DNA from: Lysobacteraceae bacterium SCN 69-320
Lineage (GTDB): Bacteria > Pseudomonadota > Gammaproteobacteria > Xanthomonadales > Rhodanobacteraceae
Reading direction: 5' to 3'
Assembly: GCA_001725155.1 (NCBI GenBank)
Contig: MEFP01000030.1
Location: 372,001-436,000, forward strand
DNA: 64,000 nucleotides
Shown piece by piece: positions 1-64,000 of this stretch. The position numbers were made by a program, and so were the translations under genes. Positions within the stretch are counted from its first letter, which is position 1; every line of letters starts with the position of its first letter. The notes under the pieces were generated by a model, which saw only the letters and a program-made list of their open reading frames with translations, was not told the DNA's origin and did not search any database.

Positions 1-1026
1 CTGCACCGCGACCGGGAAGATGCGGTACGGCAGCTTGTCGCGGTTGGAGAAAAAGTCCGCGTAGTACTGCAGCAGCTCCGGCACGTCCTCGACGCGCTCG
101 CGCAGTGCCGGCACGGCCAGCGGCACGACCTTGAGCTGATAGTAGAGCTCCTCGCGGAAGCGTCCGGCGGCGACGAGGGCGTCGAGATCCTGCGCCGTCG
201 CGGCGATCACGCGCAGGTCCAGCACGACCGGTTCGCGGCCGCCGCAGCGGATCAGCGCGCGGCGCTCCAGGGTCGAGGACAGGCGCAGCTGCAGCTCGGG
301 ATCGAGTTCGGCGACTTCGTCCAGATACAAGGTGCCGCCGTTGGCCTGTTCGAGCAGGCCCAGCTGCACGGTTCCACCGTCCTCGGCGCCGAACAGGGTC
401 TGCGCGGCGTGGTCGCGCGCGATCGAACCCGGCGCGACCGTGACGAACGGGCCGCTGCGCCGTGCGCTTTTCTCGTGCAGCCAGCGCGCCAGCGACTCCT
501 TGCCGCTGCCGGCCTCGCCGCTGAGCAGCAGCCAGGTATCGTGGCCGGCAATGCGTTCGAGCTGGCCGCGCAGCGCCTGCATCACGCGCGAGGAGCCGAC
601 CGGCTCCAGCGGCACCGGCACCTGACGCTTGAGACCTTCGTTCTCGCGCCGCAGCCGGCTCGCTTCGAGCGCGCGCTCCACGGTCAGCAGCAGCTTGGCC
701 AGGGACAGCGGCTTCTCGACGAAGTCGTAGGCGCCCAGGCGCGTCGCCTCGACGGCGGTCTCCACCGTGCCGTGTCCCGAAATCATGATGACCGGACAGC
801 CGAGTCCGCCGCGTTCGGACCATTCGCGCAGCAGGCTGATGCCGTCGGTGTCGGGCATCCAGATGTCGAGCAGGATCGCGTCGGGACGGATCTGGCGGCG
901 CAGCTCGCGCGCGGCCGCGGCGTTCTCGGCGACGCTGACCTGGTAGCCCTCGTCCTGCAGGATCTCCTGCACGAGACTGCGGATATCGGGTTCGTCGTCG
1001 ACGACGAGGATGTGTCCGGAAGCCAT
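1..1026 (-). CDS. ntrX: NtrX-like response regulator with AAA+ domain (3' end outside window)
   Basis: Response regulator expected to be the partner of the NtrY kinase encoded at 7.9-10.1 kb. Seen: a receiver domain at residues 1-120 with the acidic pair D10/D11, phospho-acceptor D54 (ILLDIWMPD) and K105, then an AAA+ domain with Walker A (SGEAGSGKES, about 169-178) and Walker B (GGTLYLDEV, about 230-238). The ATG at 1026 begins MASGHILVVDDE and gives a standard receiver N-terminus. Odd: the loop that carries GAFTGA in sigma-54 activators is absent. The sequence runs LFGAEDGGTVQLGLLEQANG (211-230), about five residues shorter than in NtrC. It may therefore not activate sigma-54 polymerase. 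The C-terminal DNA-binding domain lies beyond the window edge. The NtrX name is inferred from the ntrY-region context. Confidence 0.85.
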   Translation of the reverse strand, partial: MASGHILVVDDEPDIRSLVQEILQDEGYQVSVAENAAAARELRRQIRPDAILLDIWMPDTDGISLLREWSERGGLGCPVIMISGHGTVETAVEATRLGAYDFVEKPLSLAKLLLTVERALEASRLRRENEGLKRQVPVPLEPVGSSRVMQALRGQLERIAGHDTWLLLSGEAGSGKESLARWLHEKSARRSGPFVTVAPGSIARDHAAQTLFGAEDGGTVQLGLLEQANGGTLYLDEVAELDPELQLRLSSTLERRALIRCGGREPVVLDLRVIAATAQDLDALVAAGRFREELYYQLKVVPLAVPALRERVEDVPELLQYYADFFSNRDKLPYRIFPVAVQ

Positions 1027-1250
1027 GCCCGCCCCTGTGGCGAAAAAACGACGGTGCAGCATAACGCCTTCGCCCCCGCCGTTGCCATGCGCCCGCGGCC
1101 GCGATCGGCATGCGGCTGCGCAGCATTGACGCCGTCGATCGAAACCATCACATCGGTTGATTGGTATACAAGCGCGCGCCGTACCATGCTCGCCAGGCCG
1201 CTTCGCCGCGGCGTCAGGGGACATCGCTCAGTCCAATCCTGGGAGGCTTC

Positions 1251-2639
1251 ATGAACAGGTCCATGCAATTTCCCGCGCTGGCCAGTCTGGCGCTGCTGTG
1301 CACGCTCGGCGCCGCCGATGCGGCAGAACCGGCCAGACCCACGAGCTACACGAACGTCGTCGAGGAAGACTTCGGCACCGTCATGGCGCGCATGAAAGGC
1401 CAGAAGGCACACATCGAACAACGCCAGGCCGCGCTGCTCAAGGAACGTTACGACCTCGCCGACCGGCCCGCGGCCGGCGTGACCATGTCGCGCGGCAAGG
1501 CCGTGCAGGACGGCGTGCGCGTGAAGCTCAGGAGCGGCCAGAGCTGGGAGGCGCTCGCCGCCATGACGCCCGAGGAAATCAAGGCTCGGGACCTCTGGCC
1601 GGCCGGCTTCTATCCGCTGCCGCATCCGAACCATGCCGAAGGCGGCATGGTGTTTCCGAAATTCCAGATCGACGAAGTCAACCAGCAGGCGCGCCGCGAC
1701 CTCACGCGCTTCGATCTGGACTTCGACCTGCCCGATCATCTGCTGCCGGAATTTCCGGCGCCGATCTACCTGACCACGCGGCCGGATCTCGGCGACGTGT
1801 CGAAGGGCAGGCTCGTCACGTCCGACAACTACTACGAGCTGTTCAACGGCGTGCTCAATCCCAAGCAGCTCGAGGGACTGCGCCTGCTCGTCGTGCCGTT
1901 CCCGCAGCAGCAGTTCAACCTGACCGCGGACCGGCGCTCGGAACGACCCAGCCTCGGCGTAGCCTGCTTCGACTGCCACGCGAACGGCCACACCAATGCG
2001 GCCACGCATCTGGTCGGCGACATACGTCCGCAGGAGCATCGCCATCGCATCGACACGCCGAGTCTGCGCGGCAACGGCAACCAGCGCCTGTTCGGTTCGC
2101 AGCGCGCGCTCAAGACCCTGGAGGACTTCACCGAGTTCGAGCAGCGCGCCGCCTATTTCGACGGCGATCCGGTGATCGCGACGAAGAAGGGCGTGAACAT
2201 TCTCGAACGCGGCAGCCAGGTGCATTTCATGGCCGAATTCCAGGCCCTGCTCGACTTCCCGCCGGCACCGAAGCTGGCCTGGGACGGCAGGCTGGACCCG
2301 CGCAAGGCCGGCGAAGCGGAACTGCGCGGCCAGGAGGTGTTCTTCGGCAAAGGCAAATGTTCCACCTGTCACACGCCGCCGTACTACACCGACAATCTCA
2401 TGCACAACCTGCAGGTCGAACGCTTCTTCAAGGAAAAGACCATCAACGGCCGCCTGGCCAGCGCCGACGGCCCGATCAAGACCTTCCCGCTGCGCGGCAT
2501 CAAGGACTCGCCGCCGTATCTGCACGACGACCGCCTGCTGACGCTCGACGACACGGTCGAGTTCTTCAACCTCGTGCTCGAGACGAAGTTGAACGCGGAC
2601 GAGAAGAAGGACCTCGTCGCGTTCCTGCGGCAATTGTGA
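1251..2639 (+). CDS. Secreted di-haem cytochrome c peroxidase-like protein
   Basis: 462-residue exported c-type cytochrome. A Sec signal peptide (about 1-24, ending AADA) is followed by two haem-binding CXXCH motifs, C239-F-D-C-H243 and C370-S-T-C-H374. The C-terminal block (PLRGIKDSPPYLHDDRLLTL, then DDTVEFFN) is typical of the cytochrome c peroxidase/MauG family, which reduces peroxide or oxidises substrates in the periplasm. A long insertion separates N-terminus and first haem, so the exact subfamily is unclear and the substrate unknown. The start at 1251 is chosen because GGGAGG sits five bases upstream; the frame is open further upstream without a ribosome site. It is transcribed away from ntrX, with the REP-like pair immediately downstream. 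Confidence 0.85.
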   Translation: MNRSMQFPALASLALLCTLGAADAAEPARPTSYTNVVEEDFGTVMARMKGQKAHIEQRQAALLKERYDLADRPAAGVTMSRGKAVQDGVRVKLRSGQSWEALAAMTPEEIKARDLWPAGFYPLPHPNHAEGGMVFPKFQIDEVNQQARRDLTRFDLDFDLPDHLLPEFPAPIYLTTRPDLGDVSKGRLVTSDNYYELFNGVLNPKQLEGLRLLVVPFPQQQFNLTADRRSERPSLGVACFDCHANGHTNAATHLVGDIRPQEHRHRIDTPSLRGNGNQRLFGSQRALKTLEDFTEFEQRAAYFDGDPVIATKKGVNILERGSQVHFMAEFQALLDFPPAPKLAWDGRLDPRKAGEAELRGQEVFFGKGKCSTCHTPPYYTDNLMHNLQVERFFKEKTINGRLASADGPIKTFPLRGIKDSPPYLHDDRLLTLDDTVEFFNLVLETKLNADEKKDLVAFLRQL

Positions 2640-2642
2640 CGG

Positions 2643-2771
2643 GTAGGTTGCGGTGAGCCCAGCGAACCGCAACGTCGAGGTCTCGTCGCGGCGATTGTCG
2701 TTTCGCCATGGCGATCGCAGCTGCGACTACGCCTCGATGTTGCGGTTCGCCTTCGGCTCACCACAACCTAC
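2643..2771. repeat. Inverted pair of REP-like units
   Basis: Two copies of a roughly 31-33 base unit face each other: 2643-2673 (starts GTAGGTTGCGGTGAG) and 2739-2771 (ends CTCACCACAACCTAC). The second is close to the reverse complement of the first, so the transcript could fold into a long hairpin between the convergent cytochrome and ArnT-like genes. Similar units beginning GTAGGTTGCGG are common intergenic repeats in many bacteria. It probably acts as a bidirectional terminator or a BIME-like element. Confidence 0.75.
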
Positions 2772-2777
2772 GCCGCC

Positions 2778-4481
2778 TCAATCGGGAAGGCTGTCGGCAT
2801 CGCGCTCCACCGGCGTGCCGTAGCGCCAGTAATCCGGCGGATACAGCGCGGTGCGCTGGACCGGTTCGGCCGGAGTCTGGCCGGCCTCGATCGCGGCCAG
2901 GGTCGTCGCGGACCAGACTTCCAGCCAGCGCGAGCGGAACGGCTGGATCAGCAGCGCATAGCGCCGCGCGCGCGAATCGAGCTTCGACGGATAACGCACG
3001 ATGACGCCGTCCGGATGCGCCTGGGCCCATTCGCCGATCTGGCCGATGTGGATCTCGTCGATACCGCCGCGCAGCCGCGCGCGGAAATGGAACTGACCTT
3101 CGTACTGGCCGACGTTGGCGATCGGCCGCGACTCGGCCTGGGCGCGGGCCAGCAGCGCTGCCGCCGGATCCAGATCGAAGTTGTGGAACAGCGCATGCGC
3201 GAACAGGGTCTGCGCGAGCGCGACGCCGAGCAGCGCCGTGCCGGCGATGCGGTGCAGCTCGCCCTCGCCTTCGCCGGGCAGCAGCAGCAACAGGCCCAGC
3301 GCCACGAAGCCGACCGCGAACCAGGCGCTCAGGCGCGCAGCGTCGTGCAGCCAGTGCGAATGCAGATGCCCGCTGGCCAGCCAGGCCGGCAGCAGCGCGA
3401 GCAGCAGCGCGAAGACGAACGCCGCCAGGGCGAGCGGCCAGGCGCTCCAGCGCCGACCACTGCCGGCGCCGCGGGCCTGCTGCCGCGCGAGCGCGCAGGC
3501 CAGCGCCATCGCCGCGCCCGGCAGCAACGGCAGCAGGTAGTAGACCTGCTTGCCGGAGACCAGGCAGAACACGCCGAAGGTCGGCAGCAGCCAGGCGATC
3601 AGGAAGCGCTCGCTGTCGCCGAGCGGCCGCGCGAACGTGAGCACGGCGCGCCACAGCCGCGGCCAGCCTATCCACGGAAACAGCAGCACGGCGAGCATCG
3701 GCAGATACCACCAGAGCGGCCGCGCGTGATCGAAGCTGTCGACGACGCGGCCGGCGGTCTGCAGGAAGAACAGTTCGTTGCGATACGCCTCGCCGCCGGC
3801 GAAACCGGCCGGCAGGGCCCAGGCCAGCAGGATCGCGATGCCGCCGGCGATCGCCAGCGCGCCGCGCCGGTACCAGCCGCGCCGGTCGGCACGCGCGTGC
3901 TCGCTCCACCAGGGACCGAGCAGGAACGGGAAGATCACGTGCAGCAGCATGACCGGTCCCTTGGTCATGAGACCGGCGCCGAGCGCCACGGCGAACCAGC
4001 CCCAGCGCGGCCTGCCGCAGAGCGTGCACAAGGTCAGCGCGACGGTCAGCGCCAGCAGCACCTCGTACATGATCTGCAGGCCGAACAGGAACGGATAGGC
4101 CAGCGCGATCAGGAACCACGGCGTCATGCGCGCGGCGGCCGGCCGCAGCGGGAACACGCGCCGCGCCAGCGCCGCGGCCGCAGCCAGCCAGCCCGCGCCG
4201 ATCATCACTTGCAGCAGTCGCGGCCAGACGTCGTTGACGCCGAAAACGGCCCAGCCCGCGTGGATCAGCCAGAACAGCAGCGGCACCTTGTGGCTGTACG
4301 GATGGCCGTTGATGTGCGGCACGAGGAACTGGTGCTGGTCCCACATCTCCCAGGCCACGGCCAGGGTCCGCGTGGAGTACAGCGGCATGGGCCCGTGCTG
4401 GAAGATCGCGAACACGGCGACGGCGAACCAGAGCAGCAGCCAGCTCGGCGGGACCAGGCGGAAACGGGACGATGACGGCAT
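2778..4481 (-). CDS. ArnT/PMT-family membrane glycosyltransferase
   Basis: 567-residue polytopic membrane protein of the GT83/GT39 type. Such enzymes move a sugar from an undecaprenyl-phosphate carrier to lipid A or another periplasmic acceptor. Seen: a first membrane segment at about 12-28, a luminal loop holding the family-typical HINGHPYSHKVPLLFWL region (about 56-72), and many hydrophobic helices up to about residue 400, followed by a soluble tail. The loop resembles the acidic/His loop of ArnT (H.....Y..K.PL..W). It stands divergent from the family-2 glycosyltransferase at 4594. A second member is encoded at 5961-7697, so the locus looks like an envelope-glycan patch. Acceptor and sugar are unknown. 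Confidence 0.8.
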   Translation of the reverse strand: MPSSSRFRLVPPSWLLLWFAVAVFAIFQHGPMPLYSTRTLAVAWEMWDQHQFLVPHINGHPYSHKVPLLFWLIHAGWAVFGVNDVWPRLLQVMIGAGWLAAAAALARRVFPLRPAAARMTPWFLIALAYPFLFGLQIMYEVLLALTVALTLCTLCGRPRWGWFAVALGAGLMTKGPVMLLHVIFPFLLGPWWSEHARADRRGWYRRGALAIAGGIAILLAWALPAGFAGGEAYRNELFFLQTAGRVVDSFDHARPLWWYLPMLAVLLFPWIGWPRLWRAVLTFARPLGDSERFLIAWLLPTFGVFCLVSGKQVYYLLPLLPGAAMALACALARQQARGAGSGRRWSAWPLALAAFVFALLLALLPAWLASGHLHSHWLHDAARLSAWFAVGFVALGLLLLLPGEGEGELHRIAGTALLGVALAQTLFAHALFHNFDLDPAAALLARAQAESRPIANVGQYEGQFHFRARLRGGIDEIHIGQIGEWAQAHPDGVIVRYPSKLDSRARRYALLIQPFRSRWLEVWSATTLAAIEAGQTPAEPVQRTALYPPDYWRYGTPVERDADSLPD

Positions 4482-4593
4482 GGGCGTGCGCAGACGGGAA
4501 CCGGCGCGCAGTGTAGTGCCTCGGTAACGCCAATGGCTGTACCGCGGGACAGGGCCGGCTTGTGCGGCCGCCGCCGGCTGCTACGCTCTGCCC

Positions 4594-5370
4594 ATGTCCG
4601 CTCCCGCCCGTCCCGGCCTTTCGGCCTGCATCATCACGTTCAACGAAGCCGACCGCATCGACGGCTGCCTGGCCTCGCTCGCATTCTGCGACGAGATCGT
4701 CGTGGTCGACTCCGGCTCCACCGACGGCACGGCCGAGCGCGCCGCCGCGCTCGGCGCACGCGTGCTGACGCGGCCGTTCGACGGCTATCGCCGGCAGAAG
4801 GATTTCGCCGTGCAGCAGGCCGGCAACGACTGGGTGCTCTGCCTGGACGCCGACGAGCGCGTGACGCCGGCCCTGCGCGCCGCGATCGTGGCCGCCCGCG
4901 ATGCGGGCTTCACCGCCGCAGGCTACCGCTTCGCCCGCGCGACCGAGTATTTCGGCGCATTCCTGCGCCACGGCAACGCCTACCCCGACCGCGTGCTGCG
5001 CCTGTTCGACCGGCGCCGCGGCGGCTGGCGCGGCGAGCGCGAGATCCACGAGCACGTCAGCGTCGACGGTCCGGTGCAGCGCCTGGCCGGCGATCTCGAA
5101 CACCGCGCCTACCGCTCGCTGGCCGACCAGCTGCGCCGGCTCGAACGCTATGCCCAGCTCATGGCCGAACACGACCATGCGCGCGGCCGTCGCGCGCGCC
5201 TGGCCAACCTCGTCTTCAATCCGTTCTGGCGCTTCGTGCGCGGCTATCTGCTGCGCGCCGGTTTCCGCGACGGCTGGCGCGGGCTGATCTACGCCTGGGT
5301 CGAAGCCAACTACGTGCGGCAGAAGTTCATCAAGCTCTGGCTGCTCGACCACGGCCAGCGCATCGTCTGA
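4594..5370 (+). CDS. Family 2 glycosyltransferase (WaaE/KdtX-like)
   Basis: 258-residue GT-A glycosyltransferase. The N-terminus LSACIITFNEADRIDGCLAS and VDSGSTDGT (about 38-46) form the nucleotide-sugar site, and CLDADERV (about 78-85) supplies the metal-binding DXD-like motif. The C-terminal half (EHVSVDG..., basic/aromatic tail near KLWLLDHGQRIV) matches cytosolic lipopolysaccharide core transferases of the WaaE/KdtX group, which add a hexose to the LPS inner core. There is no membrane segment, but the basic tail suggests membrane association. Start at ATG 4594. It lies between two ArnT-like genes on the other strand, consistent with LPS decoration, though the true acceptor cannot be read from sequence. 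Confidence 0.82.
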   Translation: MSAPARPGLSACIITFNEADRIDGCLASLAFCDEIVVVDSGSTDGTAERAAALGARVLTRPFDGYRRQKDFAVQQAGNDWVLCLDADERVTPALRAAIVAARDAGFTAAGYRFARATEYFGAFLRHGNAYPDRVLRLFDRRRGGWRGEREIHEHVSVDGPVQRLAGDLEHRAYRSLADQLRRLERYAQLMAEHDHARGRRARLANLVFNPFWRFVRGYLLRAGFRDGWRGLIYAWVEANYVRQKFIKLWLLDHGQRIV

Positions 5371-5394
5371 CCGCGAATCCGACCCGGCCGCGCA

Positions 5395-5880
5395 TCAGGC
5401 GCGGCGCAGGATCTTCTCGACGCGCGCCGTCATGCTCGCGGCGAATTCATCGCTCTTGGCCCTGGCCAGCACGCGGCGGTATTCGGGCAGCAGCTCGGTC
5501 AGCTCGGCCTTGGTGTAGCAGCGCTCCAGCTTCAGGGTGAACAGGAACGCACGCAGGCCCAGGGTCGCCACGGCGGTCTCGTTGATGAAGGCGCGTGCGA
5601 GCTGCAGCGGCGGCAGCTCTGCGTCGGCGGCCGCCGGTGCCGCAGCGCCGGCGGCCTGCGCCGGCTGCACGGCGACCGTGATCAGGCCCAGGACGCCCAG
5701 CTCGTCGAGAATGCCGGACACGTCGCCGAGTGCCGCGAACTGGCGCTTGAGCTCGGCGACCGTGTGCTCGCCGTGCACGGCGATCAGCAGCGAGCGCGAA
5801 CGTGCATGCAGTTTATGGCGACGCTCGACGAGCTCGCGCTGACCCTGCAGCGTCTTGCGTGGAACGGCGGTATCGAGCAT
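5395..5880 (-). CDS. Hypothetical protein, possible winged-helix N-terminus
   Basis: 161-residue soluble protein that I do not recognise. The first 70 residues (RHKLHARSRSLLIAVHGEHT...LKRQFAALGD...GILDELGVLGLI) look like a small helical, winged-helix-like module. They are followed by an Ala/Pro-rich linker (about 77-92) and a helical C-terminal domain (ARAFINETAVATLGLRAFLF...LLPEYRRVLARA). Start ATG 5880 is preferred because AGGGGG lies eight bases upstream; an in-frame ATG at 5913 would add eleven residues. No signal peptide or membrane segment. It is convergent with the glycosyltransferase at 4594 and 80 bases downstream of the second ArnT-like gene. Confidence 0.7.
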   Translation of the reverse strand: MLDTAVPRKTLQGQRELVERRHKLHARSRSLLIAVHGEHTVAELKRQFAALGDVSGILDELGVLGLITVAVQPAQAAGAAAPAAADAELPPLQLARAFINETAVATLGLRAFLFTLKLERCYTKAELTELLPEYRRVLARAKSDEFAASMTARVEKILRRA

Positions 5881-5960
5881 GGCAGGCCCCCTGAGCGCAG
5901 CAGGGTCGAGCATAGTCGCCCGCTGCGCCGAGGTGAACACCGGTGCGCCACCGCGCGACG

Positions 5961-7697
5961 TTATTCGGCGTTCGCGTCGTTGTCTTCGGCGTCGGTCTGG
6001 ACGGCCGGGTCGCAGCCGGCGCGGAACGCATCGGCGCGCAGCAGATACCACTCGCGCCGGTTCGCGTGGCCGACATGCTGCGCCTTGTCCGAATCCACGC
6101 AGGGACCGAATGCCGAACGCAGTACGAACAGCCAGCGCTGCTGCGGCGCCTGCGCCTGCCAGCGCTGCGCCTCGGCCAGCTGCAGATGCCAGGGTTTGAC
6201 GAAACCGAAGTCTTTGGCCGGGCGGTCCGCATGCAGCAGGTTCTGCTCTTTCCAGGCGACGAGGCCGAGCTGCGCATCCTTGCCGATGATCTCGCCGGCG
6301 CGGCGCATGACCGCGACGGCCGAGGTCGAATCGTTGAGCACCGGATAGGCCCAGAAGCTCCAGCCCAGCCACAGCGCCGACAATGTCACCGCGAGCGCGG
6401 CCAGGCTGCGTCGCACACGGAAAGCCGCTGCGGCCACGAGGCCGACCACGCCGACGCCGGTCACGAACAGCCAGAGCTGGCGGCCGCCGGCTTCGAGTCC
6501 GCGCTGTTCGACGAGCCGGTTGGCCGCGGCCAGATGGCCGCTCCAGGCCAGCCCGCCGACGATCAGGAACGCCGCGCCGAGCACGGCGACGAAGCCGAAC
6601 ACGAGACGGCGGAACGCCGGCCGCTGCGCGATCGCTTCGAGCTGAGCACCGACCAGCAGCGCCAGCAGCGGCAGCGCCGGCATGATGTAGACGTCGCGCT
6701 TGCCTTTGGGAAAAGTGAAGAACAATACGATCAGCACGATCCAGGCCAGCGGCAGCAGCACGCGCGCATCGCGCGCGCGCAGCGCGTCACGCCAGCGCGG
6801 CACGGCCCAGGGCAAGGCCAGCACCAGCGGCAGCCAGGCGAATGCGATGACGCCGAGGTAATACCAGGGCGGCTGGTGATGATCCCAGGATTCGGTGTAG
6901 CGGCCGGCGGTCTGGTGGAACAGGATGTCGTTCATGTAGGCGCGGTATTCCGGCGCCGACTCGGATGCGACCGCGTACAGCATGGGCCCCAGCCACAGCG
7001 CCGTGGCTGCGACGAACGCGACCGCGCCGAGCAGCCAGTGCCCGATGCAGCGCTCGGGCCGCGCGACGCCGGGCCAGTCGCGCAGGCGCGCGAACAGGTA
7101 CGGCACGAACATCAGCAGCGCAAGCACGCCCACGCCCTTCGTTATCACGCCCAGCCCGGCCGCGAAGCAGCCGAGCCAGAACGCGCGCCAGTCCGGGCCG
7201 AGCAGGAAATGGCGCAGCAGACCGTAGTTGGCCAGGGTCAGGAAGAAACACACGGTCGGGTCGATCTGCGCGCGCTTGGCCTGGTAGACGAACTGGAACG
7301 TGCACAGCAGCGCCGCCGCCGCATAGACGCCGACGCGATGATTCCAGAGGCGCCGGCCGAGATCGTAGACCAGGCCGAGCATGCCCAGCCCGGCGAGCAG
7401 CGACGGCAGCAGGAACGCGATGCGCCAGTTGCCGAACACGGTGTAGAAGAACGCCTGTGCCGCCATGAACAGCGGCGGCTTGTCCGAGTACAGCTCGCTG
7501 CCGCGATGCGGGATCAGCCAGTTGCCGGATTCGATCATCTGCTTGGCGACGAGCGCGAAGCGCGGCTCGTCGGCCGGCCACGGATCGCGCAGGCCCAGGC
7601 CCGCGCCGAGGATGACGATCGCGACGCCGGCCAGCAGCCAGAGTTCCTGCCGCTGGCTCAGGCGCCAGCCGAATGCGGTATTGGGAAGCTGCGACAT
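5961..7697 (-). CDS. ArnT/PMT-family membrane glycosyltransferase (second copy)
   Basis: 578-residue polytopic membrane protein, related in layout to the product of 2778-4481. Seen: a first helix at about 19-35, the luminal loop GLRDPWPADEPRFALVAKQM (about 37-56) with an acidic DE pair as in ArnT/PMT enzymes, then HRGSELYSDKPPLFMAAQAF, and about ten further helices. FFTFPKGKRDVYIMPALPLL (about 250 residues from the C-terminus) is typical of this family. Predicted role: transfer of a polyprenyl-linked sugar at the periplasmic face. The ATG at 7697 (MSQLPNTAFGWRL) was chosen over an upstream TTG because it has AAGG in front and gives a compact N-terminus. It follows ntrY on the same strand after a strong hairpin, so it is probably a separate transcript. 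Confidence 0.8.
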   Translation of the reverse strand: MSQLPNTAFGWRLSQRQELWLLAGVAIVILGAGLGLRDPWPADEPRFALVAKQMIESGNWLIPHRGSELYSDKPPLFMAAQAFFYTVFGNWRIAFLLPSLLAGLGMLGLVYDLGRRLWNHRVGVYAAAALLCTFQFVYQAKRAQIDPTVCFFLTLANYGLLRHFLLGPDWRAFWLGCFAAGLGVITKGVGVLALLMFVPYLFARLRDWPGVARPERCIGHWLLGAVAFVAATALWLGPMLYAVASESAPEYRAYMNDILFHQTAGRYTESWDHHQPPWYYLGVIAFAWLPLVLALPWAVPRWRDALRARDARVLLPLAWIVLIVLFFTFPKGKRDVYIMPALPLLALLVGAQLEAIAQRPAFRRLVFGFVAVLGAAFLIVGGLAWSGHLAAANRLVEQRGLEAGGRQLWLFVTGVGVVGLVAAAAFRVRRSLAALAVTLSALWLGWSFWAYPVLNDSTSAVAVMRRAGEIIGKDAQLGLVAWKEQNLLHADRPAKDFGFVKPWHLQLAEAQRWQAQAPQQRWLFVLRSAFGPCVDSDKAQHVGHANRREWYLLRADAFRAGCDPAVQTDAEDNDANAE

Positions 7698-7794
7698 GGC
7701 CTTGTTCCAGTTGTTGTCCGGGGTTTTCGGGCACCTGTTTTCAGGCGCGGGCAAAACCCATCCCCACCCATGCCCTCCGGCCCGTCAGGCGTTC

Positions 7795-7831
7795 AGGGCG
7801 CCCGGAACCGGTGCTTCCGGACGGGCGCCCT
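7795..7831. repeat. Strong intergenic hairpin between ntrY and ArnT-like gene
   Basis: Perfect arms AGGGCGCCCG (7795-7804) and CGGGCGCCCT (7822-7831) enclose a second pair, GGAA/TTCC, so the stem is about 13 bp with one bulge. No T-run follows on either strand. It could be a REP-like repeat or a factor-assisted terminator separating ntrY from the downstream glycosyltransferase. Confidence 0.6.
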
Positions 7832-7889
7832 ACACCCCGTTGAAAGGCAGGGTTCATTCTCGCGCGCCCAAGAGAACTGGGCGTTCGTG

Positions 7890-10058
7890 TCAGTCCAGCG
7901 GCAGGCGCAGACGGAAGCTTGCGCCGCCTCCGGGCCGGTTGTCGGCGCGGATGCTGCCGCCGTGTTCTTCGACGATCTTCTTGACGACGGCCAGCCCCAG
8001 GCCGGTGCCGCGCGACTTGCTGCTCGTATACGGCTCGTACCAGCGTTCGCCGAAACCTTCGGGCAGGCCCGGTCCGTTGTCGGCGATGACCAGCTCGACC
8101 CACTGCCGTCCGCCGTCCTCCACACGCGCAGTCGCCACCTCGATGCGCGGCTTGGTCTGCTCGCCGATCGCCTCGAGCGCGTTCTTGAGCAGGTTGTGCA
8201 GCAGCTGGCGCAGGCGGCCGGTGTCGGCGCGCACGAGCAGATCCTCGCCGGCGAAGCGCCGGCTGATCTGCAGGCGCTGGTCGTTCTCGTACAGATCCAG
8301 CACTTCGCCGATCAGCGCATGCAGGGCCAGCGGCCGCGGCGACAGCTGCGGCGGCCGCGCATAGTCGCCGAACGCGTTGACGAGGGCCTTCAGCGCTTCG
8401 ACCTGATTGACGATGGTGCGCGTGGCGCGGTCCAGCAGCTCGGTGTCGTCGGCGGCGAGGCGGCCGATGAAGCGGCGGCGCAGGCGTTCGGCGGCGAGCT
8501 GGATCGGTGTCAGCGGATTCTTGACCTCGTGCGCGAGACGCCGCGCGACCTCGGCCCAGGCTGCATCGCGCTGGGCGCGGTTGAGCAGGGTCAGGTCGTC
8601 GAACACCGCGACATAGCCGGCATGTTCGGCCGCGCCGCCGACCAGTTCGGTGCCGTGCAGCAGCAGCACGCGGCGCTCGCCTTCGGCGGCGCCGTCGATG
8701 ACGACTTCCTCGCGCCACTCGCGCGCGTTCTCGCGCAAGTGGCGCAGCAGCGGGTCGATCAGCGGCGCCAGCGCCGGATTCGCGTGACGCACGCTGGACA
8801 GCGGCTGGCCGAGCTGGCGCGACAGGTTCACGCCGAGGATCGCATCCGCGGCGCGGTTGGCCGTACGCAGCACGCCGTCGCGGTCGACGCCGAGCACGCC
8901 GGCCGACAGATGTTCGAGCACGGCGCGCAGGTAGGCGCGCTGCGCCTCGGATTCCTCGGTGCTGCGCTGCGCGCGCGCGCCGGCGCGCTCGAGCTCGCGC
9001 TGCATCTGGTTGAACGAATTCAGCAGGAAGCCGAGTTCGTCGCGGCTGGCCACCGGCAGCGGCGTGTCGTAGCGGCCCGCGCTGACCGCGCGCGTGGCAG
9101 TGGCGAGCCGGCCGATCGGCGCGACGAGGCGGCGCGCGACCCCGAACGCAGTCAGCAGCGCGAACAGCACCGACAGCAGCAGCACGAAGGTCAGCACGAG
9201 GCTGAAGGTCAGTTTCAGCGAGCCGCGCAGGAACTTCAGGCGGCGGAAGTCGAAGCTCGCGGCCTCGACGCGCTGGGTCAGCGGACGCAGCTTCTGCGGC
9301 AGCGGGAACAGGGTCTGCAGCAGCCGCGGCGAGCCGCTGGCGACATTGCTGCGCACGAGCACGCGCAGCATCAGCTGCTCGCCGACCGGCTCGGCCGCCG
9401 CATAGCTGCCGCCGCCGGACAGGCGCATCAGGGTCGCCGCATCCGGATAGACCGGCGTCAGGAAGCGCGGGTCCGAACTCGCCGTCGCGATCACGGTCGC
9501 GTTGTCGCCGAACACGGTCAGCTGGGTCGCGCCGAGATCGTCGATGACCTCGTCGAGCGCGTCCTGCATGTCGTCGTCCTCGCGCGTCTCCAGCGAGGCG
9601 GCCAGGCGGTTGCTCGCCTCCTGGCTGATGCGCAGGCGCTCGTCGACGTAGAGCCGGCCGATTTCCAGCGCGTCGTCCAGCGACTGCTCCAGGCGCACGT
9701 TGAACCAGGCGTCGATGGTCGCGTTGAGGAAGTTCAGCGCGAAGCCGTAGACGACGACGACCGGCGGCACGGCCAGCAGCACCAGCATCAGCAGCAGGCG
9801 CCGGGTCAGGCGCGCGCCGGGAACTTCGCGCCGCGCGTCGCCGACCAGGCGCAGCAGGCGCAGCGCGATCACGACGATCAGCACCAGCAGCGCCGTGCTG
9901 GCGAAGATCACCATCCACGGATGCAGCCGGCCGAAACGGTTGCTGCCGCTCGCGGCGTCGCCGGCCAGCAGCAGCGCGCAGCCCAGCAGCGCCAGCACCG
10001 CGAGGGCCGGCAGCAGGCGCCGCGTTATCCAGGTCAGGCCGCCGGAGTGCCAGGCCAT
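7890..10058 (-). CDS. ntrY: NtrY-like membrane sensor histidine kinase
   Basis: 722-residue sensor kinase. Two N-terminal helices (about 12-32 and 47-68), a third near 86-105, and another near 295-320 bracket a periplasmic sensor region. HAMP follows (RRLVAPIGRLATATRAVSAG), then a PAS-like segment (EHLSAGVLGVDRDGVLRTAN), a HisKA dimerisation helix with the phosphorylated H510 in LAHEVKNPLTPIQLAAERL, and a HATPase_c domain with N (LKNALEAIGE), G1 (VIADNGPGLPEG) and G2 (SRGTGLGLAVVKK) boxes. Probably senses nitrogen or redox status and phosphorylates NtrX. The ATG at 10058 overlaps the stop of the DUF4390 gene by 25 bases, suggesting coupled translation. Unlike the usual arrangement, ntrX is not directly downstream but about 6.9 kb away. 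Confidence 0.9.
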   Translation of the reverse strand: MAWHSGGLTWITRRLLPALAVLALLGCALLLAGDAASGSNRFGRLHPWMVIFASTALLVLIVVIALRLLRLVGDARREVPGARLTRRLLLMLVLLAVPPVVVVYGFALNFLNATIDAWFNVRLEQSLDDALEIGRLYVDERLRISQEASNRLAASLETREDDDMQDALDEVIDDLGATQLTVFGDNATVIATASSDPRFLTPVYPDAATLMRLSGGGSYAAAEPVGEQLMLRVLVRSNVASGSPRLLQTLFPLPQKLRPLTQRVEAASFDFRRLKFLRGSLKLTFSLVLTFVLLLSVLFALLTAFGVARRLVAPIGRLATATRAVSAGRYDTPLPVASRDELGFLLNSFNQMQRELERAGARAQRSTEESEAQRAYLRAVLEHLSAGVLGVDRDGVLRTANRAADAILGVNLSRQLGQPLSSVRHANPALAPLIDPLLRHLRENAREWREEVVIDGAAEGERRVLLLHGTELVGGAAEHAGYVAVFDDLTLLNRAQRDAAWAEVARRLAHEVKNPLTPIQLAAERLRRRFIGRLAADDTELLDRATRTIVNQVEALKALVNAFGDYARPPQLSPRPLALHALIGEVLDLYENDQRLQISRRFAGEDLLVRADTGRLRQLLHNLLKNALEAIGEQTKPRIEVATARVEDGGRQWVELVIADNGPGLPEGFGERWYEPYTSSKSRGTGLGLAVVKKIVEEHGGSIRADNRPGGGASFRLRLPLD

Positions 10059-10624
10059 ATGCGTTCCACCGTGTCCTGGCGCCAGGCCGGGTCGACCAAT
10101 GCCGGCAGGCGCAGCGCGCCGGGCAGCGCGGTGCTGTCGAGCACGACGCGCAGGCGCTGGCGCTCGGGCGCGACGGCGCGCATCGAGGCATGGGCCAGCG
10201 GCAGTTCCATGCGGCTCAGCGCGGCGAGCGCGGCCGCGCGCACGCCGAAGCTGCGCACGGTGGCGCGGTCCAGGTCGCGCAACTGGTAGTTGCGCGACAG
10301 CGGGAAATAGCGCAGCTCCAGCCGATGCAGTTCGCGCTGCTGCACCTGCCAGCCGAGCAGGCCGCGGCGCTCGCGCGTCAGATCCAGTTCCAGGGTCAGC
10401 GGGATGCCGTGATCCAGCGCGTCGAGCATCGCGGCGCTGGGGCGCCAGTCGCATTCGACGACGAGCACGCCGGCGCCGCTGCGCAGTTCGACGCGCGCCT
10501 GATCCAGGCTCAGGGTGGATTCGGCCGGCGCGCAGGCCTGCAGCGCCAGCGCGAGCAGCGGCGCAAGCAGCAGGCGCAGCGGCCGGCGGCCGCCGCGCTC
10601 AGGCGGCCTTGTCCACGACCGCAT
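10034..10624 (-). CDS. DUF4390 family lipoprotein-like protein
   Basis: 196-residue protein. After a basic start ([15 protein letters not shown]) comes a hydrophobic stretch ending LALALQAC, a plausible though relaxed lipobox. The mature part (LRSGAGVLVVECDWRP...LDALDHGIPLTLELDL...RYFPLSRNYQLRD) matches the DUF4390 family of gammaproteobacteria, which sits between rsmB and ntrY and has no proven function. The start at 10624 overlaps the rsmB stop by 26 bases, and its own stop overlaps ntrY, so the four genes fmt-rsmB-DUF4390-ntrY form one translational chain. Function may be linked to NtrY sensing; this is inference from order only. Confidence 0.8.
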   Translation of the reverse strand: MRSWTRPPERGGRRPLRLLLAPLLALALQACAPAESTLSLDQARVELRSGAGVLVVECDWRPSAAMLDALDHGIPLTLELDLTRERRGLLGWQVQQRELHRLELRYFPLSRNYQLRDLDRATVRSFGVRAAALAALSRMELPLAHASMRAVAPERQRLRVVLDSTALPGALRLPALVDPAWRQDTVERIWPGTPAA

Positions 10625-11900
10625 AAAAGAAACCGTCCATGCCGTCGACACCAGGCAGGTTCTGCCGCCCGGAACCGGCGGCGCGGCCGAAACGCGCAGG
10701 CACGAGATCGCGCGCCTGCGCATCGGGGGTGCGGGCAAGGAATGTGGCGATCTGTCCGGCGTTCTCGCGCGGCAGCACGGAGCAGGTCGCATAGACCAGG
10801 CGTCCGCCCGGACGCAGCAGCGGCCAGAGCCGGTCCAGCAGTTGCGCCTGTTCGGCCGCGGCGCGCTCGATGTCGCCGGCGCGGCGGTGCAGGCGGATGT
10901 CGGGCTGGCGCCGGATCACGCCGGTCGCGCTGCACGGCGCATCGAGCAGGATGCGGTCGAACGCGCGGCCGTCCCACCAGCTCGCCGCATCGGCCGCATC
11001 GCCGGCGGCGATGGTCGCGTTCAGGCCGAGCCGGGCGAAGTTGTCGCGCATGGGTTCGAGCCGCTGCGCATCGCGGTCCAGCGCGAGCAGGTCCAGCGCA
11101 TGCCGCTCCAGGCAGTGCGCGCTCTTGCCGCCGGGCGCAGCGCAGGCGTCGAGTACGCGCAGGCCGTCGCGCAGATCCAGCAGGTCCGGCGCGAGCTGGG
11201 CGGCGCCGTCCTGCACCGAGAACTCGCCCTGCGCATAGCCGGGCAGCCGGGTCACGTCGGTGCTGTCGTCGAGCACGACCGCATCCGGCAGCCAGGCATG
11301 CACGGCGGCCGCGTGGCCGGCGTCGAGCAGGCGCGCGACCAGCGCGGCCGGCGTCGTGCGGCGCCGGTTCGCGCGCAGCACCAGCGCGGCCGGTGCGTTG
11401 TTCGCGGCCAGGATCGCGTCGATGTCGTCGGGCCAGTCCTGTGCGAGCTGCTGCACCAGCCAGGGCGGATGCGCCGTGGCCAGCGCCCGGTCGGCGGCGA
11501 CCGCGGCATCCAGCACCGCGCGTTCGCGCAGGAAGCGGCGCAGCACGGCATTGACGAGGCCGGCCAGCTGCGGCCGCTTGAGTGCGCGCACGGCCTCGAC
11601 CGTGCCGGCGACCGCGGCGTATTCGGGCAGGCCGAGCACGGCCAGCTGCACGAGGCCGACGACGAGCAGCGCATGCACGACCGGCTCGCGGCCGCGCAAC
11701 GGCTTCTGCAGCAGGCGGCCGAGCACGGCGTCGTAGCGCAGCCACCAGCGAGCGCCCTCGTGCAGCAGCGCCGAGACCAGTGCGCGGTCGCGGGGATCGG
11801 CCAGCCGCGGCGCGACTTCGGTGAAGGCGCTGCGCAACGAGACGCCGCCGCGCACGACCTGATCCAGAGCCTGCGCTGCGAGCGCGCGCGCGTCGTTCAT
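10599..11900 (-). CDS. rsmB: 16S rRNA (cytosine-967-C5)-methyltransferase RsmB
   Basis: 433-residue enzyme that methylates C967 of 16S rRNA from SAM. An N-terminal NusB-like RNA-binding domain (about 1-140: [20 protein letters not shown]...) precedes a Rossmann methyltransferase domain with motif [15 protein letters not shown], motif [16 protein letters not shown] (assisting Cys) and motif [15 protein letters not shown] (catalytic Cys). Length is normal for the family. The ATG (11900-11898) overlaps the fmt stop as ATGA, so translation is coupled to fmt; the stop overlaps the DUF4390 start. Confidence 0.95.
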
Positions 11901-12844
11901 GCGGCCGACCGGCGCAGTTCGGGCCGGGCGTTGAGATAGTCGAGCACGGCCAGGCGCCGGCCGCCGTCGCGCTGCACCTCGACGAGGCGCAGCACGCCGT
12001 CGCCGGTGGCGATGTCCAGGCCCTCGCGCGTGCCGCCGAGCACGCTGCCCGGCGCAGCCGTCGTCGCGACCGGCAGCGCCTGCGCGGTCCAGATGCGCAG
12101 ACGTTCGCCCGCGACTTCGGCCTCGGCAACGGGCCAGGGATTGAACGCGCGGACCTTGCGCTCGATCGCGGCCGCGGGCTCGCGCCAGTCGATCGAGGCC
12201 TCGGCCTTGTCGAGCTTGTGGGCGTAGAGCACGCCGTCCTCGGGCTGCGCCTGACTGGCCGGGCGCCGGCGATCGCGTGCCAGCAGCGGCAGCTCGCGGC
12301 GCAGCAGGTCGGCGCCGTACTGGCTCAGCAGATCGTGCAGGGTGCCGCCGGTTTCGCGGGAAATGTCGCCGGTTTCGAGACGGGCTATGACCGGCCCGGT
12401 GTCCAGGCCCTTTTCCATCTGCATCAGACAGACGCCGCTGACCGCATCGCCGGCCAGCACGGCGCGCTGGATCGGTGCGGCGCCGCGCCAGCGCGGCAAC
12501 AGCGAGGCATGCACGTTCCAGCAGCCGAAGCGCGGGATGTCCAGCACCTTCTGCGACAGGATCAGGCCGTAGGCGACCACGACCATGAGGTCCGGCACGT
12601 AGGCAGCCAGGCGCTCGCGGGCTTCGGCGCTGCGGAAGTTCTCGGGCTGCTCGACCGCGTAGCCCTGGGCCAGAGCGGCCTGCTTGACCGGGCTCGGGCT
12701 GAGCTTGCGGCCGCGGCCGGCGGGCCGGTCGGGCTGGGTATAGACGGCGACGACCTCGACGCCGGGCTGGGCGCAGGCATGGAGGCAGGGCACGGCGAAG
12801 TCAGGCGTTCCGGCGAACACCAGGCGCAGGGGTCGGGAAGTCAT
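11897..12844 (-). CDS. fmt: Methionyl-tRNA formyltransferase
   Basis: 315-residue enzyme that formylates initiator Met-tRNA using 10-formyl-THF. Seen: the N-terminal fold [14 protein letters not shown], the catalytic block [19 protein letters not shown] with Asn and His, the conserved GLDTGPVI (catalytic Asp), and the C-terminal tRNA-binding domain ([15 protein letters not shown]). ATG 12844 is preferred; a GTG two codons upstream (12850) is possible. It lies six bases after the def stop and overlaps rsmB by four bases, giving the common def-fmt-rsmB unit for initiator tRNA handling and rRNA modification. Confidence 0.95.
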
Positions 12845-12850
12845 CGGCAC

Positions 12851-13351
12851 TCAGGCGCTGCGGCGCTGCTTTTCGAGCTTCTTGCGCACCATCTCGCGCT
12901 TGAGCGGCGACAGATAATCGACGAACAGGCGGCCGGCCAGGTGGTCCATCTCATGCTGGATGCAGACCGCGAGCAGGCCGTCGGCCTGCAGGGTGAAGGT
13001 CGTGCCGGCGGTGTCCTCGGCCTCGACGGTGATCTGATTGGCGCGCTCCACATCGGCGAAGATGCCCGGCACCGACAGGCAGCCTTCCTGGTAGGTCTGG
13101 ATACCGTCCTTGGCCAGGACGCGCGGGTTGCAGAACACGTGCGGCTGGTTCTTCTCCTCGGACACGTCGAGCACGAGCAGCTGCTTGTGCACATTGACCT
13201 GGGTCGCCGCCAGGCCGATGCCCGGAGCTTCGTACATGGTTTCGAACATGTCGGCGACGAGGCGGGCCAGGTCCGGGCCGAATTCGGTCACCGGCTGCGC
13301 CTTGGTCCGCAGGCGCGGGTCGGGAAATTCAAGAATCGTGAGCTTGGCCAT
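12851..13351 (-). CDS. def: Peptide deformylase
   Basis: 166-residue metalloenzyme that removes the formyl group from nascent proteins. All three family motifs are present: GIGLAATQV (GXGXAAXQ), EGCLSVPG with the metal-binding Cys, and [11 protein letters not shown] (HEXDH) with two metal-binding His and the catalytic Glu. ATG 13351 starts [15 protein letters not shown], typical of the family. It is first gene of the leftward def-fmt-rsmB-DUF4390-ntrY operon and diverges from the LysM gene, so the operon promoter should lie in 13352-13565. Confidence 0.96.
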
Positions 13352-13502
13352 GGCACTACCTCGAAGGAATCTGCGCGGAAGTTGGCGGAAGACGCTTCCG
13401 ATCCACGCGTAACATGCGGAAATTCTACGCGGATTTGTCCGCGTCGGGGGGAGCCGCAAGCACCCGCGCCAGGGCCGGGTCCCGGCCCGTGGCGATCACA
13501 GC

Positions 13503-13530
13503 TTGCGTGCATATTTTCTTAGGCTACACT
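13503..13530 (+). promoter_or_regulatory. Candidate promoter for the LysM gene
   Basis: A weak sigma-70 pair, TTGCGT (13503-13508) and TACACT (13525-13530) with a 16-base spacer, lies in a short AT-richer stretch of the def/lysM divergent gap, about 36 bases before the LysM start codon. It is a consensus match by eye only. Confidence 0.3.
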
Positions 13531-13565
13531 CACGATGCCCTTGGGGAATCAGGTAATTGGCGGCC

Positions 13566-14729
13566 ATGCTTAAAAAACTACCTGCACTTTTTGCCGGATT
13601 GCTCGTCGCGCTCACGGCTTTTGCCGTCAGCGAGACGGAGCTGCGCAACGGTCACCCCGACACCTACACGGTGAAGCGCGGCGACACCCTCTGGGACATC
13701 TCGGCCCGCTTCCTCAAGAAGCCCTGGCTCTGGCCGGAAATCTGGCAGGCCAACCCCCAGGTGGAGAACCCGCATCTGATCTATCCGGGCGACGTGCTGA
13801 ACCTGTCCTACCTGAACGGCAATGGCGGCGGCGCCCGTCTCAGCAACGGCGGGCCGCAGGTGCGGCGCGACCCGCTGGACGAGGCGATCCAGCCGATCAA
13901 CCTCAAGGACATCGAGCCGTTCCTCAAGAACATGCGCGTCGTCGACGAGAAGACGTTCAAGGGCCTGCCGTATGTGGTCGCCGTCGAAGAAGACAAGCTG
14001 CGCGCCACGAGCGGCAACCTTGCCTACGTGCGCGGCCTCGACGCGCAGACCGGCAGCACCTACGTCATCGTGCGCCCGACCAATCTCTACTATTCGGTCG
14101 AAGGCAAGAAAGACGGCGACCCGCCCACCACCCATGTGCGGCCGCTGGACACCCGGCACGGCCAGAACAAGATGCTCTGGCACCACAACCCGGTGAAGAA
14201 CCTGTTCGGGCGCAATTCCAGCGTGCTCGGCTACGAGGTCGAAGTCATCGGCAACGCCCAGGTCACGCGTACCGGCGACCCGAGCTCGCTGCTGATCACC
14301 TATTCGGATTTCGAAGTCCGCGCCGGCGACCTGGTCATGCCGGTCGAGGACAAGCCCTATGATTCGCACTACCTGCCGCACCCGCCGCAGAACGTGCCGA
14401 CCAGCTTCGAAGTGCTGGCCTTCACCGATGCGGTCAATGCGGTCGGTCCCAAGCAGGTCGTCGCGCTGTCGCGCGGCTCGGCCGACGGCGTCGAGAACGG
14501 CCACGTGTTCTCGGTCTACCACCCGGGCGACCGCGTGACCGACCAGTACAAGTATCCGGACGGCGGCGCACGCAATTTCTTCAATCCGCACGACTCCAAG
14601 GTCACCCTGCCGGCAGAGTTCGTGGGCCACGTCATGATCTTCCGCACCTTCGACCGGGTCAGCTACGGCCTCGTCATGGACGGCCTGCGTCCGGTCAAGC
14701 TCAACGACGTGCTGACCGCGCCGGAATGA
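13566..14729 (+). CDS. Secreted LysM peptidoglycan-binding protein
   Basis: 387-residue exported protein. Signal peptide MLKKLPALFAGLLVALTAFA (1-20) is followed by one LysM domain (about 30-85: DTYTVKRGDTLWDISARFL ... NPHLIYPGDVLNLSYL), which binds peptidoglycan glycan chains. The rest is a conserved region without enzyme motifs (RDPLDEAIQPINLKDIEPFL ... VMIFRTFDRVSYGLVMDG), as in the LysM proteins found beside dprA in this bacterial group. ATG 13566 gives a clean signal peptide; a TTG three codons earlier is less likely. A strong terminator follows, so it is probably monocistronic. Confidence 0.88.
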   Translation: MLKKLPALFAGLLVALTAFAVSETELRNGHPDTYTVKRGDTLWDISARFLKKPWLWPEIWQANPQVENPHLIYPGDVLNLSYLNGNGGGARLSNGGPQVRRDPLDEAIQPINLKDIEPFLKNMRVVDEKTFKGLPYVVAVEEDKLRATSGNLAYVRGLDAQTGSTYVIVRPTNLYYSVEGKKDGDPPTTHVRPLDTRHGQNKMLWHHNPVKNLFGRNSSVLGYEVEVIGNAQVTRTGDPSSLLITYSDFEVRAGDLVMPVEDKPYDSHYLPHPPQNVPTSFEVLAFTDAVNAVGPKQVVALSRGSADGVENGHVFSVYHPGDRVTDQYKYPDGGARNFFNPHDSKVTLPAEFVGHVMIFRTFDRVSYGLVMDGLRPVKLNDVLTAPE

Positions 14730-14786
14730 GGTGCGGATCCGTTCCCGGCTGATTCCGAGCCGAGAACCGGAAATTTCCGATCCCCG

Positions 14787-14813
14787 GGCGCCGGCGCAAG
14801 CCGGCGCCTTTTT
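14787..14813 (+). terminator. Rho-independent terminator after the LysM gene
   Basis: Perfect 9-bp GC stem GGCGCCGGC (14787-14795) / GCCGGCGCC (14800-14808), GCAA loop, then TTTTT (14809-14813). It lies 58 bases after the LysM stop and ends 27 bases before dprA. Confidence 0.92.
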
Positions 14814-14839
14814 GCTGGGCGTTCCTAATACTCCTCTGC

Positions 14840-15988
14840 ATGAACGCGCCGGACCGCAGCGACACCGAAACCCAGGCCTGGCTGACCCTGCTGCGCGCAC
14901 CGCTGCTGGGCCCGGCTGGCCTGCGCCGCCTCGTCACGCGTGCCGGCAGCGCCGCGGCGGCGTTGGCCGGCATCGAGGCGCTGCGCCGCGAGTTCGACGT
15001 GGACCCGGCGGCCCTGGCCTGGCTGCGGGCGCCGGACCGGGCGCGCATCGACGCGGACGCCGCATGGCTTGCCGCCGGCGGCCGCCGCCTGCTGACCTGG
15101 CTCGATGCGGACTACCCGGCCCTGCTGCGCGAGGCCGGCACCGCACCGGCCGCGCTGTTTGTCGACGGCGATGCCAGCAGCCTGTGGCTGCCGCAGATCG
15201 CCGTCGTCGGCGCGCGCAGTGCGACGGCCGGCGGCCTGGCCAATGCGCGCAGCTTCGCCGCCCATCTGGCCGGCGCCGGCCTGGTCGTGACCAGCGGCCT
15301 GGCCGACGGCGTCGACGCCGCCGCGCATGCGGCCGCGCTGGACACCGGCCAGGCGACGATCGCGGTCATGGGCACCGGCCCGGACCTGGTCTATCCGCGC
15401 CGCCAGGCGGCACTGGCCGAGCGGATCCGCGACCGGGGCGCCCTGGTCACCGAATTCCCGCCGGGTGTGCCGGCGCGTCCGGACCATTTCCCGCGCCGCA
15501 ACCGCATCATCGCCGGACTGTCGCTCGGCGTGCTCGTGATCGAGGCCGGCGTCCAGTCCGGCTCGCTGATCACGGCACGTCTGGCCGGCGAGCAGGGCCG
15601 CGAGGTGTTCGCCCTGCCCGGCTCCATCCACAACCCGCTGGCGCGCGGCTGCCATTTGCTGATCCGCCAGGGCGCGCGCCTCGTGGAAACCGCGAGCGAA
15701 ATCGTCGAGGAACTGACGCCGCTGGCGCGCGCCCTCGGCGACCGGCTGCGCGCCCATCTCGCGGCACCGTCGGCGGCCGTCCCGGCAACGGCGCAGGCCG
15801 CACCGGCCGCCGCGCGCGACGCCGACTACGAGCGGGTGCTGGCGGCGCTGGGCCATGATCCGGTCGGCCTGGACGAACTCGCCCTGCGCACCGGCCTCGG
15901 CGTGGCGGCGCTGTCGTCGATGTTGCTGCTGCTGGAACTCGAAGGCGAGGTCGGCAGCAGCGGAGGAGGTCGCTACCAGCGCCGCTGA
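14840..15988 (+). CDS. dprA: DNA processing protein DprA
   Basis: 382-residue protein that loads RecA on incoming single-stranded DNA during natural transformation. An N-terminal SAM-like region (about 1-75) precedes the Rossmann-like DprA domain: IAVVGARSATAGG, VVTSGLADGVDAAAH, TIAVMGTGPDLVYPRR, LVTEFPPG, RNRIIAGLS, VLVIEAGVQSGSLITARLA and LPGSIHNPLARGCHLLIRQG. A C-terminal winged-helix segment (about 315-375) follows an Ala-rich linker. Start ATG 14840. In related genomes an smg (DUF494) gene commonly sits between dprA and topA; here the 178-base gap to topA holds none. Confidence 0.94.
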   Translation: MNAPDRSDTETQAWLTLLRAPLLGPAGLRRLVTRAGSAAAALAGIEALRREFDVDPAALAWLRAPDRARIDADAAWLAAGGRRLLTWLDADYPALLREAGTAPAALFVDGDASSLWLPQIAVVGARSATAGGLANARSFAAHLAGAGLVVTSGLADGVDAAAHAAALDTGQATIAVMGTGPDLVYPRRQAALAERIRDRGALVTEFPPGVPARPDHFPRRNRIIAGLSLGVLVIEAGVQSGSLITARLAGEQGREVFALPGSIHNPLARGCHLLIRQGARLVETASEIVEELTPLARALGDRLRAHLAAPSAAVPATAQAAPAAARDADYERVLAALGHDPVGLDELALRTGLGVAALSSMLLLLELEGEVGSSGGGRYQRR

Positions 15989-16166
15989 GCCCGGCGGCCG
16001 CCGCAGGCCGAACCCGACCGCACTGTCATTCAGATTGGCTTGACAGCACCGAGCGGCCTGTGTGCAGGATGAAAAAAGAGGACGCCGCGGACGCGTCCAC
16101 CCCCATGCAATCGACCCAGCGGTTGCCGGCACGCCGGCAGCCCGCGCAGAGGACGCGCCACCCGCA

Positions 16167-18734
16167 ATGGCCAAGAACCTACTCATCGTCGAATCGCCGG
16201 CCAAGGCCAAGACGATCAACAAATACCTCGGCAAGGATTTCACCGTCCTCGCCTCCTACGGCCACGTGCGCGACCTCGTGCCCAAGGAGGGCGCGGTCAA
16301 CCCCGACCAGCAGTTCGCCATGAACTACGCGGTCATCGAGAAGAACGAAAAGCACGTCGACGCGATCGCCAAGGCCGCCGCCAAGGCCGACGCCCTCTAT
16401 CTCGCGACCGACTTGGATCGCGAAGGCGAGGCGATCAGCTGGCACATCAGCGAGATCCTGCGCGAGCGGGGCCTGCTCAAGGGCAAGGACGTGCACCGCG
16501 TCGTGTTCTCCGAGATCACGCCCAAGGCGATCAAGGAAGCCGTCGACCATCCGCGCGAGCTGTCGCTGGACCTGGTCAACGCCCAGCAGGCGCGCCGCGC
16601 ACTGGACTACCTCGTCGGCTTCAACCTGTCGCCGGTGCTCTGGCGCAAGGTGCAGCGCGGCCTGTCCGCCGGCCGCGTGCAGTCGCCGGCGCTGCGCATG
16701 ATCGTGGAGCGCGAGGAAGAGATCGAAGCCTTCAAGCCGCGCGAATACTGGAGCATGGACGCCGAGCTCGCCCATGCGACCACGCCGTTCCGCGCCCGCC
16801 TGCTGCGCCTGGCCGGCAAGAAGTTCGAGCAGTTCGACCTGACCGAAGCCGGCGCCGCCTACGCTGCGCGCGACGCGCTGTATGCCGCGGCCGGCGCGAC
16901 CCGCATCGCCGGCGCCGACACGCCGTTCGACACCGACCAGCCGACCTGGCGCGGCGGCCAGCTCGTCGTCGCCGACGTGCAGTCCAAGGAACGCAAGCGC
17001 CGCCCGGCCGCGCCGTTCACGACCTCGACCCTGCAGCAGGAAGCCGCGCGCAAGCTCGGCTACACGACCAGCCGTACGATGCGTCTGGCGCAGCAGCTCT
17101 ATGAAGGCATCGCGATCGGCGACGAAGGCGTGGTCGGCCTGATCACCTACATGCGTACCGACTCGACCAGCCTGTCCGACGAGGCCGTGTCCGAGCTGCG
17201 TGACGTGATCCGCCGCGACTACGGCGCCAAGGCCCTGCCCGAGGCGCCCAACGTCTACAAGACCAAGTCCAAGAACGCCCAGGAAGCGCACGAGGCGATA
17301 CGCCCGACCTCGGCGCTGCGCCGCCCATCCAGCATCGCCAGCGCGCTCAGCGACGAACAGCGCAAGCTCTACGACCTGATCTGGAAGCGCACGGTCGCCT
17401 GCCAGATGCAGCACGCGACCCTGAACACCGTGTCGGTGGATCTGGCCTGCGGCAAGGACTCGGCGTTCCGCGCCAGCGGCACCACGGTCGTCGACCCCGG
17501 CTTCCTCGCCGTCTACGAGGAAGGCAAGGACCAGAAGGCCGCCGAGGACGAGGACGAAGGCCGCAAGCTGCCGCCGCTGAAGGTCGGCGACAAGGTGCCG
17601 CTGTCGGCCATCCTCGCCGAGCAGCATTTCACCGAGCCGCCGCCGCGCTATTCCGAAGCCAGCCTGGTCAAGGCGCTGGAAGAATTCGGCATCGGCCGCC
17701 CGTCGACCTACGCCAGCATCATCCAGACCCTGCTGTCACGCGAGTACGTGACGCTGGATGCACGCCGCTTCCGGCCGACCGACATCGGCCGCGCGGTCGG
17801 CAAGTTCCTCAGCGGACACTTCACGCGCTACGTCGACTACGACTTCACGGCCAAGCTCGAGGACGAGCTCGACGCGGTCAGCCGCGGCGAGGAAGACTGG
17901 GTGCCGCTGATGCAGCGCTTCTGGTCGCCGTTCAAGGAGCTCGTCGAGGAAAAGAACGAAACCGTCGACCGCTCCGAGGCCACCGGCGCGCGCGTGCTCG
18001 GCGACGACCCGGCCAGCGGCAAGCCGGTCTCGGTGCGCCTGGGCCGCTTCGGGCCGTTCGCCCAGATCGGCACCAAGGAAGACGAGGACAAGCCGCGCTT
18101 CGCCAGCCTGCGCGCGAACCAGAGCATCCATACGATCACCCTGGCCGAGGCGCTGGAGCTGTTCAAGCTGCCGCGCAAGCTCGGCGCGCATCCGGACGGC
18201 ACCGAGATCACGGTCGGCATCGGCCGCTTCGGACCGTTCGTCAAGCACGGCTCGGTCTATGCCTCGCTGAAGGCCGAAGACGATCCGTACACGATCGAAC
18301 TGCCGCGCGCAGTGCAGCTGCTGCATGAAAAGGCCGAGGCCGCCGCGAATCGCGTGATCAAGAGCTTCCAGGATGGCGCGATCCAGGTGCTGCGCGGCCG
18401 CTACGGCCCGTACATCACCGACGGCAGCAAGAACGGCCGCATTCCGAAGGACCGCGAGCCCGAAAGCCTGACCGAAGCCGAATGCCTCGAACTGCTCGCC
18501 GCCGCGCCGGACAAGCCCGCGCGCGGCCGCTTCGGCAAGGCCAAGGCCGAGCCCAGGGCCGCCGCGAAGAAGGCTGCCGCGACGAAGCGCTCTGTGGAAC
18601 CCGCGGCGAAGAAGGCGCCGGCCAAGAAAGCCGCAACGAAGAAGACCGCGGTGAAGAAGGCGGCCGCGAAGAAGGCGCCGGCCAAGTCCGCGGCGAAGAA
18701 GACCAGCGCCGCGCCGGCGGCCAGGAAGACCTGA
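16167..18734 (+). CDS. topA: DNA topoisomerase I, zinc-finger-less with Lys/Ala tail
   Basis: 855-residue type IA topoisomerase that relaxes negative supercoils. TOPRIM (1-140: LLIVESPAKAKTINKYL, DLDREGEAISWHI) and the core domain with catalytic Y328 in GLITYMRTDSTSL are intact. The C-terminus has three TopA repeat units (GRFGPFAQIG, GRFGPFVKHG, GRYGPYITDG) in place of Cys4 zinc ribbons, then a 65-residue histone-like Lys/Ala tail (KKAAAKKAPAK ...) likely to bind DNA non-specifically. ATG 16167 (MAKNLLIVESPAK) is the family start; the frame is open 35 codons further upstream. A consensus TTGACA at 16040-16045 lies in the upstream gap, but no good -10 accompanies it. Confidence 0.95.
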   Translation: MAKNLLIVESPAKAKTINKYLGKDFTVLASYGHVRDLVPKEGAVNPDQQFAMNYAVIEKNEKHVDAIAKAAAKADALYLATDLDREGEAISWHISEILRERGLLKGKDVHRVVFSEITPKAIKEAVDHPRELSLDLVNAQQARRALDYLVGFNLSPVLWRKVQRGLSAGRVQSPALRMIVEREEEIEAFKPREYWSMDAELAHATTPFRARLLRLAGKKFEQFDLTEAGAAYAARDALYAAAGATRIAGADTPFDTDQPTWRGGQLVVADVQSKERKRRPAAPFTTSTLQQEAARKLGYTTSRTMRLAQQLYEGIAIGDEGVVGLITYMRTDSTSLSDEAVSELRDVIRRDYGAKALPEAPNVYKTKSKNAQEAHEAIRPTSALRRPSSIASALSDEQRKLYDLIWKRTVACQMQHATLNTVSVDLACGKDSAFRASGTTVVDPGFLAVYEEGKDQKAAEDEDEGRKLPPLKVGDKVPLSAILAEQHFTEPPPRYSEASLVKALEEFGIGRPSTYASIIQTLLSREYVTLDARRFRPTDIGRAVGKFLSGHFTRYVDYDFTAKLEDELDAVSRGEEDWVPLMQRFWSPFKELVEEKNETVDRSEATGARVLGDDPASGKPVSVRLGRFGPFAQIGTKEDEDKPRFASLRANQSIHTITLAEALELFKLPRKLGAHPDGTEITVGIGRFGPFVKHGSVYASLKAEDDPYTIELPRAVQLLHEKAEAAANRVIKSFQDGAIQVLRGRYGPYITDGSKNGRIPKDREPESLTEAECLELLAAAPDKPARGRFGKAKAEPRAAAKKAAATKRSVEPAAKKAPAKKAATKKTAVKKAAAKKAPAKSAAKKTSAAPAARKT

Positions 18735-18744
18735 GCAGGCCGCC

Positions 18745-19305
18745 GTGCTGCCCGCCGACCTGCACGCCGCGGTCCAGGCCCTGCGCCGCGGCGGCGTCGT
18801 CGCCTATCCGACCGAGGCCGTCTACGGCCTCGGCTGCGATCCGCACGACGAGGCCGCACTGCGCCGCCTGTTCGCGCTGAAACGCCGGCCGCCGCAGCAG
18901 GGCGTGCTGCTGATCGCGGCCGATGTCGAGCAGATCCGGCGCTATGTCGCCTGGGATCTGCTGCCCGAGCCGGCGCTGCAGCGCGTGCTCGCGAGCTGGC
19001 CCGGCCCCAACACCTGGATACTGCCGCGCTCACCGGAAGTGCCCCCCTGGATCAGCGGCGGCCATGCGGGCATCGCCCTGCGCGTGACCGCCCATGCGCC
19101 GGCCGCGGCCCTGTGCCGCGCCTTCGGCGGCGCCCTGGTGTCCACCAGCGCCAACCGCCACGGCGAGCCGCCGACTCGATCCGCCGCCGAAATACGTACT
19201 GTTTTCGGCGACGAACTCGATGCGCTCGTCGACGCCCCGGTCGGGGGGCTTGAGCGTCCGACCGCGATCCGCGACGCTATCAGCGGGGAATTCGTACGAC
19301 AGTAG
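18745..19305 (+). CDS. tsaC: Threonylcarbamoyl-AMP synthase TsaC/YrdC
   Basis: 186-residue enzyme making threonylcarbamoyl-AMP from Thr, bicarbonate and ATP for the t6A37 modification of ANN-decoding tRNAs. Seen: GGVVAYPTEAVYGLGCDP (PTET-like nucleotide site), LKRRPPQQG, PGPNTWILPRS, GIALRVTAHA, and the conserved VSTSANRHGEPP. Single YrdC domain, so the short TsaC form rather than Sua5. Starts with GTG at 18745, ten bases after the topA stop with GCAGG in front, so it is probably cotranscribed with topA. Confidence 0.93.
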   Translation: MLPADLHAAVQALRRGGVVAYPTEAVYGLGCDPHDEAALRRLFALKRRPPQQGVLLIAADVEQIRRYVAWDLLPEPALQRVLASWPGPNTWILPRSPEVPPWISGGHAGIALRVTAHAPAAALCRAFGGALVSTSANRHGEPPTRSAAEIRTVFGDELDALVDAPVGGLERPTAIRDAISGEFVRQ

Positions 19306-19338
19306 AGGCCGGCGTGGCGCCGGCCTGGGCGGGGGGCT

Positions 19339-20688
19339 ATGTCTGCAGTCATACAAGGTGTTCGGGCGGACGCGGCGAGATTGCCGCTCGTGGCCGGAAC
19401 CGATCAGCGCGTCGTCGCCTGGCTCGACGGCCGTGCCGTGCGTCAGGCCGAGTTCCTGCACCACGTCGCCGCGGTCGCCGCGCAGCTGCCGCGCGGCACG
19501 GCCGCGGTGAATCTGTGCGAGGACCGCTACCACTTCCTCGTCGCCTTCGCCGCCGTCGCCGTGGCCGGGCAGACCAATCTGCTGCCGCCGTCGCGCGCGC
19601 GCCAGGCCGTCGACGAGGTCATGGGCGCACATCCGGGCTGCTACGCGATCAGCGACCGCGCATTCGACGCCTCGCCGCCGCATCTGTGGCGCCTGCCGCC
19701 GCTGGGTCCGGTCGACGCGGTGCCGGCAGTACCGGTGCCGCAACTGCCCGGCGAGCAGATCGTCGCGATCGGCTATACCTCGGGCTCCACCGGCTCGCCC
19801 AAGCCCAATCCCAAGACCTGGCGCAGCTTCTGCGCGAGCACCGCACGCAATGCCGAACTGCTGGCCGAGCAGGCCGCGGCCGGCTCCAACGTCGTCGCAA
19901 CGGTGCCGCCGCAGCACATGTACGGCATGGAGACCTCGGTGCTGCTGCCGCTGCTCGGCGACGTCGCCGTCGATACCGGCAAGCCGCTGATGCCGGCCGA
20001 CATCGCCGCGGCGCTCGCCGCGCTGCCGGCGCCGCGCGTGCTCGTGACCACGCCGGTGCACCTGCGCGCGCTGGTGCAGTCGGCCATCGCCCTGCCCGAA
20101 CTGGCCGGCATCGTCTGCGCGACTGCGCCGCTGTGCCGCGAGCTCGCCGCAATGGCCGAGACGCGTTTCGCCGCACCCGTGATCGAAGTCTTCGGCTCGA
20201 CCGAGACCTGCGTGATCGCCCACCGGCGCAGCGCGCTGGAAGACTGCTGGCGCCACTACCCCGGCGTCGCGCTGCGCCCGCAACCCGACGGCACCCTGGT
20301 CACGGCCGACTGGTTCGAAGCGCCGGTCACCCTGCAGGACATCATCGAACTGCTGCCCGACAACGGCTTCCGCCTCTGCGGCCGCAATTCCGATCTGCTG
20401 GAAATCGCCGGCAAGCGCGCCTCGCTGGCCGATCTGAATCGCCGTCTGCTCGCAATCAGCGGCGTCGTCGACGGCGTGATCTTCCAGCGCGACGGCGACC
20501 AGCCCGGCGTGCAGCGCCTGGCAGCGCTCGTCGTCGCTCCGGACCTGGGCGAAGCCGCGATCCTGGACGCGCTGCGCGGCGCCATGGATCCGGCATTCCT
20601 GCCGCGGCCGTTGAAGAAAGTCGATCGCCTGCCGCGCAACGAAACCGGCAAGCTGCCGCGCGTCGCGCTGCTCGCGACGCTGGGGTGA
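19339..20688 (+). CDS. AMP-forming acyl/aryl ligase
   Basis: 449-residue member of the ANL adenylating family. ATP-binding P-loop YTSGSTGSPKPNPKTW (about 147-162), the substrate/AMP motif VFGSTETC (about 280-287), the hinge-like GRNSDLLEIAGKRAS region and the C-terminal catalytic lysine in LPRNETGKLPR are present. The short length and sequence flavour resemble the acyl-ACP or aryl ligases of aryl polyene/xanthomonadin pigment clusters, but no other pigment gene is in the window, so the substrate is open. Start ATG 19339 has a run of six G about 3-8 bases upstream. It is the last chromosomal gene before the mobile element. Confidence 0.8.
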   Translation: MSAVIQGVRADAARLPLVAGTDQRVVAWLDGRAVRQAEFLHHVAAVAAQLPRGTAAVNLCEDRYHFLVAFAAVAVAGQTNLLPPSRARQAVDEVMGAHPGCYAISDRAFDASPPHLWRLPPLGPVDAVPAVPVPQLPGEQIVAIGYTSGSTGSPKPNPKTWRSFCASTARNAELLAEQAAAGSNVVATVPPQHMYGMETSVLLPLLGDVAVDTGKPLMPADIAAALAALPAPRVLVTTPVHLRALVQSAIALPELAGIVCATAPLCRELAAMAETRFAAPVIEVFGSTETCVIAHRRSALEDCWRHYPGVALRPQPDGTLVTADWFEAPVTLQDIIELLPDNGFRLCGRNSDLLEIAGKRASLADLNRRLLAISGVVDGVIFQRDGDQPGVQRLAALVVAPDLGEAAILDALRGAMDPAFLPRPLKKVDRLPRNETGKLPRVALLATLG

Positions 20689-21023
20689 GGGACGTCCGGA
20701 CGCAAGGACTCTGCGGCGTCGCACTGGTTGCCGCTAGCCGGATGTCCGTTGCGGGTTGTCGACTGCCGGTCTGACGGCCGTTCCGCGCTCCGACTCGCGC
20801 TGCCGGATGCTGGCAGGCCTGTCGCGGCATTTGAATATGGCGCGAAAAATTCAACGGGTGCCCCTGGGCGGCCTCCTCTCCGCTTGCGGGAGGGGGGGAG
20901 GGGCAAGCCACTGCAAACACGTCTACCGTTTTTTCGCGACGAGGGTCGAGTCTCAGACGCAGACGGCCATGGACAACGTTACGACCAGCTCCGGCAGCCC
21001 TCTCTCCTTCCACTCCTCTCCCG
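20689..21023. other. Intergenic spacer left of the mobile element
   Basis: No gene is seen. It contains an imperfect C/T-G/A hairpin around 20875-20898 (CCTCTCCGC facing GCGGGAGG) resembling the hairpin that the element appears to have split at 21011-21030. The base composition is that of the chromosome up to about 21030 and turns AT-rich beyond it. Confidence 0.6.
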
Positions 21024-21030
21024 CAAGGGG
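21011..21030. other. attL: left half of the target hairpin with CAAGGGG repeat
   Basis: CACTCCTCTCCC (21011-21022) is the exact reverse complement of GGGAGAGGAGTG at the right flank (46389-46400). The 7-bp direct repeat CAAGGGG occurs here at 21024-21030 and at 46385-46391. Joining the flanks on this repeat rebuilds a perfect 12-bp stem with a five-base loop (GCAAG), so the empty site would be a palindromic terminator/REP-like hairpin. Repeat and palindrome are seen; the attachment-site role is inferred. Confidence 0.75.
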
Positions 21031-21073
21031 TGACGAGATACCACTAAATATCCGTAAGTAAAAGGATTTTTCT

Positions 21074-21142
21074 TTTATAATCCCCTGCACAAGACCTGCA
21101 CAGCAACGGCCGATCAAGAACTTACGGCGCCGTTCTGCACAG
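21074..21142. promoter_or_regulatory. Left-end integrase arm-type repeats and TATAAT motif
   Basis: TTTATAATC (21074-21082) is followed by CCTGCACA at 21084-21091 and again at 21095-21102 (an 11-base period), and CTGCACAG at 21135-21142. The same TTTATAATC and CTGCACA words recur just inside the right end (46286-46357). Copies at both ends in a fixed position relative to attL/attR suggest arm-type binding sites of the integrase. TATAAT (21076-21081) could also be the -10 box of int, but no good -35 is seen. Confidence 0.5.
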
Positions 21143-21166
21143 AATCTAAACAGAAAGGGGCCGCCA

Positions 21167-22465
21167 ATGTCATTCATTACCGAAAAGGAACAGCTCAAAC
21201 CAGGGCTCGTAATCTTCCGTCGCGGAGACGTGCAGCACCGCATGTGGTACTGCCGCGTCAAGCTCCCGAAGGAAGACCGCTACAAGACTATTTCCTTGAA
21301 AACCGAGCGAATCGACATTGCGCGTGACAAAGCCTTCGAGCACGACGCGGAGATTCGATTTAGCCTCAAGCATGACGTGCCGGTATTCAATCGCCCATTC
21401 TCAGCCGTTGCCAAGGAATACATGGCGGTGCAGGAGCTGCGGGCCAAACGCGGCGAAATCAGCGCAGATCGACCTCGCAAGGTGCGCACGATCGTCGACG
21501 GGCCACTTCAGAAGTATGTCGGCTCGACCCAGGTGCATCTGATCGGCGAGGAGACGTGGAAGAACTACCCCACCTGGCGCCGGGAGAACGGTGTCGGTCG
21601 CTATCGCGACAAGCGCATCAGCGATTCAACGATCCATACTGAAATGTCGGTCCTGTTCGCGGTGATGGGGTTCGCCATCGAGAAGCGCTACGTCCCGGCA
21701 AGCCTGAGCTTTAAGAAGAAGCCGAAGCTCAAGACAATGCGGCGCGATGAATTCACGCTAGAGGAATACCGCAAGCTGCATACGGTCGCCCGTGCTTGGG
21801 CTGCAAAAGCGACACACCCGAGAAGCGTCTGGTATCGCACTGTTGTCTATAACTTCATCCTCATCATGTGCAACACCGGCATGCGTCCGCCGGAGGCGAA
21901 GAACTTGCGCTGGCGCGACGTCAAGCCAGCGAAAGACAAAGAGGGGCGCGAGATTGTTGTGCTGTTCGTCCAGGGCAAGGGCAAATCGCGAAACCTTGTT
22001 GCACCGGAAAGCGTGCTCGAATACCTCGAACGCATCCGCGCGATTTCCAAGGCGACCAAGCCGGACGACCGGGTTTTCACAACAATCAATGGCGCGCCGA
22101 CAAGCACCCTTTATCAGAGCCTGATTGAAAGTGTGCTTGTCGTCGCGGGCTTGCGGGACGGGCAGAACGGCGTCCCGCGCTCAACCTATTGCTTCCGCCA
22201 TACCTACGCGACCCTTCGCCTGAGCGAAGGTGTGGACGTGTACTTCCTGGCCGAGCAGATGGGCACTTCGGTCAAGATGATTGAGGACCACTACGGCCAC
22301 GTGAACACCGTCAAGCACGCCGACCGCGTACTGATGGGCATGGGCGGCTGGGAGCAGGCCGAGAAAACCGGTGCCAGCAAAGAAGCTGGTGACAAGGTGG
22401 TGGCGGCCGCCGGGGCGCGTCAGCGCACGGCGCCGAGGATGAACAACGCCAGATCGGCAAGGTAG
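21167..22465 (+). CDS. int: Tyrosine-type site-specific integrase
   Basis: 432-residue phage-type integrase expected to insert and excise this element. An N-terminal arm/core-binding region (about 1-190) precedes the catalytic domain with R240 (CNTGMRPPEAKNL), a lysine in VQGKGKSRNL, R344 (YCFRHTYATL) and the nucleophile Y376 (MIEDHYGHV). The first His of HxxR is replaced by Tyr341, a variation common in this group. Start ATG 21167 is preceded by AAAGGGG. The C-terminal 40 residues are low-complexity and basic. It lies 137 bases inside the left repeat, the usual position beside attL; no excisionase gene is recognised nearby. Confidence 0.92.
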   Translation: MSFITEKEQLKPGLVIFRRGDVQHRMWYCRVKLPKEDRYKTISLKTERIDIARDKAFEHDAEIRFSLKHDVPVFNRPFSAVAKEYMAVQELRAKRGEISADRPRKVRTIVDGPLQKYVGSTQVHLIGEETWKNYPTWRRENGVGRYRDKRISDSTIHTEMSVLFAVMGFAIEKRYVPASLSFKKKPKLKTMRRDEFTLEEYRKLHTVARAWAAKATHPRSVWYRTVVYNFILIMCNTGMRPPEAKNLRWRDVKPAKDKEGREIVVLFVQGKGKSRNLVAPESVLEYLERIRAISKATKPDDRVFTTINGAPTSTLYQSLIESVLVVAGLRDGQNGVPRSTYCFRHTYATLRLSEGVDVYFLAEQMGTSVKMIEDHYGHVNTVKHADRVLMGMGGWEQAEKTGASKEAGDKVVAAAGARQRTAPRMNNARSAR

Positions 22466-22501
22466 GCACATCGAGCTTCGACGTGCTGCCGATCTTCTTC
22501 A

Positions 22502-22648
22502 CCGGCCATCCCCGATTGCGCCGCTGGCGCACGCTTAATCGGGGATGGCTGGTCGACGCAGGGCGCTTAACGCATCGAGCCTCGATGCGTTCCTGCGACG
22601 CTTCCTTGCTTCTAGGTCGATTGCGCCGCTGGCGCATGGAAATCGACC
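22502..22648. repeat. Cluster of three hairpins, two sharing an 18-bp core
   Basis: Hairpin 1: 13-bp perfect outer stem (22505-22517 / 22537-22549) around the core GATTGCGCCGCTGGCGCA (22514-22531). Hairpin 2: an 11-bp palindrome AACGCATCGAG / CTCGATGCGTT (22569-22591, one-base loop). Hairpin 3: an 8-bp outer stem GGTCGATT / AATCGACC (22615-22622 / 22641-22648) around the identical core (22619-22636), whose inner part GCGCC-GCT-GGCGC folds itself. The outer stems of 1 and 3 differ in sequence but both pair fully. The stretch lies between the convergent int and the gene at 22829 and has no T-run; an overlapping open frame is not a convincing gene. Confidence 0.7.
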
Positions 22649-22828
22649 GCCTTACTGACTTAGTGGAGGAAATTCCTGCGCCGAGCGTCGACGCGCAGCA
22701 TGTGCTCTTAGCGCGAGCCTTGAAAATAGTGCCACAGGCACAGACGCACACGCGGGCGGCGCTGCACAAATAGCCTCGTATGAGTTCTCACGCTAAAAAT
22801 CGTTAACGCACACTTCGCGAAATCGGCG

Positions 22829-23542
22829 CTAGTTTTTCTCGTTTGTTGGCAAACTTCCAGCATCGAAATATTCAAGCGTTGCCCCCGTGCGTCGAGCGGT
22901 GAGTTCCAACGAGTAAGGAACATTCCATGTGCCACGCGTTGCATAGATCACGTGTCCGCCCGATGCACTACCAGCCGCCATTGATTCAAACCAAAGTGAC
23001 AGAACTCTCGCTCCGTATCCAGCATCTGGTGAGCCAACGACTAGAACTTCGCCATCTCTTATCCCGGCCCCAGCGATCTTCTGGAAGCACTCCCCTAGTG
23101 AACCAACAGAGTCTTGCGTTCTGGATAAATATCTACACCGACTTTCGCTCTTGAAGATGAATATGTAACCAAGTTGCTTTTTGTCTTTTGAAATTGTTCG
23201 CTGAACTGCTCGGAGGTAGCCACTCCAGCCAACCCAGTCGTCGTTCAAAGGTAAGCGTTCGCTCGGGGCTCCAGTCGACAGTTCAGCATTCACTTCGCTC
23301 CAACGTTCTTGCGAAGCAATCCTGTCCTCCTCCTCCGCGATACGATGGCGTTGAATGGCCGCATAAACAATCACGAAAATGACCGCAATGGCCGCGAAAA
23401 ATCCCAGAATGTACGGTCGGCTTTCCTTGTGCTGAACAAATATGCCAAAGACACCGTAGGCGATGCCGAACACCATGCATAGGACGCTGAAAGCAAGAAA
23501 TGCAGCGAATGCCAGAAAAACGAGAGGCGCAGCCAGACCCAT
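22829..23542 (-). CDS. Hypothetical membrane protein
   Basis: 237-residue protein, not recognised. Two N-terminal hydrophobic helices (about 4-36 and 43-62) precede a soluble domain with conserved-looking blocks (NDDWVGWSGYLRAVQRTISK, KQLGYIFIFKSESRCRYLSR, GEVLVVGSPDAGYGARVLSL). It probably sits in the inner membrane with a large cytoplasmic part. Composition is less GC-rich than the chromosome, as for the rest of the island. It is convergent with int, and the hairpin cluster lies just past its stop. Role unknown. Confidence 0.65.
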   Translation of the reverse strand: MGLAAPLVFLAFAAFLAFSVLCMVFGIAYGVFGIFVQHKESRPYILGFFAAIAVIFVIVYAAIQRHRIAEEEDRIASQERWSEVNAELSTGAPSERLPLNDDWVGWSGYLRAVQRTISKDKKQLGYIFIFKSESRCRYLSRTQDSVGSLGECFQKIAGAGIRDGEVLVVGSPDAGYGARVLSLWFESMAAGSASGGHVIYATRGTWNVPYSLELTARRTGATLEYFDAGSLPTNEKN

Positions 23543-23708
23543 GTTTCACCTGACTTGAAGTAGATGATTTAAGCTGCTATCTTGGCTCGCATCCTCTCAC
23601 CTACTCGAAAACCGTCGCAGGCCCCCGCACTCTGCGCCAGGCTTCTCGGCTCTCGCGCTTTCTTTTCTGCGCGCCAATTGGCTAAGCACAAGCTGTTACT
23701 CAACTATC

Positions 23709-24602
23709 TCACCGATAGGGAGCACTGGATTTCCTCAAGTCGATGCTCTCATAGCCCAGTCCGCCCAAGAACAGGTAAAGGTTTCCTGGCAAGCCGTGGT
23801 TCTTTGGACCTAAAACCAGCCGACTAATCGGCGTCGGCCTTTCCAGCGGAGTCAGGCTGAGATCCATGTATGCATTCAAATGCCCGTCACGCACTTGAAA
23901 GGAAACGGGTATACCGGCTGCCTCGACGTCTCCCCCCAGAATGCCACCGCCATCGACGAACTTTGCAAGATTGCCTTGCTTCGCGGTTCCAACTGCGTGC
24001 ACCGCCCGAACTTCTTGTTCCTCAATGAAGGCTGGATGCTTGAATGCGGTCATGTATGTCGCTAGCAAGATGCAATCTTCGATGAATCTCCCTCTATTTT
24101 CTCCGTCCTGACCGTGCTGCTCGACGTATATAGAGATGATCGCAAGCATCATCTCCTTCACCTGCTGCTCCCTTTCATAGAGCACTTTCAGAAGCGTGAC
24201 CGGCAGGTTTTGCGCCAATAACGCGCCATTGAATCCCACGGCGAATCCCCGGCCGTCATCAGCGTATGCGCGCCACTGGCTCAGAATGTCAGGCTCAAGC
24301 GAAAAGCACGCAATGAACGGGTGGGCTACCAATTGCGCCGGTGAGATGATCTTGTCGATTTCTTCGATGAAATCTTCGGTGATGACCGGGCAAGCGTCGC
24401 TGACGCCCGCGCGTCTGATAATTCGGGTTGCGGCTTCCTCAAAGACGGAATACCCCCAACGAACCTCGCTCTCGTCATTAAGCATATTGATGTCGGAAAA
24501 CCGCATGGTGCGGTTCGTCGCAATCGCTTGAAAGGTTGACGCAGAGCAATAGTGATAGAGCACTGAGTCATCAGCAGGCGTGTAGATGCGGTCCATCAGC
24601 AT
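23709..24602 (-). CDS. DUF2971 domain protein
   Basis: 297-residue soluble protein of the DUF2971 family, whose biochemical role is not established. Family hallmarks: LYHYCSASTFQAI near the start, RFSDINMLNDESEVRWGY, FSLEPDILSQWRAYADDGRGF, EEQEVRAVH and RLVLGPKNHG near the end. ATG 24602 (MLMDRIYTP) is preferred because AAGGA lies eight bases upstream; the frame stays open further upstream without a ribosome site. Such genes are often found on mobile islands. A non-coding stretch of about 950 bases lies upstream. Confidence 0.75.
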   Translation of the reverse strand: MLMDRIYTPADDSVLYHYCSASTFQAIATNRTMRFSDINMLNDESEVRWGYSVFEEAATRIIRRAGVSDACPVITEDFIEEIDKIISPAQLVAHPFIACFSLEPDILSQWRAYADDGRGFAVGFNGALLAQNLPVTLLKVLYEREQQVKEMMLAIISIYVEQHGQDGENRGRFIEDCILLATYMTAFKHPAFIEEQEVRAVHAVGTAKQGNLAKFVDGGGILGGDVEAAGIPVSFQVRDGHLNAYMDLSLTPLERPTPISRLVLGPKNHGLPGNLYLFLGGLGYESIDLRKSSAPYR

Positions 24603-25550
24603 TTTCTTTTCCTTGTTGAATGCGCGATTTTTCCAGCACACAGTATCAAGGCAGGTTTTGCTCCCGCGCTTGCGGCTTGCCGACGCCGTTGCCTTTCCTT
24701 GGCTGGCTGCCGTCCTGAATACCGGAAGGCCAGATTTTCCTGGGTTGCCGGTCCTGACCGTCTGACGGAACAAATGGCGCGGGCCTTAGGGACGACTGGG
24801 AGCGGATTGTGGCTTCCGCGCCACAGCAGGCCAGTCAGCGCCATTCTTGCGCGTAGCCCGCGGCGCGGGTTGCCGAATTCACGTACCGAACGGGTGCGCG
24901 GGGCGTCTGGGGCGGGCGGTCTGGTTGCGTAGGAAGCCGCCCGCCGTATTACCGGCCATATCAATACAGCCCTTGCCGCAGAGAAAATCCGCCGCCTTTC
25001 CTGGAAATAGCCGGAACCGGAAGCACCAGAAAGCCAGTTCAGACCGCTGGCTTGTATTTCTCGCGGCCGTACTCCACCTCCGGCTGGGCTTATCACTGGC
25101 TCGCCGGCATATCCGGAAATTCCGTCGTAATCGACGCAATACCGGCGTTTGGCCCGTTCCTAGCACTCCTATATCCCGTAATTCCCCTGAGGATTAAACG
25201 CCCCCTTTGGACGAAAAATTCGGCGAAAAACCGCCAGACCAATTCTCCCCGCCGTCGCCGGATTAACCCTGGCTAGCTCGGAAAAGCAGCGTAGGGTTGC
25301 AATCTTTGAAAGACGGCGCAATGATTCGCCTCGCGCATACATAAAGCAGAGCCGGGGCGACGCCCTCCTGCACCCGTATGTCAGGCCCAGATGTGGGAGC
25401 GTCTGGTGATTATTAGCGTGGGGTGCTCGCATGTTGCGGACGGGCACCTTTGCGCAAGCCGAGCCAACGGTGCGCGATGCCCAATTTGCCAGCGATCGGT
25501 TTGCGAACCGCTTCGTGCCATTTCGCGGCACCGATTAGCCATTGCGGACA
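24603..25550. other. Non-coding or decayed stretch in the island
   Basis: About 950 bases with no open frame that has a believable start, ribosome site and protein-like composition on either strand. Short frames at 24596-25096 (-), 25052-25276 (+) and 25169-25531 (-) are rich in Arg/Pro/Cys and look random. It may be a decayed gene or hold an untranslated RNA; nothing specific is supported. Confidence 0.5.
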
Positions 25551-25592
25551 TGAAAAAACCGCCAGCACTAGGCTGGCGGTTCGGGCCTTTTT
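25551..25592 (-). terminator. Strong terminator, best on the minus strand
   Basis: A 10-bp perfect stem AACCGCCAGC (25557-25566) / GCTGGCGGTT (25572-25581), loop ACTAG. On the minus strand the stem is followed at once by a T-run (plus AAAAAA, 25553-25558). On the plus strand TTTTT follows after six bases (25588-25592). It lies directly after the stop of the small gene at 25591-25752. Confidence 0.85.
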
Positions 25593-25752
25593 ACCGGAAG
25601 AAGTAGTCGATGGCCATATCAATAAGCCATCTCAGCCACCCTCCCCAGTCGCCCCTAGGGCCGTTGCTACCGCCGTAAAGCCGGCTTACCGGCGGCTTGC
25701 CCCCACTTTTCGCCCGGGTGCAGTTTGGGCACTTGCGGACAGACTTGGCCAT
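25591..25752 (-). CDS. Small 53-residue protein with one CXXC
   Basis: Too short for ordinary gene calling but well supported: ATG at 25752 has AGGAG eight bases upstream, and a strong terminator overlaps its stop. The product begins MAKSVRKCPNCTRAKSGG, has a Gly/Arg-rich middle (YGGSNGPRGDWGGW) and ends in an amphipathic WLRWLIDMAIDYFFR. The single CXXC in a basic context suggests metal binding, perhaps as a dimer; the aromatic C-terminal helix may bind a membrane or partner. Function unknown. The strand matches the toxin-antitoxin genes upstream, but a terminator-like hairpin at 26027-26052 and an intergenic gap separate them. Confidence 0.65.
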   Translation of the reverse strand: MAKSVRKCPNCTRAKSGGKPPVSRLYGGSNGPRGDWGGWLRWLIDMAIDYFFR

Positions 25753-25894
25753 TTAGGCTCTCCTGTCAGAGGGGCGCAAGGTCGATTTCCGTTGACCAAG
25801 CGCCCCGAATCCTCCAGGATGAGTGAAGACTTATACCTTTTTACATGTTGCGATAGGTAGGCCGACACCCAAGTACTGAAGGCCTGCTTCGTCG

Positions 25895-26058
25895 ACCGGG
25901 CGGTGACCCTCTAGCCAGGGTCACCGTCCACCTCTCCTTGACTCGGCCCCATCAGTATCTGTGTGGGCAGCGTTACAAGAAAGCCTTACGGTTTAAGCGC
26001 CGTCGGTGCTATGATTTCGTACTGTCAAAGGCCCGCTCAAATGCGGGCCTTTCCCTTT
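25895..26058 (+). ncRNA. Candidate structured RNA with 3' terminator
   Basis: Two strong hairpins without a reading frame: CGGTGACCCT (25901-25910) / AGGGTCACCG (25917-25926), and 26027-26052, where AAAGGCCCGC / GCGGGCCTTT (six-base loop) is followed by CCCTTT. The second looks like an intrinsic terminator, with A/T flanks usable on either strand. A transcript ending there could be a small RNA. No promoter is convincing, so this may only be a pair of terminators. Confidence 0.35.
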
Positions 26059-26113
26059 CTAAGTGGCTGTCGCCATTGTGGATGGCATAGTTCGCCACCT
26101 GCGCAGTTTCTTT

Positions 26114-26184
26114 GCGTGCTGCGACGCAGCACGCCGCAAGCGCATCAAATCTGCGAAAACCGTGACCGAATTTGCGAATTCGCA
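26114..26184. repeat. Two perfect palindromes upstream of the terminator, after parE
   Basis: GCGTGCTGCG-A-CGCAGCACGC (26114-26134) and TGCGAATTCGCA (26173-26184). They lie between the parE stop and the terminator hairpin at 26027-26052. They may be part of the 3' end of the toxin-antitoxin transcript or binding sites; role unknown. Confidence 0.5.
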
Positions 26185-26234
26185 CCGTTACCTTTGGCAC
26201 TCCCGCTGCAGGGCTTCGGCGCTTGTCGACGTAG

Positions 26235-26528
26235 TTAGTCGCAGTCCAGGGCGTCGAGGTCGCGAGCGCCATGGATCACACGTACGACCTCAATGCCGCT
26301 GGGAACGTCCTGATGCAGAATGAGGTAGGAGCCTATCGGCCAGGTACGTAGACCTCGGCGGATTTCCGGGCGGGCTTGGCTGATGCCCGGCATGTCGGCC
26401 ACAGTTTGGCAGCTTGCCGCGATTTGGCGGAGCTGCGTGGTTGCGGCAGCAGGATTGTCCTGGGTGATGTATTCCCACAGGTCGAGCAGGTCGGCGTCAG
26501 CCTGTACTGTGTAGAACACCTGCGCCAT
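26235..26528 (-). CDS. ParE/RelE-family toxin
   Basis: 97-residue toxin of a type II system. The fold signature is present: VFYTVQADADLLDLWEYITQ at the N-terminus, AAATTQLRQIAASCQTVADM, ISQARPEIRRGLRTWPIGSY, LILHQDV and EVVRVIHGARDLDAL. VIHGARD is the ParE C-terminal motif; ParE toxins poison DNA gyrase, RelE relatives cut mRNA, and sequence alone favours ParE. It starts five bases after the antitoxin stop, so the two are cotranscribed. It probably stabilises the island. Confidence 0.85.
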   Translation of the reverse strand: MAQVFYTVQADADLLDLWEYITQDNPAAATTQLRQIAASCQTVADMPGISQARPEIRRGLRTWPIGSYLILHQDVPSGIEVVRVIHGARDLDALDCD

Positions 26529-26533
26529 GCAGC

Positions 26534-26803
26534 CTAGCCTTCCTTCTGCCGCTTCTTGGCGCGCTCGATGACTGAGCCAATGTCCATTACGCCAGCGCTT
26601 CCGCTCGCGATGCCCTCATCCCAGAGCTTGCCGAGGCGTTCCATGGCGGCGCGCTTCTGGGCTTGGCGCTCTGTCCACAGCCGCATCGCTTCGCGCACGA
26701 CCTCGCTGCTGGTTGCATAGTCGCCTGATTCCACCGCCTCTCGAATGGCCGCGGCATGCTCTGCCGTGAATGCCAGGGACAGCTTTTCAGATTTAGTAGC
26801 CAT
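26534..26803 (-). CDS. ParD/CC2985-family antitoxin
   Basis: 89-residue antitoxin. An N-terminal ribbon-helix-helix (KSEKLSLAFTAEHAAAIREA, YATSSEVVREAMRLW) binds the promoter. The C-terminal half (about 50-89, ending VIERAKKRQKEG) should wrap and neutralise the toxin. ATG 26803 follows AGGAGG. A perfect palindrome with GTAGGAAT arms lies upstream and is probably the autoregulatory operator. It forms an operon with the ParE-like toxin. Confidence 0.87.
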   Translation of the reverse strand: MATKSEKLSLAFTAEHAAAIREAVESGDYATSSEVVREAMRLWTERQAQKRAAMERLGKLWDEGIASGSAGVMDIGSVIERAKKRQKEG

Positions 26804-26825
26804 TGTTTCACCTCCTACAACAAAG

Positions 26826-26842
26826 GTAGGAATTATTCCTAC
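26826..26842. promoter_or_regulatory. Operator-like palindrome of the toxin-antitoxin operon
   Basis: GTAGGAAT-T-ATTCCTAC, a perfect 8-bp inverted repeat, 23 bases upstream of the antitoxin start. A half-site GTAGGA also overlaps its ribosome site. This fits the usual binding of a ribbon-helix-helix antitoxin at its own promoter. Confidence 0.65.
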
Positions 26843-26860
26843 TTAGGTCGAGGAAAAACA

Positions 26861-27016
26861 TCAGCTCGTAAGATATCTCAATGCCTTAGCGATAGCCGCG
26901 GCCAGCAACAGCCAGGGTGCGGCGAGCGCCAGGACGATGCACAGGGCCGCGACGACCGGCCCGAAGGGGCTCGCCTCGCCGGGCTGCGCATGGCCACGGT
27001 ACGACTTCCAGGCCAT
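26861..27016 (-). CDS. Small single-span membrane protein
   Basis: 51-residue protein: a basic N-terminus MAWKSYRGHAQPGEASPFG, one hydrophobic helix (PVVAALCIVLALAAPWLLLA, about 20-40) and a short tail KALRYLTS. The ATG at 27016 begins two bases after the stop (TAG, 27021-27019) of the recombinase gene upstream, so translation is likely coupled. Function unknown; its coupling to a recombinase is unusual. Confidence 0.6.
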   Translation of the reverse strand: MAWKSYRGHAQPGEASPFGPVVAALCIVLALAAPWLLLAAAIAKALRYLTS

Positions 27017-27018
27017 CG

Positions 27019-27876
27019 CTAGCGCCCCAGGTAGACGGTCGTGATGGCCTCGCGGCCGTGGCCGAGTTCGGCCGAGATTTGCAGGCGGACCTGCCGGTCT
27101 ATCGCCCGCTGCGCAGGGGTGAGCTGCCGCAGGCCAGGCCCACCGGCGGCCGGTGACGGCCAACCGGCCAGGTTGCGATAGCGCCACTGCGCATAGTGAT
27201 GCCGCAGGCCGTGGGTCTTGGAGATTCCAGCCTTGCTGGTGGCGAACTTGAACCGCTGGAGCTGATCGACGTAGCGCAGCCCGGCCGGAATCAATGAGCC
27301 GTCACCGGCGATACGTGCCACCTCAACAAGCAGCGAACGTTGCTTCGGTGTCAGCACGGGCACCGTGCGCGGTCTGCCACCCTTGCACCAGCTCCCGCGC
27401 AGGCGGATGTGGTCGCCCTGGTCGGCGTAGGAAACGCGGAACTTCAAGGCTTCTTCGCGGCGCAGGCCGAAAGCAGCCTGTAGGCGCAGGGCGAGACGAA
27501 TGCGGTTGTCTTCGATGCGGGCAAGAGCTTCCTCTGTAGCTTGGATAGCTTTCGAGCCCTTGGCGACGAATGCGCGGGCCTCGATGCCGTAAATGGTGTT
27601 GTCGCGGGCGATGACGGCGGGCTTGCCCACCTTTTCGGCCCACCAGCGCAGGGCCGCCATGCGGTTCTTGCATGTCCCAGCGGTAAGGCCTTCGGCCTGC
27701 CAACGCTGCACGAGCGCATCGACGTGCTTGGGCTTCAGCGACCGGGCGCCCATCCGCCCGAACCCCAAAGCCTTCAATTCATCGGCGACCTGGCGTAGCA
27801 ACTGCAAGCGACCCGCCTGCGTTGCCTTGCTGCCGTCCCGGTTGCGCCGGGCCAGCATCGTCAGCTCGAATTTCAA
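27019..27876 (-). CDS. Tyrosine recombinase, Integrase_1-like (copy A)
   Basis: About 285 residues, paralogous along its length to the product of 38341-39222. Catalytic set: Arg in QAAFGLRREEALKFR, Lys in SWCKGGRPRTVPV, His/Arg in THGLRHHYAQ, His in AELGHGRE and Tyr in the terminal VYLGR, so it should be active. The start is uncertain. TTG 27876 is used because it matches the paralog's N-terminus and puts the upstream GTGCC hairpin at the same distance (127 versus 132 bases). ATG 27858 or an upstream extension to 27969 are alternatives. It is followed by a small membrane protein gene. Role: element recombination, dimer resolution or an unconventional DNA-processing step. Confidence 0.8.
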   Translation of the reverse strand: MKFELTMLARRNRDGSKATQAGRLQLLRQVADELKALGFGRMGARSLKPKHVDALVQRWQAEGLTAGTCKNRMAALRWWAEKVGKPAVIARDNTIYGIEARAFVAKGSKAIQATEEALARIEDNRIRLALRLQAAFGLRREEALKFRVSYADQGDHIRLRGSWCKGGRPRTVPVLTPKQRSLLVEVARIAGDGSLIPAGLRYVDQLQRFKFATSKAGISKTHGLRHHYAQWRYRNLAGWPSPAAGGPGLRQLTPAQRAIDRQVRLQISAELGHGREAITTVYLGR

Positions 27877-28002
27877 ACACGCGGCCAGTGGATGGCCCTT
27901 TCTGTTTAGTGTTGATGCCGAGGACAGGCCCGTGGGCCTGCCCGCCGCCCCGAAGGGGCGCAAGGGCAATTGCTTGATGCCTCAAACGAGGCGGCGACCG
28001 CC

Positions 28003-28016
28003 GTGCCTGTAGGCAC
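28003..28016. repeat. Hairpin upstream of recombinase copy A
   Basis: GTGCCTGTAGGCAC, an inverted repeat (GTGCC/GGCAC) about 127 bases before the likely start of copy A. The same word with one change (GTGCCTGTTGGCAC) occurs at 39354-39367, about 132 bases before copy B. A further hairpin, GCCGTGC/GCACGGC, follows at about 28031-28047. Likely a regulatory or binding element shared by the two recombinase genes. Confidence 0.55.
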
Positions 28017-28047
28017 TGCGCGAGCCGCGATGCCGTGCAATGCACGG

Positions 28048-28252
28048 CGCTATGGTTCATTGCTTAGTGCGTCCAGGTGCACCAAGCCTGCCGCGAACGC
28101 GGCCCGCTAGTTGGCCAGTAGTCGACTCCTTCGATGGGATGTGAAACGGGATTAAGGTTCTGATGAGATACCGCGTCAGAATGAAATGCACAATTACCTT
28201 AAAGAGATACTTGGGGGCGCTCTCGAAGCCGAGCTATGAATTTTCCATTCCC
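28048..28252. other. Intergenic stretch, no gene seen
   Basis: Between the recombinase copy A leader and the terminator of the protease gene. Only short frames without ribosome sites are present. Base composition falls to AT-rich here, marking a change of segment inside the island. Confidence 0.5.
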
Positions 28253-28289
28253 AAAAACGAAAACTCCCGGCCGAAATTCCGGCCGGGAG
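28253..28289 (-). terminator. Terminator of the subtilase gene
   Basis: Perfect 10-bp stem CTCCCGGCCG (28264-28273) / CGGCCGGGAG (28280-28289). On the minus strand it is followed by TTTTCGTTTTT (plus 28253-28263). It lies 24 bases after the protease stop. Confidence 0.88.
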
Positions 28290-28313
28290 CAAGTTCCATT
28301 CAGCTGATTGCGA

Positions 28314-30899
28314 TCACTGGAAACCGTTCGCGAAAATCTTGTCTACACAGCCCGGAGCGGCGGCGCCTGAACACGGATCACCGGTGGGAACGCCAGCGAG
28401 CGGATAGTACGTCGCGTCCAGCGCACCGGGCGGTGAATAGGGATTTGAACCGATGACATACTCCATGCCATCGACTAGTCCGTCACCGTCCGAGTCCGTC
28501 GGCGGGTAAGCATAGCCCAGATGCATACTGCTGCCTGACGGATAGGCGGCCGTGTAACCAGCCGCCTCGAACGTTGCGCGCTCAAACTCCAGGAAAATGG
28601 CGCAGTCATCGACCGACGTCTTGCACTTCCGATAGAGCTTCTGCGCCCCAGGCGGAATGCAGGCAGGTTCCAGCAGCACGCAAGGCGCATAAATGTAGCC
28701 TTGGATGGTTCTCAAGTCGTAGCCCTGTGCGTGAGCTGCCTCAATATCGGCCGTCGTCGTGACGAGCATCAGATCGCGATTGTTGCCATTGCAGCCCGGA
28801 TTGCCGGGTGTGCACCCTACCGGGAACGGACGCGAGCGATCCATGAGGTGGAGCGGTATCAGCGCCGGGTAGCCGGCCTTGGGCGTGTATTCGGTCGTCA
28901 AGACGTAGACGTTGGCCTTCGGCTGCGGCAGTGCCGTCGTTCCAGCCGGCGGCGGCGGGAAGCTCGAATAACCCGGAATGGTCTGTCCACTCGGCACATA
29001 CTGCTGACTCTGACTGATGATGTAGGCCATAGCCATCTGCGGCGACGTTGAATCGCCGTAGTCGTTCGCCGCCGCGCTGTAGAAACGAAACAGCGGCGTG
29101 ACGCGATTCTTGACCTGCACGCCGGCAACCACACCGAGCATCGTCTTAGCGGCCGTTGCGGCGTTGGGGCGGCCGTAGCCAAAGATGGGCGACCAGTAAC
29201 TGGGATTGGACTGCCGCTCATAGGTGCTCGACGCGAGCACGCTACGGATGCCTGCAACCTCGCCTAAGCTCGGATTCGGGACAGGCTTGCTCGGCGAGAC
29301 GAGAGGATTAACTGACCTCAGGAGACCGACCACGCCGGAAATCTGGGGCGACGACATGGACGTACCCGTACACAAGCCAACGCCACTACCCATGGGGCCT
29401 GGGAACTGGTCGCCGCACTGAAATCCCGTATTCCAGTTCATGTTCGGATAGGTCGTTGAGACAACGGCATCTGCCGACGCGACAACTTCCTGCAGCGGAT
29501 AGCCAGGATCATACGTGTAATTGGACCCGCACTGCGCTTCTGGGTAATCGGCTACGGGACAGTTTGCGGTTGAGCCAGGAGATTTGTCCCAAATCTGCAG
29601 ACTGCTGTTGAAGCCACCGGCAGCGATTACACGATCGTCACTCGCGGGAAAGTCCAATCTCCATCGGTCGTTTCCGGATGCCGCGATAAGAGCCACGCCA
29701 CGCGAGTTGGCATGAGATATCGCCAGACACCAGGAATCGTTTGGAGTTAGCGCGCAAAAATTTGGCTTACAATACGCGCTATTTGGATTATTCCATATGC
29801 AGCTAAAGCGGTTCGCATTGCCCATGCGGAAGCTCATATTAACCACCTGAGCACCCGAGTCGGAGAGCAGTGTCAGCGCCGCAGCCCCGGCTAAGTAATT
29901 CGAGTCGATCACAAAGGCTTCAATTTGCGGAATGCATACCCAATAGCTCATTTTCCACATGGCAATTCCGCAATGCTTGCAGGTTCCCCTAGGGGTAGAA
30001 CCTGCAACTCCGTTTGCTGCAATCAATCCACTGACGTGCGTGCCATGTCCGGCCAGAGTGACAGTTCGAGGTGGTAGTGTAGGCAAACCTTGGACACACT
30101 GATCGGTGGGCGGCGGCATCGGAATCTCGTTCTTCTCGTCGACGTCAAGCCGGACGAAATTAGGGATTCCGTTGACAACTTCCGTTGCGTATCCGACGTC
30201 GAGTGAGCTCGCAGGAATGAAGTTCCCTCCGGCATACTGTCCCGTCGGTGAAAATTGGCGCAGCTGAGGATGGTTGGTGTAGAGGCCGCTGTCGATAACG
30301 CCAACCAGTGCGTAGCCGCCCGCAACCTGCCATGCAGCGTCAATGTTCAACGCGTCGCGACCGTATTGGCTGCCCGCGTTGGTAGCATTGTCGTCGTGAT
30401 TTTCGACCGTGAAGCCCTGGAGCCTCGCGGAAGAGAAATTCCCCTTTGGCGCTTCGGAAGCGGCACCCACGCTAACATCCGCAAGAAGGGCGGATATCGC
30501 CGTTTGGAGGTTTGCCTGCGGCGGGTAGCGAACAACTATGTAGCGCTCAAGCTTCGACCGTTCCAACTGAGGATTGGTGTTGATGTAGTTCAGAAAGTCG
30601 CCCGATGCGCGAATGGGCAACAAATACGATGCTGAAATAGGATTTTCCACAGCCAACGCTGCAACTGGTGGGGCGCCTCTCGTAGCAGGGGATTGTTTGA
30701 AGTAGCCAACAACATCGTCAGCGAGCGTGTTGCCGCTATTCGGGAGCAGTAGGATTTGAACCAGTTGATCAGGTCCACTTTGGGATCTGGCAGTACCGGG
30801 CAGGAAGAAGCCGAGGATTGAGAAGATGGATAAGGCTAATGCAAAAGACGCAGCGCTGCTGCGCCGCAAGCCATTGGCGCGCGACCTCGTATAGCTCAT
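28314..30899 (-). CDS. Secreted subtilisin-like serine protease (S8)
   Basis: 861-residue exported protease. A signal peptide (about 1-39, basic MSYTRSRANGLRRSS then a hydrophobic core) and a propeptide-like region (about 40-180) precede the S8 domain with D203 (GVIDSGL), H285 (AGHGTHVSG), oxyanion Asn (ASGND) and S514 (GTSMSSPQISG). Cysteine-rich insertions lie in the catalytic domain. Near the C-terminus, DSDGDGLVDGMEY resembles a calcium-binding repeat, and the protein ends VDKIFANGFQ, a tail I recall on many secreted proteins of Lysobacterales. A terminator follows. Two small IPTL-CTERM proteins are encoded just upstream on the same strand, so it may process or act with surface proteins; this is inference from proximity. 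Confidence 0.92.
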   Translation of the reverse strand: MSYTRSRANGLRRSSAASFALALSIFSILGFFLPGTARSQSGPDQLVQILLLPNSGNTLADDVVGYFKQSPATRGAPPVAALAVENPISASYLLPIRASGDFLNYINTNPQLERSKLERYIVVRYPPQANLQTAISALLADVSVGAASEAPKGNFSSARLQGFTVENHDDNATNAGSQYGRDALNIDAAWQVAGGYALVGVIDSGLYTNHPQLRQFSPTGQYAGGNFIPASSLDVGYATEVVNGIPNFVRLDVDEKNEIPMPPPTDQCVQGLPTLPPRTVTLAGHGTHVSGLIAANGVAGSTPRGTCKHCGIAMWKMSYWVCIPQIEAFVIDSNYLAGAAALTLLSDSGAQVVNMSFRMGNANRFSCIWNNPNSAYCKPNFCALTPNDSWCLAISHANSRGVALIAASGNDRWRLDFPASDDRVIAAGGFNSSLQIWDKSPGSTANCPVADYPEAQCGSNYTYDPGYPLQEVVASADAVVSTTYPNMNWNTGFQCGDQFPGPMGSGVGLCTGTSMSSPQISGVVGLLRSVNPLVSPSKPVPNPSLGEVAGIRSVLASSTYERQSNPSYWSPIFGYGRPNAATAAKTMLGVVAGVQVKNRVTPLFRFYSAAANDYGDSTSPQMAMAYIISQSQQYVPSGQTIPGYSSFPPPPAGTTALPQPKANVYVLTTEYTPKAGYPALIPLHLMDRSRPFPVGCTPGNPGCNGNNRDLMLVTTTADIEAAHAQGYDLRTIQGYIYAPCVLLEPACIPPGAQKLYRKCKTSVDDCAIFLEFERATFEAAGYTAAYPSGSSMHLGYAYPPTDSDGDGLVDGMEYVIGSNPYSPPGALDATYYPLAGVPTGDPCSGAAAPGCVDKIFANGFQ

Positions 30900-30968
30900 T
30901 AGTTTTCCCCTGAATGGTAAACGCGAACGCTTTATTCTTGAGATTTTTCCGATGAAATCAGCAGGAAA

Positions 30969-31469
30969 TCACGTCGAACTTTTCCTCCAACTTTGGGCAG
31001 CTACGACAGCCAAGCAAAGCGCTGCGAGAAGCAACTGGAAGAAGGGAGATAGAGAAGGTATGGGAACTTCGTCGGGAACGCCCTGAGGCGCCACATTAAA
31101 AGCCAGTAGCCCCATAAATTGCGGAGGACCGCCGCCGGAGAGCACCCCGGGCTGGTAGTAGACAGTTAACGTGTAGTTGCCTGGAGGGAAAGACCCAACA
31201 ATGTATGTGCTGGTCGTTATCGGAAAATTACAGAAAGCGTTGATTCTCGCCGGAACAACTAGTGAGATTTGATTCCCATTCGTTGTTACAACCCCGTCTG
31301 TTGGCCAGCCATCGAACAAATGACAATCTCCGGCTCGGGTTAAGATAGAAATCTGTTGCCCGGCGACTGGATTTGTTGGAGACAGGATAGGGGGGTCAAA
31401 GAAAGCATGTGTGCTTGAGCTCAAAGCAGCCAGAGTCAAGAAACAAAATAGTCGCATTGAGTGCATCAT
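30969..31469 (-). CDS. IPTL-CTERM-type surface protein
   Basis: 166-residue exported protein. A signal peptide (about 5-22, RLFCFLTLAALSSSTHA), a beta-rich body with four Cys, and a C-terminal sorting tail: VPIPSLSPFFQLLLAALCLA then a polar/basic end (QSWRKSST). The tail matches the IPTL-CTERM pattern (here IPSL) recognised by an exosortase of the XrtH type, which removes the tail after export. ATG 31469 is chosen for GGAGG nine bases upstream. It is paralogous to the product of 31563-32087 (shared PP-L-P-PLAG and AG-C patterns). No exosortase gene is in the window, so sorting would rely on a chromosomal enzyme. Confidence 0.75.
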   Translation of the reverse strand: MMHSMRLFCFLTLAALSSSTHAFFDPPILSPTNPVAGQQISILTRAGDCHLFDGWPTDGVVTTNGNQISLVVPARINAFCNFPITTSTYIVGSFPPGNYTLTVYYQPGVLSGGGPPQFMGLLAFNVAPQGVPDEVPIPSLSPFFQLLLAALCLAVVAAQSWRKSST

Positions 31470-31562
31470 CACATCCAACCTCCGCGCATATGTCCTGCTG
31501 ACAATCGTTACTGTTGATCAGACTGAATTTTATTTACTGTCGTTTCTTTCTCGGTCCAGTTC

Positions 31563-32087
31563 TTATCTCCGATGGTGTTGTGGGGCATTGAAGTTGGAAC
31601 TCTTTTGATACATGCCAGTAACGACAACGCTGGCCAATATTAGAAGCAGCTTGAAGAACGATGACAACGTAGGGATGCGCATTTCCTGAGCAACACCGCG
31701 AACGACCAACTGAGTCGTCGCTAGCGGATCCACCACTGTCCCGAACACGGTCGAATAGCTTCGTTCGATTTGTAGCATATAGGTTCCTGCCTGGAAGGCA
31801 GAGATGACATACCGCCCCGTTCCCGATCCATAATTGCAGAATAGTGAATTTGTTTCATGCAAGCTTGGGAGAACGACGCGAAGATTTGTACCGTTCTGCG
31901 TTACCGGAATAGGTGTGGTCGAACCAAGGAACGCATCGCAATTACCCGCGGTGACGTCGATGGAGAGGATGTCTCCCGCCAGTGGCGATAGTGGAACCAG
32001 GACCGGCGGTGACACGACGGCTGAGGCTGGACATGCCGACAGCAATGCCAGTACAGCGATTAGCCCTCGAAAATAGCGCGATAGCAT
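31563..32087 (-). CDS. IPTL-CTERM surface protein (paralog)
   Basis: 174-residue exported protein. Signal peptide (MLSRYFRGLIAVLALLSACP ASA), a body of about 115 residues with paired Cys (AGNCDAF ... SLFCNYG), and a tail MRIPTLSSFFKLLLILASVV followed by TGMYQKSS and basic residues. IPTLS plus a hydrophobic helix plus a basic end is the classic IPTL-CTERM signal. ATG 32087 has TAGGAGG five bases upstream. It shares body pattern and tail with the adjacent gene, so the pair arose by duplication. It is probably displayed at the cell surface or released; ligand unknown. Confidence 0.78.
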   Translation of the reverse strand: MLSRYFRGLIAVLALLSACPASAVVSPPVLVPLSPLAGDILSIDVTAGNCDAFLGSTTPIPVTQNGTNLRVVLPSLHETNSLFCNYGSGTGRYVISAFQAGTYMLQIERSYSTVFGTVVDPLATTQLVVRGVAQEMRIPTLSSFFKLLLILASVVVTGMYQKSSNFNAPQHHRR

Positions 32088-32273
32088 TCGCCTCCTAATG
32101 ACAGTCGGCGCTTCTGGTGAAGCGCACTCCGGATTGTTCAGGAACGTCAAGGAATGGTGTTAGAAAATCGTTAAATTAACAGGGGCTATCGTCGGTGGGG
32201 CAATCTGCCGCGTTACCGTCGAGCCCAGGGGCACTCGCTCGGCAACGCCGCGACTCAACGGAAAGACGCTGAG

Positions 32274-32303
32274 AAAAAACAGGGGGGCTCCCCCCCTGTT
32301 CTT
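32274..32303 (-). terminator. Terminator of the RadC-like gene
   Basis: Stem AACAGGGGGG / CCCCCCTGTT with a short loop. On the minus strand it is followed by a T-run (plus AAAAAA). It lies a few bases after the stop at 32309. Confidence 0.85.
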
Positions 32304-32308
32304 TACCG

Positions 32309-32809
32309 CTAGATCAGGCCTTCTTCGGCCATGCTGACGGCGTTCATGCCGCCGACGACGAAGTGATCGAGCAACCGAACTTCCACGAGGCTCAGCGCGT
32401 CTTTGATCTCCCGCGTGATGTGCCTGTCTGCCTCGGAGGGCTCGCAGAAACCGCTCGGATGGTTGTGTGCCAGGATGACGGCCCCTGCGTTGTGTGAGAG
32501 GGCGCGGCGCGCGATGACGCGCGGATGCACGGGGCATTCACTGATCGAGCCGCGAAACAGAATTTCGCAAGCGATGACCCGGTGCCGGTTGTCCAGGAAT
32601 ATGCCCGCGAACAGTTCCTCCGGGTTGCCGAGAAATCGCTGCATGATCAGCTTGCGGGTGTCTCGCGGACTTTCCAGGAAGGCCAGGCGGTTCAATCGCC
32701 GCTGCGCAATGCTACGGGCCTCCGCGAGAATGCGTTCCTCGTAATCAGCATCGAACTCCTGCGGGAACACGACGCGGTGCCACAAGCGCTCTGCGGGATT
32801 GTCGAGCAT
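32309..32809 (-). CDS. RadC-family JAB/MPN domain protein
   Basis: 166-residue protein with the RadC JAB fold: IFLDNRHRVIACEILFRGSI, HPRVIARRALSHNAGAVILA, metal-binding HNHPSG and downstream Asp (EADRHIT), LLDHFVVGG. Unlike full-length chromosomal RadC it lacks the N-terminal helix-hairpin-helix domain; about 50 other residues precede JAB. Short RadC-like proteins of this kind are frequent on genomic islands and phage, with no proven activity (a metal-dependent nuclease or protease has been proposed). ATG 32809 with GGAGG upstream. A repeat-rich non-coding region lies upstream. Confidence 0.85.
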   Translation of the reverse strand: MLDNPAERLWHRVVFPQEFDADYEERILAEARSIAQRRLNRLAFLESPRDTRKLIMQRFLGNPEELFAGIFLDNRHRVIACEILFRGSISECPVHPRVIARRALSHNAGAVILAHNHPSGFCEPSEADRHITREIKDALSLVEVRLLDHFVVGGMNAVSMAEEGLI

Positions 32810-32812
32810 GTT

Positions 32813-33234
32813 TTCGCCTCCAGCCCCGCAACGCGGGGCATCTGTGGGATGCCCCACGCCGGGACGGCGCGGGAAAAAGGTAAATGGTGTTGCGCCGATA
32901 TTCCTAGCAGCGGCAACCACGCGCTTCAATCCCACTGTGTAGGTAGCTGACTTTCTAGTGCTCGAATCGCACGCCGCATGGCGACGAAAAAGTGACGACG
33001 TGATGACCTAGCCGCGGTGCTCCGTGATGACCAAGGCTCAGAGCCTGCCGTGACGACGCAGGCCGTCACGGGCCTAGCACGCTTCTTTCTTCCCGAGAAT
33101 CAGCGCCTGGCTTGGCTGGGCGCTGGCCGTCACTGTCAGCTGGCGCCGCCAGTGACGGCCACAGATTTGCCGGCATGGTTTTATGGTGGGCGACAGATCA
33201 GTTCCTTTCGGCTGCTGCTGCACGGAAGGAACGA
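32813..33234. other. Non-coding, repeat-rich region; candidate origin
   Basis: About 420 bases without a gene. It holds four GTGAYGAC octamers (32992-32999, 33000-33007, 33024-33031, 33050-33057), an inverted pair CCGTGAC / GTCACGG (33048-33054 / 33065-33071), and an 11-bp inverted repeat GGCCGTCACTG / CAGTGACGGCC (33125-33135 / 33150-33160). The density of direct and inverted copies of one word resembles an iteron-type origin or an oriT; the role is inference. A GC-rich hairpin near 32825-32860 lies in the radC leader. Confidence 0.5.
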
Positions 33235-33915
33235 CTAGCGCCCGCCGCTGTTGCGTGGCCGCTTGGCGTAGGCCGCATTTAACATGCGCTGTGGGCCTCC
33301 GTTGGTGTACGCAAACACGTTAGGGTCTAACAGTACATACGTAACAAAGATGATGTTTTCGGCTGGCGCTACCCCACATTCAGCCTCGACGCTGGCCATT
33401 CGATTTCTTGAAATACCGGAAAGCACCGCTCCGTTCCCGTTTGGCAGGAGCGCGCGGTCCGTGAACTCGAAGTCGCTTTTTAGTGCCGGTTCTTCCCGCT
33501 CGAAGAGAACTTTTCCGTCTTCCGCGCTACAACTCCAAGGCAAACTGACGGCGGCAATGAGTTTCCAGTAGCGCTCTGTTGCAGACTCCGGCTGCTTGAA
33601 CTGCACCACCAGTCGCGTCGTCTTTATCCCGCCGTAATACTCCTGCGGCGGCGAGATCTCGAATGCATTGGGAATGCTGCGCGATAGCGAAAGAGAGACG
33701 TTCGCAGGCAGTGCTTTGACGAACTCTTCGTAAGTGCTGCCGAGTGGCGGTAATCCCATGGCCCGCAGACTGTGTGCTGGCACTGCCGGAGTGGCAGCAG
33801 CGGCTTGGGCGGCTGCCTGTACGGGGGCATCGCTCCCGGTGCAACCGGGAAGTCCAATGCAGAGCACGGGAACCAGGAACGCGAGGATGAGTTTCAGGGT
33901 TAGAGGCTTGGTCAT
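33235..33915 (-). CDS. Hypothetical lipoprotein
   Basis: 226-residue protein with a lipoprotein signal: MTKPLTLKLILAFLVPVLCI then LPGC (lipobox, Cys at about 25). A Ala/Pro/Gln-rich linker (about 28-47) precedes a globular domain not recognised (GLPPLGSTYEEFVKALPANV, KTTRLVVQFKQPESATERYW, FVTYVLLDPNVFAY). Predicted anchored in the outer or inner membrane facing the periplasm. It diverges from the XRE regulator gene, with a palindromic region between them. Confidence 0.7.
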   Translation of the reverse strand: MTKPLTLKLILAFLVPVLCIGLPGCTGSDAPVQAAAQAAAATPAVPAHSLRAMGLPPLGSTYEEFVKALPANVSLSLSRSIPNAFEISPPQEYYGGIKTTRLVVQFKQPESATERYWKLIAAVSLPWSCSAEDGKVLFEREEPALKSDFEFTDRALLPNGNGAVLSGISRNRMASVEAECGVAPAENIIFVTYVLLDPNVFAYTNGGPQRMLNAAYAKRPRNSGGR

Positions 33916-33953
33916 GACGCGTCCACTCCCGGAGGACCAGTAAGGCCATAAAA

Positions 33954-33973
33954 GACTAGTCTAGTTTGGACTA
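33954..33973. promoter_or_regulatory. Candidate operator between lipoprotein and XRE genes
   Basis: GACTAGTC (33954-33961) is a perfect palindrome, overlapping TAGTC ... GACTA with a seven-base centre; a further GGACT follows. Located in the 103-base divergent gap, it is a natural site for the adjacent XRE repressor. Also AT-rich compared with its surroundings. Confidence 0.45.
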
Positions 33974-34018
33974 ATCCCGGTTGGACTCTAGCGTGGGCTG
34001 CCTTCTGCTGGCAAGCCC

Positions 34019-34318
34019 ATGGCGCACTCGACCCACCACCAGGAGTACCGGCTGCTGATGACCCTCCTGCGCGAAGTACGCCGGGAGCTTGGGGTCACGC
34101 AGATCGAGCTGGGGCAGCGGCTGGAGAACACCCAGACCTTTGTCTCGAAGGTGGAGCGCGGAGAACGGCGCCTCGACGTGGTGGAGTTCGTCGAGTTCTG
34201 TGAGGCCATCGGCGCGCCGCCCCAAGAGGTGTTTGCGCGGTTCATCAAGCAACGCCAGGAGGCCGGGACGCCACGCCTGAAGAAGGCCGCAGCAGGCAAG
34301 CGAACGCGGCCTGCTTAG
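34019..34318 (+). CDS. XRE-family transcriptional regulator
   Basis: 99-residue protein with one helix-turn-helix of the Cro/CI type (about 13-72: LREVRRELGVTQIELGQRLE, QTFVSKVERGERRLDVVEFV), then FCEAIGAPPQEVFARFIK and a basic tail. Typical of small phage/ICE repressors acting as dimers on short palindromes. It precedes the TM/T4CP/coiled-coil unit on the same strand and may control it and the divergent lipoprotein gene. Start ATG 34019; no strong ribosome site is seen. Confidence 0.85.
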   Translation: MAHSTHHQEYRLLMTLLREVRRELGVTQIELGQRLENTQTFVSKVERGERRLDVVEFVEFCEAIGAPPQEVFARFIKQRQEAGTPRLKKAAAGKRTRPA

Positions 34319-34427
34319 AGTCAAGTGGCGAAGCCGAGACGGGCGGTCGGCATGTGAGAGGACCATCCCACTCGTAGCACATCCTTCCCCAACGCGTACC
34401 TGTCCTACGCACCTAGGGGAAGTAGCA

Positions 34428-35153
34428 ATGTGGAAGCGGCGCAGAACCTGGACTACGCTTGCGCTACTGATCTTGCTGAACCTTTTGGCCTGGGACATAC
34501 GAACTGATCCCCAGGCATACGCGGCCTACATCCAGTTACATCAGCACCCGGTTAAAAACGGGGTTGAATACACGGCGCTTCGGCCCGCCCGCTTTTACTT
34601 TGACAGCGTCTGGTACTCCTATGCAGTCGCGCTGCTAGTCGGGTTTGGGCTGCCTTTCCTTCTACCCCGTCTTTTGCCCTGGGCATGGCAAAAGCGTCAT
34701 GTCCTTGCGTACTACATTCACAAGGCCGCCCCACATGCCGCTTGGCTAGGGCGCCACAGCGTCAATGTGTTCTTCGCCTTCCTGAAGGTCGTCCTGCTGC
34801 TGATGATGGGCCTTGTAGGCGCCTTGCGCGCATCAGGGAAGCTCTGGGTTGTCGTAGCGCTGTTGATTGTCTTCAACGTCCTCGCCTGGGACTGGAAGAA
34901 AACCCGAGAAAAAGATGAACTGCTCCTCGTGCTTCAGGAGCGGCAAACAGAGACAGACGCCGGGTTTACACGCTACATCGCCACGCACTACTACGGCATT
35001 GCCCCCGGAATCAGCTTACCGGATCGGGACACCTCGATTTTTGCTTCCGTGCTGGTCGGAGAAGTTCTGCCGTTCCTGGTTCTCCCGTCGCTTGTCCGTC
35101 GTCGCCGACCACTGGTCATACCGCAACCGCCTGTGGTGGGAGCGCCGCGATGA
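34428..35153 (+). CDS. Membrane protein with internal tandem duplication
   Basis: 241-residue membrane protein made of two similar halves. A first helix ending NLLAWD (residues 8-23) recurs as FNVLAWD (140-155), and AVALLVGFGLPFLLPRLL (66-83) recurs as ASVLVGEVLPFLVLPSLV (206-223); a middle helix lies at about 115-132. Each half is helix, periplasmic loop, helix. ATG 34428 has AGGGGA upstream. The stop overlaps the start of the TraG/VirD4-like gene as ATGA, so the two products are probably made together and this may be its membrane partner. Family not recognised. Confidence 0.7.
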   Translation: MWKRRRTWTTLALLILLNLLAWDIRTDPQAYAAYIQLHQHPVKNGVEYTALRPARFYFDSVWYSYAVALLVGFGLPFLLPRLLPWAWQKRHVLAYYIHKAAPHAAWLGRHSVNVFFAFLKVVLLLMMGLVGALRASGKLWVVVALLIVFNVLAWDWKKTREKDELLLVLQERQTETDAGFTRYIATHYYGIAPGISLPDRDTSIFASVLVGEVLPFLVLPSLVRRRRPLVIPQPPVVGAPR

Positions 35154-37201
35154 ACCTTGAAGCCCTCTGGTCCACTCTTCAAGTCATCATCGCGATAGTC
35201 GTTGTCTTGCTGCTCATACGTGCGGTGTCGGTCTGGCGCGGACGGCGTGCAATGCAAGCCGTGCTCGATAGCGCACATGCCTCGTCAGCAGTTGCCCACG
35301 GCACAGCCGACTGGAGCCGGAACGCTTACCCCGGCGTCGGATCTGGCTCGTTGTTCCTGGGGGCCGCCAATGGCAGCGCCATGTACTACGACGGCGACCA
35401 GCACCTGATAACGGTTGCCCCGACCCGGACCGGCAAGGGAACCTGCCACATCATCCCCAACCTGCTGACCTACCAGGGCAGCATGGTCGTAAACGACATC
35501 AAGGGGGAAAATTTCAAGGAGTCGAGCCAGCAGCGGCTGAAATTCGGCCAGGTGTTCCGGTTCGCGCCCTTCGCAGAGGATACCGACGGCTTCAATCCGC
35601 TGGACTTCGTGCGGCGAGGAACCCCGGCCGCGTTCGATGACGCGATGCTCGTGGCAGACATGCTCATCGTGCCGGGGAGCAACGACGACGAGGGCAATCA
35701 CTGGAAGGAGGCCGCCAAGAACCTGCTGGCGGGCCTCATTGGCTACGTGACCGAGAGGGAGCCGATAGCAACTCGGAACCTACAGCGCGTGCGCGAGCTG
35801 CTGACCCTCGACCAAAAAAGCTTCCTGGCGTTCGTCCAGGAGGCAATGGCGGACCCGGCCGGACCTCCTTACGTCGTACGCGCGGCCAACATGCTGTTAC
35901 AGAAAGCAGACCGCGAGCGCAGCGGTGTCATCTCGACGGCGCAGGCGCAGACTTCGATATGGGATAGCGAGCCGCTGGCGCGGGCAACACGGATCAGCAC
36001 CTTCAAGGTGGAGGAACTGCGTGACCAGGTAGCAACCCTCTACATCATCGTGCCGCCGGAGCACCTAAGCACCTACAAGAGCGTGCTGCGCGTTGTCCTC
36101 GGCCTGGCCCTGTCCAGCATGACCAGGAAACCACCGGAGCGAAGTGAACGGCCGCCCCTGACCTTTCTGTTCGACGAGTTCCCCAGCCTGGGCTACATGC
36201 AGCCTGTCGTTGACGCGATGGCCTATCTGGCAGGGTACGGCTGTCGCCTATGGCTCTTTGCCCAAGACCTGGGGCAAATCCGCGAGATTTACGGCGACAA
36301 CACGACTTCCTTGCTGGCGAACTGCGGGGCGCGGGCCTTCTTCGGCGTCGCCGACTACGAAACCGCCGAATACGTGTCAAAGATGGCCGGGCAGAAAACC
36401 GTCCTGACTTCGACCCGGAGCCTCAAGACCAGCCGAGTTCTGTTCTGGGACGACATCTGGGGCGTCGAATCCCAGAACCTGCAATACATCGGCGTCCCGC
36501 TCATTGCGCCGGACGAGGTGATGCGGATTCCCGTACGGGGCGACCAGCAGCGGCAGATCGTGTTCCTGCAAGGACAGGCGCCAGTTCTCGCGCTGAAAAT
36601 CCCTTACCACGTCGTCGATGCCTGGGCCGCCGCCGCCGTGCGCGCCCCGGTGTCGGTGCAACTCGACCAGGCGCCTATGCCGCCGAGCACCGCATCAGAA
36701 CCGCCGCGACAGCCGGAAGGTGCCGCAGCAGCCGATGCCGTTGCCAAGGCCAAAGCCTACGGGGCGGCCGCGGCCAAGAAGGCAAAGCCCTGGGCTTCTG
36801 CGGCCGCCAGCGCGGCCAAGACCGGCGCGGCACATCTGGGCGAGAAGATTTCACTTGTAACCCAGCAAGGAGCTGCTTACATAAAGGAAGGCAACAAGCG
36901 AAAGGGTCAGGGAATGGCCAAGAATTACGAAACCATCGACGAGATCAAGGCGAGCTCCGAGCAGACCCGTGAAAACATGGTTGATTTCGCACGCTTCGTG
37001 CGGGAGACGGAGGGCAACATTCGTCTCTGTGAAGCAGAAATCGCCGCGCTAGCACCCAATGACCCAAGACGGGCAGTTTTCGAGGAAACACGCTCGGGTC
37101 TTGAGCGCAGCTTAGCTAGCAATCGCCGCATGGTTGAAGTTGGCCGCATTCTGCTTGATGGCGGAGAGGCAATCGTTGAATCAATCGAGGACGGAGCATG
37201 A
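35150..37201 (+). CDS. TraG/VirD4-like coupling ATPase
   Basis: 683-residue hexameric-motor-type ATPase. An N-terminal membrane segment (about 10-26), Walker A PTRTGKGT (91-98), the VVNDIKGENF motif (113-122) and Walker B LTFLFDE (337-343) with AQDLGQIREIYG downstream match type IV coupling proteins that feed DNA or protein to a secretion channel. The C-terminal 150 residues are unusual: an Ala/Lys-rich stretch followed by a helical region (YETIDEIKASSEQTRENMVD ...). Its start and stop both overlap neighbours as ATGA. No relaxase or channel genes of known families are in the island, so it either borrows a host system or does something else. Confidence 0.88.
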   Translation: MNLEALWSTLQVIIAIVVVLLLIRAVSVWRGRRAMQAVLDSAHASSAVAHGTADWSRNAYPGVGSGSLFLGAANGSAMYYDGDQHLITVAPTRTGKGTCHIIPNLLTYQGSMVVNDIKGENFKESSQQRLKFGQVFRFAPFAEDTDGFNPLDFVRRGTPAAFDDAMLVADMLIVPGSNDDEGNHWKEAAKNLLAGLIGYVTEREPIATRNLQRVRELLTLDQKSFLAFVQEAMADPAGPPYVVRAANMLLQKADRERSGVISTAQAQTSIWDSEPLARATRISTFKVEELRDQVATLYIIVPPEHLSTYKSVLRVVLGLALSSMTRKPPERSERPPLTFLFDEFPSLGYMQPVVDAMAYLAGYGCRLWLFAQDLGQIREIYGDNTTSLLANCGARAFFGVADYETAEYVSKMAGQKTVLTSTRSLKTSRVLFWDDIWGVESQNLQYIGVPLIAPDEVMRIPVRGDQQRQIVFLQGQAPVLALKIPYHVVDAWAAAAVRAPVSVQLDQAPMPPSTASEPPRQPEGAAAADAVAKAKAYGAAAAKKAKPWASAAASAAKTGAAHLGEKISLVTQQGAAYIKEGNKRKGQGMAKNYETIDEIKASSEQTRENMVDFARFVRETEGNIRLCEAEIAALAPNDPRRAVFEETRSGLERSLASNRRMVEVGRILLDGGEAIVESIEDGA

Positions 37202-37560
37202 GCACCATTCTGAGTGCGGCGGATTCAGCTTGGAAAGAGCTAAATCAACTTTACGCGGAACTGAGACCTCTCTACTCAGAACGTACTTCCTTGGAAAGTA
37301 CTCGCGTTCAGCTGCAGCTATCCCGGAGGGATACGCAGGACATCGATCACCAGCTATCGGCAACAAAACAGGCAATAGCTAGCAAAGAATCTCTCCTTGA
37401 GAAAGTCGGTCTTGAGTTCCGAACGGCCATGGCAAATGTCGAAGCCGAGCAAAAGCTGACGGAAGCAAAGGCCAGGGAGGCCGAACGAGAGAAGGAGCGT
37501 GAAAAGGAACGAAAGCAGGAATTTTACAGAAAGCATCCAGTCGACGATCTGGACCTCTAG
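37198..37560 (+). CDS. Coiled-coil protein coupled to the T4CP-like gene
   Basis: 120-residue, almost wholly helical protein: heptad-rich regions (about 5-85) and a charged C-terminal segment of repeated Glu/Lys/Arg (AREAEREKEREKERKQ). ATG overlaps the upstream stop as ATGA. No signal or membrane segment. It probably associates with the helical C-terminus of the ATPase. Family unknown. Confidence 0.65.
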   Translation: MSTILSAADSAWKELNQLYAELRPLYSERTSLESTRVQLQLSRRDTQDIDHQLSATKQAIASKESLLEKVGLEFRTAMANVEAEQKLTEAKAREAEREKEREKERKQEFYRKHPVDDLDL

Positions 37561-37587
37561 GCGCTTCAGATCTACAGCCACCGATTC

Positions 37588-38238
37588 TTAGAGGGAACTG
37601 TCTGCAATCTCACGAGCGCGGTGCGCAATCAAAGCTATCTTTGTCCACAACAACTCCGCGCTTTTTGCCACCTGTTCCAGCCTCTTTTCATCGTTACTCG
37701 ACCACAATTCCTGAGGAAGCAGAGCCTTTTTTCCTAAGAGCAAGGTTTCGCGATCAAAGTCACGACCTTGCTCGATCGCCTCAGCAAATGACGCTTCTGA
37801 CCCGTCAAGTAAGTGCGCGCGTTCTAGAAATGTGACTAGCTCGTGCGGTGCAGAAAATTCAATGCGCGTTTCGCCGCCCAGGTATTTGCCAGCAATCTCC
37901 CGACTGTTTCCTTGGGCCAAGAAGCGTCCACCAATCCCGACGCGTGCGCTCCATTCCTCAAGGGGCGGAAGTATTCGCCTCGCAAAAGCCCGAGCGGCAG
38001 TAGCTTCTGCTTTGCGTTGGTCAATCAATACGTGCCTTCGCTGTAGGCTGGCCACCAAAAAAACCGCTATCAACGTGCCCGCCGAGAGCAAGGCTTGCGC
38101 CCAGGCTGCGCAGGCACTTAACCAGCCCGCATCTTTCATGCATAACGGCTTGACTTCTAGGAAACCGATGCCCAGCCCGACGACCAACATGCCCCATCCA
38201 AGGCCGGCAGCTGCGATCTTCAATACTCTACGGGTCAT
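37588..38238 (-). CDS. Hypothetical membrane protein
   Basis: 216-residue protein with two N-terminal helices (about 8-28 and 42-62) and a helical cytoplasmic part (QRRHVLIDQRKAEATAARAF ... LLWTKIALIAHRAREI). The architecture, two helices then a helical soluble region, is common among unknown proteins on islands. It is convergent with the coiled-coil gene. Not recognised. Confidence 0.62.
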   Translation of the reverse strand: MTRRVLKIAAAGLGWGMLVVGLGIGFLEVKPLCMKDAGWLSACAAWAQALLSAGTLIAVFLVASLQRRHVLIDQRKAEATAARAFARRILPPLEEWSARVGIGGRFLAQGNSREIAGKYLGGETRIEFSAPHELVTFLERAHLLDGSEASFAEAIEQGRDFDRETLLLGKKALLPQELWSSNDEKRLEQVAKSAELLWTKIALIAHRAREIADSSL

Positions 38239-38340
38239 AGTCTTCCCTCTGATTGCGTCTTAGATAGGTGTATGCAGTCCGCGATCTTCGCAGCTCCACG
38301 ACCACATGTAGTGAGCGAAGGCTAAGCGCAACTAGCGGCC

Positions 38341-39222
38341 TTATCGTCCTAGATAGACGGCCGTAATCTGCTCCCGCTCGTGGCCGAGCTCGCGGGAAAT
38401 CTTCAATCGGGCCTCGCGGTCGCGGGCTTTCTCGATGGCGGCGAGCTGCCGCGACGTTGGCCCACCGGCGGCGGGGCAAGGGAAGCCCGCTTCTTCCAGG
38501 TAACGCCGCTGCGCGTACTGATGCCGTAGGCCGTGGGTCTTGGAGATCCCGGCCTTCGCCGTCTGGTGCTTGAAGGTGTTGAGCTGTTCGACGTAGAGCT
38601 TGTTGGACGGAATGAGGGAGCCGCCTTTGGCGAAGGCGGCGACCTCTTGAAGCAAGGCCACCTGTTCCTCTGTCCGTATCGGCACCTCACGTGGCCGTCC
38701 ACCCTTGCACCAGGACGCCTTGAGCTGCACGACCTGCCCAACCTCGATCGCCTCCAGGGCGATCTTGGGGCGGAACTTCAGTGCTTCCTCGCGGCGCAGG
38801 CCAAGGGCGGCCTGCAAACGCAGGGCGTACTGCGTCCAGGGGTCTGTAACCCGTTCCAGGCCATCGTCGCCTAGCGCAACAGCTTTCGTTTTGTTGGTGA
38901 CGTACTTGCGATCAGCGATGCCATAAAAGGCGTTGTCGCCGGCGATGATGCCCGGCTTGCCGACCTTCTCGGCCCACCACCGAAGGGCCGCCATACGGTT
39001 CTTCACGGTGCCGACCGACAGGTCTTGCCCGCGCCAGAACTTCACCAATGCCTCAACGTGCTTCGGCTTGAGGCTGTCGGCTGTCATGTTCTGGTAGCCG
39101 AGCCCCTTGAGGTCGTCGGCCATCTTGGTCAAGGTCTTTAACCTTTCTGCCTGGGTGCCGAAGCTCCCATCCTTGTTGCGGTAGGCCAGATGTCGCAGGT
39201 CGTATTTCAAGCTCACACGCAT
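38341..39222 (-). CDS. Tyrosine recombinase, Integrase_1-like (copy B)
   Basis: 293-residue recombinase, paralog of the product of 27019-27876 (shared ESLKPKH-like, VKNRMAALRWWAEKVGKP and THGLRH blocks). An N-terminal SAM-like domain (about 1-110) and a catalytic domain with Arg (QAALGLRREEALKFR), Lys (SWCKGGRPREVPI), His/Arg (THGLRHQYAQ), His (RELGHERE) and a nucleophile Tyr four residues from the end (VYLGR) are complete. A GTGCC hairpin lies 132 bases upstream, as for copy A. Possible roles: recombination at internal sites, multimer resolution, or DNA nicking in transfer. Confidence 0.85.
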   Translation of the reverse strand: MRVSLKYDLRHLAYRNKDGSFGTQAERLKTLTKMADDLKGLGYQNMTADSLKPKHVEALVKFWRGQDLSVGTVKNRMAALRWWAEKVGKPGIIAGDNAFYGIADRKYVTNKTKAVALGDDGLERVTDPWTQYALRLQAALGLRREEALKFRPKIALEAIEVGQVVQLKASWCKGGRPREVPIRTEEQVALLQEVAAFAKGGSLIPSNKLYVEQLNTFKHQTAKAGISKTHGLRHQYAQRRYLEEAGFPCPAAGGPTSRQLAAIEKARDREARLKISRELGHEREQITAVYLGR

Positions 39223-39353
39223 TTGCCGGAGTTCCGGTAAGTGTTCACGCCGTCACTGGTGGCTCCGGGAGCCGTCCAGCAACCCAGCCTCGAACGGATC
39301 GAGACTGGCAGGGGCAAGTGAGCTTGGGCGCATCGAATGATGCACCCGCGTTT

Positions 39354-39367
39354 GTGCCTGTTGGCAC
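39354..39367. repeat. Hairpin upstream of recombinase copy B
   Basis: GTGCCTGTTGGCAC, the counterpart of 28003-28016 (one base different, in the loop). It sits 132 bases before the copy B start. Conserved position and sequence at both recombinase genes. Confidence 0.55.
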
Positions 39368-39415
39368 CTCCTTTCTTCGCAGGTTGTTGACCTGATGGGT
39401 TTTCATACGACGGTG

Positions 39416-39691
39416 CTAGCTCTCCTCCTGGCCGGAAGGAGAAAGCACCCGGTGCAGGTTTTTCGCGTGGGCCTGTCCACGTTGAGGGTTGCCCCTCGAA
39501 CCGTCCTGGAACGCCTCTAAGCGTCGTTTCAGGCGTTCCGCTTTGCCCCGGCTCATGTCGCGTTCGTGGCGCGCCTGTTCTGTCGCTTGGTGCGCTTCCA
39601 TGAGAGCGACCAGCAGGCGCGCGTTCTCCCGGCGGAGGGTTCCGACTTCCGCACGGAGGGCCGCGAGCTGTTCCGCGCTGCTGGTCGTCAT
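39416..39691 (-). CDS. Small coiled-coil protein
   Basis: 91-residue helical protein: MTTSSAEQLAALRAEVGTLR, NARLLVALMEAHQATEQARH, SRGKAERLKRRLEAFQDGSR, with a basic polar tail. The first 65 residues form a heptad pattern. ATG 39691 is chosen; a TTG at 39718 would add nine residues. Could be a small DNA-binding or KfrA-like accessory protein, but no such motif is certain. A conserved hairpin lies about 56 bases upstream. Confidence 0.55.
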   Translation of the reverse strand: MTTSSAEQLAALRAEVGTLRRENARLLVALMEAHQATEQARHERDMSRGKAERLKRRLEAFQDGSRGNPQRGQAHAKNLHRVLSPSGQEES

Positions 39692-39746
39692 GCAGCCATC
39701 ATTCTGAAACCGTGCCAAAAAATCAATGTGTACCGAGGTGTTTCAT

Positions 39747-39791
39747 GCGTCGTCATTGTCAGCTTGGCAGCCAATGACGACGCTGTTTTTT
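39747..39791. repeat. Conserved hairpin, partner of 33125-33160, followed by T6
   Basis: Perfect 12-bp stem GCGTCGTCATTG (39747-39758) / CAATGACGACGC (39772-39783), then TG and TTTTTT on the plus strand. The stem and loop resemble the hairpin at 33125-33160: GTCAYTG ... CARTGAC with a shared TCAGCT-GGC loop. One stem pair changes from C-G to T-A, i.e. covaries. It could terminate plus-strand transcription or be a protein-binding DNA hairpin. Confidence 0.6.
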
Positions 39792-40324
39792 ACCCGCCTC
39801 GCTACCCCGAAAACACCCCCATCTGACTCCAACACAAAGCCGAAAGCGCGTTCTTCAGCTTTGTGAAAACGAAATATACATTGTCGGTTGACGCAGCTCG
39901 GGCGATGCCTCACCGAGCGCGGGTTAGATCCTTCGCGGTTTCGGCGACCCGCCTTCAACAGCCCCTCCCCCAGTGCGACTCCTGGAACAACACACTTCCT
40001 AACAGCGCCCTCGAAAAGTGCGCTACTGACAGAAGCGTCATCGGAATACGAGGCGATCGCTAGTGCCTAAAAGGTAAATACACTGTCGCGAGACGGCTAA
40101 TTCTCTCACCGCAGTTTCGGCATTGAAAACAGCCACCCGTGGCCGAGCTATGGGTGCTCCATCGCGTCCAAGTGGGGCGCATCAAGGTGTCGAAATTCGA
40201 GCGATGAATGCAATGGTGCGGTGCGCTATGCGCGCGGTCGCGTCGAGGGAGTCGCGCACAGTGGCTTTTTTGTTTCCAGCCTGTGGCGTTTCTGGTACAG
40301 ATTAGGTGATACGGGAGAACCTCG
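39792..40324. other. Spacer before the Gabija genes
   Basis: About 530 bases with no supported gene. Short frames are Arg/Cys-rich and lack ribosome sites. The last 60 bases before gajA are AT-richer (TGGTACAGATTAGG near 40297-40310) and probably hold its promoter, but no clear pair of boxes is seen. GGGAGAA lies six bases before the gajA start. Confidence 0.45.
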
Positions 40325-42136
40325 ATGAGAATAAGCAGGGTCGTAATAAAGAACTTTAGGTCGTTCGACCTCCTTGACGTATCGCTGTCCGAGACAACGA
40401 GCTGCGTCATTGGCGAGAACAACACCGGCAAGAGTAACTTCCTGCATGCGATTCGCCTCTGCATTGACGCATCGCTTCCGTCCACGTACCGGTCACTAAT
40501 CGCAAGCGATATTCATGCGGCGCTCGACCTCTCGAATCCTGAGCAGGTTCTTGTCGGATTGGAGATCGTCGACTTTTCAGGGAAGATCAACGAGGAGGCA
40601 CTTGTTGGAGCATGGCAATGTGAGCCTGGCGTCGCGCGCATCATCTACCGCTTCCGCCCGAAGTTGTCCGTAAGGGAGGATCTAGAAGCGGAGGAGATCT
40701 CGCCTGGAGACCTGAAGCTTTCCGACTATCAGTGGGAGATCGCCGGCGGTGGTGATGGCGCCAAGGGCCTCGCAGAGATCGAATGGGACGAAGATGTCGG
40801 GACAGCCATCAGATTCAGCGATCTGCAGTCGTTCTTGGTCGTCTTTCTGCCAGCGTTGCGCGATGTTGAGAGCGAACTACGCCAGTTCCGTAGTTCGCCG
40901 CTGGCGCGCCTCATCGAAGCAATGGAAATTGACGAGGACGAAAAGGATGAGTTAGTTGAGATACTTCGCGAGGCGAACGACAAAATAGCGGGCTCGACTT
41001 CTATTGAGCAAATCGCAGCAGCAATCGACAGTTCATTCAAGAACGTTTCGGGGCCAGCCTTCAGCATGGACGTGGCTCTCGGCTTAGCCGAGCCGTCTTT
41101 CCAGGCAATTCTTAGGGCTCTACGGATCTTGCTAAGCAATAAGGTGGTGACGGACTTCGACCCTGGCTCAAACGGATTGGGCCTAAACAACATTCTCTAC
41201 GTTGCCATCCTCATTGAGTACTTCCATAAGCGAGTGGCACAAGGGAAGACGGCAGGACAGATAATCTTGTTTGAAGAGCCTGAAGCTCATCTACACCCTC
41301 AATTGCAAGTATCGCTTTTCAAGGCACTAAGCGCTCTGCCGTTTCAGTCGATCTTGACGACACATAGCACGCATATCACATCGAATGCCCCTTTGTCGTC
41401 ATACGTCGTTCTTACTCAACTACAGGACGGCGGGGTTGCGGCGTGCGTGCCGTCGGTTGATGCCGAGCTAGAGGAATCCGAAGTACGCGACCTCGAACGC
41501 TATCTCGATGCCACGAAATCGAACCTACTCTTTGCGCGCAAGGTGATGCTTGTCGAGGGGCCTGCAGAGCTGTTCTTGATTCCGGCACTGTTCAAGGCGG
41601 TAAAAGGCATTGACCTTGAGAGAGAGGGGATTTCAGTAATTCCCATCTATGGCGTTCACTTCGACGTTTACGCAAAACTATTCTCAGAGGGTTCGCTAAA
41701 TAAGAAATGCGCCATCATTGCAGACGGGGACCTGAAACCCAGCGATGCAGACCCAGAACTTGAAGGAGAGGATGATCTTCCTGAAGCTACAAACTTAAAA
41801 GAGCTAGAAAATGACCATGTTCGAGTGTTCACCTGCGTTACTACATTTGAGCGTGCGCTAGTCAACGAAGGAACTCTTAGCATGTTCGCGCAAGCGGCGG
41901 ACGAGGTGGGAGCTCCGAAGGTCGCGGCAAAACTACGCAAGGGCGCAAAGGATCTTGCGAAAGCGCAAGCGGATCAGAAGAAAAGCATACTAGACCCACT
42001 CCGCAATTCCGTTCTGAGTACGGCTATTCGCTTCGGAAAAGCTCGTTTCGCGCAGTTAGCAGCTGGGCACGCAGTGTCTGCGAAGCTTATGCCGAAGTAT
42101 CTCGTCGATGCTCTCGAATGGTTGCGCGAAGAATGA
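40325..42136 (+). CDS. gajA: Gabija nuclease GajA (OLD-family ATPase-TOPRIM)
   Basis: 603-residue protein. An ABC-type ATPase domain with Walker A GENNTGKS (30-37), an inserted region (about 90-270), and ABC Walker B IILFEEPEAH (313-322) followed by TTHSTHI. The TOPRIM domain has VMLVEGPAE (E411) and the metal-binding IIADGDLKPSD (D467, D469). GajA nicks DNA when nucleotide pools fall, and with GajB blocks phage. The stop overlaps the start of a UvrD-type helicase gene as ATGA, the standard Gabija/class 2 OLD arrangement. AT-richer than the chromosome, so acquired. Confidence 0.92.
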   Translation: MRISRVVIKNFRSFDLLDVSLSETTSCVIGENNTGKSNFLHAIRLCIDASLPSTYRSLIASDIHAALDLSNPEQVLVGLEIVDFSGKINEEALVGAWQCEPGVARIIYRFRPKLSVREDLEAEEISPGDLKLSDYQWEIAGGGDGAKGLAEIEWDEDVGTAIRFSDLQSFLVVFLPALRDVESELRQFRSSPLARLIEAMEIDEDEKDELVEILREANDKIAGSTSIEQIAAAIDSSFKNVSGPAFSMDVALGLAEPSFQAILRALRILLSNKVVTDFDPGSNGLGLNNILYVAILIEYFHKRVAQGKTAGQIILFEEPEAHLHPQLQVSLFKALSALPFQSILTTHSTHITSNAPLSSYVVLTQLQDGGVAACVPSVDAELEESEVRDLERYLDATKSNLLFARKVMLVEGPAELFLIPALFKAVKGIDLEREGISVIPIYGVHFDVYAKLFSEGSLNKKCAIIADGDLKPSDADPELEGEDDLPEATNLKELENDHVRVFTCVTTFERALVNEGTLSMFAQAADEVGAPKVAAKLRKGAKDLAKAQADQKKSILDPLRNSVLSTAIRFGKARFAQLAAGHAVSAKLMPKYLVDALEWLREE

Positions 42137-43905
42137 AGCTCACCAAAGAGCAGCGCGAAGCCGTCCTCTATGACCAGAACACCATTCTCTCGGCGTGCCC
42201 AGGAAGCGGGAAGACGCGGGTCATAATCTCAAAGATAGTTCGCGTCCTCGATGAGGTTCGGACTACGCCACGCCGCGTGTCGTGTATCACGTACACGAAC
42301 ACGGCCGTGCATGAAATCGAGTCTCGCATCCAGGTTCATCTGCAACCCGATGACGAGCGATACTTCGAAGTAAGCACGATACATTCATTCTGCCTAAACA
42401 ATATTTTTCGTCTTTTTAAGCATTTTGTTCCCGGTTATGAAACTGGATTTAGGGTCCTGACTAGGGAAACTCCTGATTTCGAAAGGTTAGTCCGCGCTGT
42501 TTGGGCAAAACATAATCGCGTGGACATCGGCTATAGCGATTTCGAAGAGTTTACCCAGCTACGGTTGGACGTGACTGGCGAGCCGGTCGGCAACTCTATT
42601 GATCGAGGGGCTATCAACGCGCAGGTCGCAAAAGACTACTGGGCGCGTATCCAGGCCGAAGGCTTTATCGACTTCGCGAATATTGTCTACCAGTCACTGA
42701 AGCTGTTGCGCGAACACGCCGAGATTCTCGACTACGTATCTGCAAAATTCGCATGGATATTGGTTGACGAGTTCCAGGACACCAGTGACCTGCAAGTAGA
42801 AATTCTGTCGATCATAGCGGCGAAAGGACGCACTCGTCTGCTACTAGTGGGGGACCAGGTGCAGTCAATTTTTCGTTTCGCAGGCGCACGCCCTGACTTG
42901 GCAGATAGTTTCGCAAAGAAAATAAACGCCCGTACGGACATCAAGCTTTCTGGAAATTTCCGCTCAAGCAAGCCGATCATTGCTCATGCAGAGCGCTTGT
43001 TTTCGCGCAATCCTCCGATGGCCGCCCTCGGCTCATCGGCAGAGTTCACGGAAAAGCCGGAATGGTGGTTCGGCAATCGACCCTTTGATGTTATAACCGA
43101 GCGATTCCTTCCTATGCTCAAAAAACTGAGCATACCGATTGGAAACGCGGCGATTCTCGCCCCGACTTGGTTCTCCCTTTTTCCGCTTGGCAAGCTATTG
43201 CGCGGAGCAGGCATCCCAATTGTGGGGCCAGGCGCAAGACCTTACAGAAAAGGGCAGTTTGCGCCAATAGCTGAAGCTGTATGCGGATACCTCATGGATT
43301 CCAACGGTTCCGGTATAGCCTCAGTTGAAAAGGCTCTTTTCAGTACGCTGTTGGACACAACTGGCCGCCCCAATTTCGGAATATTTTCGTATAGAGGGCG
43401 CGCGACGGCGTTTCGCCTCATCGCTATCGCGAAAGAACTCCGGAAAACGACTCCGGGCGCAGTACCTTGGCTCAGAGCGTCAGCCGATGCCTTTTCTGAT
43501 GTACTCATTGAGGAGGAGTACATGAGCCGAGAGGAGAAACAGATATTCGCTCTCTCGGTAGAGGCGATGAACGCAGACATTATTAAGAACAAGATCGACC
43601 CGGCAGGGCTTTCACTTGACGATCTGGGTATTTACGCGAGCCCGAACACTGCGCTCAAACTCTCGTCGATCCATTGGTCTAAGGGGCGAGAGTTCGACGC
43701 CGTAGCAATGATTGACTTGCACGAGCGAGTGATTCCCTCCGGATACTCGACATCGACCGAGGATTTCGCGGAGCAGAAGCGCCTCTTCTACGTTGGTGTC
43801 ACTCGCGCGCGCCGATATTTGTTGTATGTAACGGAACGACAGCCTCGCAATGGCCCATCGCGATATCTTCTTGAAGCCGATGGGGTCGGATTCAAGGCCA
43901 GTTGA
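42133..43905 (+). CDS. gajB: Gabija helicase GajB (UvrD/Rep family)
   Basis: 590-residue superfamily 1A helicase. Walker A SACPGSGKT (20-28), TYTNTAVHEI, STIHSFCLN (motif Ib region), Walker B LVDEFQDTSDLQ (D212-E213), motif III-IV LLVGDQVQSIFRFAGA, NFRSSKPI, and C-terminal IHWSKGREFDAV and LFYVGVTRAR. All motifs are intact. GajB senses DNA ends or ssDNA and activates GajA, using nucleotides. ATG 42133 overlaps the gajA stop; a GTG-like upstream extension to 42118 is less likely. Somewhat longer than the classic Bacillus GajB (about 500 residues). Confidence 0.9.
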   Translation: MKLTKEQREAVLYDQNTILSACPGSGKTRVIISKIVRVLDEVRTTPRRVSCITYTNTAVHEIESRIQVHLQPDDERYFEVSTIHSFCLNNIFRLFKHFVPGYETGFRVLTRETPDFERLVRAVWAKHNRVDIGYSDFEEFTQLRLDVTGEPVGNSIDRGAINAQVAKDYWARIQAEGFIDFANIVYQSLKLLREHAEILDYVSAKFAWILVDEFQDTSDLQVEILSIIAAKGRTRLLLVGDQVQSIFRFAGARPDLADSFAKKINARTDIKLSGNFRSSKPIIAHAERLFSRNPPMAALGSSAEFTEKPEWWFGNRPFDVITERFLPMLKKLSIPIGNAAILAPTWFSLFPLGKLLRGAGIPIVGPGARPYRKGQFAPIAEAVCGYLMDSNGSGIASVEKALFSTLLDTTGRPNFGIFSYRGRATAFRLIAIAKELRKTTPGAVPWLRASADAFSDVLIEEEYMSREEKQIFALSVEAMNADIIKNKIDPAGLSLDDLGIYASPNTALKLSSIHWSKGREFDAVAMIDLHERVIPSGYSTSTEDFAEQKRLFYVGVTRARRYLLYVTERQPRNGPSRYLLEADGVGFKAS

Positions 43906-44260
43906 AAGCACTGACGATGTTTGCAGAAGGTGCCTTAGCAAACTATTTGCGACTTTCGATGGGGTAGGTACTTCGAGTCATTTGGAGCTCCGGCCGCGCT
44001 GCAGTCGCGCCGGTGGTGGTTCGATCGGCCAGGCGGGGCTTTATTCATCCTCAGCGTATGCGAGCGTCCCTTGCCCGCCGCGTGCCCGCGACCTCACGAA
44101 CGGCATCAGTCTGCGCGCGCCTGCCGGCGGGCGCATCAGTAGACGGCCGGTGCTCGCCTCGGAATTTTCTGAACAGCCACGCGCTGGTGTCGCTCCGCAG
44201 CATTGAGCGGCCCTAACTGCGCGCTATTCTTGCCCTGCCGGCGGATGCAGGAACTCAGAA
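43906..44260. other. Spacer between gajB and the SRAP gene, no gene seen
   Basis: About 355 bases. Open frames here are continuations of frames overlapping gajB and show no start with a ribosome site. GC content rises sharply compared with gajAB, indicating a junction between two acquired segments. Confidence 0.5.
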
Positions 44261-45202
44261 ATGTGTTATTCGGCAATGGTTTGGGCGGACTACCACGCCT
44301 TCGTCCGACGATTCGGCGCGAAGCTGAGCATTGAGGAGTTCGTGCGGCTCTTCCGGGTGCGAGAGAACGGCGGCAAGGTCAAGATCCCGCGCGGGATGGA
44401 AGACGCCTTCAAGGACGCCACTGTCGGCGCTGAGAAGCTGATTTACGACCTCGCGCGCCGCTACCGCGACGAGCAGCGGAACAGGCACCTGATGGAGATC
44501 ATCGAGCAGGGAGAACGGCTCCAACGTGCCCAGGCATCGCTGGAGAAGAAGGCCACGAAGAAGGCGGCCGATGACGTTCGCATTGCCGGGAACAAGATTG
44601 CAGCGGCACAGCGTCGACTTGATGAGCTGGACCGTGACGAACCCGCGCCCAAGGACTCCCGCATCTATCCAGGCGACTATGCGCCGGTGATGATCGTGCA
44701 GAACGGCGAGCGCCTTGTTGTGCCCATGCGCTATCAGTGCCGCATTTCTGGCGTCCCGGCATCTTTCGACGAGAAGTATCCGGGGACGTACAACGCGCGC
44801 CTCGACAGCCTCGAAGGGTACTGGCGAAACCTGTTTGGCCGGTCGCACGGAGTTGCAGTCGTCACGCGCTTCTATGAGCACGTCGAGCGCCTGGACGACG
44901 AAGGCAAGCGCCGCAATGAAGTGCTTGAGTTTCGCCCTCAGGACGGACGGGAAATGCTGGTCGCCTGTCTCTGGTCCAGGTGGACCGATGAGGACACCGA
45001 CGAAGAACTACTGAGTTTCGCGGCGATCACGACCGATCCGCCGCCGGAAGTCATCGCCGCGGGCCATGACCGCTGCATTATTCCGATACGCGCTGAACAC
45101 CTGGATGCATGGCTATCGCCCGAAGGCCGCAGCCTGGGCGAGCTGTACGCGATCCTTGAAGATCGGGACCGGCCGTACTACGAGCACACGGTCGCCGACT
45201 AG
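44261..45202 (+). CDS. SRAP-family protein (YedK/HMCES-like) with coiled-coil insert
   Basis: 313-residue SOS response-associated peptidase family protein. The family forms a covalent bond between Cys2 and abasic sites in ssDNA. Seen: MCYSAMVWADYHAFVRRFGA with Cys2; a helical, charged insert (about 75-130); NARLDSLEGYW (active-site Asn), RFYEHVERL (Glu), and AGHDRCIIPIRAEHLDAWL (His). All key residues are present. It is longer than YedK (about 220) because of the insert. ATG 44261 fixes Cys2, which must be exposed after Met removal. On islands such genes may protect ssDNA intermediates; that role is inference. Confidence 0.85.
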   Translation: MCYSAMVWADYHAFVRRFGAKLSIEEFVRLFRVRENGGKVKIPRGMEDAFKDATVGAEKLIYDLARRYRDEQRNRHLMEIIEQGERLQRAQASLEKKATKKAADDVRIAGNKIAAAQRRLDELDRDEPAPKDSRIYPGDYAPVMIVQNGERLVVPMRYQCRISGVPASFDEKYPGTYNARLDSLEGYWRNLFGRSHGVAVVTRFYEHVERLDDEGKRRNEVLEFRPQDGREMLVACLWSRWTDEDTDEELLSFAAITTDPPPEVIAAGHDRCIIPIRAEHLDAWLSPEGRSLGELYAILEDRDRPYYEHTVAD

Positions 45203-45260
45203 GTATCAGGCGATGAGACGGCCCCATCGTAAACCGGCGCGCAAACACCGGAGGATGGCG

Positions 45261-45455
45261 ATGCAGTGCACTGAGTCCGCCAGGACGCGATACCCCGAGG
45301 GGGGCGGGTACTACCGCCCGGCCAATACGCCAGAAGTGCTCATTGCGTGTCGATGCACAGGCGCCTGCCCGACGCCGTGCCTCGGCCAATGCGGCTGCAA
45401 GGCTTGCCTTGCCGCGTACGAGGACTGGGACGCGTACGGCTCGCTCGATTCCTAG
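45261..45455 (+). CDS. Small Cys-rich protein
   Basis: 64-residue protein, with nine Cys in all. After a polar N-terminus (MQCTESARTRYPEGGGYYRP) comes IACRCTGACPTPCLGQCGCK and ACLAAYEDWDAYG: eight Cys within 20 residues, suggesting one or two zinc sites. ATG 45261 has GGAGG six bases upstream; an ATG at 45255 would add two residues. It follows the SRAP gene by 58 bases on the same strand, and its stop overlaps the convergent gene's stop. Not recognised; likely metal-binding. Confidence 0.6.
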   Translation: MQCTESARTRYPEGGGYYRPANTPEVLIACRCTGACPTPCLGQCGCKACLAAYEDWDAYGSLDS

Positions 45456-46099
45456 ACTGCGGTGCTTCCCGCCCGGATCTGCCGCTCGCGCAGTTTCGGC
45501 TGAGCATTGCCGAGCAATCCAGATGCCATCTGATGGGACGTCTTGAGCCAAGAGTCGCGACTGTTGACGCCGATCACGACGGGCGCGACGTGCCCAAACC
45601 GCTCCCGGTCGCATCGCTGCCGGGTGATAACGCCGAACGAGTAGCGCCGCGGGGTGCCCTTAGGCACGCCCTCATTGGACAGTGAGCAAAAGACACCGGC
45701 AAAAGTCGTCGGCTGCTCCTGAAATGGCAGGAACGCGGTTGCGTGGCCCGCGACGCTAGCCACGTACCCGGAGGCCGGCACCAGGCAGCGCCTCAGAAGC
45801 GAGTCGTTTGCCCAGAGCGGGCGAAGCGGATATGCCGAGAGCTTGGCGACGTCGAAGGTCGCAAGCTGGTGATGACCGCCCTGATGAACCTCACCCTCAG
45901 GCAGCAGCCCCCAAAGCGCAGTCACCAACGCACCGCCCCCGGCGGCGCAAGGAATCACGATTGGCAGCCAGTCGAGCGGCCGGCAGACCTTGCGCCGTGG
46001 CGGCAATGCGACGCGCGCTATGGCGTCCCACATGATGACTGAGCCGTCCGCAGCGAAGGGCGGAATATCGTGGTGGGGGTCTGACCAGAACGAAAGCAT
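45452..46099 (-). CDS. Degenerate SRAP-like protein
   Basis: About 215 residues. The SRAP scaffold can be traced: WGLLPEG, LWANDSLLRRCLVPASGYVA (family RRCLIPADGFYEW), TFAGVFCSL, RYSFGVITRQ and HVAPVVIGVNSRDSWL (family HDRMPVIL...WL). But the usual N-terminal Met-Cys is not found, the Asn motif is lost, and the active Glu in GFYEW is replaced (GYVAS). It may be a non-catalytic DNA-binding relative or a decaying gene. The start is uncertain: ATG 46099 is used; the frame is open to 46252. Convergent with the Cys-rich gene, overlapping by four bases. Confidence 0.55.
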   Translation of the reverse strand: MLSFWSDPHHDIPPFAADGSVIMWDAIARVALPPRRKVCRPLDWLPIVIPCAAGGGALVTALWGLLPEGEVHQGGHHQLATFDVAKLSAYPLRPLWANDSLLRRCLVPASGYVASVAGHATAFLPFQEQPTTFAGVFCSLSNEGVPKGTPRRYSFGVITRQRCDRERFGHVAPVVIGVNSRDSWLKTSHQMASGLLGNAQPKLRERQIRAGSTAV

Positions 46100-46106
46100 A
46101 CGGATA

Positions 46107-46120
46107 CGTACAATTGTACG
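46107..46120. promoter_or_regulatory. 14-bp perfect palindrome before the degenerate SRAP gene
   Basis: CGTACAATTGTACG, fully self-complementary, eight bases upstream of the assumed start at 46099. In this GC-rich genome an AT-centred palindrome here is a likely operator. It does not match the Xanthomonas-type LexA box as I recall it, so the regulator is unknown. Confidence 0.45.
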
Positions 46121-46285
46121 GGTCCGGCAGCGTATGGCGGCCGCCCATGGTCCGCAAGTCACAAGACGTGAAATCCTGCCCTGATAAATGCCGCCGCGAC
46201 GTGGTGTCCGACTCGACGGCATACTGCTTGGTCTTGAAGCGCGACCGCGCAACGCACCGTCGAGGCTTCAGACCTGCGCCCAAAT

Positions 46286-46376
46286 ACCCTGTGCAGGAGA
46301 ATTGTCCTGCACAACTCCTACACAGGGTAATTTCGGCGATTTTTATCCTTTATAATCAGATACATGCTGATGTATC
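46286..46376. promoter_or_regulatory. Right-end arm-type repeats, TTTATAATC and palindromes
   Basis: ACCCTGTGCAGGAG (46286-46299) and CTCCTACACAGGGT (46315-46328) form a 14-bp inverted repeat with one mismatch, with another CCTGCACA at 46306-46313 in the centre. TTTATAATC (46349-46357) repeats the left-end motif in the same orientation. GATACAT / ATGTATC (46359-46365 / 46370-46376) is a further perfect inverted repeat. These words shared with 21074-21142 suggest integrase arm sites. Confidence 0.5.
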
Positions 46377-46384
46377 ATCCCTTT

Positions 46385-46400
46385 CAAGGGGAGAGGAGTG
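46385..46400. other. attR: CAAGGGG repeat and right half of the target hairpin
   Basis: CAAGGGG (46385-46391) overlaps GGGAGAGGAGTG (46389-46400), the exact complement of the left-flank arm at 21011-21022. Chromosomal composition resumes from here. See the attL entry for the rebuilt site. Confidence 0.75.
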
Positions 46401-46448
46401 CAGAAACGCGAAGTCGTCGACGCTGCGCATCCGGCGAGAGGATCGGCC

Positions 46449-48233
46449 TCACGCCGCCAGCGGCAGTTCCGGCGTCACCTCCTCGACCGCATCCGGCGCG
46501 AACTTGCCCTGGTCGGCGAGCTCGGCGAACAGGCCGCCCTTGGCCACGAGTTCGTCGAAGCGGCCGCTTTCGACGAGGCGGCCCTGGTCGAGCACGAGGA
46601 TCAGGTCGGCGTTGCGCACGGTCGACAGGCGATGCGCGATGACGAAGGTCGTGCGGCCCCGGGACAGACCGGTCAACGCCTTCTGGATGCGCGCCTCGGT
46701 GCCGTTGTCGAGCGCGCTGGTCGCTTCGTCGAGGATCAGGATCGGCGCGTCCTTGAGCATGGCGCGCGCGATCGCGAGCCGCTGGCGTTCGCCGCCCGAC
46801 AGCGAGCGGCCCCGTTCGGCGACGAGCGTGTCGTAACCGTCGGCCTTGGTGCTGATGAACGCATGCGCTTCGGCCGCGCGTGCGGCGGCTTCGATCTCGG
46901 CCTGGGTCGCATCCGGATTGGCCACGCGCAGGTTGTCGCCGATCGAGCGGTAGAACAGGCCCGGCTCCTGGAACACCACGCCGATATTGCGGCGCAGGGA
47001 ATCCAGCCCGATCGAGCGCAGATCCTTGCCGTCGATGCGGATCGCGCCGGACTGCGGATCGTAGGCGCGATAGAGCAGGCTCAATGCCGTGGTCTTGCCG
47101 GCGCCGGTCGGACCGACCAGCGCGATCGTGCTGCCCGGCGCGGCGCGGAAGCTCAGATGGCGCACGGCCGGCACGGTGTCGCCGTCACTGCCGGCGTAGC
47201 CGAAGCTCACGTCGTCGAACTCGACTTCGCCGCGCGCGCGGCCGAGATCGACCGCGTCGGCGGCGTCGGCGATGGCCGGGCGCGTATCCAGCACTTCGAA
47301 GAAGTTGCGCAGCGAATGGGTCTGGAAGAACAGGCCGGAGATGAAGCCGGCGAACTGTTCCAGCCGGCCGATCAGCATCAGCGAGAAGCCGACGAAGCTG
47401 ACAATGTTGCCGACGCTGACCTCGCCCTTGGCGTGCAGGCTCGCGCCGAGCGCGAAGATCGCGACGATGGTCAAGGTGCTCGCGGCGCGGTTGAGCACCG
47501 ACAGCACGGCCCAGCCGCGCAGCACCGGATATTGCGCGCTGAGCACGCGCGCCATCATCGCGCGCAGCGCGGCGAGTTCTTCGCGCAGGCGCGTGAAGCT
47601 CTGCACGACGCCGACATGGCCGAACACGTCGCTGGCGCGCGTGGAGATCTCGTGGTGCAGTTCCTCGACCTCGGCCTGGGCCTTGTGCGTACGGCGGATC
47701 GCGATCGCGTTGAACACGGCGAAGCTGGTCATCAGCCCGACCATGAGCAGCGCGAGCTTCCAGTTCATGTACAGCGCGATCGGCACCATCACGAGGATGG
47801 ACAGCAGCGTCGCCAGATGCTCGCGGAAGAAGCCGAGCCAGAGGCCGAACAGATTGCTGACGCCGCCGTTCATGACGCGCGCGAGGCGGCCGGTGTGGTT
47901 TTCGCCGTGGAACGACAGCGGCAGCGACGCGCCGTGAGCAAAGAACTGTTCGATCGCGGCGAGGCGGCGGCGATGCGCGAGACGGTCCGCATGCAGCGAC
48001 ACCCAGACGCTGGCGACGACGCCGCCGAAGCCGGCCAGCGCCCAGTAGGCGATCAGCCGCGGCGCCTGCGCGGCGCCCGGCGCGGCCAGTGCGTCGACGA
48101 CCTGGCCGAACAGCATGGGTTCGAGAAAATAGATGCCGGCCAAGGCAAGGTTGGCCAGGGTCAGGGTGATGGCGAGCTTGCGTTCGGGCGCAAGGAATCC
48201 GATGACGCGCAGATACAGGCGCAGGATGTTCAC
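46449..48233 (-). CDS. NdvA/ChvA-like ABC exporter (fused permease-ATPase)
   Basis: 594-residue half-transporter working as a dimer in the inner membrane. Six-helix permease domain (about 1-310: LANLALAGIYFLEPMLFGQV, FHGENHTGRLARVM) and an ATPase with Walker A VGPTGAGKTT, Q-loop VVFQEPGLFYRSI, signature SLSGGERQRLAIA, Walker B ILILDEATSALD and H-loop VIAHRLST. The sequence most resembles the cyclic beta-glucan exporters ChvA/NdvA; lipid or peptide export as in MsbA relatives remains possible. GTG start at 48233 (VNILRLYLR). It is the first chromosomal gene right of the element, transcribed toward it. Confidence 0.87.
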   Translation of the reverse strand: MNILRLYLRVIGFLAPERKLAITLTLANLALAGIYFLEPMLFGQVVDALAAPGAAQAPRLIAYWALAGFGGVVASVWVSLHADRLAHRRRLAAIEQFFAHGASLPLSFHGENHTGRLARVMNGGVSNLFGLWLGFFREHLATLLSILVMVPIALYMNWKLALLMVGLMTSFAVFNAIAIRRTHKAQAEVEELHHEISTRASDVFGHVGVVQSFTRLREELAALRAMMARVLSAQYPVLRGWAVLSVLNRAASTLTIVAIFALGASLHAKGEVSVGNIVSFVGFSLMLIGRLEQFAGFISGLFFQTHSLRNFFEVLDTRPAIADAADAVDLGRARGEVEFDDVSFGYAGSDGDTVPAVRHLSFRAAPGSTIALVGPTGAGKTTALSLLYRAYDPQSGAIRIDGKDLRSIGLDSLRRNIGVVFQEPGLFYRSIGDNLRVANPDATQAEIEAAARAAEAHAFISTKADGYDTLVAERGRSLSGGERQRLAIARAMLKDAPILILDEATSALDNGTEARIQKALTGLSRGRTTFVIAHRLSTVRNADLILVLDQGRLVESGRFDELVAKGGLFAELADQGKFAPDAVEEVTPELPLAA

Positions 48234-48408
48234 CGACGTGGAGCTTCCCCGGAAGCGCAGGATTGCGCGGTGCGCATTGATGCACCCGCTCGCCTTCGCC
48301 TGCCTGAACGAAACGCCCCGCCGGCCCGGGTCTACAAAACGTAACGATCGCCGCCCCGCAAGCGTCTCGTGACGCCGCGGAATTTCCGGAGCTGCAGCGG
48401 CGGCAGGC

Positions 48409-48414
48409 TACAAT
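48409..48414 (+). promoter_or_regulatory. Candidate -10 box for purD
   Basis: TACAAT, 34 bases before the purD start codon in the purD/ABC exporter divergent gap. The best -35 at the proper distance is only TTCCGG, so support is weak. Confidence 0.3.
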
Positions 48415-48447
48415 CGCGCCCCGCTTCGCGTTTTCCTCAGGGTTGCC

Positions 48448-49728
48448 ATGAAAGTCCTCGTCATCGGTTCGGGCGGGCGCGAGCACGCGCTGGCCTGGAA
48501 GCTCAAGCAGTCCGCCCGCGTCGTCGAAGTCATCGTCGCGCCGGGCAATGCCGGCACGGCGCGCGAGCCCGGCGTGCGCAACGCCGCCGTCGCGATGACC
48601 GACCTCGACGGCCTGCTCGCACTGGCCAGACGCGAACACGTGGACCTGACCATCGTCGGCCCCGAGGCGCCGCTGGTCGCCGGCGTCGTCGACAAGTTCC
48701 GCGCCGCCGGACTGCGCTGCTTCGGACCGCGCCGCGTTGCCGCGCAGCTCGAAGGCTCCAAGGCCTTCGCCAAGGACTTTCTGGCCCGGCGCAACATTCC
48801 GACCGCGCGCTACGCGGTGTTCACGGAGCTCGCGCCGGCGCTGACCTACGTGCGCCGCCACGGCGCGCCGATCGTCATCAAGGCCGACGGCCTGGCCGCG
48901 GGCAAGGGCGTCGTAGTCGCTCTGACCTTGACCGACGCCGAACAGGCGCTGCACGACATGCTCGGCGCGCATTCGCTCGGCGACGCCTCGGCCCGCGTGG
49001 TCATCGAGGAATTCCTCGACGGCGAGGAAGCCAGCTACATCGTGCTCAGCGACGGCCAGCACGCGCTGCCGATGGCGACCAGCCAGGACCACAAGCGGCG
49101 CGACGAAGGCGACAACGGCCCGAACACCGGCGGCATGGGCGCCTACTCGCCGGCGCCGGTGGTCACGGCTGAGGTGGAAAAGCGCATCCTGCGCGAGATC
49201 ATCGAGCCGACTCTGGCCGGCATGGCCGCCGAAGGCGCGCCGTTCATCGGATTCCTCTACGCCGGCCTGATGATCGACAAGAGCGGCGCGCCCAAGGTCA
49301 TCGAATTCAACGTGCGCTTCGGCGATCCGGAGACCCAGCCCATCATGCTGCGGCTGAAGTCCGACCTGGTCGAGCTCGTCGAGGCCGCGCTCGACGGCCG
49401 GCTGGACCGCACCAACGCCGAGTGGGATCCGCGCCCGGCCCTGGGCGTGGTGCTCGCGGCCCAGGGCTATCCCGGCACAGTGAAGCTCAACGACGCGATC
49501 AGCGGCCTGGATGCGCCGGCGGCCGCCGATTCCAAGGTGTTCCAGGCCGGCACGCGCGTGGACGAGCATGGCCGCGCCGTCAGCGCCGGCGGCCGCGTGC
49601 TGACCGCCTGCGCGCTCGGCAAGGACATTGCCGAGGCGCGCGAACGCGCCTATGCGGCTGCGGCCCGCGTGCATTTCGACGGCATGTTCTATCGGCGCGA
49701 CATCGGCTACCGCGCCCTGCGCCGCTGA
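48448..49728 (+). CDS. purD: Phosphoribosylamine-glycine ligase
   Basis: 426-residue ATP-grasp enzyme that joins phosphoribosylamine and glycine in the second step of purine synthesis. N-terminal [34 protein letters not shown]-grasp [34 protein letters not shown], the PurD signature [20 protein letters not shown], metal site [12 protein letters not shown], and the C-terminal domain are all present. Length as in E. coli (429). ATG 48448 with AGGG upstream. It is followed 80 bases later by a separate DUF4124 gene; purH is not adjacent. Confidence 0.96.
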
Positions 49729-49808
49729 CCGCGACCGGACAAAACCGCCGGGACGCGCTCGTCCCGGCGCCGCACCATTCCCCAGCCTTCCCTCATCGAG
49801 TCACCGCC

Positions 49809-50375
49809 ATGCGCCTACTCGTCGCCGCGGCCGCCCTGCTGCTGGCCGCCGATCTTCACGCCGCCGTCTACAAATGCAAGAACGCCAGCGGCGCCATCGA
49901 ATTCAAGGACAAGCCCTGCGCGCCGGGCACCGGCGGCGAGATCGCCGTCAAGGGCGTCGCCAGCGCCGAGGAGGTCACGGCGCGCTACGCACCGGACGCG
50001 GACGAATCCGCTGACGACGGCGACACGTCAGCGCGCGCCGGCCGCAGTGGCCGCGGCAAGGCCGCTGGCGACAGCAGCGTGCTGCGCGGTGCCTGGTGCG
50101 AGTACGCCGTGTCGGTGGAGATCGACGGCGAAAAGGATGATTCCATGCCGGCCAGCTGGACTTTCGACGGCGACGCCCTGGAATACCGCATGAAGCGCGG
50201 CGGCAGCGCGATCAAGACGCGCATCCTGCGCGACGGACCGCGCTTCCAGCTGGAAAACGAAACGCTGGGCGGTCAGGAGCGCAGTTGGGAAGTCGCTTCG
50301 CAGGACGGCGGCACTGTCGTGCTGCGCGGGCCGCTGGGCGGCTATTTCCACCTGCGCCGCGGCGGCTGCGGCTGA
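49809..50375 (+). CDS. DUF4124-type secreted protein
   Basis: 188-residue exported protein. Signal peptide MRLLVAAAALLLAADLHA, then the short DUF4124 motif AVYKCKNASGAIEFKDKPC with two Cys probably forming a disulphide. A charged linker (about 55-90) leads to a C-terminal beta-rich domain (RGAWCEYAVSVEIDGEK ... GPLGGYFHLRRGGCG). The role of DUF4124 is unknown; such proteins are periplasmic. ATG 49809. Confidence 0.75.
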   Translation: MRLLVAAAALLLAADLHAAVYKCKNASGAIEFKDKPCAPGTGGEIAVKGVASAEEVTARYAPDADESADDGDTSARAGRSGRGKAAGDSSVLRGAWCEYAVSVEIDGEKDDSMPASWTFDGDALEYRMKRGGSAIKTRILRDGPRFQLENETLGGQERSWEVASQDGGTVVLRGPLGGYFHLRRGGCG

Positions 50376-50424
50376 ATCCGGCCGCGCAGCGCCGGTGTAC
50401 GGCGCTGCGCGGATCCGGCATGCC

Positions 50425-52107
50425 TCAGCGCGCCGGCGCGGCGGCCGGGGCCGGGCGCGCCGGCAGCGGCTGCAGACGCGCCGGCTTGAACAGATTGCTG
50501 TCGGCGGGCCACGGCCGGTCCGGCATCTGCTTGGCCTCGAACTTCTTGAAGAATTCCCGGAACGGTTCGGCCGCCTCGTTGCCGCCGTCGCGCACGGCCG
50601 CGAACATCGCCGAGCCCTGCACTTCCTGGGCGACCGTGAAATTGCCGCCGGCCGCCTCGGTCAGCGCCGCCGCCTCGATGATCTGCGGCGTCGAGCGTTC
50701 GGAATAGAGCCGGCGCGCATAGTCGATCGCCGACTTGCGCTGTGCCTCGGTCGTGCCGCGGCAGGTCGCGGCGACACGCACGTAGACCTGCGCCAGATAG
50801 CCGTGGCGCTGGCTGGCCTGCATGGCCGTCTCCAGATCGCGCAGCGCGTCGGTACAGCGGCCGTCGGCGAACTGCGCTGCGGCCAGACGGCCGTAATGCT
50901 CGGGCACGTTCGCATCCAGCTTGACCAGCTGGCGATACTGCTCGGTCGCCGGCGCGTAGCGGCCCAGGCGCATGTAGCGGTTACCCAGCAGCAGGCGCGC
51001 TTCGGTCAGCTTGCCGTCCAGGCCGATGGCCTTCTCGTAGTCGGCCTGGGCCGCGGCTTCGTCGCCGCCGGTCTCGGCCACGACGCCGCGCGACACCAGC
51101 GCCGAAGGATCGTTCGGCGCCAGACGCACGGCTTCGTTCGCGCGCGTGCTCGCCAGCGAACGGTTGCCGAGCAGCGCTTCGACGCGGGCCGACAGGCCGA
51201 GCAGGCCGGCATTGTTCGGCGCGCTCTTGAGCGCCTGGTCCAGCGCCGTGCGCGCCGAGTCGTACTGCTGCACGCCGATGAAGAAGCGCGCCTGGGTCAG
51301 CGGATCGTCGTTGCTCGGCGTGGCTGCGGCGGCAGCGGGCGTGGCGGCAGCCGGCTGCGTCAGGTCGATGCTGCGCGCGCCGAGGAAGCCGGCGAGCAGG
51401 GTGTCGAGCTGCCGGGCCGCGACCGGGCCGGCCTTCGCGCGCGCCGCATCGGCAGCCGCCTTGTTGCCCTGGGCGGCGAGGATGTCGGCTTGCACGGCGT
51501 AGAGCTGATTGGCGCCGGGATCCAGCCGCAGCGCTTCGTTGATTGCGCTGAGCGCCTCCGCCTGGCGCCCCTGGCGCAGCGCGATGCGGCCGCGCAGCGA
51601 GGCCAGCACGGCGCTGTCCTTGCCGTCGGCGCCGGCCTGGTCGGCCGCCTGGCGCGCCGAATCGACGTCGCCGCTGGCCAGACGCGATTCGATCGCGGCG
51701 ATGCGGATCGGCAGGTATTTGCGGTCCAGGCGCAGCGCCTGCTCGAAGTAATCGGACGCCTGGCTCTGCTGGTTGCGCATGCGCGCGAGCATGCCGCGCA
51801 GGTAGATCCAGCGGGCGTCATCGGGAGTGACGACCAGCGCGTTGGCCAGCGCCGCGTCGGCCTCGGCGTAGAAACCCGCCTGGGCATAGCTGGAGGCCAG
51901 CAGCGAATAGGCGCTGGCCAGCTTGTCGCCGGCCAGCGTCGGCTTGGTCTTGTCGAATTCGGCGCGCATCTCCACGAGCTGATCCGCTTCGGCCCTGGGC
52001 AGCTTGCTCATGTCGGGAATCGGCACGGGGCGGATGACATTCTGGGCAAGCGCCGCGGTGGTCAGCAGCGCGAGCGCGCCGGCAAGGGCTAGGCGTTTCA
52101 GTTTCAT
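50425..52107 (-). CDS. Secreted TPR-repeat protein
   Basis: 560-residue exported protein. Signal peptide MKLKRLALAGALALLTTAAL AQ. About ten TPR-like helix pairs fill residues 60-480 (for example SLLASSYAQAGFYAEADAAL, YLRGMLARMRNQQSQASDYF, LLLGNRYMRLGRYAPATEQY), with a Pro/Ala linker near 265. A Pro/Ala-rich tail ends the protein. Probably a periplasmic scaffold for protein-protein contacts. ATG 52107; GGAGC four to eight bases upstream. Confidence 0.82.
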   Translation of the reverse strand: MKLKRLALAGALALLTTAALAQNVIRPVPIPDMSKLPRAEADQLVEMRAEFDKTKPTLAGDKLASAYSLLASSYAQAGFYAEADAALANALVVTPDDARWIYLRGMLARMRNQQSQASDYFEQALRLDRKYLPIRIAAIESRLASGDVDSARQAADQAGADGKDSAVLASLRGRIALRQGRQAEALSAINEALRLDPGANQLYAVQADILAAQGNKAAADAARAKAGPVAARQLDTLLAGFLGARSIDLTQPAAATPAAAAATPSNDDPLTQARFFIGVQQYDSARTALDQALKSAPNNAGLLGLSARVEALLGNRSLASTRANEAVRLAPNDPSALVSRGVVAETGGDEAAAQADYEKAIGLDGKLTEARLLLGNRYMRLGRYAPATEQYRQLVKLDANVPEHYGRLAAAQFADGRCTDALRDLETAMQASQRHGYLAQVYVRVAATCRGTTEAQRKSAIDYARRLYSERSTPQIIEAAALTEAAGGNFTVAQEVQGSAMFAAVRDGGNEAAEPFREFFKKFEAKQMPDRPWPADSNLFKPARLQPLPARPAPAAAPAR

Positions 52108-52298
52108 GGAGCTCCGGGCGCCCGGCGGGCGGCAATGCAGGGAAAGGCGGAAGTTTACGGGACGTCGCCGCAGAAGCGGCATCACGGCCAGGACCTGTTA
52201 AAGCCCGGTTACGGCGGCGGCCGGTCCGGCCGCCGCGGGCGCCGGTCGCGGCAACGTCGGGTCTGCTAGATTGCGGATGACTTTCCAAGGTTCCCGCC

Positions 52299-54188
52299 AT
52301 GTCGAGCAGCAACCAGTTCGCCCTGCTGAAATCGCGCCGCTTCGCCCCGTTCTTCTGGACCCAGGCGCTGGGCGCGTTCAACGACAACGTGTTCAAGAAC
52401 GCGCTCGTGATCCTCGCGGTCTACCAGATCGCCGCGCACGATCCGGCCCGCGCGGCCAACTACACCAATCTAGCCGCCGCGCTGTTCATCGCGCCGTTCC
52501 TGCTGTTTTCGGCGACCAGCGGCCAGCTCTCGGACAAGTTCGACAAGGCGCGCCTGGCTCAGCTCGTCAAAATGCTCGAGCTCGGCATCATGGTCATCGC
52601 GCTGTTCGGATTCCTGGCCAAGAGCCTGCCGCTGCTGATGACCCTGCTGTTCCTGATGGGACTTCACTCGACCCTGTTCGGCCCGCTCAAGTACGGCCTG
52701 CTGCCTCAGGTGCTGGATTCGCAGGAACTCGTCGGCGGCAACGGCCTGATCGAGATGGCGACCTTCCTCGCAATCCTCGTCGGCCAGATCCTCGGCGCGA
52801 CCCTGATCAAGATTCCCGACTACGGCGCCTGGCTGGTCGGCGCGGCGACCATAGGCACGGCGCTGGCCGGCCTGGCCTGTTCGTTCCGCATGCCGCCGGC
52901 GGCCGCGCCGGATCCGAAACTCGTCATCAACTGGAATCCGTTCAGCGAGACCTGGCGCAACCTCGGCTACATCCGCGGCAACCGCCCGGTGCTGCTGTCC
53001 TGCCTCGGCATCTCCTGGTTCTGGTTCTTCGGCTCGGTCTTCATCACCCAGCTGCCGACCTATGCGCAGATCGTGATCGGCGGCGATTCGACCGTGTACA
53101 CCTTCCTGCTGACCGTGTTCTCGCTCGGCATCGGCATCGGCTCGCTGCTCTGCGAACGCCTGTCGGGCCACAAGGTGGAAATCGGCCTCGTGCCGTTCGG
53201 CTCCATCGGCATGACCCTGTTCGGCGCCGACATCCATTTCGCCCGCCCCGAGCTCGCGACCGTGCAGGACCTCTTGCTGGCCGCGCTGCTGGTGCAGCCG
53301 TGGATCTGGCGCGTGCTCGCCGACCTGCTGCTGATGGCGATTTTTTCCGGCTTCTTCATCGTGCCGCTGTTCGCGCTGATCCAGACGCGCTCGGACCCGG
53401 CGCGGCGCTCGCGCGTGATCGCCGCGAACAACATCCTCAATGCGCTGTTCATGGTCGTCGCAGCCGGTCTGTCGGCGCTGCTGCTCAATGCGGCCGGACT
53501 GTCGATTCCGCAGCTGCTGCTGGCCACCGCGCTGATGAACGCCGTCGTGGCGATCTACATCTACACGCTGGTGCCGGAATTCCTGATGCGTTTCCTGAGC
53601 TGGATCCTCGTCAACACGCTCTACCGCATCCGGCTCGAGGGATTCGAGCGCATACCCGACGAAGGAGCGGCCCTGCTGGTCTGCAACCACGTCAGCTTCA
53701 TGGACGCGCTGATCATCGGCGGCAGCGTGCGCCGGCCGGTGCGTTTCGTCATGTACTACAAGATCTTCAACATCCCGCTGCTGAGCTTCATCTTCCGCAC
53801 GGCCAAGGCGATTCCGATCGCCGGCTACAGGGAAAATCCGGAGCTGCTGGCCAAGGCCTTCGACGAAGTCGACAAGGAGCTCGCCGCGGGCAATCTGGTC
53901 TGCATCTTCCCCGAGGGGGGGCTGACCAAGGACGGCGAGATCGCCGAGTTCAAGACCGGCATGGAAAAGATCCTCGAACGCCGCCCGGTGCCGGTCGTGC
54001 CGCTGGCGCTGCGCGGATTGTGGGGCTCCATCTTCAGTCGCCGCGACAGCGCGCTGGGCCGCGCGCGCCTGCCGCGGCGCTTCTGGTCGCGCATAGGACT
54101 GGCTGCCGGCGATCCGATACCGGCCGCCGAAGCCAGCGCCGCTGCGGTCGAAGTGCGGGTCCGTGCCCTGCGTGGCGCCGATGCCTGA
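52299..54188 (+). CDS. MFS lysophospholipid flippase-acyltransferase fusion (LplT-PlsC)
   Basis: 629-residue fusion. Residues 1-420 form a 12-helix major facilitator domain of the LplT type (FWTQALGAFNDNVFKNALVI, LMGLHSTLFGPLKYGLLPQV), which flips lysophospholipids inward. Residues 430-629 are a PlsC-type acyltransferase with the catalytic H-X4-D motif NHVSFMD and FPEGGLTKDGE. In E. coli the work is split between LplT and Aas; here the acyl-ACP synthetase part of Aas is missing, so acyl donors must come activated. The stop overlaps the next gene by eight bases, pairing it with a glycolipid synthase. ATG 52299. Confidence 0.9.
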   Translation: MSSSNQFALLKSRRFAPFFWTQALGAFNDNVFKNALVILAVYQIAAHDPARAANYTNLAAALFIAPFLLFSATSGQLSDKFDKARLAQLVKMLELGIMVIALFGFLAKSLPLLMTLLFLMGLHSTLFGPLKYGLLPQVLDSQELVGGNGLIEMATFLAILVGQILGATLIKIPDYGAWLVGAATIGTALAGLACSFRMPPAAAPDPKLVINWNPFSETWRNLGYIRGNRPVLLSCLGISWFWFFGSVFITQLPTYAQIVIGGDSTVYTFLLTVFSLGIGIGSLLCERLSGHKVEIGLVPFGSIGMTLFGADIHFARPELATVQDLLLAALLVQPWIWRVLADLLLMAIFSGFFIVPLFALIQTRSDPARRSRVIAANNILNALFMVVAAGLSALLLNAAGLSIPQLLLATALMNAVVAIYIYTLVPEFLMRFLSWILVNTLYRIRLEGFERIPDEGAALLVCNHVSFMDALIIGGSVRRPVRFVMYYKIFNIPLLSFIFRTAKAIPIAGYRENPELLAKAFDEVDKELAAGNLVCIFPEGGLTKDGEIAEFKTGMEKILERRPVPVVPLALRGLWGSIFSRRDSALGRARLPRRFWSRIGLAAGDPIPAAEASAAAVEVRVRALRGADA

Positions 54189-55326
54189 GGTCCCTGCAAA
54201 ACCGCGCCGGCTGCTGCTGCTCAGCGTGTCGGCCGGCGCGGGTCACGGCCGCGCGGCCGAAGCGCTGCGTGTGACGGCGCAGACGCGTTACGGCGTCGAG
54301 GCGCTGCATCTGGACGTCATGGACTACGTGCCGGCCGCGTTCCGCGCCTTGTATACCGATTTCTATTTGCGCCTCGTCGAAAAATTCCCGGCGCTCTGGG
54401 CGCAGCTCTACCGCATCACCGACGAGACGCCGCCGGATGCCGCGCTGGCGCGGCTGCGCCGTGCGGTCGAGCGGCTGAACACGCGCCGCCTGCACGAAGC
54501 GATCGCCGCGTTCGCGCCCGACGCGATCATCTGCACGCATTTCCTGCCGGCCGAACTGCTGGCCCGCGCGCAGTCCCGCGGCCGCCTGCCCTGCCCGGTC
54601 CACGTGCAGGTCACCGACTTCGACCTGCACGCGCTCTGGGTCGTGCCGCAGCTGGCCGGCTATTTCGCGGCGAGCGACGAAGTCGCGCTGCGCATGCGCG
54701 CCCGCGGGCTCGCCGCCGAGCGCATCCATGTGACCGGCATTCCGATCATGCCGGCCTTCGCCGCGGTCGCCGACCGCGCCACCTGCGCCGCAGCGGCCGG
54801 CCTCGATCCGCAGCGGCCGATACTGCTGCTGATGGGCGGCGGCGCCGGCGTCGGAGCGCTGGACCAAGCCGCCGCCGGCCTGCTGCGTATTCCGGCCGAC
54901 TTCCAGCTCGTCGCGCTGGCCGGCCGCAACGAGGCCCTGCTGGAACGGCTGAACGCGCTGGCCGCCGCGCATCCGGGCCGGCTGTTCCCGCAGGGCTTCA
55001 CCCGCACGATCGAACGCCTGATGGGCTGCGCCGACCTCGCGATCGGCAAGCCCGGCGGCCTGACCACGTCCGAGTGCCTGGCGCTCGGCCTGCCGCTGAT
55101 CGTGTTCGCGCCGATCCCGGGCCAGGAGGAGCGCAACTGCGACTACCTGCTGGAGAACGGCGCCGGCCTCAAGGCCGTCGACGCGATCGCGCTGGAATAC
55201 CGCGTGCACCTGCTGTTGCAACAGCCGCAGCGGCTCGCACGCCTGCGCGACAACGCCCGCGCACTGGGCCGGCCCGACGCGGCCGCCGCGGTGCTGCGCC
55301 AAGTGCTCGGCGACCCCGCCGGCTGA
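54181..55326 (+). CDS. MGDG-synthase-like glycosyltransferase
   Basis: 381-residue GT28-family enzyme (GT-B fold). The N-terminal MGDG_synth domain (LLLLSVSAGAGHGRAAEALR, LDVMDYVPAAFRALYTDFYL) binds the lipid acceptor. The C-terminal half binds the nucleotide sugar (LLLMGGGAGVGALDQAA, IGKPGGLTTSECLALGLPLI, PIPGQEERNCDYLLENG). Related enzymes add Gal or Glc to diacylglycerol. ATG 54181 lies eight bases before the end of the LplT-PlsC gene, so the pair is translationally coupled, suggesting a membrane-lipid remodelling unit. Sugar specificity is not readable. Confidence 0.88.
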   Translation: MPEVPAKPRRLLLLSVSAGAGHGRAAEALRVTAQTRYGVEALHLDVMDYVPAAFRALYTDFYLRLVEKFPALWAQLYRITDETPPDAALARLRRAVERLNTRRLHEAIAAFAPDAIICTHFLPAELLARAQSRGRLPCPVHVQVTDFDLHALWVVPQLAGYFAASDEVALRMRARGLAAERIHVTGIPIMPAFAAVADRATCAAAAGLDPQRPILLLMGGGAGVGALDQAAAGLLRIPADFQLVALAGRNEALLERLNALAAAHPGRLFPQGFTRTIERLMGCADLAIGKPGGLTTSECLALGLPLIVFAPIPGQEERNCDYLLENGAGLKAVDAIALEYRVHLLLQQPQRLARLRDNARALGRPDAAAAVLRQVLGDPAG

Positions 55327-55491
55327 GCCGGCGCTGTTCGGTCCGCGCCCGCGGCGACATTGTCATCTGGGCAGGCGGCGGCCTGCGTCCCTGCACGGGA
55401 TCGCGGCGTTCGCCGCGGCTGCGGACGCGCGTCACAACAGGCCGCGCCGCCATCGGCAAGTCTTCACGTCGCCTCGGGGAGGAGGAATTCC

Positions 55492-57684
55492 ATGCATTCG
55501 CACCGCGTTTCCGGATTGTTCGCGACCGCCCTGCTGATTGCGGCCGGTTCAACCGGCGCCCAGCAATTGCCCAATCCCATCCTGTTCGTCACCCAGTATC
55601 CGGTGAGCGACGACTTCGCGACCATCGGCGCGGTATTCGCCAATCACCGCGGCGACATCGCGCTGAGCGGCCGCGGCGGCGACCTGTACATCCGCTATCC
55701 CGACGGCAGCCTGCGCAACCTGACCCAGGAAGCCGGCTATGGCAGCAGCGGCGCGCAGGGCGCGAACGCGATCGCCGTACGCGATCCGGCCGTGTCCTGG
55801 GACGGCAGCAAGGCCGTCTTCAGCATGGTCGTCGGCGCGCCGCCGCAGCAGTACCAGTACATCGACAGCTACTGGCAGCTGTACGAAATCAGCGGGCTCG
55901 GTCAGGGCCAGACGGCCGTCATCACGAAGGTCGCGCGCCAGCCGGCCAACCGCAACAATGTGAGCCCGACCTATCTGAGCGACGGCAGCCTGGTGTTCGC
56001 GAGCGACCGCCCGCGCAACGGCGCTGCACATCTGTATCCGCAGCTGGACGAATACGAATCCACGCCGACGCCGACCGGTCTCTGGCGCCTGCAGCCGGCC
56101 ACCGGCCAGCTCGACCTGCTGCAGGTCTCGGTCTCCGGCGCCTTCCATCCGTTCGTCGACAGCTTCGGCCGCCTGCTGTTCACGCGCTGGGACCATCTGC
56201 AGCGCGACCAGCAGAACGACGGCGCCGGCAACGACTACGGCACGTTCAACTGGACCAGCGAGGCGTCGAACTCGGTCGCGACCGCCGATCGCAGCGAAGT
56301 GTTTCCCGAGCCGCGCATCGCCGTTCCGGGCTCCGGCGTCGCCGGTCATACCATCAATCATTTCTTTCCGTGGATGGTGAATCAGGACGGCAGCGAGGAG
56401 GAAACGCTGAACCACGTCGGCCGCCACGAACTGCACGCGTATTTCGATCGCAGCTTCGACGATCCCGCGCTCAGCGCATTCAACGGCGGCAGCGGCGACC
56501 GCATCCTCAATTTCCTGCAGATGCGCGAAGACCCGACTACGCCGGGCCGCTACTACGGCATCGACGCGCCGGAGTTCTATACCCACGCCTCGGGCCAGCT
56601 GCTGCGCATCGACGCGGCGCCGACCGTCAATCCGGCGCAGATGCGCGCGACGTGGCTGAACCCGCGCGTCAACGTGAACTTCAGCCCGGACTACGCGCCG
56701 GTGGCGCAGCCGGCCGATTTCAGCGGCCGCTTCCGCAATCCGCTGCCGCTCAGCGACGGCCAGCTCATCGCCGCGCACGCGACACAGTGGCGCCAGGCCG
56801 GCAACGACGGCACGCGCACGGCGCCGCAGCCGCGCTACCAGTTCCGCCTCAAGCGCCTCGTGCTCGGTCCGGGCGGCTATTACGTCGCGGCCGAGAACCT
56901 GACTTCCGGCATCAGCAAGAGCGTGAGCTTCTGGGATCCGGACTATGCGGTCAGCTACAGCGGCCCGCTGTGGGAACTGTCGCCGGTCGAGGTGCGCGCA
57001 CGCAGCGCACCGCCGATGACCGCGGCCCCGCTGCGCGCGCCCGAGCAGGCCGCGTTCGCCGCCGAGAACGTCGATGTCGAGACGTTCCGCCGCTATCTGC
57101 GCGCCAACGGCCTGGCGCTGCTCGTGGTGCGCAATGCGACCACGCGCGACCGCGCCGACCGGCAGCAGCCGTTCAACCTGCGCGTGCCGGGCGGCGCGCA
57201 GACGACGGCGGCCGGCGGCGGCCAGCTCTACGACATCGCGCACATGCAGTTCTTCCAGGGCGACCAGATCCGCGGTCTCGGCGGCACCGCGACGCCGCGC
57301 GCTGGCCGGCGCGTGCTGGCCCAGCCGCTGCACGACCGGCCGGCACTCGCGGCCAACGCGGTCAATCCCACCGGTCCGGCCGGCAGCACGGCCATCGCCG
57401 GCGACGGCTCGGTCGCGGCGTTCGTGCCGGCGCAGCGCGCGCTGGCGTGGCATTCGACCGCGCCGAACGGCACGCCGGTCGTGCGCGAGCGCTACTGGAT
57501 CAGCTTCCAGCCCGGCGAGATCCGCGCCTGCGACGGCTGCCACGGCGTCAACGAACTGAACCAGGCCACGCCGGGCGCACCGGCCGCAGTGAACACGCCG
57601 CTGGCGCTGCGCCAGCTGCTCGCGCGCTGGCGCGACCGGCAGGTCGACCTGATCTTCACCAACGGCGCCGAGGAGCGGCGCTGA
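55492..57684 (+). CDS. Hydrazine synthase alpha-like secreted haem protein
   Basis: 730-residue exported protein. Signal peptide MHSHRVSGLFATALLIAAGS TGAQ; an N-terminal beta-propeller-like part (TYLSDGSLVFASDRPRNGAA, HPFVDSFGRLLFTRWDHLQR), a middle domain like that of hydrazine synthase alpha (ETLNHVGRHELHAYF), and near the C-terminus one CXXCH motif (RACDGCHGVNELNQ). Anammox HzsA carries two haems, so a single motif makes hydrazine synthesis unlikely; a redox or sugar/cofactor-related role is possible. ATG 55492 follows GGGGAGGAGG. Stand-alone gene. Confidence 0.75.
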   Translation: MHSHRVSGLFATALLIAAGSTGAQQLPNPILFVTQYPVSDDFATIGAVFANHRGDIALSGRGGDLYIRYPDGSLRNLTQEAGYGSSGAQGANAIAVRDPAVSWDGSKAVFSMVVGAPPQQYQYIDSYWQLYEISGLGQGQTAVITKVARQPANRNNVSPTYLSDGSLVFASDRPRNGAAHLYPQLDEYESTPTPTGLWRLQPATGQLDLLQVSVSGAFHPFVDSFGRLLFTRWDHLQRDQQNDGAGNDYGTFNWTSEASNSVATADRSEVFPEPRIAVPGSGVAGHTINHFFPWMVNQDGSEEETLNHVGRHELHAYFDRSFDDPALSAFNGGSGDRILNFLQMREDPTTPGRYYGIDAPEFYTHASGQLLRIDAAPTVNPAQMRATWLNPRVNVNFSPDYAPVAQPADFSGRFRNPLPLSDGQLIAAHATQWRQAGNDGTRTAPQPRYQFRLKRLVLGPGGYYVAAENLTSGISKSVSFWDPDYAVSYSGPLWELSPVEVRARSAPPMTAAPLRAPEQAAFAAENVDVETFRRYLRANGLALLVVRNATTRDRADRQQPFNLRVPGGAQTTAAGGGQLYDIAHMQFFQGDQIRGLGGTATPRAGRRVLAQPLHDRPALAANAVNPTGPAGSTAIAGDGSVAAFVPAQRALAWHSTAPNGTPVVRERYWISFQPGEIRACDGCHGVNELNQATPGAPAAVNTPLALRQLLARWRDRQVDLIFTNGAEERR

Positions 57685-57862
57685 GCGCACCGGACACCGC
57701 GAACGTTTCGGTCCGCCGGCAGAGGATTCCGGACAGATACGTCACGGCGCCGTTGCACTGCGCGGCACCGGAACGCATGAATCGGACGCTCTGTTGCTGC
57801 AGCGGACCGCGAAACAGGCAGCGCGGCGCCAAAGACGCTGCAGGTGCGGGTCCCGGGCGTCC

Positions 57863-58735
57863 CTAGAACAGTCCGCCGATCACGAACAGGCCGATCACGG
57901 CCAGCCAGACGATGAGCACGCGCACGAGCAGGTTGCGCGCGTCGGCCAGCTCGATCAGCGGATCGTTGACGTCCTCGGCATAGCCGTCGCCGGCGATCAC
58001 GTCGGCGTCGACGCTGGCCCGGGCGATCGCCGACAGGAAGCCGAGGTCGAGGCTGAAATAGCCCTTGCCCATGCGCTCGTGCCAGCTCTTCCAGGTATGG
58101 AACACGGCATCGAAATCGGACGCGACCGCGAGCGCGAGGGCCATCAGGTGCGCCGGCGCCCAGTCCAGCAGCAGGCTCAGCCGCCGCGCCAGTCCGCGGC
58201 CTTCCTCGCTCTGCAGCTCGGCCAGGGTCGGCGACCACGCCAGCAGCTGGGTCAGCCGGTACAGCAGGGCGCCGCAGGGCCCCAGCAGCAGGAACCAGAA
58301 CAGCACGCCGAACCAGCGCTTGAGCGCGGACTGGAATGTCGCGTCGACGAGCGCCGGCGCCTCGAACGCGAGCGCGGCCTCGTCGCCGTCGGGCCGCAGC
58401 AGCTGCGCCGCATTGATGCGACGGTCGCTGTCGGGCGCCTTGACGACCGCATCAACGTCCTCGGACAGATCGCGCGGCCCCCAGCTGTACCAGAGAACGC
58501 AGACGGCGAACGCGAACGCGAGCAGACCGAACATCCAGCCGTCGAGCAGCCACTGGATGAGTGCACAAATCAAAACCGGGATAAAGATACCGAGCACGCT
58601 GCGCGCGCCGCCGCCGATCCGGGTCAGCACGCCGAGCCAGACGCGCAGGCGGCTGAAATCGCGCAGCCGGGCGAGATCGGGCAGGCCGTGGGCCAGGGCG
58701 AAGACGACGAGGACAGCGAGCAGGTGGATGGCCAT
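57863..58735 (-). CDS. AmpE-like inner membrane protein
   Basis: 290-residue membrane protein with about four helices (1-16, 47-80, 150-175, 268-290). The AmpE/CobD-like pattern is visible: LLVWYSWGPRDLSEDVDAVV near 80-100, and LLDWAPAHLMALALAVASDF at about 195-215. AmpE modulates AmpD/AmpC beta-lactamase signalling in enterobacteria; no ampD is adjacent here, so a general role is unproven. ATG 58735; the frame is open further upstream. Confidence 0.75.
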   Translation of the reverse strand: MAIHLLAVLVVFALAHGLPDLARLRDFSRLRVWLGVLTRIGGGARSVLGIFIPVLICALIQWLLDGWMFGLLAFAFAVCVLWYSWGPRDLSEDVDAVVKAPDSDRRINAAQLLRPDGDEAALAFEAPALVDATFQSALKRWFGVLFWFLLLGPCGALLYRLTQLLAWSPTLAELQSEEGRGLARRLSLLLDWAPAHLMALALAVASDFDAVFHTWKSWHERMGKGYFSLDLGFLSAIARASVDADVIAGDGYAEDVNDPLIELADARNLLVRVLIVWLAVIGLFVIGGLF

Positions 58736-58973
58736 GGTGCGAGCGCTGGAAAGGTTGACCGGATTGTAGCGGGCTCTCGCGCTCCGCAGGCTGCCGGAGT
58801 GAGTTGCCGCGACGATCATGCAACACGCCGCACGGCAGCCGGCCCCGGGCGATCGCGCCGGCTGACGGTTGCCGCCGGCGGCGAAAGAGCAGCGGCCCGG
58901 CGGCCCGAGCGGAGGCCAGCCTTGCGGCGCGCCGCCGAAGGCGGCATGGCTTGAGACAGGATTCCGCGTTCCG

Positions 58974-59948
58974 CTACGCGCTGCGTGGCTTGAGCCAGGG
59001 CTCTTCGTTCATCAGCGTCGAGAGCTCCAGCCCGCTGGTTTCGCGCAGCCAGTGCTCGATCAGGCGATGGGACACCGACAACGGCGGCGGCAGCACGAGG
59101 CTGCGGTCGGCCAGTCCGCGCACGATGTCGTCCACCTCGAACCAGCGCGCCTCGGCGAGTTCGGGACCGACCTGGATGGACGGATCGGCCGCGCGCGCGC
59201 TGAACCCGAGCATCAGCGAGGCCGGGAACGGCCACGGTTGCGAAGAGTGGTAGTCGCTCTCCTTGACGCGTACGCCGGCTTCCTCCTGGACCTCGCGCCG
59301 CACGGCATCTTCCAGCGACTCGCCAGGTTCGACGAAGCCGGCCAGGGTCGACCAGCGTCCTTCCGGCCAGCCGGGCTGTCGGCCGAGCAGGCAGGCGTCA
59401 CGCCAGCCGACGATGACGATGATCGCCGGATCGGTGCGCGGGAAATGTTCCAGGCGGCAGCCGGGATTGGTGCACAGCGCCTTGTGGCCGGCCGAGACCA
59501 GGGTCGTCGGCTGGCCGCAGGCGCCGCAGTAGCGCACGCGCGTCTGCCAGAACAGCAGCGCACGCGCATAGGCGAACAGGCCGGCGTCGAAGGCCGGCAG
59601 ACCCAGCCCCGCCGCGCGCAGATCCATCCATTGACCGGCAAGCGCGCCGGCGGCATCCGCATCGGCGGCGGCCGCGGCGACGGCGAAATAGCTGGCCGTA
59701 TCGGTGGCGCCGAGAAACGCGACGGGCGCCTCGGGCCAGTACGCGAGACGCTCGGCGTCGTCGAGCAGGCGCAGACCGCCGCGGTCGGCGCGGGCCAGGC
59801 TGCGGCCGTCGGGATTCAGGACGACATAGCGCGCGCCGGTGTCGGCACGCAGGGAGGCCAGCCAGTCCGCGTCGTCGCGACGTTCGGCCGCGCGCTCCAG
59901 CGCCAGCGCCGCGAATACGTTGCCACGGCTGCGCAGACTGGCGCTCAC
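58974..59948 (-). CDS. nudC: NADH pyrophosphatase / deNADding enzyme NudC
   Basis: 324-residue Nudix hydrolase that splits NAD(H) to NMN(H) and AMP and removes NAD caps from RNA. An N-terminal domain, a zinc ribbon (CGACGQPT ... CTNPGCRLEHFPRTDPA), and the Nudix box GX5EX7REVXEEXG (GFVEPGESLEDAVRREVQEE) are complete, and SQPWPFPASLMLGF is the NudC-specific SQPWPFPxS motif. GTG 59948 is used as start because it lies just after the erpA stop; the gene is probably cotranscribed with erpA. Confidence 0.92.
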   Translation of the reverse strand: MSASLRSRGNVFAALALERAAERRDDADWLASLRADTGARYVVLNPDGRSLARADRGGLRLLDDAERLAYWPEAPVAFLGATDTASYFAVAAAAADADAAGALAGQWMDLRAAGLGLPAFDAGLFAYARALLFWQTRVRYCGACGQPTTLVSAGHKALCTNPGCRLEHFPRTDPAIIVIVGWRDACLLGRQPGWPEGRWSTLAGFVEPGESLEDAVRREVQEEAGVRVKESDYHSSQPWPFPASLMLGFSARAADPSIQVGPELAEARWFEVDDIVRGLADRSLVLPPPLSVSHRLIEHWLRETSGLELSTLMNEEPWLKPRSA

Positions 59949-59955
59949 GCCGGTA

Positions 59956-60318
59956 TCAGACGGTGAACGACGAACCGCAACCGCAGGTCGTCTTCGCGTT
60001 GGGATTGCGGATAACGAACTGCGCACCGGTCAGCGACTCGGTGTAGTCGATCTCTGCGCCCATGAGGTACTGCAGCGACAGCGGGTCCACCACCAGGGTC
60101 ACGCCGCCGTTCTCGATCGCCACGTCGTCCTCGGCCCGCTCCTCGTCGAAGCTGAAGCCGTACTGGAAGCCGGAGCAGCCGCCGCCGCTGATCGCCACGC
60201 GCAGCTTGAGGTCCGGGTTGCCTTCCTCGGAGATCAGCTCGCGCACCTTGTGCGCGGCGGCGTCGCTGAAGATCAGCGGCTGGTCGAGGGCGGTCTGGTA
60301 GCTCGGCGTTTCGCTCAT
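59956..60318 (-). CDS. erpA: Iron-sulphur cluster insertion protein ErpA
   Basis: 120-residue A-type carrier that delivers Fe-S clusters to apoproteins. The three conserved Cys are present: [11 protein letters not shown] and [11 protein letters not shown] at the C-terminus. The segment [20 protein letters not shown] and the acidic [15 protein letters not shown] loop favour ErpA over IscA. ATG 60318. Seven bases separate its stop from nudC. Confidence 0.94.
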
Positions 60319-60378
60319 GGCAATCGGGGCGGCAAGAAGGTTTCCGGAAACGTTAGATCAGGGCGGTCGGCCGCCGTC

Positions 60379-60798
60379 TCAAGCCGGTTCGGCGCCGGCA
60401 GCGCTGACGTCCGGTGCCGGCAGACGGCGCGGCGCTTCGGCCTGGTGCATCATCTTGCCATTGATCTGCGCGCCGGCGGCCATCTCCAGCACCTTGTAGT
60501 AGATGTCGCCCTCGATGCGTGCGGCCTCGGCCAGTTCCAGGCGCTCGGACGCATGCACGTCGCCCTTGACCTGGCCGTTGAGCACGACGCGCGGCGCATG
60601 GATCTCGCCGACGATCGCGCCCTGGTCGCTGAGGGTCAGGCAGGCGTCGTCGCCGTCGGCACGCAGGGTGCCCTCGATGCGGCCTTCGAGATAGATCGCG
60701 CCGGTGAAGCTCAGGTCGCCGCGGATCACCGTCCCCTTGGCGATCAGCGTCGTCGTGCTGTAGGACGCCTTGGCGTTGCTCTTCTTACTGCTGAACAT
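60379..60798 (-). CDS. Bactofilin family cytoskeletal protein
   Basis: 139-residue bactofilin. A central beta-helix (about 18-115: TLIAKGTVIRGDLSFTGAIY, GRIEGTLRADG, GEIHAPRVVLNGQVKGDVHA) polymerises into filaments without nucleotide and often organises cell-wall enzymes. Disordered ends flank it. ATG 60798 with GAGGAG seven bases upstream overlaps the preceding DUF6776-type gene by 14 bases; that membrane protein is likely its anchor. Confidence 0.9.
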   Translation of the reverse strand: MFSSKKSNAKASYSTTTLIAKGTVIRGDLSFTGAIYLEGRIEGTLRADGDDACLTLSDQGAIVGEIHAPRVVLNGQVKGDVHASERLELAEAARIEGDIYYKVLEMAAGAQINGKMMHQAEAPRRLPAPDVSAAGAEPA

Positions 60799-61519
60799 TG
60801 CTGCTCTCCTCGGCTGCCTGGGCTTCGCTCCAGGCAAATCCTTGTTCGACCCGGCCACCGCCGCCCGAGGCCTCGGCAACCACCTTGATGCGATTCGGGC
60901 TGAATCCCGCGGGCAGCATCACCGTGCCCGATACGCGCTGGAAATACTTGAACGAAAACGGCAGACCGGCCGAGTCGCCGGCGGCCAGATCGTTCCAGCT
61001 CAGATTCCTGAGCTGACCGTTGGCCACGCCTTCAATCGCGATCTGCAGGCGGCCTTCGCTGCTCTGCGAGCGTTTCATGTTCTGGGTCAGGGTGACGACG
61101 ACGTTCCAGGCTCTGGAGTCCTTGACCGGCTCGACATGCACCGAATGCACTGCGAGGCCTTCGCGGCGCGCGCCGCCGCCGACCAGCCGCGCATAGAAGC
61201 CGAGGTCGGTGCGCAGGCCGGCGATTTCCTCTTCGCGCTCGCGCAGGGTCTGCTGCAGATCGGAACTGGCGACCTTGTCGACCTGGTCGGCGCGTTCGAG
61301 CACGGCGACGCGCTGCTTGAGCTGCTCGTTCTCGCTGCGCAACCGTGCGAACTCGACCGGATCCGGCCCGCTGACCGGCACGCGCGACAGCAGCCAGCCG
61401 CCAAGCACGGCCAGCGCCAGGGTCGCCAGCCACACCGCCAACAGCAGCAGCAACCGGCGCCGCGCGGCGGCCGGATCGTGCGGCTGGACGATGAAGCGCG
61501 GCGAGGCACTGGATGACAT
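60785..61519 (-). CDS. DUF6776-type bitopic membrane protein
   Basis: 244-residue protein: a cytoplasmic N-terminus, one helix (about 22-45, RLLLLLAVWLATLALAVLGG), a coiled coil (about 55-110, RLRSENEQLKQRVAVLERAD) and a periplasmic beta-rich domain (VHVEPVKDSRAWNVVVTLTQ). This is the arrangement of the DUF6776 family found before bactofilin genes in Lysobacterales. The overlap with the bactofilin gene implies joint production. Function unknown, perhaps in septum or cell-shape control. Confidence 0.75.
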   Translation of the reverse strand: MSSSASPRFIVQPHDPAAARRRLLLLLAVWLATLALAVLGGWLLSRVPVSGPDPVEFARLRSENEQLKQRVAVLERADQVDKVASSDLQQTLREREEEIAGLRTDLGFYARLVGGGARREGLAVHSVHVEPVKDSRAWNVVVTLTQNMKRSQSSEGRLQIAIEGVANGQLRNLSWNDLAAGDSAGLPFSFKYFQRVSGTVMLPAGFSPNRIKVVAEASGGGGRVEQGFAWSEAQAAEESSNVQQ

Positions 61520-61635
61520 AAGGAAACAGACCGGACACGCTCTCCGGAGCGGAAAGCGGACTCATCGTGGGAACGACAGGGTGCCGGGCCTTATAGCCCC
61601 CCACCCCAGCGCGGTCAAGCCGCGCTGCAGGCCGC

Positions 61636-61641
61636 TATACT
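61636..61641 (+). promoter_or_regulatory. Candidate -10 box for hemJ
   Basis: TATACT, 28 bases before the hemJ ATG in the divergent gap with the DUF6776-type gene. No -35 of quality was found at 16-18 bases. Confidence 0.3.
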
Positions 61642-61669
61642 GCCGCCCCGCCGACTCGACGCCCTGCCC

Positions 61670-62107
61670 ATGCTCTGGCTCAAGGCCTTCCACGTCATCG
61701 CCGTCGTCACCTGGTTCGCCGGCCTGTTCTACCTGCCGCGGCTGTTCATCTACCACACCGAAGCGAGCGAGAGCGTCGTGCGCGAGCGCTTCAAGATCAT
61801 GGAACGGCGCTTGCTCGTGATGACCAACATCGGCGCGACCCTGACCCTGATCTTCGGCGTCGCGGCCTTGGCCTGGTGGGTCATGCACGTGCCCGGCTAC
61901 TTCAAGGCCAATACCTGGCTGCACGCCAAGCTGCTGCTCGTCGTGCTGCTCTACGCCTACCACGGCTATCTGGCCCGGCTCACGCGCGAGTTCGCCGCGG
62001 ACCGCTGCACGCATTCATCACGCTGGCTGCGCATCTTCAACGAAGTGCCGGCGCTGCTGCTGATCGGCATCGTGATCCTGGTCGTGGTACAGCCGTTCAA
62101 GGGCTGA
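61670..62107 (+). CDS. hemJ: Protoporphyrinogen IX oxidase HemJ
   Basis: 145-residue four-helix membrane protein replacing HemG/HemY in most gammaproteobacteria of this order; it oxidises protoporphyrinogen IX to protoporphyrin IX for haem. Conserved KAFHVIAVVTWFAGLFYLPR with an essential His near residue 8, and HAKLLLVVLLYAYHGYLARL with a conserved Lys. Full length. ATG 61670. Stands alone, divergent from the membrane protein gene. Confidence 0.9.
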   Translation: MLWLKAFHVIAVVTWFAGLFYLPRLFIYHTEASESVVRERFKIMERRLLVMTNIGATLTLIFGVAALAWWVMHVPGYFKANTWLHAKLLLVVLLYAYHGYLARLTREFAADRCTHSSRWLRIFNEVPALLLIGIVILVVVQPFKG

Positions 62108-62233
62108 TCGCGACAGCAGGCGCCGCGGTATACATTGCTGCACCACACCACTGCGCAGCGGCGGACGGCCCGGACCGGACGTCGCAAAGCGCGTGATATA
62201 TTTCAGCGAACGGGATGAATGCGGGTTTCGCGA

Positions 62234-64000
62234 ATGCACAAGCAGGACGACTCCCAGCAGAGCGCGGAATTGCGACAGGCATTCCTGCGGCATCTGCCCA
62301 AGCGACTGGACACGCTGACCCGCCGCGGTCTGCGCCAGGCGCGGGACGGCTGGGACATCAACAGCCTGAGTCTGATCTTCCGCGAAGTGCAGACCCTGGC
62401 CGGAGCGAGCGGACGTTACGGTCTGCTGGATCTCGCCGAGAAACTGTTCGCGATCGAGTCGGCGCTGGCCGACAGCATCGAACAGGCACGCCTGCCCGAC
62501 GAGCCGACGTCCGCGTCGGTGGCGACCTTGCTGGACGATCTGCGCGAAATCGCCACCGCACGCGTCGCCACGCCGGCCGCCGACACCCACCTCGAGGTGC
62601 CGCCGGCCGACCTGGAGCGCAGCGAGAACGGCTATCCGCTGCAGCTGGTTCCGCCGGCCGACTACTGGAAACGCTTCGCGCCGCTGCCGACGGCGCCCGC
62701 GGCCAATGTCGTCGCGCTGCACGCGCCGCCGGCCGCACCCGCCGCGGCCGTGACACCGGCCGCGAGCCCCGCAGCGGCGGCAACGCCCGCCGCGGTGGCC
62801 ACGCCGGCCGAGGCCGCGCCGTCGCGCGCCGCGCCGGCCGCGACGGCGGGCAGCCCGCGCAAGGTGTATCACCTGACCGACGGCAGCCCGCTGGCCTGCG
62901 AGATCGACCAGAAGCTTGAACTGTCCGGCTACGAACTGTCGCTGCTCGATCACGTCGCCGAAGCGATCGAGATGATCGGCATGTTCCCGCCGCATCTCGT
63001 CATCGTCGACGCACACTTCCTCGGCGAGCTCGACCGCGTCGGCGAAGCTCTGAAAGCCGCGCGCGGACGCGCCAGCCATCGCGTCGCGATGCTGGCCCTG
63101 TCCGAACAGGGCGATCTCGAGGTGCGCCTGCGCGCGATGCGCGCCGGCGCCGATGCCTTCATTCCGCTGCCGGCCCAGGCCGGCGACGTCATGGCGCGCA
63201 TCGCCGAACTGACCGAGTCGGACCAGACCGAGCCCTACCGCATCATGATCGTCGAGGACGACCGCTCGCAGGCCATGTTCGCCGAGTCGATCCTGCGCAA
63301 GGCCGGCATGCAGACGACCATGGTCACCGACCCGCTGGCCGTGCTCAACGACATCGACGCATTCAACCCGGACCTGATCCTCATGGATCTCTACATGCCC
63401 GGCTGCTCGGGCATGGAGCTGACGGCGATCATCCGCGAGCGCGAAGCCTTCGTGTCCACGCCGATCGTGTTCCTGTCCGGCGAGAGCGACACCGACAAGC
63501 ATTTCGAAGCACTGAACGCCGGCGGCGACGATTTCCTGTCCAAGCCGATACGTCCCAAGCACCTGATCTCGGCCGTAACGAACCGGCTGCGCCGTGCACG
63601 CCACATCCGCCGCCGGGCACAGAACCAGAACCCGCGCGACGCGATCACCGGCATGTACGAGCGCGCCCACGTGCTCGACCGCCTCAACGCCCGGCTCGCC
63701 GCCGAAGACGCCGCGGCGCAGCGCGGCGGTCTGCTCTATGTCGACCTCGACGACGCGACCGAGCTGCGCGGCCAGGCCGGCCTGATCGGCTTCGACAAGC
63801 TGCTCGGCCAGATCGGCGCGTTCCTCGCGACGCACCTGGAAGCCGGCGCCCTGGTCACGCGTTTCGGCGACACGGGCTTCATCGTGCTGAGCCCGGAGCG
63901 CAGCGCGGAGGAGATCGAAGCCGCCGCGCGCGAACTCGTCGAACGGGTCGCGCACGAGCGCTTCGACGTCGATGGCCAGAACTATCGCGTCGCGCTGCAC
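62234..64000 (+). CDS. Multidomain response regulator with degenerate Hpt and GGDEF (3' end outside window)
   Basis: 589 residues are visible; the gene continues past the window. Order: an Hpt-like domain (about 10-95) in which the phosphorylatable His is Gln53 (REVQTLAGASG), an Ala/Pro-rich linker (about 150-205), a degenerate receiver (about 210-325), a standard receiver (about 335-460) with phospho-acceptor D385 (LILMDLYMPG) and a Lys in LSKPIRP, then a GGDEF-like domain (about 475 on) whose signature is GDTGF (545-549). The GGDEF is likely inactive for cyclic-di-GMP synthesis; an EAL domain may follow outside. ATG 62234. Role: probably a c-di-GMP signalling or scaffold protein. Confidence 0.85.
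   Translation, partial: MHKQDDSQQSAELRQAFLRHLPKRLDTLTRRGLRQARDGWDINSLSLIFREVQTLAGASGRYGLLDLAEKLFAIESALADSIEQARLPDEPTSASVATLLDDLREIATARVATPAADTHLEVPPADLERSENGYPLQLVPPADYWKRFAPLPTAPAANVVALHAPPAAPAAAVTPAASPAAAATPAAVATPAEAAPSRAAPAATAGSPRKVYHLTDGSPLACEIDQKLELSGYELSLLDHVAEAIEMIGMFPPHLVIVDAHFLGELDRVGEALKAARGRASHRVAMLALSEQGDLEVRLRAMRAGADAFIPLPAQAGDVMARIAELTESDQTEPYRIMIVEDDRSQAMFAESILRKAGMQTTMVTDPLAVLNDIDAFNPDLILMDLYMPGCSGMELTAIIREREAFVSTPIVFLSGESDTDKHFEALNAGGDDFLSKPIRPKHLISAVTNRLRRARHIRRRAQNQNPRDAITGMYERAHVLDRLNARLAAEDAAAQRGGLLYVDLDDATELRGQAGLIGFDKLLGQIGAFLATHLEAGALVTRFGDTGFIVLSPERSAEEIEAAARELVERVAHERFDVDGQNYRVALH

Follow-up and report, generated by a model that had tools for sequence, protein, structure and literature searches.

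A three-gene cassette at positions 34428-37560 of the window, as we call the whole stretch of 64,000 nucleotides analysed here, encoded a duplicated-half membrane protein, a TraG/VirD4-type ATPase and a coiled-coil protein; the genes were conserved and coupled by ATGA overlaps. Judging from sequence, there was about an even chance that these genes were the coupling module that an integrative mobilisable element encodes for itself, the element depending on a helper type IV channel. The island carrying them probably borrowed the transfer apparatus of another element. Several points were established from the sequence: the island was mobile, the overlapping genes were conserved, purifying selection was detected, the ATPase motifs were intact and no type IV secretion system (T4SS) was found in the host.

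Table 1. Features of the island, with positions in the window
Feature	Positions	Strand	Remarks
Mobile island (insertion)	20690..46447	.	from empty-site junctions and GC; ends approximate
Tyrosine recombinase int1 (PF00589)	21167..22465	+	left end of the island
Recombinase int2	27019..27969	-	same family as int3, 59% identical
RadC-like protein	32309..32935	-	PF04002, E 7.2e-41; common to other island versions
XRE regulator	34019..34318	+	HTH_31, E 1.2e-8; not conserved with the cassette
Membrane protein	34428..35153	+	two TM-loop-TM cassettes; ATGA overlap with the next gene
TraG/VirD4-like coupling ATPase	35150..37201	+	single N-terminal TM helix by prediction; C-terminus extended by helices (about 490-683)
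Small coiled-coil protein	37198..37560	+	ATGA overlap with the ATPase gene
Membrane protein MP2	37588..38238	-	75% identical in T. aquaticus
Recombinase int3 (PF12834 and PF12835)	38341..39222	-	catalytic R-K-H-R-H-Y retained; T. aquaticus counterpart 94% identical
Small protein CC2	39416..39718	-	adjoins int3; T. aquaticus counterpart 92% identical
Gabija defence pair GajA and GajB	40325..43905	+	E 8.8e-292 and 4.2e-247; cargo

The island was an insertion of ~25.7 kb at a Tahibacter host site that was empty in 7/7 other Tahibacter genomes (Table 1). There the left flank, ending at ~20.68 kb, was joined in five genomes to 46.45-46.48 kb and in the other two to 48.45 kb. GC per 2-kb window was ~0.51-0.65 within the island vs ~0.65-0.75 outside, and sequence common to other islands began at ~21016-21059. 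No exact att-type direct repeat of 10-11 bases or more was found at the ends. The island was a mosaic with three recombinases, among which int1 had homologues about 80% identical in locus L030 and 77% identical in L031. Related versions of the cassette and island were located elsewhere in T. aquaticus and partly in a third genome (G229), without Gabija; the insertion site of the window was unoccupied in G226 and G229, where the related parts lay on other contigs. Thus the island combined an integrase at its left end with differing insertion places, as integrative mobilisable elements do.

The order of the genes for the membrane protein, ATPase, coiled-coil protein, MP2, int3 and CC2 was the same in T. 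aquaticus, whereas nothing in the fetched T. aquaticus sequence matched Gabija; the cassette block therefore looked like backbone rather than cargo. The ATGA overlaps, at 35150 and 37198 and in line with the first-pass annotation, were kept in that species as well, and all three genes were open. The same annotation had described a four-gene unit that began with the XRE gene. This gene was indeed present, but it had no counterpart in L002, L030 or L031 (tblastn), so we rejected a four-gene unit in favour of three genes; co-occurrence held for the membrane protein, the ATPase and the coiled-coil protein and not for XRE. The halves of the membrane protein proved homologous, as had been proposed (local score 77; shuffled sequences averaged 27.8, z 11.3, and 0/500 scored as high). 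The T. aquaticus protein had three TM-loop-TM cassettes vs two in the window. The membrane protein was detected in 2/299 genomes of the order; its AlphaFold model was poor (mean pLDDT 47.9). In G229, its start was present at a contig edge. The coiled-coil protein had a counterpart at 8743-9081 of L002 (41% identical over 86 residues). No PHROGs match of weight was obtained for any of the three genes.

By its domains and motifs, the ATPase resembled a VirD4/TraG type IV coupling protein (T4CP), as the first-pass annotation had held. It matched T4SS-DNA_transf (PF02534, E 6.2e-80), TraG-D_C (3.6e-26) and TrwB_AAD_bind (1.1e-22), the first two above cut-off, and the motifs APTRTGKG and TFLFDEF, which we take to be Walker A and Walker B, were intact. 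Hydropathy predicted one TM helix (residues 10-28), whereas the N-terminal membrane domain of the VirD4/TraG type mostly has two; TM hairpins were encoded by the adjacent gene. The helical C-terminal extension noted earlier was also predicted by AlphaFold, as helices 577-633 and 639-681; ten-residue means of pLDDT were 60-85 over residues 601-670, in a model that was otherwise poor (mean pLDDT 37.3). For the ATPase core, dN/dS was about 0.13 (0.146/1.15), which at the sequence level indicated purifying selection.

No other PF02534 protein was found in the host genome. The nearest T4CPs outside the genus (L036, L039, L102) shared the PF02534, TraG-D_C and TrwB domains, the Walker motifs and a membrane anchor with the window ATPase, and they were encoded near TraA or MobA/MobL relaxase genes; together with three MobA/MobL genes and the single PF02534 protein of the host, this location also argued for a coupling function. 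Unlike them, the window ATPase had no recognised relaxase on its island and, by prediction, a single TM helix; a hairpin-repeat membrane protein was encoded separately, and the C-terminus was extended by helices. The identity to these relatives was only 38%, which counted against a coupling module. In a tree (15 rows, 13 different), the sampled T4CPs of its family formed a clade that did not include the ATPase. A phmmer search against the PDB matched only Cag5 (8dol, E 3.5e-14). Relatives of the ATPase were absent from viral contigs, and one was found in genome contigs.

None of the 19 island proteins scanned with Pfam, a set that excluded int2 and the products of two small genes (26238-26803), was recognised as a relaxase or channel protein, consistent with the earlier statement that the island had no relaxase, VirB or mating-pore genes. 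VirB4 (PF03135) was found in 0/8 Tahibacter genomes, 7 of which were at least 90% complete. VirB10 (PF03743) occurred in 1/8, which was not the host and which had no PF02534 protein. By these searches, the element was not an integrative and conjugative one with its own VirB4-type ATPase and channel genes. The description of the ATPase as stand-alone therefore stood for T4SS parts but not for relaxases, because of the three host MobA/MobL genes, all off the island. In G226 and G229, the MobA/MobL genes were likewise on other contigs than the island, and no PF03432 relaxase was found. At E 1e-8, the MobA/MobL loci (9 of 11 were fetched) had no protein in common with the island.

Of the two options in the first-pass annotation, hijacking of a host type IV system was better supported than a different machine, given that the block belonged to the island part common to two species, that its relatives lay beside relaxases and that it was under selection. 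Because the searches detected no host T4SS, however, a helper channel would have to come from outside. In such a scheme, the ATPase would be anchored by its own TM helix, probably also by the hairpin-repeat membrane protein, and would assemble as the usual hexameric motor. Recruitment of the DNA-protein substrate would probably be the task of its C-terminal hairpin of helices and of the coiled-coil protein. The motor could then pass either the element itself, once excised, or a MobA/MobL element resident in the same cell to the type IV channel of an incoming conjugative plasmid. Nicking might be performed in trans by the host MobA/MobL relaxases or by the island tyrosine recombinases acting as an atypical relaxase. 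A small two-TM protein has been proposed as the anchor of the coupling ATPase in TraJ-TraI of pIP501 (excerpt of PMC12857230); this system is Gram-positive and can be compared with the window membrane protein only by analogy. According to an excerpt of PMC11389934, some integrative mobilisable elements encode a T4CP of their own, and the window island resembled them in being integrated and in having a tyrosine recombinase and a coupling ATPase but no channel. It differed from them in that a relaxase was not recognised. This difference counted against a coupling module, as did the MobA/MobL loci that shared no island protein, the G229 genome without an ATPase match, and the lack of a helper T4SS in the 8 Tahibacter genomes although the ATPase gene was under selection. 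Should the cassette work as a coupling module, relaxase-based typing would overlook a mobilisable element in this island.

One could instead regard the T4CP and its companions as remnants of a conjugative element that lost its relaxase and channel, a view compatible with a mosaic island on which neither was found. We considered such decay improbable and did not choose it first, given the tree, the selection and the relaxase and VirB4 searches. The three genes were open, their overlaps were kept in two species, the core was under purifying selection and the T4CP stood outside the clade from its family. Moreover, T. aquaticus also lacked VirB4, and its island contigs lacked PF03432 and MobA/MobL relaxases; the related larger element with relaxase and T4SS that would betray decay was not seen in G226 or G229. 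A coupling ATPase put to new use in an anti-phage or anti-plasmid system, as part of a defence island that includes Gabija 2.8 kb away, appeared quite unlikely. The ATPase had a weak partial match to PADLOC mad8 (E 3.1e-5, residues 250-416), but the membrane and coiled-coil proteins had none up to E 1, no match of weight to a described system was obtained and Gabija was unmatched in the sequence fetched from T. aquaticus. This reading was thus set aside, and both decay and defence were less likely than a coupling module. In some other systems, coupling proteins feed effectors to channels. Such protein export or killing, with an effector instead of DNA as substrate, was very improbable here since no channel was found in the host; the helical tail was merely compatible with a role in adaptor binding.

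The remaining alternative concerned the neighbouring recombinase. In a machine similar to FtsK-Xer, the membrane-anchored motor would pump element DNA and align sites for the tyrosine recombinase during excision, integration or dimer resolution, with no transfer channel. We regarded this as unlikely, although it needs no T4SS, none having been found in the host, and int3 adjoined the block in T. aquaticus too, with the gene order unchanged. In that species, copies of the int3 3' end also occurred next to MP2 and immediately behind the coiled-coil gene. A search around 63 recombinase reading frames found copies of the recombinase 3' end only in L002, apart from frames duplicating each other (L035, L063) and matches of 13-18 bases (L108, L109). 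On the other hand, dS was 0.62 for int3 and 0.25 for CC2 vs 1.12 for the T4CP block; being less diverged, the two may move separately.

Residues R143, K173, H230, R233, H281 and Y290, presumably the catalytic residues of a tyrosine recombinase, were invariant in 12/12 sequences. Tyrosine-recombinase-type relaxases include TcpM (pCW3), MpsA (SGI1) and MobK (pIGRK), according to excerpts of PMC8152469 and PMC6414798; they resemble int3 in their fold, conserved catalytic residues and location on mobile elements. These relaxases lack the DNA-binding domains of ordinary recombinases (excerpt of PMC8152469), whereas int3 retained its N-terminal PF12834 domain. Thus int3 had one hallmark of the MOBM group, the catalytic residues, but not the other.

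Recombinases of the same family accompanied two other distant T4CP lineages on plasmids, which was in favour of a machine similar to FtsK-Xer. Among plasmid records with the orphan T4CP of the pSIO1/Acinetobacter type, 46/46 held a PF12834/PF12835 recombinase, one of them just a piece, and plasmids with a Rhizobium X9-type T4CP had a recombinase of the int3 family in 6/7; these records represented related plasmids. The pSIO1/Acinetobacter-type plasmids thus shared the recombinase family and a VirD4-like ATPase with the window, but their T4CP was a distant lineage (15-19% identity to the window ATPase), the recombinase was upstream in the same direction in L035, L041 and L109, and no hairpin-repeat protein was seen. 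All 46 records were typed non-mobilizable. A PF12834/PF12835 recombinase and an orphan VirD4-like motor might make up a recurring module of two parts for DNA processing. It would have been assembled independently with two T4CP lineages at least, perhaps three, and would be hidden on 'non-mobilizable' plasmids and islands, where the recombinase would act as a relaxase or in motor-driven recombination. We propose this only tentatively and consider it rather doubtful. Both this module and the machine similar to FtsK-Xer were disfavoured by whole genomes, where 0/40 stretches, representing 41 of 44 recombinase matches outside the host and many of them cut by contig ends, had a VirD4-type neighbour. 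A general pairing in whole genomes was accordingly rejected. Three weak TraD-type matches lay near a genomic recombinase (L047, L048, L049; L047 and L049 confirmed with Pfam). Also against both readings, 17 of 60 listed recombinase plasmid records had no Acinetobacter-type T4CP; among the plasmids inspected by their annotation, L034, L040 and L046 had the recombinase but no T4CP.

The literature search found no account of relaxase-less or orphan coupling proteins, nor of a recombinase-T4CP module, in titles or the beginnings of abstracts; most subscription papers were outside the search, so this is no proof of being unpublished. The 46/46 pattern raises the question of whether a recombinase and a coupling motor are enough to mobilise small plasmids or whether the motor serves recombination. 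In the accessible parts of the literature, pSIO1 was named in one table, and the search for PF12834/PF12835 led to a paper on a Shewanella plasmid.

In the window, the ATPase gene encoded a clear coupling protein (T4CP; PF02534, E 6.2e-80) and overlapped both neighbouring genes as ATGA. The same overlaps were found in a related stretch (L002) of Tahibacter aquaticus DSM 21667, a species of the host's genus recognised through a match to NZ_SNZH01000019, which also kept the order membrane protein, ATPase, coiled-coil protein, membrane protein MP2, recombinase int3 and small protein CC2. A third genome, G229, carried the beginning of the membrane protein at the edge of one contig and part of int3 at the edge of another; no ATPase was found in it. 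The first-pass annotation had described a four-gene unit that included an upstream XRE gene. Domain search confirmed the XRE gene itself, but it had no counterpart in L002, in the related-island stretch L030 or in the G229 island stretch L031. Therefore, the conserved unit consisted of three genes. For one pair of sequences, dN/dS was 0.146/1.15 over ATPase residues 1-500 and 0.439/1.04 in the tail.

The two halves of the membrane protein were homologous to each other (z 11.3; 0 of 500 shuffles as high), and its T. aquaticus counterpart had three such repeats. By eye, each repeat comprised a transmembrane helix, a loop of about 40 residues and another transmembrane helix. By a simple hydropathy scan, the window's protein had three segments and its T. 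aquaticus counterpart six. The ATPase had one transmembrane helix predicted from hydropathy; its structural model was poor, the helical tail and the N-terminal helix being the two better parts. In other coupling proteins the membrane part belongs to the protein itself; here it may be supplied by the separate membrane protein. In a review (PMC12857230), a comparable proposal is made for TraI and TraJ of pIP501.

Of 299 genomes of the order, two had the membrane protein, and the ATPase was found at E 1e-66 in the host alone among 370 genomes drawn class-wide and at E 1e-60 in 14 of 233 family genomes, host included. Over residues 1-527, the T. aquaticus ATPase was 77% identical to that of the window; identity for the 12 remaining family matches was 32-38%. 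A tree was built from 25 coupling proteins, 23 of them different. In it, the window and T. aquaticus ATPases paired with support 100/99, and the remaining T4CPs of the family (15 rows, of which 13 were different) made up a clade that did not include this pair. The pair grouped with a Rhizobium X9 protein (87/81) on a very long branch, so that this placement was unsure. By identity, the nearest outside relatives (38%) were encoded near TraA or MobA/MobL relaxases (L036, L039, L102).

The cassette was located in a low-GC stretch of the window, which spans 372001-436000 of host contig C30. At the same chromosomal place in the other Tahibacter genomes, left-flank DNA ending near 20.68 kb joined 46.45-46.48 kb (five of seven) or 48.45 kb (two of seven). 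These empty sites in all seven indicated an insertion of about 25.7 kb, reaching well beyond the coordinates first given. The ligase adjoining this island was on contigs other than the island's in T. aquaticus and G229, and therefore the islands occupied different sites. The T. aquaticus island was split over two contigs, both beginning in radC, which probably abut. There, copies of the int3 3' end were placed as if the end of the recombinase gene were the recombination site and segments had accumulated at it one after another. Other genes of the islands are listed in the table; no Gabija match was found in the T. aquaticus and G229 stretches retrieved.

Features of the island, its relatives and compared records (window coordinates unless a handle is given)
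Feature	Location	Remark
Membrane protein	34428-35153	cassette
Coupling ATPase	35150-37201	cassette
Coiled-coil protein	37198-37560	cassette
Two small genes beside recombinase int2	26238-26803 (-)	ParD/ParE-type toxin-antitoxin-like by eye; conserved in L030
Large subtilase (PF00082)	28314-30899 (-)	single long frame in L030 matches it plus neighbouring small proteins
Gabija pair GajA, GajB	40325-43905	island cargo, after int3
Two SRAP (SOS response associated peptidase) domain proteins	44261-45202, about 45458-46177 (-)	island right end
IS21 transposase-like frames (istA, istB)	L002 3123-5522	by eye; immediately upstream of T. aquaticus membrane protein
int3 3'-end copies	L002 9088-9117, 10063-10112	directly after coiled-coil gene; between MP2 and int3
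DNA methyltransferase-like and helicase-like pair (restriction-modification)	L031 1967-5811	by eye; between membrane-protein fragment and radC
Host MobA/MobL relaxase genes (PF03389)	G000:C1:265680, G000:C30:185620, G000:C3:47971	no other PF02534 protein and no VirB4 found in this genome
Plasmid recombinase	L111	whole, spanning record start
Plasmid recombinase	L110	in two frames, record end
Plasmid recombinase	L045	linear record; 47-residue piece, record end

Among eight Tahibacter genomes, PF02534 matched once in the host, once in T. aquaticus and in none of the other six. VirB4 (PF03135) and relaxase PF03432 were found in none of the eight, and VirB10 (PF03743) in one (G225). MobA/MobL (PF03389) gave 11 matches in five genomes, with three in the host and four in T. 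aquaticus, and none on the contigs holding the T. aquaticus and G229 islands. Thus, the lack of a relaxase reported at first applied to the island, within what was scanned there, and did not extend to the genome, where the search covered PF03432 and PF03389. Two of the three host loci were near frames resembling tyrosine integrases by eye (L113, L114). In the 9 of these 11 loci that were compared, no protein was common to them and the island at E 1e-8.

We give about even chances to the cassette serving an integrative mobilisable element as its coupling module; such an element would need a channel from elsewhere. The main point against this was that the genus sample had no type IV secretion system, and the same absence favoured an FtsK-like reading of the cassette. 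Two further readings, defence and decay, were less likely. The cassette itself was a rare form of a known type, and the more general lead was the pattern on plasmids that it pointed to.

Six catalytic residues of int3 were invariant in an alignment of 12 sequences. A search of 72,556 plasmid records at E 1e-5 found relatives of int3 on 166, and 108 of these are typed non-mobilizable. When the T4CP of one such plasmid was used as query, 46 records matched at E 1e-40, all of them typed non-mobilizable. Forty-three were among 60 recombinase records listed out of 79, some with partial alignment, and the remaining three had the recombinase at the record end (L111, L110, L045). Every one of the 46 records with this pSIO1/Acinetobacter-type orphan T4CP therefore had at least part of a PF12834/PF12835 recombinase. 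They represented 29 species-and-length types (41 records from Acinetobacter, three from Psychrobacter, one each from Pleionea and Vibrio). In the reverse direction, this T4CP was absent from 17 of the 60 recombinase records among those listed. The gene order in plasmid stretches L041 and L109 was recombinase, small gene, T4CP.

Forty stretches around recombinases in whole genomes, covering 41 of the 44 matches outside the host and in many cases truncated at contig ends, showed no VirD4-type neighbour, and three had weak TraD-type neighbours. These stretches count against a general rule of recombinase-T4CP pairing.

A second lineage, the Rhizobium X9-type T4CP, was on seven records, six of them with an int3-family recombinase (split over two frames in L105); none was annotated in 40 of the 75 kb of the seventh. 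Among the six X9-type records with annotation examined for it, a MobA/MobL or mobilisation gene was annotated in five (L037, L038, L105, L106, L107) and not in the L108 stretch, and therefore a protein other than the recombinase could be the relaxase there. Tyrosine-recombinase relaxases have been published, namely TcpM, MpsA and MobK; they are without the usual DNA-binding domains (PMC8152469; PMC6414798), whereas int3 retains them.
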